Shown: in pieces, positions 1 through 32,633 of the stretch
Layout: the number at the start of each line of letters is the position of its first letter
How positions within the stretch are numbered: position 1 is the first letter of the stretch
Assembly: GCF_000336935.1 (NCBI RefSeq)
Contig: NZ_AOME01000029.1
Span: 3,038-35,670 of the forward strand
From: Halococcus salifodinae DSM 8989
GTDB lineage: Archaea; Halobacteriota; Halobacteria; Halobacteriales; Halococcaceae
Length of the DNA stretch: 32,633 nt
Reading direction: 5' to 3'
The notes under the pieces: generated by a model
Seen by the model: the letters and a program-made list of their open reading frames with translations, nothing else
The model's database searches: none
Told to the model about the DNA's origin: nothing
Program-made: the position numbers and the translations under genes

Positions 1-81
1 CCGCCGGATCAACTGACGTCGATGCTCGGAGGAGAGCAACCAGAATCACGTGCAGAGGCATCTACGAACGGACCGCGCTAA
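1..81 (+). CDS. Possible C-terminal tail of a gene cut by the contig start
   Basis: Frame 1 is open from base 1 to a TAA at 79-81 and encodes 26 residues (PPDQLTSMLGGEQPES then RAEASTNGPR). The hydrophilic composition resembles the C-terminal tail of a haloarchaeal protein. No domain is visible and the rest of the gene would lie outside the window. A chance open frame of this length is quite possible, so confidence is low. Confidence 0.25.
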   Translation, partial: PPDQLTSMLGGEQPESRAEASTNGPR

Positions 82-445
82 ACACATACCCGAAGGGTAT
101 CCAGACCTATCGGTGGCCGAATCATTCCTGAGTAGAGCGTAGACCACATCTAGCCTATCGTCTCTGAATGACTTTCCAGTTATTCTCGAGACACCGTTTC
201 CGATTAACCACTGACCGTGACTCGAATCCACTTCTCGCTCTCACTCTTTCTCGACCCCGCCGACGTCAAGCAATTGATTACTATTTCTCGGCTCTGTATT
301 GCGTTTGGCCTCGTTAACTGGGGCCTCCTCTTCCTGAAGAGGGTACTCTGCCTTCTAATCTATGGAACCATCCGAGAGCCCCAGAGGCGCAAACGCTCTG
401 TGAGATGGAGCCCCTATTGACGGATAGTTGGATCTGTAGAAGCGC
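82..445. other. Intergenic, lower GC, no gene seen
   Basis: This stretch is clearly more AT-rich than the rest of the window. It has stops in all frames except for short hydrophobic or arginine-rich ORFs without haloarchaeal codon bias. I see no RNA gene, repeat or recognisable promoter. It may be a degraded mobile-element border. Confidence 0.5.
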
Positions 446-904
446 TCAGGATGTATCGGCGCGCACGAATGTCACGGGACAGGGTGCGGAAAGCATCACT
501 TCCTGAGCAGTGGAGCCGAAGACTGCCTTACCGGCGGGCGAACGCTGCCGGCCGCCGACGATAACAAGGTCGGCAGCGGCTTTTTCAGCCAGGCTTACGA
601 TGCTGTCGCCGTGGCCGCCGACCGCACCGCTGACAGCATGTTTGACGCCGGCCTCGTCAAGCTGACCAATGAGCTCACGGATCGTGGCGTGTCGGCTCGC
701 TACATCGTCCGGTGACACTTCTCCACTCGTCGTGTCGAACCCAAGTCGATTGAGGGATTCGACATATTCATCGTCAGTAAAAACGTGGCCAAGCACGACG
801 GTTGCGTCCGACGGCCCAGTGATGTCAATCGTCTCTTCAGCCAGTCGATCGATTCGATCAGCGTCACCTGGCCCGACCGCTAAGAGGACAGTCCCTAATG
901 CCAT
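446..904 (-). CDS. Universal stress protein, UspA family
   Basis: Single-domain UspA protein of 152 residues, the usual length. The N-terminal strand (TVLLAVGPGD) carries the nucleotide-contact Asp region. The C-terminal GGRQRSPAGKAVFGS fits the G-2X-G-9X-G-S/T ATP-binding motif of ATP-type UspA proteins. The ATG at 902-904 is preferred over an upstream in-frame Met at 974-976 because a TATA-like box (927-934) lies 23-30 nt upstream, as expected for a leaderless mRNA. The gene is paralogous to the UspA at 15191-15652, sharing the VLLAVGP-type start, the DATVVL strand and an APCPVT-V-R ending. Its exact role is unknown; such proteins often accompany catabolic islands in haloarchaea. Confidence 0.85.
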   Translation of the reverse strand: MALGTVLLAVGPGDADRIDRLAEETIDITGPSDATVVLGHVFTDDEYVESLNRLGFDTTSGEVSPDDVASRHATIRELIGQLDEAGVKHAVSGAVGGHGDSIVSLAEKAAADLVIVGGRQRSPAGKAVFGSTAQEVMLSAPCPVTFVRADTS

Positions 905-926
905 GGTCACACTTCCGTCTGTCCCC

Positions 927-934
927 ATATAATA
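927..934 (-). promoter_or_regulatory. TATA-like box of the UspA gene
   Basis: The AT-rich octamer reads TATTATAT on the minus strand, in a GC-rich context. It is centred about 27 nt upstream of the ATG at 904, the normal haloarchaeal TFB/TBP promoter position for leaderless transcripts. Confidence 0.55.
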
Positions 935-1050
935 CTCCGGGCTATAATCCTGGACTCTTCCGAGTGACGAGACCACTCATTTGCCCTCTCCAATCGTTTC
1001 ATCCGCAAGCGAGTCGTCGAAACAGCCTTCGCGCGAGCGCTGGCGCTCGC

Positions 1051-1566
1051 GCACTCGTCTTCCCGCTCCGTGGCGTGGACTATTGGATCACTGACGACCA
1101 CGACTCCTACAACGACATCATGCCAGATCGAGTGAAGTGTCTGGTTCACACGCTCAGGACACGCGCTCGTCGCCGCGAGCGCGTGTCCGAACTGCATGAA
1201 GCAGGCGAGTTAGACGAGCTACGGGAGTATCTCGAAGAAGAGTACGAAACCGCGTACGAGGAGCTCGTGACGACACTCAGAGAAGACTATCTAGGGTTCT
1301 GGGACGAAGAGAACGACGAGTTCACCGGCCCAGTGAGCACGAACGCTATCGAAGGCGGCAACTGGAGGTTGAAATACGGTCTCGGTGTTCCGTACGGTCG
1401 GTGCCGTTCGGCACGCGCGCGTACAACCTTGCCGGCGTTGCATGATTCAGTATCGACGTTCACGAACGGCAGCCCGGCGGAGAGCTTTGAGAGCGTTCTG
1501 GGGTCAGCATCGGCCGCTGATCTTCGTGATTCGGTAGGAGGAGTAACCCGTTCAGTGGCGGCGTGA
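1051..1566 (+). pseudogene. C-terminal remnant of a haloarchaeal DDE transposase
   Basis: The frame encodes about 171 residues that resemble the C-terminal half of a haloarchaeal IS transposase: VDYWITDDHDSYNDIMPD (probable catalytic Asp region), then a charged helix rich in Glu/Arg, then STNAIEGGNWRLKYGL and a PYGRCRSARART segment (probable catalytic Glu region). No N-terminal half is present, because only about 145 bases separate it from the UspA start. No terminal inverted repeats were found. I cannot name the IS family with certainty. Two perfect inverted repeats lie in or at the edge of the remnant (1031-1052 and 1157-1188). Confidence 0.65.
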
Positions 1567-1647
1567 CCGCTGCGTAGTGGAAGTCTACGCTTTAGCGGAG
1601 GATCTCATCTCAATACTGCACCACCCGTTTCGGGCTCCCATAGAGTT

Positions 1648-2718
1648 ATGTCCGTACGCAGTTCAGAAACGGCCATGCGGGGACTCGCCAAAGTGGAGCG
1701 TAGCCGTGGCGCGATGGAACTTGTGGACCGGTCCCGGCCGGAACCGGGTCCCGGGGCGGTATTAATCGAGATCAACTACGCCGGCCTCTGTGGGAGCGAT
1801 GCCGGGATATACGAGTTCGAGTCGGCGTTCGGCCGGATGGAGCTACCGACGGTAATCGGCCACGAGTACGCAGGGCGTATCGTCGAAGTCGGGGACGGCG
1901 TGACTCAGTTTGCTCCCGGTGACAGGGTCATCGAGCGGCCAATCCGCGGCTGTGGGGAGTGCTACCAGTGTCGGATCGGCGAAGAGAACGTGTGCCAGAA
2001 CGCGGTGATTACGGGCGTTGACCACGACGGGGCGTACGAACCGTACGTCACCGTTCCGGTCGAGGCTGTACACCCGGTTCCCGAGGACGTTGAGGAGAAA
2101 CACGCGGCGGTCGCCGAACCGACGAGCATCGCCGCCCGGGCAGTCATCGAGAACTCGCGGGTCGGCGCCGGTGACCGGGTGCTGGTCGAGGGGCCCGGCC
2201 CGATCGGACTGCTCACGGCGCAGATCGCCGACGCCCAGGGCGGGTCGGTCGTCGTCTCGGGTGTCGGTGGAGATGCGTCGTACCGTCTCCCGCTCGCCGC
2301 CGAGCTCGGCTTCGAGACGATGAACGTCGAGGAGGACGACCCGGCGACAGTCCGGGAGCGTCTGACCGACGGCGTCGGGTACGACGTCGTGTTCGACACC
2401 ACCGGCCACCCGTCCGGTCTGCAGAGCGCCGTGACAGAGGTCCGAAAAGGGGGACAGATCGTTCTCGTCGGCCAGACGGGCGAGACCACCATGCCGTACT
2501 CGCCGCTCGTCCGGTCGGAAGTCGACCTCCAGTGCTCGTACGCGTCGATGTATCAGGACTTCGAGCGCGCCTTCCGCCTGATTCGCGAGGGTGACGTCGA
2601 CTGCGAGACGTTCGTCGACGACCGGTTCTCGCTGCTCGACGCCGACCGGGCGTTCGAGGCGTTTCTCGACGGGGAGACGTGCAAGCCCGTCTTCGACGTC
2701 TCCGAACTTCGCGACTGA
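1648..2718 (+). CDS. Zinc-dependent medium-chain alcohol/polyol dehydrogenase
   Basis: NAD(P)-dependent zinc dehydrogenase of 356 residues, in the threonine/sorbitol/glucose dehydrogenase group. Visible features are catalytic zinc ligands Cys48 (GLCGSD) and His72-Glu73 (GHEYAGR), and a likely third ligand Glu157 (AEPTS). The four structural-zinc cysteines are 102, 105, 108 and 116 (CGECYQC...C), and the Rossmann motif GPGPIG is near 182-187. The start at 1648 is the first ATG; a second in-frame ATG at 1675 would remove nine residues that precede the usual N-terminus and is a real alternative. The gene lies on the same strand as the decayed dehydratase that follows, which suggests oxidation of a sugar or polyol to an aldonate. 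The substrate cannot be read from sequence. Confidence 0.9.
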   Translation: MSVRSSETAMRGLAKVERSRGAMELVDRSRPEPGPGAVLIEINYAGLCGSDAGIYEFESAFGRMELPTVIGHEYAGRIVEVGDGVTQFAPGDRVIERPIRGCGECYQCRIGEENVCQNAVITGVDHDGAYEPYVTVPVEAVHPVPEDVEEKHAAVAEPTSIAARAVIENSRVGAGDRVLVEGPGPIGLLTAQIADAQGGSVVVSGVGGDASYRLPLAAELGFETMNVEEDDPATVRERLTDGVGYDVVFDTTGHPSGLQSAVTEVRKGGQIVLVGQTGETTMPYSPLVRSEVDLQCSYASMYQDFERAFRLIREGDVDCETFVDDRFSLLDADRAFEAFLDGETCKPVFDVSELRD

Positions 2719-2855
2719 CCACCGACGGGGGTGGCCACTACAGTCGACGTCCTCACCGAGCGCGAGAGAGACAACGTATAGCGCCAGAGCTACTCGGACG
2801 TCGTTCCTAGTCGAATGCCAAATGTCGAGTTATGGCGTACCAACCGAGCCACTGC

Positions 2856-4036
2856 ATGCCAAACTATCGGACGCTACGCGACTCGAACGCAGAGTACACC
2901 ATCCGGGACCTCTTTTCGGAGACGATGGGGCTCTCCACGGAGCGACCCGGCCCGCGGAACGTCGAGATCACCGACGTGTAGACGACGACGGTCGACGAGA
3001 ACTACCCGTGGATACTCGTCCACGTCTACACGGACGCCGGAGTCGTCGGCACCGGTGAATCCTACTAGGGTGGTGGAGACGCCGACATCATCGACCGTAT
3101 GACGTCGTTCCTCGTCGGGGAAAACCCTCTCGACATCGACCGTCTGTTCGAGCATCTCATCCAGAAGGTGTCCGGCGAGGGCTCCATCTCTGGCAAATCG
3201 TCTCGTCCATCTCCGGCGTCGAAATCGCACTCTAGGACGTCGCCGGCAAGATCTTCGACGTGCCGGCCTACCAGCTCGTCGGTGGAAAGTACCGCGACGA
3301 GGTTCGGGTCTACTGTGACTGCCATGCCGGCGACGAATCCGAGCCGGCGTCCAACGCCCGTGAGGCGAAGCGCGTCGTCGAAAAGTTGGGGTATGACGCC
3401 CTGAAGTTCGACCTCGACGTCCCTTCGGGCCACGAGAAAGACCGTGCGAACCGCCATCTCCGCGGCCCGGAGGTCGGGTACAAGGTCGACATCGTCGAAG
3501 CCGTCTGTGAGGAGGTCGGCGACCGTGCGGACGTCGCCTTCGACTGCCACTGATCGTTCACCGGCGGGAGCGCGAAGCGCGTCGCCACCGCTATCGAGGA
3601 CTACGACGTCTGATGGCTCGAAGACCCCGTTCCATCAGAGAACCACGAGTACGATTGAATGAGTAAACAGTTGCACGAGCTACTATAGTCGGCGCCGACC
3701 ACGCCCATCGTCGCCGGCGAGAACGTCTACCGCAAGCACGGCCATCTCCGCCTGTTCGAGGAACAGGCCATCGATATCGTCGCGCCGGACCTCCCCCGGG
3801 TCGGCAGCATGCGTGAAGCGCGAAAGATCGCGGACATGGCCGACACATACTATGTCCCGGTAGCAATGCACAACGTCGCCTCGCTGATCGGAACGATGGC
3901 TTCGGCGCAGGTCGCGGCCGCCATTCCCAACTCGCTTGCCGTCGAGTTCCACTCCTATCAGCTCGGCTGGTGGGAGGACCTCGACGCCGTCGAAGAGCAC
4001 ATGATCGACGGCGAGACACTGTTCGACGAGGCGTAA
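2856..4036 (+). pseudogene. Decayed enolase-superfamily sugar-acid dehydratase (MR/MLE type)
   Basis: From the ATG at 2856 (MPNYRTLRDSNAEYTIRD...) the translation can be followed for about 1.2 kb against the intact enzyme at 27825-29045. It is broken by seven in-frame stops (2979 TAG, 3066 TAG, 3233 TAG, 3551 TGA, 3611 TGA, 3656 TGA, 3686 TAG) and a one-base deletion near 3198-3200. There is also an in-frame loss of about 26 codons near 3985: WWEDL joins directly to DAVEEHM. Preserved blocks include LVGENPLDIDRLFEHLI, YQLVGGKYRDEVRVYCDCHA, ALKFDLD, AFDCH, WLEDPVP, AGENVYRKHG and VAMHN, so the catalytic plan is still recognisable. Two stops replace a conserved Trp of the intact paralogue (IALW, IHW). 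The family acts on aldonates such as galactonate or gluconate; this copy cannot be functional. Confidence 0.85.
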
Positions 4037-4079
4037 GCCGGCCGAATCACCCAGTCCCCGTGGGTTCTCACACCGTCCG

Positions 4080-4886
4080 CTACGCGGACCAGGGGGCGCC
4101 CTCCTGCTCGATGAGGCGCTCCGTTCGCCGGATGCTGTCGATGGATTCGACCTCCGCGCTCGTCAGGGCGAGGTCGAGCGCGGCCCTGTTGTCTGCGATG
4201 TGGGCCTCGCTCGTCGCCTTCGGGACGGCGGTCACGTTCTTCTTCGAGAGGAGCCAAGCGAGGCAGACCTGCGCGGGGCTGACCCCGCGCCTCTTCGCGA
4301 TGCGGGCTACCTCGGGCACGTCGAACGCCCCACCCTGCGCGAGCGGGGAGTAGGCGACCTGGTAGTAGTCGTGTTTCCGGGCGTGCTCTAGAAGCGTCTC
4401 CTGCTGGAGGAGCGGGTGCATCTCCACTTGGTGAGCGAACAGCGGGGCGTCGAGGACGTCCAGCGCCTCGTCGAGCAGGTCGGGACTGAAGTTGGAGACA
4501 CCGACGTGGTCGACGGTGCCGCGGTCGACCAGTTCGTCGAACGCCGGGAGCGTCTCCGCGGCATCGTAGTTCCCGACCGGCCAGTGGACGTACAGCAGGT
4601 CGAGGGTGTCGACTCCGAGTCGACGAAGGCTATCGTCGACGCCGTCGAGCACCTCGTCGTACGCGAGTCCTGTCTGCTCCGGATGGAGCTTCGTCGCGAC
4701 GAAGACGTCCTCGCGTGGGACCGACGCGGTTGCGATTCCCTCTCCGACCGCGCGCTCGTTGTCGTAGAACTGGGCGGTGTCGGCGTGCGTGTAGCCGGAC
4801 TCCAGCGCGAGCCTGACGCTCTCTGCGCACTGTTCGGGGTTCGTGTTCTGCCACGTGCCGAGTCCAATCGCGGGAATTCGGTTCAT
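4080..4886 (-). CDS. Aldo/keto reductase
   Basis: NADPH-dependent (alpha/beta)8 oxidoreductase of 268 residues, normal length for the 2,5-diketo-D-gluconate reductase group. The catalytic tetrad is visible: Asp36 (THADTAQFYDNE), Tyr41, Lys66 (VATKLHPEQ) and His101 (YVHWPVG). The family phosphate-binding segment VPKATS lies near the C-terminus. The ATG at 4884-4886 is chosen over an upstream in-frame Met because a strong box, CTATATAG at 4910-4917, sits 24-31 nt upstream. The gene converges on the decayed dehydratase, with 43 bases between their ends. It probably reduces an aldehyde or keto sugar; the substrate is unknown. Confidence 0.9.
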   Translation of the reverse strand: MNRIPAIGLGTWQNTNPEQCAESVRLALESGYTHADTAQFYDNERAVGEGIATASVPREDVFVATKLHPEQTGLAYDEVLDGVDDSLRRLGVDTLDLLYVHWPVGNYDAAETLPAFDELVDRGTVDHVGVSNFSPDLLDEALDVLDAPLFAHQVEMHPLLQQETLLEHARKHDYYQVAYSPLAQGGAFDVPEVARIAKRRGVSPAQVCLAWLLSKKNVTAVPKATSEAHIADNRAALDLALTSAEVESIDSIRRTERLIEQEGAPWSA

Positions 4887-4909
4887 GCGGACAACAACGT
4901 CGGTGCGTG

Positions 4910-4917
4910 CTATATAG
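4910..4917 (-). promoter_or_regulatory. TATA box of the aldo/keto reductase
   Basis: CTATATAG, a perfect palindromic TATA-like octamer, lies 24-31 nt upstream of the ATG at 4886. It is the clearest archaeal promoter element in this part of the window and fits a leaderless mRNA. Confidence 0.7.
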
Positions 4918-5372
4918 CTCCGGATTCGGCCGGACACCGACCCCGCCGGTGCGCTCGTCGGCCGCTCGTTCGACCGATCCGGCCCCGAGAGCGACCTCGA
5001 GCCTCCGACAATCGCGGAGGAAGCGACGTCCGGCCGGCCGCTGTCCGCGATTGGCAGGGATGAACGACGTCGCGGCGGCTGATCTGTCGTTCTCCCCCGC
5101 CAAAGAAAGCGTTTCCCGGCCCGGAAGACGGGTCGGCCGCCGTTTCTCTACCCCAGGACCGACGATCTTCCTCCCAACTGTGTTCATCCTTACCGAACGA
5201 CGTGGAACGGACCGAGATGAGTTCGAATCCGCTCGGTTGGGGGGTTTCTAACCATCCTATCGTTAGGTATCTCCTAGATGACTCCCACAATAGCGAGATT
5301 AGTGGTGTTACGTTCTATTCCTTCGATTGGGTGTGGACCGGGGTCGCTACGAAAGTGTTCACACTGACAGGA
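4918..5372. other. Intergenic before the IS630 element, no gene seen
   Basis: About 455 bases without a credible coding frame. GC falls towards the IS insertion point (roughly from 5220). A GTTCGAATCC stretch at 5221 resembles a tRNA T-loop, but no T-stem or acceptor pairing surrounds it. Confidence 0.5.
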
Positions 5373-5388
5373 TATAGGCATTAGCAGA
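5373..5388 (+). repeat. Left terminal inverted repeat of the IS630 element
   Basis: TATAGGCATTAGCAGA, a perfect 16-base inverted match to 6433-6448. The outer TA (5373-5374) is most simply the duplicated TA target of IS630/Tc1-mariner transposition. Confidence 0.9.
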
Positions 5389-5412
5389 AGTGTTGATATC
5401 CTCACGCCGCGT

Positions 5413-5940
5413 ATGAGAAGTATGACTGGATCGGGCGAGAAATTAGTCGGTGTTGATCCGGAGCAGTTGCGCCAGCAACTGCGAACGGAAACGGATGCGA
5501 AGGCCACCAAGCAGCTCACTGTTGCACTCCTCTACGACGCTGGATTCTCGCCATACATCATCGAAAACTTCCTCGGCTTTCCTGCTCAGACCGCCTACGG
5601 CTGGTTGGACACAGTCGCCGAGCGCGATGTCACCGCGCTCGGCGACGCTCCACGACCCGGACGCCCATCGTACCTCTCGCCCGAGCAGTGGGACCAGCTC
5701 ACCGCGACTCTTCAGGCACCGCCGTCAGAGGTTGACGTCGACGCACCAGCCTGGAAACCGCCGCTCGTCCAAGAGTACATCGTCGAGAATTTCGGCGTTG
5801 AGTACTCGCTCGCGCACGTTTATCGCATGATGCACAAGGCCGGGCTGTCAGTTCAGACAGCCCGGCCGATCGCCTATCAGGCCGACCCAGAAGAACAGCG
5901 ACACTGGCGCGAGGAGTTCAAAAAAAGTGGCCGACGCTGA
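5413..5940 (+). CDS. IS630-family transposase, N-terminal part (frame A)
   Basis: The 175 residues form the helix-turn-helix, DNA-binding half of an IS630 transposase. They include FSPYIIENFLGF-QTAYGWLD (helix-turn-helix), a GRPSYLSPEQWDQL linker and a second winged segment (VENFGVEYSLAHVYRMMHKAGL). The frame ends at TGA 5938-5940, just after an A7 run at 5920-5926. Continuing one base back at that run joins the sequence smoothly to the catalytic half (FKKKWPTLKANDYRIVAIDQ). The start may be 5413 or the in-frame ATG at 5422, which lies 22-30 nt after an AT-rich stretch. Frames A and B together give about 343 residues, the normal family length. Confidence 0.88.
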   Translation: MRSMTGSGEKLVGVDPEQLRQQLRTETDAKATKQLTVALLYDAGFSPYIIENFLGFPAQTAYGWLDTVAERDVTALGDAPRPGRPSYLSPEQWDQLTATLQAPPSEVDVDAPAWKPPLVQEYIVENFGVEYSLAHVYRMMHKAGLSVQTARPIAYQADPEEQRHWREEFKKSGRR

Positions 5941-6440
5941 AGGCTAACGACTATCGAATCGTCGCGATCGATCAGCACTCCGAAGCGGTCGCAACCAATC
6001 AAAAGTCCGATTGGTTCCCGGTGAACTCGCGCCCGAGACTGCCGGTCTCGGGCGCTCGCGGGAAGGTGAACATGCTCGGAGCCGTCACTGACGACGGCGA
6101 ACGGTTCGTGGCTCTCACACCGAATCAGTTCAATGCAGAGGTCGCGAAACACTTCCTCCGAGCGATACAGCACGAGTTCGGCGAGAGGCTCGTAATCGTG
6201 CTGGACAACGCGAGCTACTTCATCGCGAAGACACTGAAGAAGCAGGCCGCCGCGGACGGCCTGCTTCTGGAATACCTGCCGTCACATTCACCCGAGATGA
6301 ATCCGCTCGAAAACTGCTGGCGGCAGCTTCGAGAAGGCCGGGCCAACCGATTGTTCCGCACGCTCGCCGATGTCAACGAGTACCTCTCAACAGCGCTGCC
6401 AGCGCTCAACTCGCCGCAAGTCTACGAGTATCTCTGCTAA
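5925..6440 (+). CDS. IS630-family transposase, catalytic part (frame B, -1 relative to A)
   Basis: Reached by a -1 shift at the A7 run 5920-5926; the overlap with frame A is 16 bases. It carries the DDE catalytic triad: Asp in RIVAIDQHSEA, Asp in LVIVLDNASYF, and Glu in LPSHSPEMNPLENCW, the diagnostic IS630 block. No internal ATG sits at its beginning (the first is at 6072, within the domain), so it would be made only as a fusion with frame A. The shift is either programmed (ribosomal or transcriptional slippage on A7) or a one-base lesion. The intact remainder and the slippery tract favour the former, but this is inference. Confidence 0.85.
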   Translation, partial: KWPTLKANDYRIVAIDQHSEAVATNQKSDWFPVNSRPRLPVSGARGKVNMLGAVTDDGERFVALTPNQFNAEVAKHFLRAIQHEFGERLVIVLDNASYFIAKTLKKQAAADGLLLEYLPSHSPEMNPLENCWRQLREGRANRLFRTLADVNEYLSTALPALNSPQVYEYLC

Positions 6441-6448
6441 TGCCTATA
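6433..6448 (-). repeat. Right terminal inverted repeat of the IS630 element
   Basis: Reverse complement of TATAGGCATTAGCAGA, identical over all 16 bases to 5373-5388. The outer TA at 6447-6448 is the second copy of the target dinucleotide. Confidence 0.9.
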
Positions 6449-6772
6449 GTCGTTTCCGGCCGGCAGCGACACGGGAGCAGTGGGAGAGACTTCTCGCAAG
6501 TGAGGACCCAGAGCACGTCGTCGGATAGAACCGACTCCGGCTCCAGTTCCGGTCCCTCCGGCGGTGTCCTCCGGGGCCGGCACCGTAACCGCCCCTGACC
6601 GCGTCGTCGGTGCCGCCCGGTCGCGACCACAGTCTGTCGTCCCCGAACGCCCGCCGGCGGTTGCCCTCACACTCGTCGGCCTCGCCCTCTCGGACGGGTA
6701 CGTTTCCGACCGGCCGCCCGCGCCGGCTACCGACCGCCAGTCGTTTGCCACACGGGACGAAAGAGGCACGGG
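6449..6772. other. Intergenic with a short coding-like tail after the IS
   Basis: Bases 6451-6528 read as 25 codons plus TAG (RFRPAATREQWERLLASEDP then EHVVG). They have strong third-position GC and look like the C-terminus of a protein whose upstream part was removed or displaced by the IS630 insertion. No matching N-terminal part is visible left of the IS. The rest, up to the asparaginase start, is GC-rich with no gene seen. Confidence 0.35.
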
Positions 6773-7741
6773 ATGAACGTCACTGTAGTGAGTACGGGCG
6801 GCACCATCGCGAGCACCGACGACGACGGCGACGTCCGACCGACGAAGTCGGGGTCGGACCTGCTCGACGCGGTGCCGGACGTCGACGAGTACGCCACCGT
6901 CGACGTCGAGGAGGTCGCACAGGTGCCGAGCTTCGAGATCGACACCGCGACGCTCGAAGCGGTGGGTCGGCGGGTCGCGGCGCTCGACGACGACGCGACC
7001 GTCGACGGGGTCGTCGTTACCCACGGGACGGACACGATGGAGGAGACCGCCTACTACCTCGACGTCGCCCTCCAGCCGGAGACGCCGGTGTATCTCACCG
7101 GCGCCCAGCGTCGCCCCGACGAGACGGGGTCGGACGCGGCCGCCAACCTCCAGACGGCGTTTCGGGCGGCCGCCGCGTTCGAGGCGGAGGCGGCGACCGG
7201 CACGTTCGTCGTCTTCAACGAGGAGGTGCACGCGGCGCGGGAGGCCACCAAATCCCATACAACCAAGTTAGAGACGTTCAGATCCCCGAACACGGGACCT
7301 GTAGCGACGTTCGACCATGCCGGCGCGTGGGTCCACCGGCCGCCGACGAGTGAGACGGACGCCGTCCTGGCGACCGACCTGGACGCGACGGTGTACGTGC
7401 TCAAAAGCGGGATCGGGGTGAGAGGCGACCTGCTCGACGCGGCGCTCGACCGCGGTGCGGACGGGGTCGTCCTCGAGGCCACCGGAATCGGCAACACGAC
7501 GAAGGAGTTCGGACGGGCGGTCAGAGACGCTACGGCGGAGATTCCAGTCGTCGTGGCGTCGCGGTGTTTCGCGGGCCGGACCACCCCCCTGTACGGCAGC
7601 GTCGGCGGGAGTGAACGCCTCGCCGAGTACGGCGCCGTGTTCGCCGGCGACCTTCCGGCACAGAAAGCCCGAATCAAACTCCAATTGGCGCTGGAAGCGT
7701 ATGACGGGCGCGAGGCGGTGGAGGAGGTCTTCTCAGGGTAG
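6773..7741 (+). CDS. L-asparaginase
   Basis: Hydrolyses L-asparagine to aspartate and ammonia. The 322 residues match the bacterial type I/II family length. Both active-site signatures are present: STGGTIAST with nucleophile Thr11 near the N-terminus, and VVTHGTDTMEETAYYL with the catalytic Thr86-Asp87 pair. Lys160 in ATKSHTTKLETF corresponds to the lysine of the second triad. No signal peptide is visible, so it is cytoplasmic. It is isolated between the IS630 element and a MITE-bearing gap, with no link to the sugar genes evident from position. The ATG is immediately followed by the conserved strand, which supports the start. Confidence 0.93.
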   Translation: MNVTVVSTGGTIASTDDDGDVRPTKSGSDLLDAVPDVDEYATVDVEEVAQVPSFEIDTATLEAVGRRVAALDDDATVDGVVVTHGTDTMEETAYYLDVALQPETPVYLTGAQRRPDETGSDAAANLQTAFRAAAAFEAEAATGTFVVFNEEVHAAREATKSHTTKLETFRSPNTGPVATFDHAGAWVHRPPTSETDAVLATDLDATVYVLKSGIGVRGDLLDAALDRGADGVVLEATGIGNTTKEFGRAVRDATAEIPVVVASRCFAGRTTPLYGSVGGSERLAEYGAVFAGDLPAQKARIKLQLALEAYDGREAVEEVFSG

Positions 7742-8216
7742 TCGGGGACGGAGGGAATGCGGCCGCAGCGGAGCCCACAGATTCTTTCGAACGCTCCAGG
7801 GATGCAGATGGGTACCGACTCCGCAAAAAGCGGGCGGAGCGTACAGAAAGTCACGAAGGGTGGAACGGAACGTCTACCTTCCGAACGACGCCGACGGGCC
7901 GCTCGACGCGGAGTTCGATGGCTGGTGTACGAGCGTGGACGTAACTTGGGCTATAGTGGCGTCTGCAACTGGTTACTCATCCGACCGCACGTCGTCGTGC
8001 GGTCGAGTGTGTGATGACTCGCAGACGCTACTATAGAAGCCTCGGAAGACCCGCCACTGTTGCCCCGTCGTCGGCATCGACGGAATCGACTGGGTCGCGG
8101 AGATGGGTCCCGAGGCGTTCCACGACCGCATTTCGGACCCGGCGCTGCTCTGAACCCTCGGTCGGCTCTTTTTGCCCACCCTGCCTATTGGGGAACGGGC
8201 CGAGTGACGTCGTCGA
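7742..8216. other. Intergenic gap holding a MITE and possible gene relics
   Basis: No intact gene. Left of the MITE, about 28 codons in one frame (NVYLPNDADGPLDAEFDG and on, 7864-7947) look protein-like. Right of it a frame ends at TGA 8151-8153 (VVGIDGIDWVAEMGPEAF then HDRISDPALL). Both have strong third-position GC. They may be relics of one or two genes disrupted here. I do not recognise the family. Removing the MITE does not join the two relics in one frame, so a simple single-gene disruption is not proven. Confidence 0.35.
7954..8033. mobile_element. 80-bp MITE with TA target duplication (copy 1)
   Basis: A near-palindromic element. The left end TAGTGGCGTCTGC matches the right end read in reverse, TAGTAGCGTCTGC, with one mismatch, and the element is flanked by TA (7952-7953 and 8034-8035). 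A perfect 10-bp central stem CGACCGCACG/CGTGCGGTCG (7982-7991 with 7996-8005) surrounds a TCGT loop. It has no coding capacity. A second, diverged copy lies at 25805-25889. TA targeting suggests mobilisation by an IS630/Tc1-type transposase, but its ends differ from the IS630 element here after the first three bases. Confidence 0.8.
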
Positions 8217-9248
8217 TCACTCGACGACGTGTTCGGGCGTCTCCCCGTCGAGGTAGTCGTCGAGCTGGCCGGCGATGATTCGCGGCCCGCCGAGCACCGC
8301 GTCCCGAGTCGACCCGGCGACGTGGGGGGTGAGGACGACCTCGTCTCGGTCGAAGAGGGGGTGGTCCACGGGGAGCGGCTCCTCCTGGAACACGTCGATC
8401 GCCGCGCCGCCGAGTTCGTCGTTCTCGAGCGCCGCAACCAGCGCTTCCTCGTCGACGAGGCCGCCCCGAGCGGTGTTGATCAGGTACGCCGAGGGTTTCA
8501 TCCGCTGGAACTCCTCGCGGCCCATCATCCCCTCGGTGTCGCGCGACAGCCTGACGTGGAGCGTCACGGCGTCGGACTCGGCCAGCAGCGTCTCCAGGTC
8601 GGCCGGCTCCGGACCCGCCTCGCGGATCTCGTCGTCGTCGACGAACGGGTCGTACGCTAGAATCTCGGGGTCGAACCCGGCGAGCCGGCGGGCGACCCCC
8701 CGGCCGATGTGGCCGAAGCCGACGACCCCGACCGTCGTCGTCCGGACGTCCGGCGGGAGCCGGTCGGGGTCGAACACTTGGTTCCACTCCCCCGCGGAGA
8801 GCTCCGCGTGGTTGAACGGGATCTCCCGAAGCCGCGAGAGCAGCATCGAGACGGCGTAGTCGGCGACGGCGTCGCGGTTGCGGCCGGGGGCGTGGAGCAC
8901 AGTAACGCCGTTGTCGGCGGCGGCCTCGACGTCGACGTTCTCCGTGCCGCCGCGGGCGGCGCCGACGAGCTCCAGCGAGTCCGCCCCGTCGATCAGCTCT
9001 CGGGAGACGGGTGCCTTGTGGACGACCAGCGCGTCCACCCCGTCGAGCTCGGCGGCGATCGCGCCCGTGTCGTAGCTCCCCGGGCCGGCCGACTCCATAT
9101 CCATCGTCACGTTCCGGAACTCGGCGGGTGAGGCGTCGCCCATCCAGTCCATCCGGTCGAACGCCACCCCTCGCTCCTCGAGGCCCTCGAGCGCCTCGTA
9201 CATGTACTCGCTCGGCTGCTGTGGGTCCCCGCACAGTAAGACCTTCAT
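8217..9248 (-). CDS. D-isomer-specific 2-hydroxyacid dehydrogenase
   Basis: NAD(P)-dependent dehydrogenase of 343 residues, in the phosphoglycerate/glyoxylate/D-lactate dehydrogenase family. The Rossmann motif GFGHIG is at about 177-182. The substrate-binding loop is near residue 99 (AARGGTENVD), and the catalytic triad is Arg260 (NTARGGLVDE), Glu289 (DVFQEEP) and His309 (LTPHVAGST). The start ATG at 9248 sits 5 bases after the kinase stop, so the gene is the last of the minus-strand operon that begins at 13291. Context suggests that it oxidises or reduces a small 2-hydroxy/2-oxo acid, or a sugar acid, made by the preceding kinase and aldolase. The exact substrate is unknown. Confidence 0.9.
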   Translation of the reverse strand: MKVLLCGDPQQPSEYMYEALEGLEERGVAFDRMDWMGDASPAEFRNVTMDMESAGPGSYDTGAIAAELDGVDALVVHKAPVSRELIDGADSLELVGAARGGTENVDVEAAADNGVTVLHAPGRNRDAVADYAVSMLLSRLREIPFNHAELSAGEWNQVFDPDRLPPDVRTTTVGVVGFGHIGRGVARRLAGFDPEILAYDPFVDDDEIREAGPEPADLETLLAESDAVTLHVRLSRDTEGMMGREEFQRMKPSAYLINTARGGLVDEEALVAALENDELGGAAIDVFQEEPLPVDHPLFDRDEVVLTPHVAGSTRDAVLGGPRIIAGQLDDYLDGETPEHVVE

Positions 9249-9253
9249 TCGAT

Positions 9254-10831
9254 TCAATCCTCCCGCCTGAAGGTCTTGAGCGTTTCCCAGGGTACTTCCA
9301 TCCCGTCGACGGCTTGGTCGAACGCCTCGGAGACGCGTCGGTAGGCGGCGACCGCCGCCGAGTCCGGCTCGTACGATTGGGCGGTTCCGACCGCCCGGTC
9401 GACCGCCGTCGCTGCGTCCGGGTAGACGCCCGCGGCCGTCCCCCCGCACAGCGCCGCCCCGAGCGCACCGGTCTCGCGTGCGTCCGGGACCGTCACCGGG
9501 GCGTCGGCGACATCGGCGAACAGCTTCGACCAGGCGTCGCTCTGTGCGCCGCCGCCCGTCAACCGGATCGTCCCGACCGCGGGCGTGAGGGTGTCGAGCG
9601 CCCCAGTCTGGGTTATCGCGACCCCCTCGTAGATCGCCCGGAGCATGTGCGCGCTCGTATGCGAGAGCCGGAGCCCGTAGAACCCGCCGGCGCTGCTCGG
9701 GTCGTCAGTCGACCCCTGCAGGAACGGGTGGAAGACGAGCCCGTCCGCACCCGGGTCGACCCCCGCGACCGCCTCCTCGTACACCTCGTACGGGTCGACC
9801 CCACGCTCGCACGCCTCCCGGCGCCAGTCGCCGCCACACCGGTCGACGAACCAGTCGACGCAGGCCGCCCCCGCCCTGATACCTCGGTAGCGGTACCAGC
9901 CGTCGAGGTACCGCCGGAGCAGGCCGCCCGCGCCGTCGTCCGGCGAGTCGAGCACCGCGACGCTCTGGCCCCACGTCCCGAGGATGGCGAGTCCGTCGCC
10001 CGGCTCGACCAGTCCCGCGCCGAAAGTGCACGCGCCGACGTCCTGTAGCCCGGCGGCGACGGGGGTCCCCTCGGGGAGTCCGGTGTCGGCGGCGGCCTCG
10101 ACCGTCATCGCCCCACAGGACTCGGTGCTCGGGATGACCGGTGGCAACGCCTTGAACGCCGCCTCGATGCCGAGTGCGGCGAACGCCTCCCGGTCGTACG
10201 CGGCGTTCGGGCCGTAGAAGACGCTCCCCTCGGTCGGGTCCGTGACGCGCTCGCCGGTAAGCCGGTGGGTGAGCACGTCCTTGCAGAACAGGAGCGTGTC
10301 GAGGCGGTCGTACGTCGCCGGCTCGTTGGCCCGAAGCCACACGAGGAGGCTCAGCGGGTCCGCGCCGAACGGCTCCCAGCCGAGACGGTCGACGGCGCGC
10401 TCGCGGGCCCCCTCGGCGCAGTGCTCGTCGAGGGCGTCGAGCGCCCGGCTGTCGGTAGACTTGATTCCGCAGACCGGCTCGCCCGCCGCGTCCAACCCGT
10501 AGAGACCGTGGCCGTGGCCGGCGACGCCCACGCCGGCGACGGCGTCGGTCGGGACGTCGTCGCTCCCGACGACCGCCCCGACCGTCTCCGCGACGACCGC
10601 CCACAGGCGGTCGTGGTCCTGCTCCTCGCGGTCGGCCGCCGCTCCCTCGCTCGCGTCGACGCCCCCGTTCGCGGTTCCCCCGGTCCCCCCGGCTTCCCCG
10701 GCCGCGCCGTCCGGCTCCGACCGCGGCGTCGACCGCGACGCGGCCGCGAGCTCGGTTCCGTCGGGGTCGTAGGCGGCGACCGTGACGTTGGTGAGTCCGG
10801 CGTCGACCCCGACGAGCACGTTCTCCGTCAT
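9254..10831 (-). CDS. FGGY-family carbohydrate kinase
   Basis: ATP-dependent sugar, polyol or sugar-acid kinase of 525 residues. The actin-like N-terminal phosphate-binding strand is VLVGVDAGLTNVTVAAYD. The catalytic Asp lies in AGLQDVGACTFGAG, and the C-terminal signature is IRLTGGGAQSDAWSKLFAD followed by ETGALGAAL. Residues of about 35-75 form a haloarchaeal low-complexity acidic insert (SEPDGAAGEAGGTGGTANGG region) where relatives have a short substrate loop, so substrate assignment by similarity is unsafe. The ATG at 10829-10831 overlaps the aldolase stop by four bases (ATGA), indicating translational coupling. A kinase followed by a class II aldolase is the usual arrangement for a ketose phosphorylated and then split to dihydroxyacetone phosphate and an aldehyde. 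Confidence 0.9.
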   Translation of the reverse strand: MTENVLVGVDAGLTNVTVAAYDPDGTELAAASRSTPRSEPDGAAGEAGGTGGTANGGVDASEGAAADREEQDHDRLWAVVAETVGAVVGSDDVPTDAVAGVGVAGHGHGLYGLDAAGEPVCGIKSTDSRALDALDEHCAEGARERAVDRLGWEPFGADPLSLLVWLRANEPATYDRLDTLLFCKDVLTHRLTGERVTDPTEGSVFYGPNAAYDREAFAALGIEAAFKALPPVIPSTESCGAMTVEAAADTGLPEGTPVAAGLQDVGACTFGAGLVEPGDGLAILGTWGQSVAVLDSPDDGAGGLLRRYLDGWYRYRGIRAGAACVDWFVDRCGGDWRREACERGVDPYEVYEEAVAGVDPGADGLVFHPFLQGSTDDPSSAGGFYGLRLSHTSAHMLRAIYEGVAITQTGALDTLTPAVGTIRLTGGGAQSDAWSKLFADVADAPVTVPDARETGALGAALCGGTAAGVYPDAATAVDRAVGTAQSYEPDSAAVAAYRRVSEAFDQAVDGMEVPWETLKTFRRED

Positions 10832-11832
10832 CGGTCCGCCCGGCGCGACTCGCCGGCGCTCCCGGTGAGTTCGCACAGCCCCGCCATCACGTCGGCGATC
10901 CGGTCTCGGGCCGCGTTCGAGACGACGTGCGGGTGGAAGTACGTCTTGTCGGGCCCCCAGTCGGCCTCGGCGAAGAAGCCCGCCCGGTCGTCGGCGACGC
11001 CGTCCGGGGGTCGGACCGCGTCGGCGTGCTCGCGGTAGAAGTCCGCCGCGGTCCGTGCGTACTCGTACTGGTACCGGGTGTTCTTGTTGAACTTGACGAC
11101 CCCGGCGTCGAGGAGTGCCGCCAACTGCTCGTCGGCGAGCCCCGAGGCGCCGTGGACGACGAGAAACGCGTCCGACCCGGCGTCGGCGAGCGCCCGGCCG
11201 ATGTCGGCCGCAACGTCGGGTCGGACGTCGAGGTCGCGGCCGGAGGCGACGCCGTGCTGGGTGCCGACCGATACCGCGAGGAGGTCACAGCCCGTCCGCT
11301 CGACGAACTCGACCGCGTCGTCCGCGTCGGTGTAGAACGCCTCGTCGTCCGGTGTCTTCGTGCTTCCCTCGACGCCGGCGATGCGGCCCAGTTCGGCCTC
11401 GACGAAGACCTCCCCGGCGGCGTGCTCGACCGCCTCACGGGTGAGTTCGACGTTGCGCTCGAACGGCTCGGCGGAGGCGTCGACCATCACGGAGTTGGGG
11501 ACGCCCGAGTCGAGACATGCCTCCAAGAAGTCAGCGTCCTCGGGGAGGTGGACGTGATCGACGTTGCAGAAGGTCTCGATGTCGAAGCGCGCCCCGAACG
11601 CGTCCAGACAGTCGCCGAAGACGCGGAGCCCAACGGTCGGGTCGCCGTCGCCGAAGAAGGCTGCCTCTTCGCGACCGAGCTGGACGACAAGGTCTGAGTC
11701 GGTGCGGTCGCTCCCTCGTAGCAGTCCGACGAGCACGTCGAAGTGGGTGACGTTGCTGGCGAAGAACCCGTGGCCGCCCTCCCGGGCCCGCTCGTACAGC
11801 TTCCGGAGGCCGACGCCCGCACGGTGTGACAT
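10828..11832 (-). CDS. Class II fructose-bisphosphate-type aldolase
   Basis: Zinc-dependent aldolase of 334 residues, in the Fba/GatY/KbaY family. Recognisable blocks are FASNVTHFDVLVGLLRG at the N-terminus, Asp92-His93 in NVDHVHL (catalytic Asp and zinc His) and VEAELGRIAGVEG with the conserved Glu. His193 is in GTQHG, His227 in VVHGASG, and VKFNKNT is the phosphate/Asn loop. All zinc ligands therefore appear present. Divergence in the loops makes fructose-1,6-bisphosphate an uncertain substrate. Immediate coupling to an FGGY kinase suggests cleavage of a ketose phosphate or keto-acid phosphate to dihydroxyacetone phosphate. The ATG at 11832 has its own TATA-like box 25-32 nt upstream. Confidence 0.88.
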   Translation of the reverse strand: MSHRAGVGLRKLYERAREGGHGFFASNVTHFDVLVGLLRGSDRTDSDLVVQLGREEAAFFGDGDPTVGLRVFGDCLDAFGARFDIETFCNVDHVHLPEDADFLEACLDSGVPNSVMVDASAEPFERNVELTREAVEHAAGEVFVEAELGRIAGVEGSTKTPDDEAFYTDADDAVEFVERTGCDLLAVSVGTQHGVASGRDLDVRPDVAADIGRALADAGSDAFLVVHGASGLADEQLAALLDAGVVKFNKNTRYQYEYARTAADFYREHADAVRPPDGVADDRAGFFAEADWGPDKTYFHPHVVSNAARDRIADVMAGLCELTGSAGESRRADR

Positions 11833-11835
11833 ACG

Positions 11836-12171
11836 CTACCTGACGGGACAGTGCCGATTAATTCTACCGGAACGACGCGACGGCATCCCGGGGGTCGCAC
11901 CGACGAGGCGAACGCGGTGGGCGTCGCCGCCGCTCAGGTCGTACTCCGCTTCGAAGCACCGTCGGACGGAGACGACCGATCCCGCCTCGGTACCCTGGGT
12001 GATGGTCTCGTACTCCGCCAGCGCCGCCACGACCGTCTGCGTCCTGCCCCGCGACGGTTTGATCTCGCTCGTGTCCGTGGTGTCCGCTGTCGCCTCTCGG
12101 GCGGTCGAACGACCGCCTCGCGCACGGTTCGCGTGGTTGTCACCCACGGGTACGGCCGTCCGCGGCCCCAC
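11836..12171 (-). CDS. Small uncharacterised ORF inside the KARI-aldolase operon
   Basis: A 111-codon open frame starting with GTG 7 bases after the KARI-like stop and ending 3 bases before the aldolase ATG. Spacing and strong GC at third positions (until the last dozen codons) suggest real coding sequence. The product is polar, with a helical middle (QTVVAALAEYETITQGTEAG) and a strand-like CFEAEYDLSGGDAHRVRLVG. I recognise no family. It could be a true small subunit, or the remnant of a larger gene, since the N-terminal 30 residues look non-conserved. The last codons overlap the probable promoter of the aldolase, which weakens the case for the extreme C-terminus. Confidence 0.4.
   Translation of the reverse strand: MGPRTAVPVGDNHANRARGGRSTAREATADTTDTSEIKPSRGRTQTVVAALAEYETITQGTEAGSVVSVRRCFEAEYDLSGGDAHRVRLVGATPGMPSRRSGRINRHCPVR
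11857..11864 (-). promoter_or_regulatory. TATA-like box upstream of the aldolase
   Basis: AATTAATC on the minus strand, 25-32 nt upstream of the aldolase ATG at 11832, is the only AT-rich octamer in the neighbourhood. It suggests that the aldolase-kinase-dehydrogenase genes can be transcribed independently of the KARI-like gene. Confidence 0.5.
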
Positions 12172-12178
12172 TGGACGG

Positions 12179-13291
12179 CTACTCCTCCCGGAGACCGAAC
12201 GCGTCGAGCGTCGTCTGCTCAGTCTCGACGAACGCGGAGTTCTCGTACTGCCGGCGGAGGCGGTCCAATCGGGAGTCTTCTGCCGCCTGCTCCTGAGTCC
12301 ACTCCTCGGCGAACTCCCCGGATTCGATCGCTGCCAGGCGTTCGCGCATGAACTCGCGGATCGGTTCGCGGTCGAACGCCTCCAGTCCGAGCAGCTGGCC
12401 GTACTGGCTCGTCCGCGAGTGGAGGTCCATCTGCGCGACCAACCCCTCGGTCGCGCACTTCTCGAAGATGTGGGCCATCTCGCGGGAAAGGTACGACTCG
12501 AGCAGCGTCACCTCCGGCGGGACCCCCGCCTCGGACTCCACCTCGAAGCGGGCGAGCAGCGCGGCGGCGAACACCGGGAACAGCCCCTGTTCGCTCAGCA
12601 GGTCCGTGCGCGTCTCCGTCTCGAAGTCAGTCTCGACGACGCCCGAGCGGGTGCTCCCGATGCCGGCCGCGACGGCCAACGCCCGACTCTTCGCCTCGCC
12701 CGTGGCGTCCCGGTGGACGGCTAGCAGCGCGGGCGCGCCCCGGCCCGCCTCGTACAGCTCGCGCACTACTGCCCCGATCATGCGGGGCGCGACGAGTGCC
12801 ACGTCGACTGCCGGATCGACCTCGACGTACCCGTAGGTAACGTTGTAGCCGGAGGCAAACACGAGCGCGTCGCCAGGACCGAGATTCGGCTCGACCGTCC
12901 GTTCGTACACTTCTGGCTGGACCTCGTCGGGGACCAGGAAGAGCACGACGTCCGCCCGGGCCGTCGCCTCGGCCATCGGGTAGGCGTCGAAGCCATCCTC
13001 GCGGGCCTGCTCCCGAGAGTCGTCCGCACGGTTCCCGATCACGACCTCGAGCCCCGCGTCGCGCATATTTGACGCCTGCGACCGCCCTTGGTTCCCGTAA
13101 CCGAGGACGGCGACGGTATCGCCATCGAGCGGGTCGGTGCTCGCGTCAGTCTCGTGGTAGACGGTGGCCGACGCCGTCGTCGACGTCGCCGTCAGTTCCG
13201 GGTCTGTCGAATTCGTTCCTCCATCCGCCGAATCGGAAGCCGTCGACTGTCCCCTCGCGTCGCTGTCGCCGTCGTCGTCCGTCGAGTCCAT
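12179..13291 (-). CDS. Ketol-acid reductoisomerase-like oxidoreductase with altered active site
   Basis: The 370-residue protein has a D/S/T/G-rich extension (residues 1-50), then a Rossmann domain with VAVLGYGNQGRSQASNMRDAG (nucleotide motif at 64-69). A KARI knotted C-terminal domain follows (about 215-335: STRSGVVETDFETETRTD onward). Mg-binding Asp230 and Glu234 (TDLLSEQ) and Glu265 are kept. Aligned from memory with IlvC, the catalytic His of the FAHGFN-type motif is Ser147 (FASGYN), the Lys of VAPKGPG is Arg170 (VAPRMIG), and the second Glu of FECLHE is Ser269. This makes ordinary acetolactate isomeroreduction unlikely. It heads an operon with an aldolase, a kinase and a hydroxyacid dehydrogenase rather than branched-chain amino-acid genes. 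I infer a redox isomerisation of a sugar-acid-like ketol acid; the substrate is unknown. Confidence 0.82.
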   Translation of the reverse strand: MDSTDDDGDSDARGQSTASDSADGGTNSTDPELTATSTTASATVYHETDASTDPLDGDTVAVLGYGNQGRSQASNMRDAGLEVVIGNRADDSREQAREDGFDAYPMAEATARADVVLFLVPDEVQPEVYERTVEPNLGPGDALVFASGYNVTYGYVEVDPAVDVALVAPRMIGAVVRELYEAGRGAPALLAVHRDATGEAKSRALAVAAGIGSTRSGVVETDFETETRTDLLSEQGLFPVFAAALLARFEVESEAGVPPEVTLLESYLSREMAHIFEKCATEGLVAQMDLHSRTSQYGQLLGLEAFDREPIREFMRERLAAIESGEFAEEWTQEQAAEDSRLDRLRRQYENSAFVETEQTTLDAFGLREE

Positions 13292-13313
13292 GACTGACAG
13301 TGCACGGCGACCG

Positions 13314-13321
13314 ACCTAAGC
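13314..13321 (-). promoter_or_regulatory. TATA-like box of the KARI-like operon
   Basis: GCTTAGGT on the minus strand, 23-30 nt upstream of the ATG at 13291. It is a weak match to the haloarchaeal box, but correctly placed for a leaderless operon mRNA. Confidence 0.35.
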
Positions 13322-13453
13322 GTTGGCTCGACCGGGGGGCCTGAGCTGTTGTCGATACGACCGGCCCGCGTGCTGGTTCACCGCGACCCTCGAGGAGTGA
13401 GGGAACGCGCTGTCGGAGACAGAACTAAGCGGCCACACCTGCGATCCACTCCC

Positions 13454-14776
13454 ATGGTCGAACTCGACGTACCCGACGCAGAGACGCTTGCGGACGTCAA
13501 CGACGTCAGCATCGGCGACTTCCCCCGCCTCGCCTACGCCGAACGCCGCCGGGACTCGCCTCGGGTCGACGACGTCTCCGCGGCGACTCGCGACGCGATC
13601 GGGGATATCCCCGCCCTGACCGACCTCGACGAGGGTGCCGAGGTGGCCGTCACAGCCGGGAGCCGCGGCATCCACGACATGCCCGAACTGATTGAGGCGG
13701 TCGTCGCCGAGCTTTCGGAGCGCGGGCTGGATCCCTTCGTCATGCCGGCGATGGGGAGTCACGGCGGCGCGACGCCGGGGGGGCAGCGCGACGTCCTGGA
13801 GGGGTACGGGATCACCGAGGAGCGACTGGGCTGTGAGATCCGCGATTCGATGGCCGTCGAGCCCGTCGCCGAGGACTCAGAGGGACGTCCGATCCCGGTG
13901 TCGAGGGTCGCCCTAGAGGCCGACGCGGTGCTCGTCGCCAACCGGGTGAAGCTCCACACCGACTTTCGCAACGAGGTGGAGTCCGGGCTGACGAAGATGA
14001 CCGTCGTCGGCCTCGGCAAGCAGCGCGGGGCAGAAGAGATGCACAACGCCGCCATCTCCCGCGGGCTCGATACCGTGATTCAGGAACGCGCCGACGCCAT
14101 CTTCGAGCACGCCCCTGTCGTCGGCGGGATCGCGCTCGTCGAGAACGCGAACGACCGCGCCGCGCTGATTGAGGGCGTCCCGGTCGGAGAGATCTCCGAC
14201 CGCGAGCCCGAACTGCTCGCCCGCTCGAAGATGCTGTTCGGCGAACTCCCGGTCGACCACCTCGACCTGCTCGTCGTCGACGAGATCGGGAAGGACGTCT
14301 CCGGCACCGGGATGGACACCAACGTGATCGGCCGCTACCAGTTCCTCAACGAGGAGGAGCCCGCCCTGCCCGACATCACGCGGATCTACGCCCGCGACGT
14401 CACCGACGCCTCCCACGGCAACGGGATCGGGATGGGGCTCGCGGACTTCGTCCACGAGGACCTCGTCGTACAGTTGAACCTCTCGGACACCTACGTGAAC
14501 GCCGTGACCAGCGGCGAGTCCTCCCGCGCGTTCGTCCCGATCGTCTCGCCGAGCGACCGGACTGCGCTGCTGCTGGCGTACTCTATTACGGGCGTCCGCG
14601 ACCCCGAAGACCTCCGTATCGGCTACGTCCGGAGCACGCTCCACCCGGACGAGCTGTACGTCTCCGACCCCGTCGCCGACGAACTGGCGGAGTGCGACGA
14701 CGTCGACGTCGGGGAGCGCCGGGAGATAGAGTTCGACGACGCGGGCGACTTCGTATTCGGGTTCGAAGGTCGATAG
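13454..14776 (+). CDS. LarA-family (DUF2088) racemase/epimerase-like protein
   Basis: A 440-residue relative of the nickel-pincer lactate racemase LarA. The N-terminal Lar_N-type domain contains VTAGSRGIHDMPELI and MGSHGGATPGG (His103, corresponding to the first catalytic His region of LarA). A later RVKLHTDF...ESGLTKMTVVGLGKQ block provides candidate His168 and Lys181/Lys189. LarA homologues racemise or epimerise 2-hydroxyacids, including sugar acids, using a cofactor made by LarB/C/E; no lar biosynthesis gene is in this window. The ATG at 13454 is chosen over an upstream in-frame Met at 13349 because conserved sequence begins here. It is divergent from the KARI-like operon, which suggests a shared 2-hydroxyacid theme. 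The substrate is unknown. Confidence 0.8.
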   Translation: MVELDVPDAETLADVNDVSIGDFPRLAYAERRRDSPRVDDVSAATRDAIGDIPALTDLDEGAEVAVTAGSRGIHDMPELIEAVVAELSERGLDPFVMPAMGSHGGATPGGQRDVLEGYGITEERLGCEIRDSMAVEPVAEDSEGRPIPVSRVALEADAVLVANRVKLHTDFRNEVESGLTKMTVVGLGKQRGAEEMHNAAISRGLDTVIQERADAIFEHAPVVGGIALVENANDRAALIEGVPVGEISDREPELLARSKMLFGELPVDHLDLLVVDEIGKDVSGTGMDTNVIGRYQFLNEEEPALPDITRIYARDVTDASHGNGIGMGLADFVHEDLVVQLNLSDTYVNAVTSGESSRAFVPIVSPSDRTALLLAYSITGVRDPEDLRIGYVRSTLHPDELYVSDPVADELAECDDVDVGERREIEFDDAGDFVFGFEGR

Positions 14777-14946
14777 GGAGTATCGCAGGTCCGCAGCGAG
14801 TTCTCGCCCCGTCGAGGCGAGAACGCCTGCACGGCTACGATACTCTCTACGCGGCCGGCATCGGTCCCCGAGCCTCGCCGACGCAGCGTCAAGTCGGTGG
14901 TCGGAGACGTAGGTTAATAGCAGTAAGTAGACGCGATGACCGGACG

Positions 14947-15189
14947 GTGGTCGTGACCGACAGCGGCGGTGGGGAGTCGGACACGGACGACCAGCCCAGC
15001 GACGGTGAGGGTGCCCGGAAGAAGAGGGGCACGCTCATCGACGCGGCACAAGTCGGCGGAGTCTGCGACCTCAGCTTCGGGAAACTCCAGCTGCTGTTCC
15101 TCGGGTTCCCCGACATTCGGGGGATGGAGTTGTTCTGCGGCGAGGTGGTGCCGGCGTTCCGGTCGGGTCCGTCGTCGTTCGCTCCGTGA
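14947..15189 (+). CDS. Small uncharacterised ORF or C-terminal relic
   Basis: An 80-codon frame beginning with GTG, 28-35 nt after an AT-rich box (GGTTAATA, 14912-14919). The acidic start (DSGGGESDTDDQPSDGEG) is followed by KKRGTLIDAAQVGG and a hydrophobic GKLQLLFLGFPDIRG-MELF segment ending VVPAFR. The end resembles the C-terminal helix of luciferase-like monooxygenases (ELF-EVxPAFR), so it may be a relic of one fused to a new start. Its stop touches the end of the convergent UspA gene. No firm function can be given; it fills most of the 414-base gap between the LarA-like and UspA genes. Confidence 0.35.
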   Translation: MVVTDSGGGESDTDDQPSDGEGARKKRGTLIDAAQVGGVCDLSFGKLQLLFLGFPDIRGMELFCGEVVPAFRSGPSSFAP

Positions 15190-15190
15190 A

Positions 15191-15652
15191 CTACTCGGCC
15201 GGCGACCGGACGTACGTCACCGGACACGGCGCTCCGAGGAGCACGTCCTGCGTCGTGCTCCCGAACATCGCCTTGCCGACTGGCGAGCGCGTTGCACCGG
15301 AGACGACCACGCGGTCGGCGTTCGTCTCCCCGGCCAGGCTGACGATCCCGTCGCTGACGTCGCCGACCACGCCCCGGAGATCGTAGTCGACGTCGTGCTC
15401 CTCGAGCAGCCGTTCCAGACGGCGAACGGACTGATGGCGCTTCAGCACCGTGTTCACGTCCTCGGTGGTGGCATTTGGAAGGTCAATCTCCGCGGCCACG
15501 TTCTCGAACTGTTCCTGCGTAAACACGTGTGTGAGTACGACCGTGGCGTCGGTCGGTTTCGCGACCTGCAGCACGGCCTGCGCGAGCCGGTCCAGTCGGT
15601 CGTCGTCCTGCGGCCCGACGGCGAGGACAATCGTCTCGAACGAGAGATCCAT
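15191..15652 (-). CDS. Universal stress protein, UspA family
   Basis: A 153-residue single-domain UspA protein. The first strand is TIVLAVGPQD. The ATP-loop sequence SGATRSPVGKAMFGSTTQ fits G-2X-G-9X-G-S/T, and it ends with APCPVTYVRS. It is clearly paralogous to the UspA at 446-904: same length, same HVFT-E helix start and SIVSLA/GIVSLA block. The ATG at 15652 is supported by a T-rich TATA-like box 24-31 nt upstream. It may sense nucleotide or stress status; no direct partner is visible. Confidence 0.87.
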   Translation of the reverse strand: MDLSFETIVLAVGPQDDDRLDRLAQAVLQVAKPTDATVVLTHVFTQEQFENVAAEIDLPNATTEDVNTVLKRHQSVRRLERLLEEHDVDYDLRGVVGDVSDGIVSLAGETNADRVVVSGATRSPVGKAMFGSTTQDVLLGAPCPVTYVRSPAE

Positions 15653-15675
15653 GAGGGTCCTTCACTAGACCGCGA

Positions 15676-15683
15676 CAAAAATC
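15676..15683 (-). promoter_or_regulatory. TATA-like box of the second UspA gene
   Basis: GATTTTTG on the minus strand, 24-31 nt upstream of the ATG at 15652, the only T-rich octamer in this GC-rich stretch. Confidence 0.45.
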
Positions 15684-15740
15684 CTTCCGAATCGGGCGAC
15701 ACTACCCCTGGTCGATGACGAACCGCAATTCGGGGGTGAA

Positions 15741-15857
15741 TCAGTCGACCACCCGCCGGACGTACCCGTCGAGGTCTCCGACGTTCACGGCTCCGCGCTC
15801 GGTCGCTGGTGCGCCCGTCCACGCCGCGGTCCGCGGGTCTTTCCGCGGTCGGAATGC
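15741..15857 (-). pseudogene. C-terminal relic of an unidentified gene
   Basis: After an in-frame TAG, 38 codons with strong third-position GC run to a TGA at 15741 (AFRPRKDPRTAAWTGAPATE then RGAVNVGDLDGYVRRVVD). A second protein-like piece in another frame just upstream (APELQAYVIEWHGG) suggests a frameshifted gene. The family is not recognised. Together they account for most of the 340-base gap between the UspA and the DapA-family gene. Confidence 0.35.
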
Positions 15858-15992
15858 CTATCCACGCCGCCGTGCCACTCGATCACGTATGCCTGCAGTT
15901 CCGGAGCCGACAGAGCCAACGAAGCCACCGAAGCCGCTATGCCCGACCGCTCGCATCGAGCCGCCTGCCGACCGCTCGACGGCGGGGGGCCG

Positions 15993-16913
15993 ATGACCGA
16001 CGCTGCCTCGGACGACCCGGTCCGTACCTGGTGTCCGCTGGTTACTCCCCTCGACGGGGACGAGGCGGTCGACCACGACGCGCTCGCGAGCTTGGTCTCG
16101 CACGTTCGCGAGGGCGGTGTCGAGGGGCTCGTTCCCTGCGGTACGACGGGGGAGTTCGCCAGTCTCGACGCCGAGGAGTACCGCGCGGTGCTGGAGACGA
16201 CCGTCGACGCCGCCGGCGATGCGCCCGTCATGGCCGGCACTGCGGCGACGAGCGTCGCCGAGACGCTCCACCGGATCGAAACGGCGAGGGACGCCGGCGT
16301 CGACATCGGACTGATCGTCCTCCCGTACTTCCACACGGCGAACGACCCCGAGGGCAACGCGGAATTCGTCCGGCGCGTCGCCGACGACGCGGTACTTCCG
16401 CTCTACCTCTACAACATCCCGGCCTGTACGGGGCAGGCGATCGCCCCCGACGTGGTCAAGTCGGTCGCCGATCACGACCGGATCCACGGGCTGAAGGACT
16501 CGAGCGGCGACTTCAACTACTTCGTCGAGACGCTGCGCCGGACTCCGGACGACTTCGACTGTTACCAGGGGTTCGACAGCCACCTCGTCCCCGGGATGCT
16601 GCAGGGCGGTACGGGCGGGATCAACGCCCTCTCGAACGTCGTCCCCAAGGTGTTCACGGCCGGCGCGGCGGCGGCCGCCGGCGACGTCGACGCCGCTCGC
16701 CGGATCGGGAACGAGGGGATCGCGCCGCTGTTTCAGCAGTGCGTCGCCCACGGGTTCGCCCCGGCGACGAAGGCCGCGCTGGCCGAGCGGAGTATCCTCG
16801 ACGACGCCACGGTGCGTCCGCCGCTGGTCGAACCCGGTGACGAAGCGCGGGAAGAGATCGGCGAGGCCGTCGACATCGCCCTCGACGTCGTCGAATCGGT
16901 CGACCTCGGCTGA
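15993..16913 (+). CDS. DapA-family lyase/dehydratase (dihydrodipicolinate synthase superfamily)
   Basis: An (alpha/beta)8 Schiff-base enzyme of 306 residues. The pyruvate-carboxylate-binding motif GTTGE is at 50-54, the proton-shuttle Tyr140 in LYLYNIPACTGQ, and the Schiff-base Lys168 in HGLKDSSGD. The ATG at 15993 starts just before the conserved first strand; a longer in-frame version from 15939 adds only low-complexity residues. In haloarchaea and Bacillota such proteins cleave 2-keto-3-deoxy sugar acids to pyruvate and an aldehyde. No lysine-pathway gene is nearby, so a sugar-acid role fits the region better than diaminopimelate synthesis. It converges with the Lut genes. Confidence 0.9.
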   Translation: MTDAASDDPVRTWCPLVTPLDGDEAVDHDALASLVSHVREGGVEGLVPCGTTGEFASLDAEEYRAVLETTVDAAGDAPVMAGTAATSVAETLHRIETARDAGVDIGLIVLPYFHTANDPEGNAEFVRRVADDAVLPLYLYNIPACTGQAIAPDVVKSVADHDRIHGLKDSSGDFNYFVETLRRTPDDFDCYQGFDSHLVPGMLQGGTGGINALSNVVPKVFTAGAAAAAGDVDAARRIGNEGIAPLFQQCVAHGFAPATKAALAERSILDDATVRPPLVEPGDEAREEIGEAVDIALDVVESVDLG

Positions 16914-16959
16914 ACGTGGCGACGCGGAGGTTCACCGACGTGCCGGGTCGAATAGTGGG

Positions 16960-19230
16960 CTACGTCCGGGCTGGGTCGAGCAACTCCACCGGGTGCGCTG
17001 GCTTCCGGTCGAGCAGGTCGTCCAACTGGTCGAGACACGAGGTCCCGCTGGCGACGACCCGGCGGTTCCCGTGAACCCCACCGAACTCCGTCGCGAGGTC
17101 CTCACCGACGGCCATACTGAGTTCGTAGTAGTCGCGCTTGTAGCCGAAGCTACCAGCCATCCCACAGCACTCGGCCTCCGAGAGGACGACATCGTACCCG
17201 AGTCGGTCGAGCACGGCCTGGGTGTGGGCGGCCGCGCCGAGGGTCCGCTGCTGGCAGTGGCTGTGGTAGGCTACGCCCGGGTCGTCCGCGTCGGGGCCGG
17301 TCAGCACGTCGGCGTCGCCGCCGTTCTCCAGCAGGCCGAAGACGTACTCGACGGCCTCGTAGCTGTTCTCGGACAGGCGTTGATGGGAGGCGTCCGGGAG
17401 GAACTTCTCGTACTCCCGACGGAACATGGCGAGGTCGCTCGGTTCGACCACGACCACGTCGCGGCCGGCGTCGAGGTGCTCCGCGAGCGCGCCGAACACC
17501 CGGCTGGCCTTCGCGTCGGCGGTGGCGACCATCCCCTGTGAGAGCGGCGCTCGACCGCTGGAGGGAACGTCCGGTACCTCGACGTGCACGCCGAGGGCTT
17601 CCAGCACCCGGACGGCGGCCCGCCCACGTCCCGGGCGGACGTAGTTCGTGTAGAGGTCGGGGTAGACGATCGCCTCGCGGGTCGCCTCGTCCCGGGGGAC
17701 CAGCGAGCCGCCGGCCGCTCGCGTCTCCCGCGCTCGCTTCGTCGAGGCGGCTGCGCCGCCTCGCTTCTCGAACCAGTCGCGGAACGTCTCCCGCTCGAAC
17801 TGGGGCAGGTCGCGCCGGCCGTCGATTCCCAGCACGCGCTCCATTCCGGCGCGGACCGGCCCCGCATTCGCGAGCCAGTTCGACAGCGGGGCCGTCGCAC
17901 TCCCGAGCTTCGCCGCCGTCTCGAAGTTGCCGAAGAAGCGCTTGCCGAGGTCCATCCCGCCCGGCTCCTCGTCGGGCGTGAGCCCCTCGACGAGGTGGTC
18001 GAACTGCCCCTCGTCGGCGCCGCGGTTGACCCGGTCGCGAACGACGGTGTTGATCCACGGGATGTCGATCTCGACGGGGCAGGCGTTCACGCAGCGCGAG
18101 CAGCCCGTACAGAGGTCGTTGAACTCCGCCGCGGTGTCCAGCCCCTCGACACCGGCCTCCCAGCCGGTGGCGATGCCGCCGGTGTACGTCTCGCCGCCGA
18201 ACGCGTGGCCGCCCACTTGCTGGAAGTTCGCACAGGAGTTCGCGCAGGCGCCACAGCGGATGCAGTACAGCGTCTCCCGCAACTGGGGATCCTCGCGCAT
18301 CTCGGTCCGGCCGTTGTCGAGGAGGACGAGGTGGAACTCGCGGTCCTCACTCCCCTGCTTCGACAGCGGAGTCGTCGGGTCGTCGAAGTCGAGCGAGGGG
18401 GAGTCGGAGGGGGGTGTCAGCATCGAGAGGTACTGCGGGACGTCCTGACCGGTCGCGGCGCGGGCGATCAGCTCGGTGAACGGCTTCAGTTCCTCGATAG
18501 AGGGGAGAAGCTTCTCGATTCCGGCGACGGCGACGTGCGTGTCCGGCGTCGCCGCCACCTTCCGGCCGTTCCCCTCGTTGGTGACGAGCGTGATCGTCCC
18601 CGACTCGGCGAGCACGAAGTTCGCACCGGTGACCCCCACGTCCGCCTCGACGATGCGGTCGCCGAGGTAGTCGCGCGCGAACTCGGTGAGCTCTTGGGCC
18701 GTTTCCAGGGGCTCCTCCGGGTCAAAACGGTCGTTGAACAGTTCCGCAATGTCGTCACTCGACCTGTGCAGCGAGGGGCCGACGAGGTGGGAGGGCGCCT
18801 CGTCGGCGACCTGGACGACGAACTCCCCGAGGTCGGTCTCGTACACGTCGACGCCGGCGGCTTCGAGCGCCTCGTTGAGGTCGATCTCTTCGGTCGTCAT
18901 CGACTTCGACTTCACGACCGTGTCGCCGTCGTCCCGGACGACCTCCTCGACGTAACGGTTCGCGTCCGCGGCGTCGTCCGCGACGTACACCGTGCCGCCG
19001 TTGGCCTCGACCGACTCGCGGACGGTCTCGATCAGCTCCGGGAGGCGCTCGATGGCGTCCTCCTTGATCTCCCGTGCCCTGCCCCTGAGCTCCTCGTACC
19101 CCTCGTACTCGGTCGAGGCCCGGTACCGCTCGCGGTTGAAGTGGCTCGTGTTCTCCCGGACCGCCTCCCGCTCGGTCGCGAGCAGGTGACGGATGTGGGC
19201 AGCTTTGTCAGTGGGTTCGTCGACGGACAT
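16960..19230 (-). CDS. LutB-LutA fusion: LUD domain, two 4Fe-4S clusters and CCG domain
   Basis: A 756-residue cytoplasmic oxidoreductase for 2-hydroxyacid (lactate or glycolate) oxidation. Residues of about 60-290 form the LUD domain (VGVTGANFVLAESGTITLVT). Ferredoxin clusters are at Cys323/326/329/333 (CIRCGACANSC) and Cys374/377/380/384 (CTGCSRCVNACP). From about 520 onward a LutA/HdrB-like CCG region has SSG at 557-559 where the first CCG usually stands, then HSHC near 656 and a full ECCGMAGSFGY (CCG at 688-690). In Bacillus these are separate proteins LutA and LutB; here they are one chain. It follows lutC with no gap (ATG 19230, lutC stop at 19231-19233), so the pair is one operon. Confidence 0.92.
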   Translation of the reverse strand: MSVDEPTDKAAHIRHLLATEREAVRENTSHFNRERYRASTEYEGYEELRGRAREIKEDAIERLPELIETVRESVEANGGTVYVADDAADANRYVEEVVRDDGDTVVKSKSMTTEEIDLNEALEAAGVDVYETDLGEFVVQVADEAPSHLVGPSLHRSSDDIAELFNDRFDPEEPLETAQELTEFARDYLGDRIVEADVGVTGANFVLAESGTITLVTNEGNGRKVAATPDTHVAVAGIEKLLPSIEELKPFTELIARAATGQDVPQYLSMLTPPSDSPSLDFDDPTTPLSKQGSEDREFHLVLLDNGRTEMREDPQLRETLYCIRCGACANSCANFQQVGGHAFGGETYTGGIATGWEAGVEGLDTAAEFNDLCTGCSRCVNACPVEIDIPWINTVVRDRVNRGADEGQFDHLVEGLTPDEEPGGMDLGKRFFGNFETAAKLGSATAPLSNWLANAGPVRAGMERVLGIDGRRDLPQFERETFRDWFEKRGGAAASTKRARETRAAGGSLVPRDEATREAIVYPDLYTNYVRPGRGRAAVRVLEALGVHVEVPDVPSSGRAPLSQGMVATADAKASRVFGALAEHLDAGRDVVVVEPSDLAMFRREYEKFLPDASHQRLSENSYEAVEYVFGLLENGGDADVLTGPDADDPGVAYHSHCQQRTLGAAAHTQAVLDRLGYDVVLSEAECCGMAGSFGYKRDYYELSMAVGEDLATEFGGVHGNRRVVASGTSCLDQLDDLLDRKPAHPVELLDPART

Positions 19231-19740
19231 CTACCGATTCTCCAGGACGACGGCGTGGACGTGCTTCGGCCCGTGGACCCCCTCGACGAGCGCGCCCATG
19301 TCGCCGGTCGCGCTCGGGCCGGTCGCGAAGACGGCGCTCGCGGGGTTCTCGGCGTAGGCGTCGCCGAGTTCGTCGAGCGCGGCGGGGAGGTCGGCGACGA
19401 GGTCACTCTCGCGAACGACGGCGACGTGACGCTCGGGGTAGAGGCTCACCGGCTCCGACCCCTTCGCGTCGGAGTCGATCAGGAAGCTCCCGTACGTGGC
19501 GACGCCGAGCCTGGCGGGCGTGACCCCCGTCGTCGCCGCGCGTAGCTCCGCGGGCGTCGGGTCGACCGTCACCGGCGCGTCGTCGAGTGATACCCCCTCG
19601 TAGCCGAGCGGGACGCCGACGGCGGGGTTGACGAGCGCATCGACCAGCGTCGAACGGAACCCCTCGATGTCGGTGCGCGCCCACGAGACCCCGTGGTCCT
19701 CCAGCGCCTCGCCGAACCCAGCAATGCGTACATTTGACAT
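19231..19740 (-). CDS. lutC: LutC-like LUD-domain protein
   Basis: A 169-residue single LUD domain, the usual length for haloarchaeal LutC/LldG. Typical blocks are GVTPARLGVATYGSFLI (active-site-like strand with Thr/Gly), SLYPERHVAVV and FATGPSATGDMGALVEGVHGP, the family-defining C-terminal motif. It is the third subunit of the lactate/glycolate-oxidising Lut complex and is directly upstream of the LutB-LutA fusion. The ATG at 19740 is supported by a TATA-like box 24-31 nt upstream. It probably supplies pyruvate or glyoxylate from hydroxyacids released by the aldolase routes in this window. Confidence 0.9.
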   Translation of the reverse strand: MSNVRIAGFGEALEDHGVSWARTDIEGFRSTLVDALVNPAVGVPLGYEGVSLDDAPVTVDPTPAELRAATTGVTPARLGVATYGSFLIDSDAKGSEPVSLYPERHVAVVRESDLVADLPAALDELGDAYAENPASAVFATGPSATGDMGALVEGVHGPKHVHAVVLENR

Positions 19741-19763
19741 GGTAGTAGGTCACGAGGGGACAC

Positions 19764-19771
19764 GGTTAATC
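19764..19771 (-). promoter_or_regulatory. TATA-like box of the lut operon
   Basis: GATTAACC on the minus strand, 24-31 nt upstream of the lutC ATG at 19740, fits a leaderless transcript of lutC and the fusion gene. The rest of the 262-base gap to 20003 shows no gene. Confidence 0.5.
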
Positions 19772-20002
19772 GTTTTCCTCTTACACACCGCTTGCGGTCG
19801 AATTTCCTGCTGACAGCTTGTAGCTCGCGTCCGCGGTTCTCGATGGTGTCGATGCACCTTTCCCCGGTCGGCGTTCCGCCAAGTCGGTGCCGTGGCCCCG
19901 CTTGGTTGTTTGTACCCGGGGCCACGGACCGGAGTCACCCGGCGGTACTGTCGGTGTGGTCGCTGCCGTTCGAGTCGCAGTCGCTACCGACCTCCGACCC
20001 GA

Positions 20003-20971
20003 TCACCTTTCCTTCTCGACGGACTCCAGTAACCCCTTCATGTAGCCGATGGTGAACAGCCGGCCCTTGGTCTCGTAGCCGGGGTTGTCGTTCTGCTCGC
20101 CGGCCATCGTCGGCACGTGGTCCGGGCGGATCACGCCGTCGAAGTCGACCTCGTGGTAGGCGCGCATCGCCTCGACCATGTCCGTCGGGCCGTCATCGTG
20201 CCAGGTCTCCACGAACCCGTCGGCGTCCCCCTCGACGTCGCGGAAGTGCGCGAATACGATACGGTCGCCGAAGTGGCGGATCGCCTCGGGGATGTCGGCG
20301 CCCATCGCTGCGAAGTTCCCTTGACCGAACGTGACGCCGTTGTGCGGGCTGTCGACGATATCCAGTACCCGGTCGTACGCTTCGACGCTGTTGATAATCC
20401 GAGGGATCCCCGCCAGTTCCTCGCGCGGCGGGTCGTCGGGGTGGAGCCCGAGCTTCACGCCGGCCTCCTCGGCGACCGGGACAACCTCCTCTAGGAAGTA
20501 CTCAAGATTCCCCCACAGCTCCTCGTGGGTTACGTCGACCGGCGAGCGTCCCTCCGGGAGTCCCTCCATCCGATCGAGGTCGAACCCGGAGGTGAGCGAT
20601 CCGCCCCGGATCTCGATGTGGACGTCGGTTCGGGCCCAGCGAACGCTCGCCATCCAGTCATAGCAGACGGTGGGTATCCCCAACTCGCCGCAGTCTCGGA
20701 GGAACTGTTTGAACGTCTCGATCTCCTCGTCGCGCCCTTCGAGTCCGAGGCGTGTCCGGTCCGTGATTGGGACGCTCCCCTCGATGACAGCGACCTCTAA
20801 ATCGACGCCCTCGAACCAGTTCACCATGCCGCGCAGCTCCTCGAACTTCCAGAATCGCTTGTCCTCGCCGATCTCCAGCGGGTGGACGACGGCCTTCTCG
20901 ACGCCCATCTGTGTCGCGAGTTTCCAGCGGTCGTCCGGCTCCGGCGGGAGGATGAGTGCAGGCTCAACCAT
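20003..20971 (-). CDS. uxuA: Mannonate dehydratase-like protein (UxuA family)
   Basis: A 322-residue TIM-barrel protein of the UxuA family, which dehydrates D-mannonate to 2-keto-3-deoxygluconate. Family blocks are VKLGLHPDDPP (His177), AHFRDV (His242), FVETWHDDGPTDM and IRPDHVPTMAGE (Asp284). The block equivalent to the FCTGS-type motif reads TFGQGN, with Gly216 where UxuA has its metal-binding Cys. Two earlier in-frame starts exist (20986 ATG, 20992 GTG), but the ATG at 20971 is best placed relative to the TATA-like box at 20996-21003. Length is slightly below the roughly 350-390 of bacterial UxuA. Function in a hexuronate route is plausible, but the altered ligand leaves the substrate open. 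Confidence 0.8.
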   Translation of the reverse strand: MVEPALILPPEPDDRWKLATQMGVEKAVVHPLEIGEDKRFWKFEELRGMVNWFEGVDLEVAVIEGSVPITDRTRLGLEGRDEEIETFKQFLRDCGELGIPTVCYDWMASVRWARTDVHIEIRGGSLTSGFDLDRMEGLPEGRSPVDVTHEELWGNLEYFLEEVVPVAEEAGVKLGLHPDDPPREELAGIPRIINSVEAYDRVLDIVDSPHNGVTFGQGNFAAMGADIPEAIRHFGDRIVFAHFRDVEGDADGFVETWHDDGPTDMVEAMRAYHEVDFDGVIRPDHVPTMAGEQNDNPGYETKGRLFTIGYMKGLLESVEKER

Positions 20972-20995
20972 GTCTCGTCGGTCCATGCGCACCCT

Positions 20996-21003
20996 GATAA
21001 CTC
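20996..21003 (-). promoter_or_regulatory. TATA-like box deciding the start of the UxuA-like gene
   Basis: GAGTTATC on the minus strand, 25-32 nt upstream of the ATG at 20971 but only 10-17 nt from the ATG at 20986. This argues for the shorter protein from a leaderless mRNA. Confidence 0.5.
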
Positions 21004-21204
21004 TTGGCGACCGCGACGGTTACCGGTCGTTGGGAAACGCGCTCGAGTCCTCGACGCCGAGCACGTTCCCACGTTACCGACCGACACACCGGACGACGAC
21101 ACGCCAGCCGACAGCACCGACCCCCGTCGATGGCGGCGCTCGCTTCCAGCCGCGGCGGTCGGCTTGACCGGGGGACGGGAGCCCGGCGGAGTCGTCCTCG
21201 CGTG

Positions 21205-22491
21205 TCAGTCGGCGTCCGACTCCGGCTCCACGCCGACGGGGTCGTCGGGCGCGTCGAAACTCTCGACCAGCGCGAACTGGGTGAGAACGGCGGCCGCGAA
21301 CGCCAGCAGACTCCCGACCGCGTAGGTCAGTTCAATGGAGGTGACCGTCGACGCCAGGCCGAACAGCGCCGGCCCGACCATCCCGCCGAACCCCCGCGCG
21401 GTCGAACGGAAGCCGATGAGTTCGGACTCGCGGTCGGCGGGGGCGACGTCTCCGATGAACGACACCGCGCCGACCCGGGTCCCCGAGAAGGCTCCCGCGA
21501 GCAGGGCCATGCCGACGGCGACGACGACGGCACGTCCGATCGCGGAGGGGACGAACGCCGCCGAGGCCATCGCGGCGGCGAACGCCCCGGAGCCGGCCAT
21601 CCCGAGCGTGATGAACGGCTTCCGCCCGAGCCGGTCCGCGTACTCGCCCACGAGGTACATCGTCGCGACCTGGCCGGCGGGGTTCACCGCGAGCAACGCG
21701 CCCATCAGGAACTCCGAGAGTCCCAACTCTCCGACGATGTACACTGGGAGGAGGCTCGTCGTCCCGAGCACGGTCATGTTCCGGAGCAGGGTGGCGGCGT
21801 AGAGCCACATGAGCCCGTTCGTGTAGAGGTGTTCGCGGCCGGCCGCGCTGGGGAACAGCCGCCGCTTCACCTCGCCGCCGAGTTCGCGGGGAGCGACGCG
21901 CCGGTGGCGGTCGGGGTTCGGGTCCTCGATCACGAGCGCTGCGAGCAGCACGAGCCCCGAGACCGCGGCGACGACGCCGAACAGTTCCGGCGCGGCGAGC
22001 AGGCCAAGCAACACGCCGGCGAACAGCTGTCCGAACGTGAACCCGACCGCCTGCGCGCTCGAGAAGAAGCCGACCGAACGGCCCCGCGCCTGCGCCCCCC
22101 CGCGGTCGCTCACGACCGCGAGCATCACGGGGAGGTACCCTGCCGCGAAGGCGGCGTAGACGGTCCGGGCCGTCAACGGGAGCCAGATACCGTCGACGAG
22201 AACGAGCGGGAGGGCGGCGATCGCACCCAGAGCCGACACGGCCAGCAGGACGTCCCGCCGACGGCCGGTCACGTCGGCGAGGGCGCCCCAGACCGGCGCG
22301 AACGTCATCAGGCCGAAGAAGTACAACGCGAGCACGAGGCTCACTGCGAGCGGGGAGCCGCCACGGCGGCCGATGTAAACGGCCATCGCGGTCCCCATCA
22401 GGATCGGTGCGAACTTGCTCGCGGCGGCGGCGACGCCGATCGCCGACCGTTGGATGCGGTCGCTGCCCCGGTCTACCGCGGGGAAGTTCAC
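21205..22491 (-). CDS. Major facilitator superfamily transporter
   Basis: A 428-residue membrane protein with about 12 hydrophobic segments in two halves separated by a basic, hydrophilic loop (IEDPNPDRHRRVAPRELGGE). MFS motif A is visible in the first half (GALADVTGRRRDVLL) and a related one in the second (YLVGEYADRLGRKPF). No signal peptide beyond the first membrane segment is seen. The ATG lies 10 bases after the stop of the glucarate-dehydratase-like gene, so the two form an operon, and uptake of the corresponding sugar acid (aldarate or aldonate) is the natural inference. The acidic C-terminus (PDDPVGVEPESDAD) is typical of halophiles. Confidence 0.9.
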   Translation of the reverse strand: MNFPAVDRGSDRIQRSAIGVAAAASKFAPILMGTAMAVYIGRRGGSPLAVSLVLALYFFGLMTFAPVWGALADVTGRRRDVLLAVSALGAIAALPLVLVDGIWLPLTARTVYAAFAAGYLPVMLAVVSDRGGAQARGRSVGFFSSAQAVGFTFGQLFAGVLLGLLAAPELFGVVAAVSGLVLLAALVIEDPNPDRHRRVAPRELGGEVKRRLFPSAAGREHLYTNGLMWLYAATLLRNMTVLGTTSLLPVYIVGELGLSEFLMGALLAVNPAGQVATMYLVGEYADRLGRKPFITLGMAGSGAFAAAMASAAFVPSAIGRAVVVAVGMALLAGAFSGTRVGAVSFIGDVAPADRESELIGFRSTARGFGGMVGPALFGLASTVTSIELTYAVGSLLAFAAAVLTQFALVESFDAPDDPVGVEPESDAD

Positions 22492-22501
22492 TGGACGAGC
22501 C

Positions 22502-23731
22502 TCACCACCGGGGCTTGTTGGGCAGCCAGCCCGACCGCCCCGATTCGCTCATCGCGTCGGCGTACTCGGCCGCCATCGACTCCACCGACGAGTACGCGAG
22601 CGGGTCGGACTCCTCGTAGCGGTCGCGTGCCCGTTCGACCAGGTCGTCGTCGAGTTCGACCCCGAGACCGGGGTCGTCCGAGAGGCTGATCGTCCCGTCG
22701 GATATCTCGACCGGCGCGTCGCGGATCACGTCGTCGGCCATCCACGGGTAGTGGGTGTCGGGGGCGTACCGGAGCGTCGGCATCGCCGCCGAGACGTGTG
22801 CCATCGCGGCCATGCTCACCCCGAGGTGGGAGTTCGAGTGCATCCCGACGCCGAGGTCGAACGTCCGAGCGACGGTGTCGAGGCGCCGAGTGCCGCTGAA
22901 CCCGCCCCAGTAGTGGTGGTCGCTCAGGATGACGTCGACAGCCCCCATCTCGACCGCAGGGGCGATTTCGTCGAACTCGGTGACGTACATGTTCGTCGCC
23001 ACGGGGTAGTCCACGTGACGCTTCAGTCGGGCGTGCGCGTTCATCGTCGGGACGGGGTCTTCGAGGAACTGAACGTGGAGGTCCCGGTCCCGTAGGCGGT
23101 TCGCGATGTCGATGGCGGTCTCCACGCTCCACGTCCCGTTCGGGTCGATGCGAAGGGGTGTCTCGCGGCCGAACTCCTCCGCCAGAAGGTCGAGCGTCCG
23201 CAGTTCCGCCTCGGGCGGCAGGACGCCCCCTTTCAACTTCAGCACGTCGAACCCGTATCGCTCGACGAACTCCGTCGCCTCCTCGACCATCGACTCGGGG
23301 CTCATCACCTCCTGTGGAGCTATCGCCGCCCCGTTTGGGTCGGAGTCGGCCCCCTTGAAGAAGAGGTACCCGGAGAACTCCACCTCGTCGCGCATCTTCC
23401 CCCCGAGCAAGTTGTAGACGGGTTCGCCGACGGCCTTGCCGAGGAGATCGAACAGCGCCACCTCGATGGCCCCGTACGCCATCGGGTCCTGCAGGCGGTG
23501 GGCGAGCGGTCGGCGCTCGTGGGGGTTCGCCCCCTCGACCAGATCGACCGCGCGCTCCAGCGCCGATATCACTCGTTCGTCGCCGTAGGTCTCGCCGACA
23601 CCGACGGTGCCGTCGGCGGTAGTGAGTCGGACGAGCGTCCGTGCGGCGACCTCGCTGTGTGCGCCCCATGAGTTGCGCAGCGGCGGCTCTCGGTGTGCGA
23701 CCGGGAGTACCTCCATCTCGCGGACTTTCAT
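22502..23731 (-). CDS. Enolase-superfamily dehydratase, glucarate-dehydratase-like
   Basis: A 409-residue (capping domain plus barrel) enzyme with the glucarate-dehydratase ligand set. It has the KxK motif Lys165-x-Lys167 (LKLKGG), Asp196/Asn198 (RIDPNGTW), Glu224 (FLEDPVP), Asn247 as third metal ligand (VATNMYV, the GlucD hallmark) and Asp271. His298 lies in VGMHSNSHLG. It removes water from an acid sugar, most likely D-glucarate or a related aldarate, to a 5-keto-4-deoxy acid. It is divergent from the DapA-family gene at 23845, which could process that product, and co-transcribed with the MFS gene downstream. The start at 23731 precedes the first conserved strand. Confidence 0.88.
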   Translation of the reverse strand: MKVREMEVLPVAHREPPLRNSWGAHSEVAARTLVRLTTADGTVGVGETYGDERVISALERAVDLVEGANPHERRPLAHRLQDPMAYGAIEVALFDLLGKAVGEPVYNLLGGKMRDEVEFSGYLFFKGADSDPNGAAIAPQEVMSPESMVEEATEFVERYGFDVLKLKGGVLPPEAELRTLDLLAEEFGRETPLRIDPNGTWSVETAIDIANRLRDRDLHVQFLEDPVPTMNAHARLKRHVDYPVATNMYVTEFDEIAPAVEMGAVDVILSDHHYWGGFSGTRRLDTVARTFDLGVGMHSNSHLGVSMAAMAHVSAAMPTLRYAPDTHYPWMADDVIRDAPVEISDGTISLSDDPGLGVELDDDLVERARDRYEESDPLAYSSVESMAAEYADAMSESGRSGWLPNKPRW

Positions 23732-23760
23732 GTGTCAACTAGGCACACACCGTAGGGCTC

Positions 23761-23820
23761 ATTAAAGCTATTGGTGGGACCCGATTCGACCGATTCCGGC
23801 GTCCCGCCGAAGCTTTTTGT
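23761..23820. promoter_or_regulatory. Divergent promoter between glucarate dehydratase and DapA-family genes
   Basis: Two AT-rich boxes face opposite ways in a 113-base gap: TAGCTTTAAT (minus strand, 23761-23770, 30-39 nt upstream of the ATG at 23731) and CTTTTTGT (plus strand, 23813-23820, 25-32 nt upstream of the ATG at 23845). The arrangement allows co-regulation by one factor binding between them. No clear operator palindrome was found. Confidence 0.5.
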
Positions 23821-23844
23821 GGGTGTGGGTTGTGATGGCACGCG

Positions 23845-24771
23845 ATGATGGAGTACGAATCACTCAAGTCGGACTTACGCGGCGTCGCCTTCACCAACCC
23901 CACTCCGTTCTCCGAGGATGGCGGGGACGTCCTCCACGACGAACTCGCCGACCAGGTCGAGTCGCTGCGGGAGGCCGGCGCGCGACTGGTCATCCCCTGT
24001 GGCAACACGGGCGAGTACTACTCCCTCTCGAACGACGAGCGCGCCGCGGTGGTCGAGACGACCGCTGACGTGATGGGCGGGGAGGGGTCAGTCGTCGCCG
24101 GGCTCGGCGGGAGTCTCCCGACCGCCCGCGGCCTGCTCTCGCGCTACGAGGACGCCGGCGCGGACGCGGTGATGGTGATGCACCCCGTCCACACGTACAT
24201 CCACCGCGACGGACTCCGGCGGTACTACGAGGAGCTGATCGACGCGACCCACCTCGGCGTGATCCTCTACAAGCGCGGGGACGAACTCGATGACGACCTC
24301 ATCGCCGACCTCGCCGGCGAGGAGAACGTGGTCGCCGTGAAGTACGCAGTCAACGACGTGAAGGCGTTCTCCAAGGCCGTCGCCACGACCGAGGCCGACG
24401 TGGTCTGGTCGAACGGCATCGCCGAGCGCTTCGCCCCCGCCTTCGCCGTCGAGGGTGCCGAAGGGTTCACCACCGGCGTCGGGAACTTCGCCCCGGAACC
24501 CGCGCTCGCGCTGATGGACGCCCTGCGCGCGGAGGACTACGAGCGCGCCCGGGAGATTCGTGAACGCTTCCGGCCTTACGAGGACCTCCGCGAGGAGCCC
24601 GGCGCGGAGAGTCACCTCTCGGCCGCCAACAACGTCCCCGCGGTGAAGTTCGGGATGGAGCTCGCGGGCCGCTACGGCGGGCCGGTCCGCCCGCCGTTGG
24701 TCGACCTCTCCGACGAGGACGAGGAGCGCGCTCGCGAGTACTACGACCACTTGGTGAGCGGCGAGTACTGA
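23845..24771 (+). CDS. DapA-family sugar-acid lyase, possibly ketodeoxyglucarate dehydratase
   Basis: A 308-residue Schiff-base barrel enzyme. Typical features are VAFTNPTPF near the N-terminus, the motif PCGNTGEYYSL, Tyr142 in VILYKRG and Schiff-base Lys166 in VVAVKYAVND. The GNTGEYYSL block and the Y-K-R segment resemble 5-dehydro-4-deoxyglucarate dehydratase (KdgD) and related haloarchaeal enzymes more than lysine-pathway DapA. A KdgD would convert the glucarate dehydratase product to 2-oxoglutarate semialdehyde with loss of CO2 and water, which fits the divergent neighbour. A 2-keto-3-deoxyaldonate aldolase is the alternative. Two consecutive ATG codons (23845 and 23848) can serve as the start. 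Confidence 0.87.
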   Translation: MMEYESLKSDLRGVAFTNPTPFSEDGGDVLHDELADQVESLREAGARLVIPCGNTGEYYSLSNDERAAVVETTADVMGGEGSVVAGLGGSLPTARGLLSRYEDAGADAVMVMHPVHTYIHRDGLRRYYEELIDATHLGVILYKRGDELDDDLIADLAGEENVVAVKYAVNDVKAFSKAVATTEADVVWSNGIAERFAPAFAVEGAEGFTTGVGNFAPEPALALMDALRAEDYERAREIRERFRPYEDLREEPGAESHLSAANNVPAVKFGMELAGRYGGPVRPPLVDLSDEDEERAREYYDHLVSGEY

Positions 24772-24908
24772 CCTCGGCGCCCCGTCGCCCGTCCCGGTCG
24801 GAAATCGACTGTCGACCCTTCTCTCCTCGTAGCCGAGCGCCGAACCGTCCGCGGCCCGTTTTAGTCGAGGGGACCGGTTCCCGCCCGACCGGAGTCCGTG
24901 GCCCCAGT

Positions 24909-25543
24909 TCAGTCCAGATTCACGGCCGAATCGTACGACGACACCGCCGCGGCCGACGGCTCGTCGGTCTCGACGTCGACGACGGGGGCGGCGAACTCGG
25001 CCTCCAGGATGCCGCTCGGGACGCCCAATCTGACCGGCCCGGTCGGCGGCGTCAGCGCCGTCTCCACCCCGCATGCGACCTCGGTGGGTAGGTCGCGCCG
25101 GCGCTCGACGTTGACGTTCGCCTTGACGACCTCGTCGTAGGTGTCGGGATCGATCTCGTGGATCGGCCCCTTCCCGCGCTCGTCGGGGTCGACGTTGGCG
25201 GAGACATGGAGGATCGGCACCGGGTCCTCGTAGGCGTTCTTCAGGCCGTGCATCGCGTTGGTGTCGCCCGGTCCGGGGACGGTGAGCGTCGCCGCCGGCC
25301 GGCCGCCTCGTAGTACCCCCACGCGATGTGCGGGACGGCGGTCTCGTGGCGGGCCATCACGTAGCGCATCTCGTCGTGCTCGACGACCGTCCGGTCGAGC
25401 GGGAGCGTCTGCGTCCCCGGGATGCCGATCAGCGTGTCGACGCCGGCGTCGACGAGCGCCTCGTACACGTGGTTGCCGCCCGTCCTCGCCGTCCGGCCGG
25501 CGTCGCTCCCCACGGTATCGGTGTCAGTGTCGGCGTCAGTCAT
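24909..25543 (-). pseudogene. Truncated, frameshifted ThDP-dependent enzyme (acetolactate synthase type)
   Basis: The start at 25543 (MTDADTDTDTVG) leads into a ThDP-binding PYR domain: GNHVYEALVDAGVDTLIGIPG, then the conserved Glu in ARHETAVPHIAWGYYEA. Near 25291-25305 the frame shifts by one base, and the continuation VPGPGDTNAMHGLKNAYED runs in another frame. It ends at 24909 after GVPSGILEAEF and a non-conserved tail. The central and C-terminal ThDP domains (about 350 residues) are absent. A stand-alone PYR subunit as in sulfopyruvate decarboxylase is the alternative, but the frameshift and the missing partner argue for a relic. The original substrate was probably a 2-oxo acid. Confidence 0.78.
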
Positions 25544-25804
25544 GCACACACCGACCGACCCCACCGGATTAGCCTTTTCCCCGTCGCAAGTCGCCGCCCG
25601 AGCGCTCCGCCACTCCCGGTCACCGCTCGCCGACTGTTTCGGACTGTCGCCATCCGCTGACGGCCCCACTCGCCGACGGTGTTCGAGGGACAGGTGCCGG
25701 AACACGCAGCGGCGACGCCGGGGTCGAGCGAGGACCGACCGTCGCGCTAACGGCCGAGTCGTTCCGGGCCAGAGCGCCGCGGCGGCCGTCCGCGCCGGAG
25801 GGTT

Positions 25805-25889
25805 CTGCAGCAGCGTCTGCAACTGTTTGCAGATCCGACCGCACGAGACGTGCGGTCGAGCGTGTCATGATTTGCAGACGCTACTACAG
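25805..25889. mobile_element. MITE copy 2, diverged
   Basis: The left end CTGCAGCAGCGTCTGCAA and the inverted right end CTGTAGTAGCGTCTGCAA pair over 18 bases with two mismatches. The perfect 10-bp central stem CGACCGCACG/CGTGCGGTCG (25836-25845 with 25849-25858) is identical to copy 1 at 7954-8033, but the loop is AGA instead of TCGT. The flanking TA dinucleotides are no longer visible, so this copy is older. It occupies part of the 412-base gap 25544-25955, in which I see no gene. Confidence 0.75.
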
Positions 25890-25924
25890 CGACCCCGACC
25901 GCTCCCGGGTACCTGCCGCAGCGA

Positions 25925-25932
25925 CTTTATAG
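25925..25932 (+). promoter_or_regulatory. TATA box of the dehydratase at 25956
   Basis: CTTTATAG, 24-31 nt upstream of the ATG at 25956. It is a strong match to the haloarchaeal TATA box and lies 35 bases after the end of MITE copy 2, so the MITE forms the upstream boundary of this promoter. Confidence 0.65.
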
Positions 25933-25955
25933 CCTTGCGGATGTGACTGCTCCGC

Positions 25956-27200
25956 ATGCGAATCAGTGACGTCTCCGCTTGGACGATGAGTTCGCCGATC
26001 GACCCCCCACAGGAGCGCCGCTTCTACGGCGGGGTCCGTCGGCTCCTGAAGCGCGACGCCGTGCTCGTCCGCCTCGAAACCGCCGACGGTACGGTCGGTT
26101 TCGCGCCCGGCGGGGCGAGCAGTTCGGCGATGCGCGAGTACTTCGAGGGCGCCTCCCACGGCGGGTTCGTCGACCTCCTCGAGTCGGACGTCGCAGATGC
26201 GGTCGCCGGCGCAGACGCGGACGACCCGACGGAACTCGCGACCCGAATCCGCGACCTGGGGCTGCCGCGGCTCCTCGAGTCGCAGGCGATCTCGGCGGTG
26301 GACGTCGCCGCCCACGACGCGTGGGGGAAAGCGGCGGGGACACCCGCCTACGAACTCCTCACCGGGGAGACGGCGGACATCAGCACGTCGCTCCCGTTGT
26401 ACGCGAGCGCCGGGATGTACATGGAGCCGGAGGGGTACGCCGAGCAGGCCGCAGCCATCCGGGAGCGCGGGTTCGGCGGCTACAAGTACCGACCCGGGCT
26501 CGGCCCCGACGAGGACCGCCGGACGCTCCGCCTGCTCCGGAAACGCGTCGGCGACGAGATGGACCTGATGGTCGACGCCCACACTTGGTGGAAGATCGGC
26601 GAGTGCTCCTACACGTTCGACGAGATCGTCGCCCTCCTCGACGACTTCGGTGAACACGACCCCTACTGGATCGAGGAGCCCGTCGAGCCCGGCGATCACG
26701 GCGCTTACACCCGGCTCGCGGAGCGCACCGACCTCCCGCTTGCGGGCGGCGAGAGCGAGGAGTCCTCCGAGGGGTTAATCGCCCTCGTCGAGGACGGCCG
26801 CGTCGACTTCCTCCAAGGGGACGTGCGACACCACGAGGGGTTCACGGGGACGATGCGCGCGGCCCGACACTGCGCCGGGCGCGACGTCCGGTTCGTCCCG
26901 CACAACTTCGGGACGAACCTTGGGCTCGTCGCCAATGCCCACCTCACCGCGGCGGCACCGGAGACGCGGCTCCTCGAGTACCCCGTCTTCGGTGACGACG
27001 TCGCCGGGATGTACCCATTCCCGCTCGCCGAGGCGATCCTCGACACCGACCTCGATCTCGAGAATGGAACGCTCGACGTCCCCGAGGGTCCCGGCCTCGG
27101 GGTCGAAGTGAACCTCGACGTCGTCGAGGAGTACCCCGAGATCGAGGGGCCGTGGACCGAGTTCGAGTACGACGAGGGCGTGATATCCGACGGGGAGTAG
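25956..27200 (+). CDS. Enolase-superfamily sugar-acid dehydratase (paralogue A)
   Basis: A 414-residue MR/MLE enzyme. Probable catalytic and metal residues are Lys177 in GGYKYRPG (where relatives carry KxK), Asp207 (LMVDAHTWW), Glu240 (WIEEPVEP), Glu266 (AGGESEES), Asp289 (LQGDVRHH) and His316 (VPHNFGTN). The capping domain begins MRISDVSAWT. The K-Y-R variant means it falls outside the textbook mandelate racemase motif and cannot be matched to one substrate by eye. The start is fixed by the TATA box at 25925-25932. A T-rich run follows the stop (27229-27241) and could end transcription ahead of the convergent aldolase gene. Confidence 0.88.
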   Translation: MRISDVSAWTMSSPIDPPQERRFYGGVRRLLKRDAVLVRLETADGTVGFAPGGASSSAMREYFEGASHGGFVDLLESDVADAVAGADADDPTELATRIRDLGLPRLLESQAISAVDVAAHDAWGKAAGTPAYELLTGETADISTSLPLYASAGMYMEPEGYAEQAAAIRERGFGGYKYRPGLGPDEDRRTLRLLRKRVGDEMDLMVDAHTWWKIGECSYTFDEIVALLDDFGEHDPYWIEEPVEPGDHGAYTRLAERTDLPLAGGESEESSEGLIALVEDGRVDFLQGDVRHHEGFTGTMRAARHCAGRDVRFVPHNFGTNLGLVANAHLTAAAPETRLLEYPVFGDDVAGMYPFPLAEAILDTDLDLENGTLDVPEGPGLGVEVNLDVVEEYPEIEGPWTEFEYDEGVISDGE

Positions 27201-27243
27201 GCCGCCAGGAACAGTCCCCCGGTCGGGCTCTTTCCTTTCTCGG

Positions 27244-27828
27244 TTACTGCTCTTCGAACGCATCCGCACACTCCGCCAGCGTCCGCCCTGCTCCCTCCTC
27301 GAGGTAGATCGCGTCGGCGCCGTCGCGCCCGTAGTCCGTGGCGCGCCCGAGGCCCACCCCGCGACTCCCGGCGGGCGGGTAGCGCGTCGCGTCGACAACC
27401 GCCTCGGCCTCCGCGGCGGTGTCGACCATCGGGACGAGCAGCGCGTCCGGGTCCAAGTCGAGGGTCCGCTTCAGCTCGACGGGGTCGTGGCCGCCGACAC
27501 GAACGAGCGTCTCCATCTCCCCCGGTGCGGCGTCGACCGCCCGGAGGAGGCTCGCCATCGTCTCGAAGGAGACCGGAGCGTGCTCGGCGTCGACACAGAG
27601 GAAGTCGAAGCCGCTCCCGGCGAGCAGTTCGGCGACCATCGGATGCGGCACCGAGAGCCAGCCGCCGAGCAGGGGCTCGTCGGCCGCCGCGGCGCGGCGG
27701 AGGCGCGGGCCGGCATCGTCATCGCCGTCCGCGGTATCTGCGTGGCTCCCCGCCGTGTCGCCGCCGGTGCCATCGACGCCCTCGCCCGACCCGTCGTCGC
27801 CGCCGCTCCCGCCGCCGTACCCCGTCAT
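27244..27828 (-). CDS. HpcH/HpaI-type aldolase lacking its metal-binding segment
   Basis: A 194-residue protein; intact members have about 250-260. A 50-residue G/D/T-rich leader is followed by family blocks GGWLSVPHPMVAELLAGSGF, DFLCVDAEHAP (catalytic His83), Arg110 (LVRVGG) and LVPMVDTAAEAEAVV, then GSRGVGLGRATDYGRDG. Next should come the metal-binding Glu (IQIET-type) and Asp (GPADLS-type) motifs, but the chain runs directly into GAGRTLAECADAFEEQ and stops. The missing part is not found downstream, so an internal deletion of about 70 codons is likely and activity is doubtful. The ATG overlaps the stop of paralogue B by four bases. Such aldolases split 2-keto-3-deoxy acids such as KD-rhamnonate or KD-glucarate. 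Confidence 0.8.
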   Translation of the reverse strand: MTGYGGGSGGDDGSGEGVDGTGGDTAGSHADTADGDDDAGPRLRRAAAADEPLLGGWLSVPHPMVAELLAGSGFDFLCVDAEHAPVSFETMASLLRAVDAAPGEMETLVRVGGHDPVELKRTLDLDPDALLVPMVDTAAEAEAVVDATRYPPAGSRGVGLGRATDYGRDGADAIYLEEGAGRTLAECADAFEEQ

Positions 27829-29045
27829 CCGAACATCGTACCGGGGTCGAGGAGGTGCTCGGAGACGACGTCCTCGTCGAGTTCGATGCCGAGCCCCGGG
27901 GTCTCGGGCACGTCGATGTACCCCTCCTGGATGAGCGGTTCGTCGCGGACGAGCATGTCGTCCCACCAGTCGACCTCCAGAGCGTGATACTCCAGGGTGT
28001 CGAAGTTCGGAACCACGGCGCCGAGGTGGACGCAGGCTACGGTTCCGACGGGGCTACAGACGTTGTGCGGGGAGAAGGCGATGTAGTTCTCCTCGGCGCG
28101 GCTGGCGATGGCCTTCGACTCGGCGAGACCGCCGCAGGTGCTCGGGTCCGGCGTGACGACGTCGACGCCGAAGTCGTACAGCAGCTCCTTGAACTCGTGG
28201 ACGCGGAAGCGGTTCTCCCCCGTCGCCAGCGGCGTGTCGGTCGCGCGGTTCACCTCGCGCTGGGCGTCCATGTTCTCCGGTGGAACGACGTCTTCCAGCC
28301 ACATCAGGTCGTACGGCTCCAGTTCGTTCGCGATGCGCTTTGCGCTGTCCATCGAGTAATCCCAGTGGATGTCGAACGCGAGGTCGATCTCGTAGCCGAT
28401 CGCCTCCCTGATGGCATCCACCGTGTCGACCTTCCGCTGGATCGCCGCGTTGCCCACCCGACCGTTGTACGGGTCGGGGTGGTTGTCGAACGGCTGGTCG
28501 AGGTCGAACTTCAGCGCGGTGAACCCCATGTCTGCGACGCGTTTCGCCTCCTCGGCGTACGCCTCGACGGAGTAGGCGTCCTCGTCGTGGGCCGCGTGGT
28601 AGCCGTGCTCGAGTTCGAACGCTTCGCCGGCGTGGCAGTCGCAGTAGATGCGCACCGAGTCGCGGTACTTCCCGCCCAGCAGTTGGTACGTCGGTACGCC
28701 GAGGATCTTCCCGGCGGCGTCCCAGAGGGCGATCTCGATGCCGGAGGCCGCCGTGACGACCTTCCCGGTCGTCCCGCCGTGGCCGGAGGTCTCCTGGACC
28801 ATCCGGCGGAACAGGCGCTCGACGTCGAGGGGGTTCTCGCCGACCAGAAACTCCTCCATGTACTCCATCACTTCGACGACACCGCCGCCGCGGTACGACT
28901 CGCCGAGGCCCGTGACGCCCGCGTCGGTGTGGACCCGAACGAGGTTCCACTCGAAGTTCCCCTCGACGACGCAGGTCTCGATCCCCGTGATTTCGACGTC
29001 CCGGCCCTCCCCGCGCGTCGGCGCGTGGTTCGAGAAGTCCCTCAT
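27825..29045 (-). CDS. Enolase-superfamily sugar-acid dehydratase (paralogue B)
   Basis: A 406-residue enzyme, the closest intact relative in the window of the pseudogene at 2856-4036. The ligand set is Lys179-x-Asp181 (ALKFDLD), Asp225-x-His227 (AFDIHWD), Glu251 (WLEDVVPPEN), Glu277 (ATGENRF), Asp300 (VTPDPSTCGG) and His327 (FSPHNVCSP). The D-x-H pattern is typical of the galactonate/gluconate/mannonate dehydratase groups. It is followed, with ATGA overlap, by the HpcH/HpaI aldolase, which would have cleaved the 2-keto-3-deoxy product. An AT-richer box (about 29066-29073) stands 21-28 nt upstream of the ATG at 29045. The exact aldonate is unknown. Confidence 0.9.
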   Translation of the reverse strand: MRDFSNHAPTRGEGRDVEITGIETCVVEGNFEWNLVRVHTDAGVTGLGESYRGGGVVEVMEYMEEFLVGENPLDVERLFRRMVQETSGHGGTTGKVVTAASGIEIALWDAAGKILGVPTYQLLGGKYRDSVRIYCDCHAGEAFELEHGYHAAHDEDAYSVEAYAEEAKRVADMGFTALKFDLDQPFDNHPDPYNGRVGNAAIQRKVDTVDAIREAIGYEIDLAFDIHWDYSMDSAKRIANELEPYDLMWLEDVVPPENMDAQREVNRATDTPLATGENRFRVHEFKELLYDFGVDVVTPDPSTCGGLAESKAIASRAEENYIAFSPHNVCSPVGTVACVHLGAVVPNFDTLEYHALEVDWWDDMLVRDEPLIQEGYIDVPETPGLGIELDEDVVSEHLLDPGTMFG

Positions 29046-29274
29046 CGAACCCTCCCCGAGGATGGCTGATAGTCGACGCGCTCTCCGTCAGTCTGACCGC
29101 TGGCTCGTGTCCGCATCGTCGTCAACCAAACGACCGCGCTACACCATAACAGTTCGCACGGTGCCGGTTCGTGCCGGGAGTTCGTGCGACCGTTCGGCGG
29201 GAGTCGCCAGAGACCCACCGAAGTGCCACCCGACTCGGCTCGTCGGCCGACCGCAGTCGCGTCGGCCGGACGGC

Positions 29275-30423
29275 TTACTGCTCCCGGAGGTCGTCTCGGT
29301 CCTCGTTCTCGCCCGTCTCCGACGGATGTGGCGGCCGGTCGTCCTCGTGTTCGGGCGTCACCTCCCCCGCTTCGACCAGCGACTCCAGCGGGTGATCGTA
29401 GACGCCGGCGAGCGGCAACTCCACGCGCCCGCGTCGGCACGAGGACTCGTGGCCGGCGAACAGTATCTCGGTCGTGTTCAGCGCGTGGCGAGCCTCCAAC
29501 TCCGTCTCGCCTCCGCCGTCGAGTGCGTCGAGGACGTCGTCGATAGCGCGGTCGACCCGCCCGTCGAACTCGTCGGCGACCTCGACCTCGGTCCACCCCT
29601 CGCCGTCGCGGCGATACGCCAGTCCGAGGCCGTCCCGGCGACCGATTTCGACGACGCCATCGACGCCGACGAGACGGAACCAGCAGTCGTAGAAGTCGTA
29701 GGGGCCGTCCGACAGCGGGACGTCGTCGCCCGTCGCGGCGACCCCGTGGACACCGTTCTCGTACTGCCAGGAGACGAACGCGTGGTCGGCCGTGTGGACG
29801 CCGTAGCGGACGTGCTCGGTACTGTAGTCCAACTGCCCCATCACCCACGCGCCGCGGTGCTCGTCGTTGAACATCGCCGCGAGATCGAGGCTGTGGGTGC
29901 CGTTGTCGAAGAAGTTCCCCCACGAGATCTCGATGCGCTCCAAATCGCCGACGACGCCGTCGTCCAGCAACTCTTTCGCCCGGCGAAACGGGTCGCCGAA
30001 CCGCCGCTGGTGCCCGAAGGTGAGTTGGACGCCCTCGCGGTCGCAGACGTGGACCATCGCCCGCGCCCCGGCCCAGGTGCGGGCCATCGGCTTCTCGCAG
30101 TGGACGGCTTCGACGCTTCCGTGCTCGGCACAGCCGATGACGATGTCGGCGTGAGTCGGGATGGGGGTACAGACGCTCACGAGGTCGGGGTCGACGCTGT
30201 CGAGCATCGCCTCGTAGTCCTCGTAGACGCCGTCCTCGGGCACGTCGTACTCCGCGGCGAACCGGTCTACGTACTCGGGGACGACGTCCGCACAGGCGAC
30301 GACGTCGCAGCCGTCGCGGTCGCGGTAGGCGTCGGCGTGCTCATAGGCGAACGCGTGGCTCCGTCCGCTGATGTCCGTCTCCCGCCCCGGCCCGACGCCG
30401 ACGACGGCGACTCGATGTGACAT
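29275..30423 (-). CDS. Gfo/Idh/MocA-family sugar oxidoreductase
   Basis: A 382-residue NAD(P)-dependent oxidoreductase. The N-terminal Rossmann motif is atypically extended (VAVVGVGPGRETDISG). The family Glu-Lys-Pro motif is at 110-112 (HCEKPMA), FGHQRRF follows, and the C-terminal domain carries DNGTHSLDL with Asp173 and His177 as catalytic candidates. The ATG at 30423 is preferred over a start ten codons earlier because the Rossmann strand begins directly after it. It could oxidise an aldose or sugar lactone upstream of the dehydratases, as in haloarchaeal pentose routes. The C-terminal tail after about residue 345 is acidic and not conserved. The 229-base gap to 29045 shows no gene. Confidence 0.88.
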   Translation of the reverse strand: MSHRVAVVGVGPGRETDISGRSHAFAYEHADAYRDRDGCDVVACADVVPEYVDRFAAEYDVPEDGVYEDYEAMLDSVDPDLVSVCTPIPTHADIVIGCAEHGSVEAVHCEKPMARTWAGARAMVHVCDREGVQLTFGHQRRFGDPFRRAKELLDDGVVGDLERIEISWGNFFDNGTHSLDLAAMFNDEHRGAWVMGQLDYSTEHVRYGVHTADHAFVSWQYENGVHGVAATGDDVPLSDGPYDFYDCWFRLVGVDGVVEIGRRDGLGLAYRRDGEGWTEVEVADEFDGRVDRAIDDVLDALDGGGETELEARHALNTTEILFAGHESSCRRGRVELPLAGVYDHPLESLVEAGEVTPEHEDDRPPHPSETGENEDRDDLREQ

Positions 30424-30504
30424 GTGTGTCTGTGTGACGGGGTGACGTTTCACGCTTGGGGCGGCTGTAGCGATCGTGTTTAGTCAGGGGAACCCGACAG
30501 TAGG

Positions 30505-30565
30505 AGGTCTAAGTCGGAGCCTCACGCAAGGAGCCCCACCCTGAGCCGGGTGGTCGGGCAATCGT
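30505..30565 (+). other. Possible IS200/IS605 (TnpB-type) right-end remnant
   Basis: The stretch with CGGAGCCTCACGCAAGGAG followed by a CCACCC-TGAGCC-GGGTGG hairpin (30536-30553) resembles, from memory, the 3' end of haloarchaeal TnpB-carrying IS200/IS605 elements, where the guide-RNA scaffold lies. No tnpA or tnpB gene is present around it. It could be a solo right end, or a coincidence. Confidence 0.3.
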
Positions 30566-30619
30566 CGTTCGCGCCTCGGTCGGTGAAACTCGAGGGCCGG
30601 AGGTCGATTCTCTCGCCGC

Positions 30620-31723
30620 TCAGATGAGGTACTGCTCCAGGGCGTCATCGTCGAAGGTGACGCCGTGGCCGGGGCGGTCCGGGATGGGGAGTTCGCCGTC
30701 CTCGGCCTCCATCGGGTGTTCGAGTACGTCGTCGAACGCCTTCACGTCCGAGTCACGGTAGAAGTACTCCGCCCAGAGGCCGTTCTCGATAGCGCCCAGC
30801 AGGTGGACGTGCAGGTCCCAGTTGTAGTGCGGGGCGACCGGAATGTCGTAGGACGCGGCGGTGTTGGCGACGCGCAGCCACTCGGTCACTCCGCCGACGA
30901 CGGAGACGTCCGGCTGGACGATCTCGACGGCGCCCTCGCGCAGGAGTTCGGCGAACCCGTACCGCGAGAACTCCAGTTCGCCCGCGGCGACCGGGTACGG
31001 GAGCGCGTCGTTCACCTCGCGCATCAGCGAGACGCTGTCGGGCATCACCGGCTCCTCGATGAAGTACGGGTCGTACTCGGCGAACGCCCGGCAAGCGCGC
31101 ACTGCCTCCTGCTTGTTCGACCACTTCCCGTTGGCGTCCATCAGCAGCGTCCGGTGTGGGCCGATCGTCTCCCGGACCGCGGCGACGCGCTCGACTTCGC
31201 GTTCCAGGGACTCGCGGCCGACCTTCATCTTCACGACGTCGTGGCCGCGGTCGACGTAGCGCTTCATCTCCTCGCGCAGGCCGTCGAGCCCCTTCTCGTC
31301 GCGGTAGTAGCCGCCGCTGGCGTAGGCGGGAACGCTCTCCTTGCTCGCGCCGAGCAGTTTGTATAGCGGGAGGTCGGCCCGCTTACCCTTCAGGTCCCAC
31401 AGCGCGATATCCACGATGGAGATCGCCCGCAGGAGAACGCCCTTCCGACCGATCTGGACCGTCCCGTCGAACATCTCGCGCCAGAGGCGCGTCGTGTCCG
31501 CCGGGTCCTCCCCCTCCACGACCGAGGCGAGCAGTTCGGAGACGGCATCGGCGACGAGTGTCGCACCCCCGTAGCCGAGCGTGTAGCCTATCCCCTCGTT
31601 ACCCGCGTCGTCGCGGATACGGACGACCGCGTGGTCGCGCTCCTCGACGACGCGCGTCGCGAACGCGACCGGTTCGTCGAGCGGGATGGAGACGGCGAAG
31701 CTCTCGATGTCGCTGACTGTCAT
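30620..31723 (-). CDS. Enolase-superfamily enzyme, mandelate-racemase subgroup (paralogue C)
   Basis: A 367-residue enzyme with the classical mandelate-racemase/muconate-cycloisomerase pattern: KxK at Lys165/Lys167 (VKMKVG), Asp196 and Asn198 (LMDANGKWS), Glu224 (FIEEPVMPD), Glu249 (AAGELEF), Asp272 (QPDVSVVGG) and His299 (APHYNWDLH). The His-Asp dyad with two lysines allows racemisation or dehydration of a sugar acid. The start at 31723 lies 27-34 nt from an AT-rich box (GAAAACGA, 31750-31757 on the plus strand). It stands alone: upstream is the ISH6-like element, and a 196-base gap with the TnpB-end-like remnant follows. Confidence 0.9.
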   Translation of the reverse strand: MTVSDIESFAVSIPLDEPVAFATRVVEERDHAVVRIRDDAGNEGIGYTLGYGGATLVADAVSELLASVVEGEDPADTTRLWREMFDGTVQIGRKGVLLRAISIVDIALWDLKGKRADLPLYKLLGASKESVPAYASGGYYRDEKGLDGLREEMKRYVDRGHDVVKMKVGRESLEREVERVAAVRETIGPHRTLLMDANGKWSNKQEAVRACRAFAEYDPYFIEEPVMPDSVSLMREVNDALPYPVAAGELEFSRYGFAELLREGAVEIVQPDVSVVGGVTEWLRVANTAASYDIPVAPHYNWDLHVHLLGAIENGLWAEYFYRDSDVKAFDDVLEHPMEAEDGELPIPDRPGHGVTFDDDALEQYLI

Positions 31724-31806
31724 GCGTGCGACCGGTCACGACCGACTGGGAAAACGATTGGGGTGTAAGAACACCCTACAATCGATTGGTCGCGTCCCAA
31801 AGTCGT

Positions 31807-32615
31807 CTAAAGTTCGCCTCTGGTAGCCTCCACTGAGAGGTCACAGCTTATTGATGTTTTGGTCGAACGCTGGAGCAGCTCGTGCTTGAACGCCTGATAC
31901 TGCTCAGGGTTGGCGTAGTCTACGAGGCGCAACTGAAGTAACGCCTCTAATCCGGCTGCTGACCACCGCATCCACTGATTCTTGCACCGCTTCGAGACCT
32001 CTCCCATCGCCCGTTCGACCGGGTTCGAGGTCCACGGCACCTCGAACCCATCCACAGCCTCCTCAGCGAACAGCATCATCGATGGAAGCCACCTCCGCAG
32101 ATACGTTGCGGTTTTCGGCGACGAGAGTTGATCCAGTTGCCACGCGAGATGGCGGATACGCTGTTTCGTGGTGGCGATCCGCTCGCGGATCGCCGCCCAC
32201 TCCTCGTTTGGACGATGCTTCTCGACCGAATTCTTCAGGTGAAAGAGATCGTTTGAGACCTCCGAGACGATCTGGTTGCGCTCTTCGAGGCAGAACGCAC
32301 CGTCTTCCCAGAGTTTGTAGCTGGTCGTCCGAGGCACGTGGACTAGATCGAGTTGGTGCAGGCGGTCTTCGGTGGTGAACGCCTCGGTGAGTCCCTCCTC
32401 GGCGTCACTGACGACCCTCGCGTCGTCAGTGACCGCCTCGATCTCGTCGAGTGCGGTAGCAGTGTCGTCCCAGGCGTTGTCGACCGAGACGTCCAAGAGG
32501 GTGGTTGCGTCGTCTTCGTCTTGGCCGAGTGTGACGTGGACGTCGTTGTAGGCGGTGGCGTCGTCCTGACTGTGGCACTTGGTTCCATCAGCGAGAACTG
32601 TGTCGGCGTTCGTCC
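31807..32615 (-). CDS. ISH6-like transposase, 5' end missing at contig end
   Basis: The frame is open from the adapter junction (32615) to a stop at 31807, at least 268 codons. The product starts TNADTVLADGTKCHSQDD and continues through VVSDAEEGLTEAFTTEDRLH and VPWTSNPVERAMGEVSKRCK to a basic, Trp-rich end. These resemble the catalytic region of ISH6-type haloarchaeal transposases; the family name is from memory and moderately sure. The annotated-looking TTG start at 32496 is not real, because coding sequence continues upstream. A small hairpin GGGTGT-AAGA-ACACCC (31761-31776) lies beyond the stop and may be near the element end; the terminal repeat cannot be confirmed without the other end. 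Confidence 0.75.
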
Positions 32616-32633
32616 CTGTCTCTTATACACATC
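32616..32633. other. Nextera/Tn5 mosaic-end adapter, not genomic
   Basis: CTGTCTCTTATACACATC is 18 of the 19 bases of the Tn5 mosaic end used in Nextera libraries. Translated on the minus strand it yields the well-known artefact peptide MYKRQ at the start of a false ORF (32343-32630). It marks an untrimmed contig end. Confidence 0.97.

Follow-up and report, generated by a model that had tools for sequence, protein, structure and literature searches.

Sso-KARI, the "putative ketol-acid reductoisomerase 2" of Sulfolobus solfataricus (PDB 6jcv and others), has solved structures and is treated in the literature as a ketol-acid reductoisomerase (KARI) able to use both cofactors; the texts consulted mention no activity on sugar acids. 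The clusters for L- and D-threonate (LtnD, DUF1537 kinase, and PdxA2) combine a dehydrogenase of the 6PGDH superfamily with a GntP permease and a DeoR/GntR regulator, and the group on which PdxA2 acts is a secondary alcohol, which apionate itself does not fit. The D-apionate oxidoisomerase reaction is the chemical reverse of the KARI reaction on a hydroxylated analogue, and the C-terminal domain of this oxidoisomerase, ApnO, is PF16896. BurG, another protein of the KARI fold, uses NAD+ to oxidize a linear 2,3-dihydroxy acid at C-alpha; residues Asn48 and Asp51 of BurG exclude the NADP phosphate (PMC9359912).

We analyzed a 32,633-nucleotide stretch of DNA from Halococcus salifodinae DSM 8989 (the window), whose reading frames include, in this order on the minus strand, a KARI-like gene (12179..13291; 370 aa), a called small open reading frame (ORF; 11836..12171), and genes for a haloarchaeal class II fructose-bisphosphate aldolase family protein (10828..11832), an FGGY carbohydrate kinase (9254..10831), and a D-isomer-specific 2-hydroxyacid dehydrogenase family protein (8217..9248). 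Gaps of 7 and 3 bases separate the small ORF from the KARI-like gene and the aldolase gene, respectively, the aldolase and kinase genes overlap by 4 bases (ATGA), and 5 bases lie between the kinase and dehydrogenase genes. The initial annotation had given these same frames, coordinates, and spacings, and its families for the KARI-like protein, aldolase, kinase, and dehydrogenase agreed with our Pfam and NCBIfam assignments. On the plus strand, a nickel-pincer-cofactor isomerase gene (LarA homologue, group 22; 13454..14776) diverges from the KARI-like gene, and a DapA/DHDPS-family, aldolase-like lyase gene was assigned by Pfam and NCBIfam at 15993..16913.

Domain searches with the KARI-like protein returned PF07991 (KARI_N; 202 bits) and PF01450 (KARI_C; 87 bits), and the closest folds to its AF2 model (pLDDT 96; probably structured from residue ~42) were BurG and KARIs (Z 37–39). 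The metal ligands D230, E234, E265, and E271 were kept and were invariant in the haloarchaeal set, the alignment of which revealed a 2-residue insertion between E265 and E271 relative to IlvC, while S292 occupied the position of the active-site Ser. At the usual positions of the catalytic His and Lys, the protein carries S147 and R170 in place of the pair, and among the clade members listed, the Lys-to-Arg change was found in every one and a changed His in most. The NAD(P) loop, which includes N87 and D90, was likewise altered relative to the NADP-binding loop of IlvC.

The idea that this gene is the only ilvC of the genome was dropped because a true IlvC gene adjoins ilvBN at another locus. 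In our tree, from which BurG was absent, the KARI-like clade separated from IlvC (SH-aLRT 100; branch 0.68) and spanned bacteria and archaea; a single scan of genomes from both domains gave nearly 500 matching stretches. Loci duplicated between two collections (L041/L058, L042/L060, and L044/L062) were counted once, and unnamed neighbor clusters were excluded, as many of their small ORFs are antisense frames in high-GC DNA. IlvB and IlvN were present within 1.5 kb of all 23 true IlvC loci, whereas IlvB was found at just 1 of the 80 KARI-like loci, an archaeal locus (L122) where the KARI-like gene lies beside ilvB-ilvN-ilvC. Conversely, GntP permeases were neighbors at 16/80 KARI-like loci vs 0/23 IlvC loci, and FadR regulators, LarA isomerases, and the DUF1537 kinase with PdxA2 also recurred, as did enolase-superfamily (MR/MLE) dehydratases, DapA, and a GarL-like aldolase. 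The DUF1537-PdxA2 pair adjoined the KARI-like gene at seven loci, in haloarchaea, Halanaerobium, Alicyclobacillus, and an actinobacterium; in the genome of the window, the pair is at another, unlinked locus. The KARI-like gene is outside the ilvC context, and a link suggested earlier with the LarA-like gene was supported by its recurrence with sugar-acid catabolic genes that include this one. A single substrate for the whole clade appears unlikely, since the neighboring genes vary among taxa. Our literature search, largely without subscription papers, found no description of a KARI-like catabolic clade.

These neighborhoods, together with the replaced catalytic residues, also speak against an additional, ordinary KARI of branched-chain amino acid synthesis kept as a paralogue, which is an unlikely role for the KARI-like protein. 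The protein has the KARI fold and exceeded the TIGR00465 cutoff (259 vs 226), its clade also contains Sso-KARI, a protein described as a KARI, and at locus L122 the gene adjoins ilvBN and ilvC; however, the PRK05479 cutoff was missed (287 vs 336), the genome has its own IlvC, ilvB is nearly absent from KARI-like loci, and the clade is patchily distributed next to catabolic genes. The KARI-like protein may have acetolactate activity, by analogy with the treatment of Sso-KARI as a KARI.

The aldolase, kinase, and dehydrogenase genes formed an operon of their own in 7/7 other haloarchaeal genomes examined, chosen for a kinase 47–72% identical to that of the window, and in none of these seven was the KARI-like gene next to the trio. 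Among the KARI-like loci and trio genomes compared, the five-gene order was confined to the window and Halobium salinum, and every other KARI-like locus lacked the trio alongside. The small ORF returned no family match in Pfam and NCBIfam searches, and it differed from its Halobium salinum counterpart in its start codon and 3′ end. Across their 48-codon core, differences by codon position were 7:8:10 (14 nonsynonymous and 6 synonymous codons), in contrast to 28:26:89 in the KARI-like gene, 21:18:53 in the aldolase gene, and 15:13:62 in the dehydrogenase gene, indicating a lack of protein-level selection. The small ORF, which had been called a gene, was therefore dropped as protein coding; most likely, it is intergenic sequence or a decayed small gene rather than an active operon member. 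A TATA-like AATTAA box (11858..11863, minus strand) lies 25 nt 5′ of the aldolase ATG and was common to the two loci compared, those of the window and Halobium salinum. Because this promoter-like box is conserved and the two halves are apart in other genomes, the single five-gene operon of the initial annotation could not be confirmed and was set aside; its expectation of conserved five-gene co-occurrence across haloarchaea held for Halobium salinum and failed in the other genomes compared. We favor, with some confidence, a predicted arrangement of two adjoining modules, namely, a three-gene operon and the KARI-like gene with its own neighbors.

That all five genes nevertheless constitute one functional pathway, assembled only in this lineage, is improbable: the identical order in Halobium salinum, the tight spacing (if the small ORF is counted), and the co-occurrence of the two modules at the genome level are consistent with it, but the lack of protein-level selection on the small ORF, the internal promoter-like box, and the separation of the modules in all other genomes argue against it. 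The proposal that the KARI-like enzyme feeds the adjacent kinase and aldolase was likewise not supported, as the trio is a separate conserved operon. The two modules may be linked metabolically; the KARI-like gene and the trio co-occurred above expectation across 100 genomes (Fisher p 0.001, relatedness not corrected), and LarA-22 was near the trio in two genomes. Within the three-gene operon, the kinase would phosphorylate a ketose, the class II aldolase (NF041368, 543 bits; cutoff 500; no second gene of this type was found in the genome) would then cleave the product to give DHAP plus a small hydroxyaldehyde, and the derived 2-hydroxy or 2-oxo acid would be left to the dehydrogenase. The kinase reached no equivalog cutoff for a named kinase, the best being TIGR01312 (xylulokinase; 202 bits, cutoff 380).

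Judged from sequence, the members of this widespread and poorly studied KARI-like family probably oxidize sugar acids, and we infer that the protein of the window is an NAD-dependent oxidoreductase of 2,3-dihydroxy sugar acids, possibly an oxidoisomerase, with LarA-22 and a DapA-type lyase as putative partners. The direct basis comprises homology, clade membership, conserved contexts, kept metal ligands, and changed catalytic residues and cofactor loop, from which we propose the likely cofactor and substrate, the direction of the reaction, and the sequence in which the steps occur. With a two-Mg2+ site and NAD(H), the enzyme would oxidize (or reduce) C2 of the sugar acid, LarA-22 would epimerize C2 to provide the right stereoisomer, and the DapA-type lyase would take the 2-oxo acid through Schiff-base chemistry. 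The LarA homologue exceeded the cutoff for group 22 (NF052515; 475 vs 400 bits), the LarC family, the component of nickel-pincer cofactor synthesis for which we searched, is present in the genome, and the DapA-type lyase, LarA-22, and KARI-like genes recur together in Halalkalicoccus. More tentatively, and with rather low confidence, the ilvC-annotated clade as a whole could represent catabolic, NAD-dependent oxidoisomerases of sugar acids, in which KARI chemistry serves a role other than amino acid synthesis, working together with nickel-pincer epimerases and either DUF1537/PdxA2 or DapA-type enzymes.

Redox isomerization of a branched acid by the KARI-like enzyme is possible. Homology to D-apionate oxidoisomerase was not indicated by our searches, as the protein had no PF16896 match at E 0.001 and the RuBisCO-like protein of known apionate routes, for which we looked in the genome, was not found, so that this known route was dropped; a literature search for KARI linked with apiose or apionate returned nothing relevant. 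It is quite improbable that the KARI-like protein genuinely oxidoisomerizes a branched sugar acid (e.g., D-apionate) and so feeds a DUF1537-type kinase route, for although the chemistry fits and DUF1537 kinase and PdxA2 adjoin the KARI-like gene at the seven loci, the two absences just described, the change of the alkyl-shift Lys (and of His in most members), and the misfit of apionate to the action of PdxA2 on a secondary alcohol all weigh against it.

If the catabolic sugar-acid role is correct, a large group of genes annotated as branched-chain amino acid enzymes would move to carbohydrate-acid catabolism, correcting the pathways predicted for, among others, gut Clostridia, spirochaetes, and haloarchaea; partners would be offered for the orphan LarA group 22, and a different physiological role would be suggested for the solved Sso-KARI structures. 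The compact, conserved haloarchaeal aldolase-kinase-dehydrogenase operon is now also identified.

Compared with canonical class I KARI (IlvC), the KARI-like protein shares the fold, the two-domain layout, the Asp/Glu metal ligands, and the active-site Ser, but it differs in the Lys-to-Arg and His-to-Ser replacements, the two residues inserted between E265 and E271, a shorter acidic cofactor loop, and its catabolic context. The threonate clusters resemble the KARI-like loci in placing a 6PGDH-superfamily dehydrogenase beside a DUF1537 kinase, a GntP permease, and a DeoR/GntR regulator; there, however, the dehydrogenase is LtnD rather than a KARI-like enzyme, and in the genome of the window, the kinase and PdxA2 are unlinked. 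BurG, a cyclopropanol synthase, is ~37% identical to the KARI-like protein, and its Asn48 and Asp51 match the N-x-x-D motif at N87/D90, although the KARI-like protein would not be expected to form a ring from a sulfonium substrate. Sso-KARI belongs to the same clade, with 41% identity, a fold Z of 34–38, and the common motifs GNQGR, FASGYN, APRM, and HS.TSQYG.

Our re-reading of the window sequence confirmed five closely packed minus-strand frames, namely the KARI-like gene (12179-13291), a small ORF (11836-12171), an aldolase (10828-11832), an FGGY kinase (9254-10831), and a 2-hydroxyacid dehydrogenase (8217-9248), separated by gaps of 7 and 3 nt, a 4-nt overlap, and a 5-nt gap. Pfam and NCBIfam searches identified KARI_N and KARI_C domains in the KARI-like protein, an FGGY-family kinase scoring under all named cut-offs, and a D-2-hydroxyacid dehydrogenase, with no family match for the small ORF; the aldolase was classified by NCBIfam as a haloarchaeal class II FBP aldolase (NF041368; 543 bits vs the cut-off of 500). 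The initial annotation had read all five frames as one operon, suggestive of the catabolism of an unusual sugar acid or polyol. Kinase matches (47-72% identity) occurred in 7 of 99 related genomes, each with the aldolase before and the dehydrogenase after the kinase on the same strand (51-75% and 57-82% identical to the window's, respectively), while the KARI-like gene was found at none of these seven trio loci. The single-operon reading was not sustained: the trio is a conserved operon in its own right, and the region comprises two modules side by side. Among the seven trio genomes, G011, G016, and G030 carry a KARI-like gene elsewhere and the other four have none; group 22 LarA homologues lie close to the trio in G016 and G030. 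The presence of KARI-like gene and trio was associated across 100 mutually related genomes (counts 4, 4, 4, and 88; Fisher p 0.001), which carries little weight because of that relatedness and because large sugar degraders may harbor both.

Comparison with Halobium salinum (DNA identity 87-91% over genes of this region) revealed a frame related to the small ORF over ~70 residues in the same interval, with neither the ATG nor the 3' end in common. The interval is shorter in the window, reflecting a deletion there or an insertion in Halobium salinum. A 48-codon core contained 14 codons with nonsynonymous and 6 with synonymous changes, and its differences were spread 7:8:10 over the first, second, and third codon positions, vs 28:26:89 for the KARI-like gene, 21:18:53 for the aldolase, and 15:13:62 for the dehydrogenase. 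The small ORF is therefore unlikely to be a genuine gene. Upstream of the aldolase ATG, at a distance of 25 nt, an AATTAA element retained in Halobium salinum looks like a putative haloarchaeal promoter for a leaderless transcript.

The KARI-like gene is distinct from ilvC. A further KARI lies on contig C54 of the same genome, and the relatives search yielded two identity levels: ~37-45% for true IlvC and 49-62% for KARI-like orthologues in seven genomes, besides one broken copy. The KARI-like gene at L047:3326-4186 (G015) is disrupted, with its coding sequence spread over several frames, and seems to be either a pseudogene or the product of an assembly error. Scanning public genomes with the orthologue alignment gave 499 related stretches, of which 80 were kept, from haloarchaea, Bathyarchaeota, Jordarchaeia, Clostridia, Spirochaetes, Myxococcota, Chloroflexota, Acidobacteriota, and others. 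In every KARI-like sequence inspected, Arg replaced the catalytic Lys, an HS.TS motif was present, and the cofactor loop was shortened by one residue and contained Asp, in contrast to the Ser-rich loop of true haloarchaeal IlvC; Ser also replaced the catalytic His in the window clade and in most other sequences, with some retaining it. In the tree, 49 KARI-like sequences, including Sso-KARI (6jcv), were parted from 14 IlvC sequences by a branch of length 0.68 (SH-aLRT 100). IlvB and IlvN lay within 1.5 kb of true IlvC at 23/23 loci, and IlvB within 1.5 kb of the KARI-like gene at 1/80, window counted, a contrast that is partly taxonomic, as the controls were haloarchaeal and the KARI-like loci spanned many phyla, but that persisted among haloarchaeal loci. 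In an uncultured archaeon (L122:7980-13280), the KARI-like gene sits upstream of ilvB, ilvN, and true ilvC, the sole case among the 80 loci.

Neighbors of KARI-like genes included FadR/GntR regulators (25 loci), GntP permeases (16), lactate-racemase-type LarA (eight), LarA group 22 (six), DUF1537 kinase with PdxA2 (seven), an MR/MLE dehydratase together with a GarL-like aldolase, and, in Compostibacillus, an FAH-family protein with alpha-ketoglutarate semialdehyde dehydrogenase. In two Halalkalicoccus-like genomes (L042, L043), DUF1537 kinase, PdxA2, LarA-22, a DapA-type lyase, GntP, and the KARI-like gene share one stretch, the LarA and DapA sharing 57% and 54% identity with their counterparts next to the KARI-like gene of the window (13454-14776 and 15993-16913, plus strand). 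The gene is a member of a wide and divergent KARI clade whose genomic contexts are mostly catabolic. At three Clostridiales loci (L093, L102, L115), it directly follows a glycyl-radical enzyme and its activase. Within the window, a LutB/LdhH-GlpC-like fusion (756 aa) followed by LutC (16960-19740, minus strand; under named cut-offs) may serve to oxidize lactate or a 2-hydroxyacid. A sugar-acid island (20003-31723) encodes UxuA mannonate dehydratase, an MFS transporter, four MR/MLE enolase-superfamily proteins, a second DHDPS-family protein, an HpcH-like aldolase, and a Gfo/Idh oxidoreductase; a broken thiamine-diphosphate enzyme (24906-25640, minus strand) retains an acetolactate-synthase-like N-terminal part in two frames and lacks the remaining domains. 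Transposase-like frames at both ends (898-1566, 5413-6440, and 31807-32496) are in keeping with an accessory island.

The AlphaFold model of the KARI-like protein (mean pLDDT 96) most closely resembled BurG and KARIs (Z 37-39). BurG performs NAD+-dependent oxidation of C-alpha in a linear 2,3-dihydroxy acid via a Mg-bound enolate, with Asn48 and Asp51 excluding the NADP phosphate (PMC9359912); the window protein has a counterpart N-x-x-D at N87/D90, matched by motif rather than superposition. From this chemistry, the shared motif, and the description of KARI as a promiscuous reductase (PMC4353338), we infer an NAD-dependent C2 oxidoreductase acting on 2,3-dihydroxy acids. In this scheme, the C2 epimer would be supplied or removed by LarA-22, and the 2-oxo acid would be the substrate of the DapA-type lyase, which bears YNIP and LKDSSGD motifs. 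The reaction may also include a skeletal or keto shift, since published work treats Sso-KARI, which carries Lys and His changes identical to those of the window protein, as a KARI.

Follow-up and report, generated by a model that had tools for sequence, protein, structure and literature searches.

A ketol-acid reductoisomerase homologue of Halococcus salifodinae belongs to a deep subfamily that may act in sugar-acid catabolism

The window analyzed here is a stretch of 32,633 nucleotides from Halococcus salifodinae DSM 8989 (contig NZ_AOME01000029.1, positions 3,038 to 35,670), and all positions below are counted from its first letter. A gene for a ketol-acid reductoisomerase (KARI)-like protein of 370 amino acids lies at 12179–13291 on the minus strand and begins with an ATG codon. 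The plus strand over the same positions contains stops and no open frame, so the intact frame described in an earlier note on this DNA, which named no strand, is the minus-strand one. Pfam analysis of the 370-aa protein showed matches to KARI_N (8e-60) and KARI_C (1.5e-24). The NCBIfam model TIGR00465 (ilvC) gave 259 bits, above its cut-off of 226, and 435 bits for the canonical KARI of the same genome; with the tighter model PRK05479 the 370-aa protein scored 287 bits, below the cut-off of 336. In an AF2 model (pLDDT 92), residues 1–40 form a disordered extension and residues 41–370, mostly above 90, adopt the KARI fold. Fold comparison (VIA) returned Z values of 37–39 against most class I KARIs and 39.5 against BurG. 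The protein thus carries a Rossmann N-domain and a knotted KARI C-domain in a single chain, as in the class I KARI fold family (PF07991 plus PF01450), and the earlier description of a KARI homologue with a retained fold was supported, as was that of an intact nucleotide motif (GYGNQGR against the canonical GYGSQGH). Furthermore, the dN/dS ratio between close relatives was 0.12–0.25, which indicates purifying selection and excludes a dead gene.

The KARI-like gene is the first of a same-strand run, in agreement with its earlier placement at the head of an operon. It is followed on the minus strand by a small ORF of about 100 aa (11836–12171) with no Pfam match, a class II (fructose-bisphosphate-type) aldolase (10828–11832; NF041368, 543 bits, cut-off 500), an FGGY-family carbohydrate kinase (9254–10876; PF00370/PF02782) and a D-2-hydroxyacid dehydrogenase family protein (8217–9449; PF00389/PF02826). 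The true start of the kinase is probably nearer 10830, and its best NCBIfam model, xylulokinase, scored below cut-off; the dehydrogenase probably starts near 9250 and fell below cut-off with both the PGDH and the glyoxylate reductase models. Divergently, on the plus strand, lies a nickel-pincer-nucleotide (NPN)-dependent isomerase of group 22 (13349–14776, likely start 13454; NF052515, 474 bits, cut-off 400). Outside H. salifodinae the full operon of this type was found only in Halobium salinum, which has an equivalent layout with a similar 102-aa ORF in the matching position. The genome of H. salifodinae contains four group-22 NPN isomerases (contigs C28, C29, C30 and C100), which weakens the local link between the KARI-like gene and its divergent neighbour.

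Positions 1648–31723 of the window form a sugar-acid catabolic island with four enolase-superfamily enzymes, two DHDPS-family proteins, a UxuA-type dehydratase, an HpcH/HpaI aldolase, LUD-domain proteins, a Zn alcohol dehydrogenase and an MFS transporter. An apparent remnant of a thiamine-pyrophosphate enzyme, in two frames and with its N-terminal domain only partly left, was observed at 24909–25822. Transposase-like ORFs flank parts of the island: one at 5413–6440 is split into two halves in different frames, and further possible ones lie at 898–1566 and 31807–32496.

A collection scan over the genomes of 84,980 species yielded 220 relatives, 80 of which were kept, and a MAFFT alignment was built from 129 sequences, comprising 91 members of the subfamily described below and 38 canonical KARIs. 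One sequence reading GPRMIG had been labelled canonical by the script and was reassigned to the subfamily to give 91; the script-labelled clade has 90. The apparent invariance of N67 and E123 arises partly from scan patterns that contained both residues and was excluded as evidence. Where the canonical KARI of the same genome reads FAHGFN and APKSPG, the 370-aa protein reads FASGYN (12842–12859, minus) and APRMIG (12773–12790, minus). The catalytic His and Lys expected of IlvC (EC 1.1.1.86; FAHGFN, APKxPG) are therefore replaced by Ser147 and Arg170, confirming two of the substitutions proposed earlier, the latter given there as VAPRMIG. Arg170 was found in 91/91 subfamily members and Lys in 38/38 canonical KARIs. 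Position 147 is labile: it is Ser in 74 members, His in 15 and Thr in 2, and this column changed 8 times across the whole tree.

The third proposed substitution, Ser269 for the second Glu of FECLHE, proved to be a slip of ungapped alignment. At 12479–12499 (minus) the subfamily reads LESYLSREM against FECL--NEM in canonical KARIs, a two-residue insertion (Leu268-Ser269) that places Glu265 at the first Glu and Glu271, two residues after Ser269, at the second. Glu was present at both positions in all sequences (Glu271 in 129/129), HMMER comparison with canonical chains put the gap in the same place, and the helix of the AF2 model is interrupted right at the insertion (helices 259–268 and 271–282). 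Loss of the second Glu was thus excluded. The other two predicted metal ligands, Asp230 and Glu234 (12590–12604, minus), already noted as intact, were likewise invariant in 129/129 sequences. By this alignment all four acidic Mg ligands are present and the predicted metal site is complete, so that of the changed acid/base set first proposed, the changes at 147 and 170 are real and that at the second Glu is not.

Two further regions depart from canonical KARIs. The motif Gln287...His291-Ser292-x-Thr294 (12410–12433, minus) corresponds to a canonical M...V/I-S-D/N-T, with hydrophobic residues at the positions of Gln287 and His291, and the nucleotide-specificity loop (residues 86–90, G-N87-R-A-D90; 13022–13036, minus) replaces a GLRE-like loop. 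Asp90 was found in 90/90 members of the script-labelled clade, and position 87 was Asn or Ser in 86/90. Arg170, the insertion with Ser269, Gln287 and His291 were each fixed in 91/91 subfamily members and occurred in 0/38 canonical KARIs. Ser147 was rejected as a hallmark because it interchanges with His; as judged from the alignment, Arg170 and the insertion serve better for recognizing the subfamily.

In the tree, the split between subfamily and canonical KARIs received an SH-aLRT of 100. A clade sharing Ser/Arg/Ser, as looked for in the earlier note, was thus recovered as a deep clade in which Arg170 and Ser269 are fixed and Ser147 is not. The KARI of Saccharolobus solfataricus (Sso-KARI) also fell within the subfamily, although its branch is long. 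A KARI from a Methanopyri archaeon bin, with SHGYN but APKGPG and no insertion, branches off basally on the canonical side. Subfamily members occur in over a dozen phyla of Bacteria and Archaea, including haloarchaea, Asgard and other archaea as well as Bacillota, Actinomycetota, Myxococcota, Pseudomonadota, Chloroflexota, Binatota, Hydrogenedentota, Spirochaetota, Armatimonadota and others, and such fixation across phyla excludes convergent substitutions in one strain. Within the Halobacteria the distribution is rare and patchy (12/292 sampled genomes). The 370-aa protein has Arg170, the insertion, Gln287, His291, the Asn/Ser-x-x-Asp loop and a position within the clade, and these comparisons strongly support its membership in a deep, old and widespread subfamily of class I KARI homologues.

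A second KARI match, with 34–42% identity to the 370-aa protein, was found in 35/38 sampled genomes that have a subfamily member; two of the three genomes with a single match are Lokiarchaeota bins. In the haloarchaeal sample, each of the 12 genomes with a member gave two KARI matches. In H. salifodinae, the canonical KARI lies in an ilvB-KARI-leuC-leuD-leuB cluster, with gene names assigned from position and sequence. IlvB, LeuB, LeuC and LeuD of this cluster were used as protein queries. None was found near subfamily members (0/81 loci), whereas the identical queries matched near canonical KARIs at 5–8/21 loci. The 370-aa protein is neither the sole KARI of its genome nor placed among ilv/leu genes, as would be expected of IlvC, and we concluded that the subfamily member does not replace IlvC.

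Neighbourhoods of subfamily genes were then compared, with a codon-usage caller for gene calls at GC-rich loci. Many of the genes were accompanied by permeases of the gluconate type, nickel-pincer 2-hydroxyacid isomerases, kinases of acid sugars or dehydratases of sugar acids. At least one acid-sugar marker (NPN/LarA isomerases, DUF1537 kinases, PdxA2, GntP, FGGY) occurred near 22/81 subfamily loci, and the same markers were found at 0/21 canonical loci; none of the six markers tested was present at the other 59/81. The pairing of a KARI-like gene with an NPN isomerase recurs in other phyla, the two genes lying 30–90 bp apart on the same strand in an actinobacterium and in an Aerophobetes bin. 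Lachnospiraceae showed a GntR-KARI-GntP arrangement, Oscillospiraceae LarA-type racemases, several haloarchaea and an actinobacterium a DUF1537 kinase and a PdxA-type dehydrogenase, and Rhodobacterales TRAP transporters. On annotated plasmids of Halomarina and Haladaptatus the subfamily gene adjoins sugar ABC transporters and enolase-superfamily enzymes, and on one of Sulfitobacter it belongs to a GntR/TRAP/aldehyde dehydrogenase/glycerate kinase group. No metabolic neighbours were seen beside two other copies on Haladaptatus plasmids. In several Clostridia (L060, L068, L075 and L076) the KARI-like gene comes straight after the genes for a glycyl radical enzyme and its activase, and at some of these loci it is itself followed by a molybdopterin oxidoreductase gene. 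As neighbourhoods vary widely from phylum to phylum, one substrate common to the whole subfamily is unlikely.

From these sequence facts we infer cofactor, direction, migration and substrate as follows. Intact metal ligands, together with Gln and His in place of hydrophobic residues near the substrate Ser, are most simply read as signs of an NAD-linked enzyme whose substrate is a 2,3-dihydroxy acid of higher polarity. BurG, a KARI homologue dependent on NAD+, uses two Mg ions to oxidize a 2,3-dihydroxy acid at C-alpha, and its residues Asn48 and Asp51 exclude NADP+ (PMC9359912). In an ungapped match to residues 16–85 of BurG, N87 and D90 of the 370-aa protein fall on these two selectors, which makes NAD use likely. 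The deep split with its fixed diagnostic residues supports a class distinct from IlvC, and the near-constant second KARI together with the absence of ilv/leu genes nearby supports a different role. The acid-sugar markers, NPN pairs and plasmid contexts point to sugar-acid catabolism, and purifying selection to a functional enzyme. We therefore consider it moderately probable that the 370-aa protein is an NAD-linked, two-Mg oxidoreductase or oxidoisomerase that takes part in the catabolism of sugar acids by acting on hydroxylated 2,3-dihydroxy acids, and not a branched-chain enzyme. In the enzyme, two Mg ions would hold such an acid, or the corresponding 2-hydroxy-3-oxo isomer, as a chelate, and hydride would pass between its C2 and NAD(H), probably as an oxidation of the substrate. 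The C3 substituent may or may not migrate; migration would be reverse KARI chemistry, as in D-apionate oxidoisomerase. The nickel-pincer isomerase in the same genome would supply the right C2 epimer, the FGGY kinase would phosphorylate, the class II aldolase would cleave, and the 2-hydroxyacid dehydrogenase would finish the product. Only tentatively can the proposal be extended to the whole subfamily, whose members would then oxidize branched or polyhydroxy acids derived from sugars with NAD+ while a substituent migrates, in many cases after a nickel-pincer C2-epimerase has prepared the substrate.

Loss of alkyl migration along with His and Lys could instead have left a pure NAD(H)-dependent 2-hydroxyacid dehydrogenase or 2-ketoacid reductase. 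Active-site mutants of E. coli KARI studied by Tyagi and others reportedly can keep ketoacid reduction while isomerization is lost, and a glycerate kinase lies beside the subfamily gene in Sulfitobacter. The E232Q variant of BurG, too, still reduces hydroxypyruvate with NADH (PMC9359912). However, a simple dehydrogenase would not need the four acidic metal ligands that are always kept, nor does it fit the retention of His147 in some members, and we regard this reading as unlikely. A BurG-like enzyme that makes or uses an unusual specialized metabolite through a hidden redox cycle would agree with the fold comparison, where BurG is one of the closest structures (Z 39.5), and with the common Asn-x-x-Asp NAD loop. 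Yet transporters and genes of sugar-acid catabolism are what lies nearby, and the Glu265–His291 segment had no match in BurG at E<10 while Sso-KARI was matched; the chain numbering of BurG in the fold comparison hints at the two-residue insertion in BurG, which the segment match does not support. Such a role appears very improbable.

It is also conceivable that the protein is a second, condition-specific but ordinary valine/isoleucine KARI in which the replacements of His and Lys are neutral. The KARI Pfam matches, a TIGR00465 score above cut-off and a full set of metal ligands in the sequence agree with this. So do the PDB deposits of Sso-KARI (6jcv series), in which the protein, entered as a KARI, binds Mg, either NADPH or NADH, and CPD, a KARI inhibitor; this enzyme is reported to be active as a KARI on acetolactate and bispecific for NADH and NADPH. 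Against it stand the second KARI in 35/38 genomes, 81 loci with none of the tested branched-chain genes and with sugar-acid neighbours among them, and diagnostic residues whose fixation is unlike drift; we judge it quite improbable. Nevertheless, the Sso-KARI complexes and reported activity make residual acetolactate activity of the 370-aa protein quite possible, and the bispecificity suggests that an NAD-only reading may be too strong. Returning to the sugar-acid reading, the earlier suggestion of a new reaction or substrate in a living gene was upheld in outline, in that selection is purifying, a separate canonical KARI exists and the deep clade occurs in sugar-acid contexts. Its argument was overstated, since only two of the three changes are real, the set of metal ligands is complete, Ser and His interchange, and Sso-KARI has the same Ser/Arg/insertion set.

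The residue combination is already known from the PDB entries of Sso-KARI. Its role as the mark of a large subfamily of its own, with a catabolic context, appears to be unrecognized; no paper describing this subfamily as distinct was found in the open-access literature. Plasmid records name its genes ilvC, with valine/isoleucine GO terms. As the TIGR00465 cut-off is also passed, many such genes would have been wrongly assigned to branched-chain synthesis if our reading is true, and these labels would mislead metabolic models. Sso-KARI, studied for its dual use of NADH and NADPH, may then belong to a different physiological class. With a defined clade, a solved structure, a clear gene context and partner enzymes, the substrate question is directly testable.

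Among known systems, canonical class I KARI (IlvC; 4tsk, 8ep7 and the H. salifodinae enzyme) shares the fold (VIA Z 37–39), the two-Mg ligands and the substrate Ser/Thr. It differs in its His and Lys, the lack of the insertion, Met and Val/Ile in place of Gln and His, and a GLRE-like loop, and the H. salifodinae enzyme also in its ilv/leu neighbours. Sso-KARI, annotated as 'putative ketol-acid reductoisomerase 2', is 40–44% identical to the 370-aa protein and shares FASGYN, APRMVG, the two-residue insertion with the second Glu, QM..HSTTSQYG and the GN..D loop; it differs in coming from a thermophile, in its long branch and in being treated as a branched-chain KARI. In the breakdown of sugar acids, D-apionate oxidoisomerase (ApnO) uses NAD+ on a hydroxylated dihydroxyisovalerate analogue, in what is formally the reverse of the KARI reaction. 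We take it to be of a different family, with a PF16896-type C-terminal domain. PF16896 had no match in the 370-aa protein at E<0.001, so that ApnO membership is unsupported by Pfam; in a whole-genome PF16896 search no positive control gave a match. ApnO is listed as EC 1.1.1.421 (PMC11747546). One LarA homologue racemizes 2,3-dihydroxyisovalerate, the KARI product, very slowly (PMC11770544), which makes a link between a nickel-pincer epimerase and a KARI-type acid chemically reasonable. Finally, BurG (7pcc series) shares with the 370-aa protein the KARI fold, two Mg, the Asn-x-x-Asp NAD loop and coexistence with IlvC, but it serves a specialized-metabolite pathway with a zwitterionic dihydroxy-acid substrate, whereas the neighbours identified for the 370-aa protein are catabolic.
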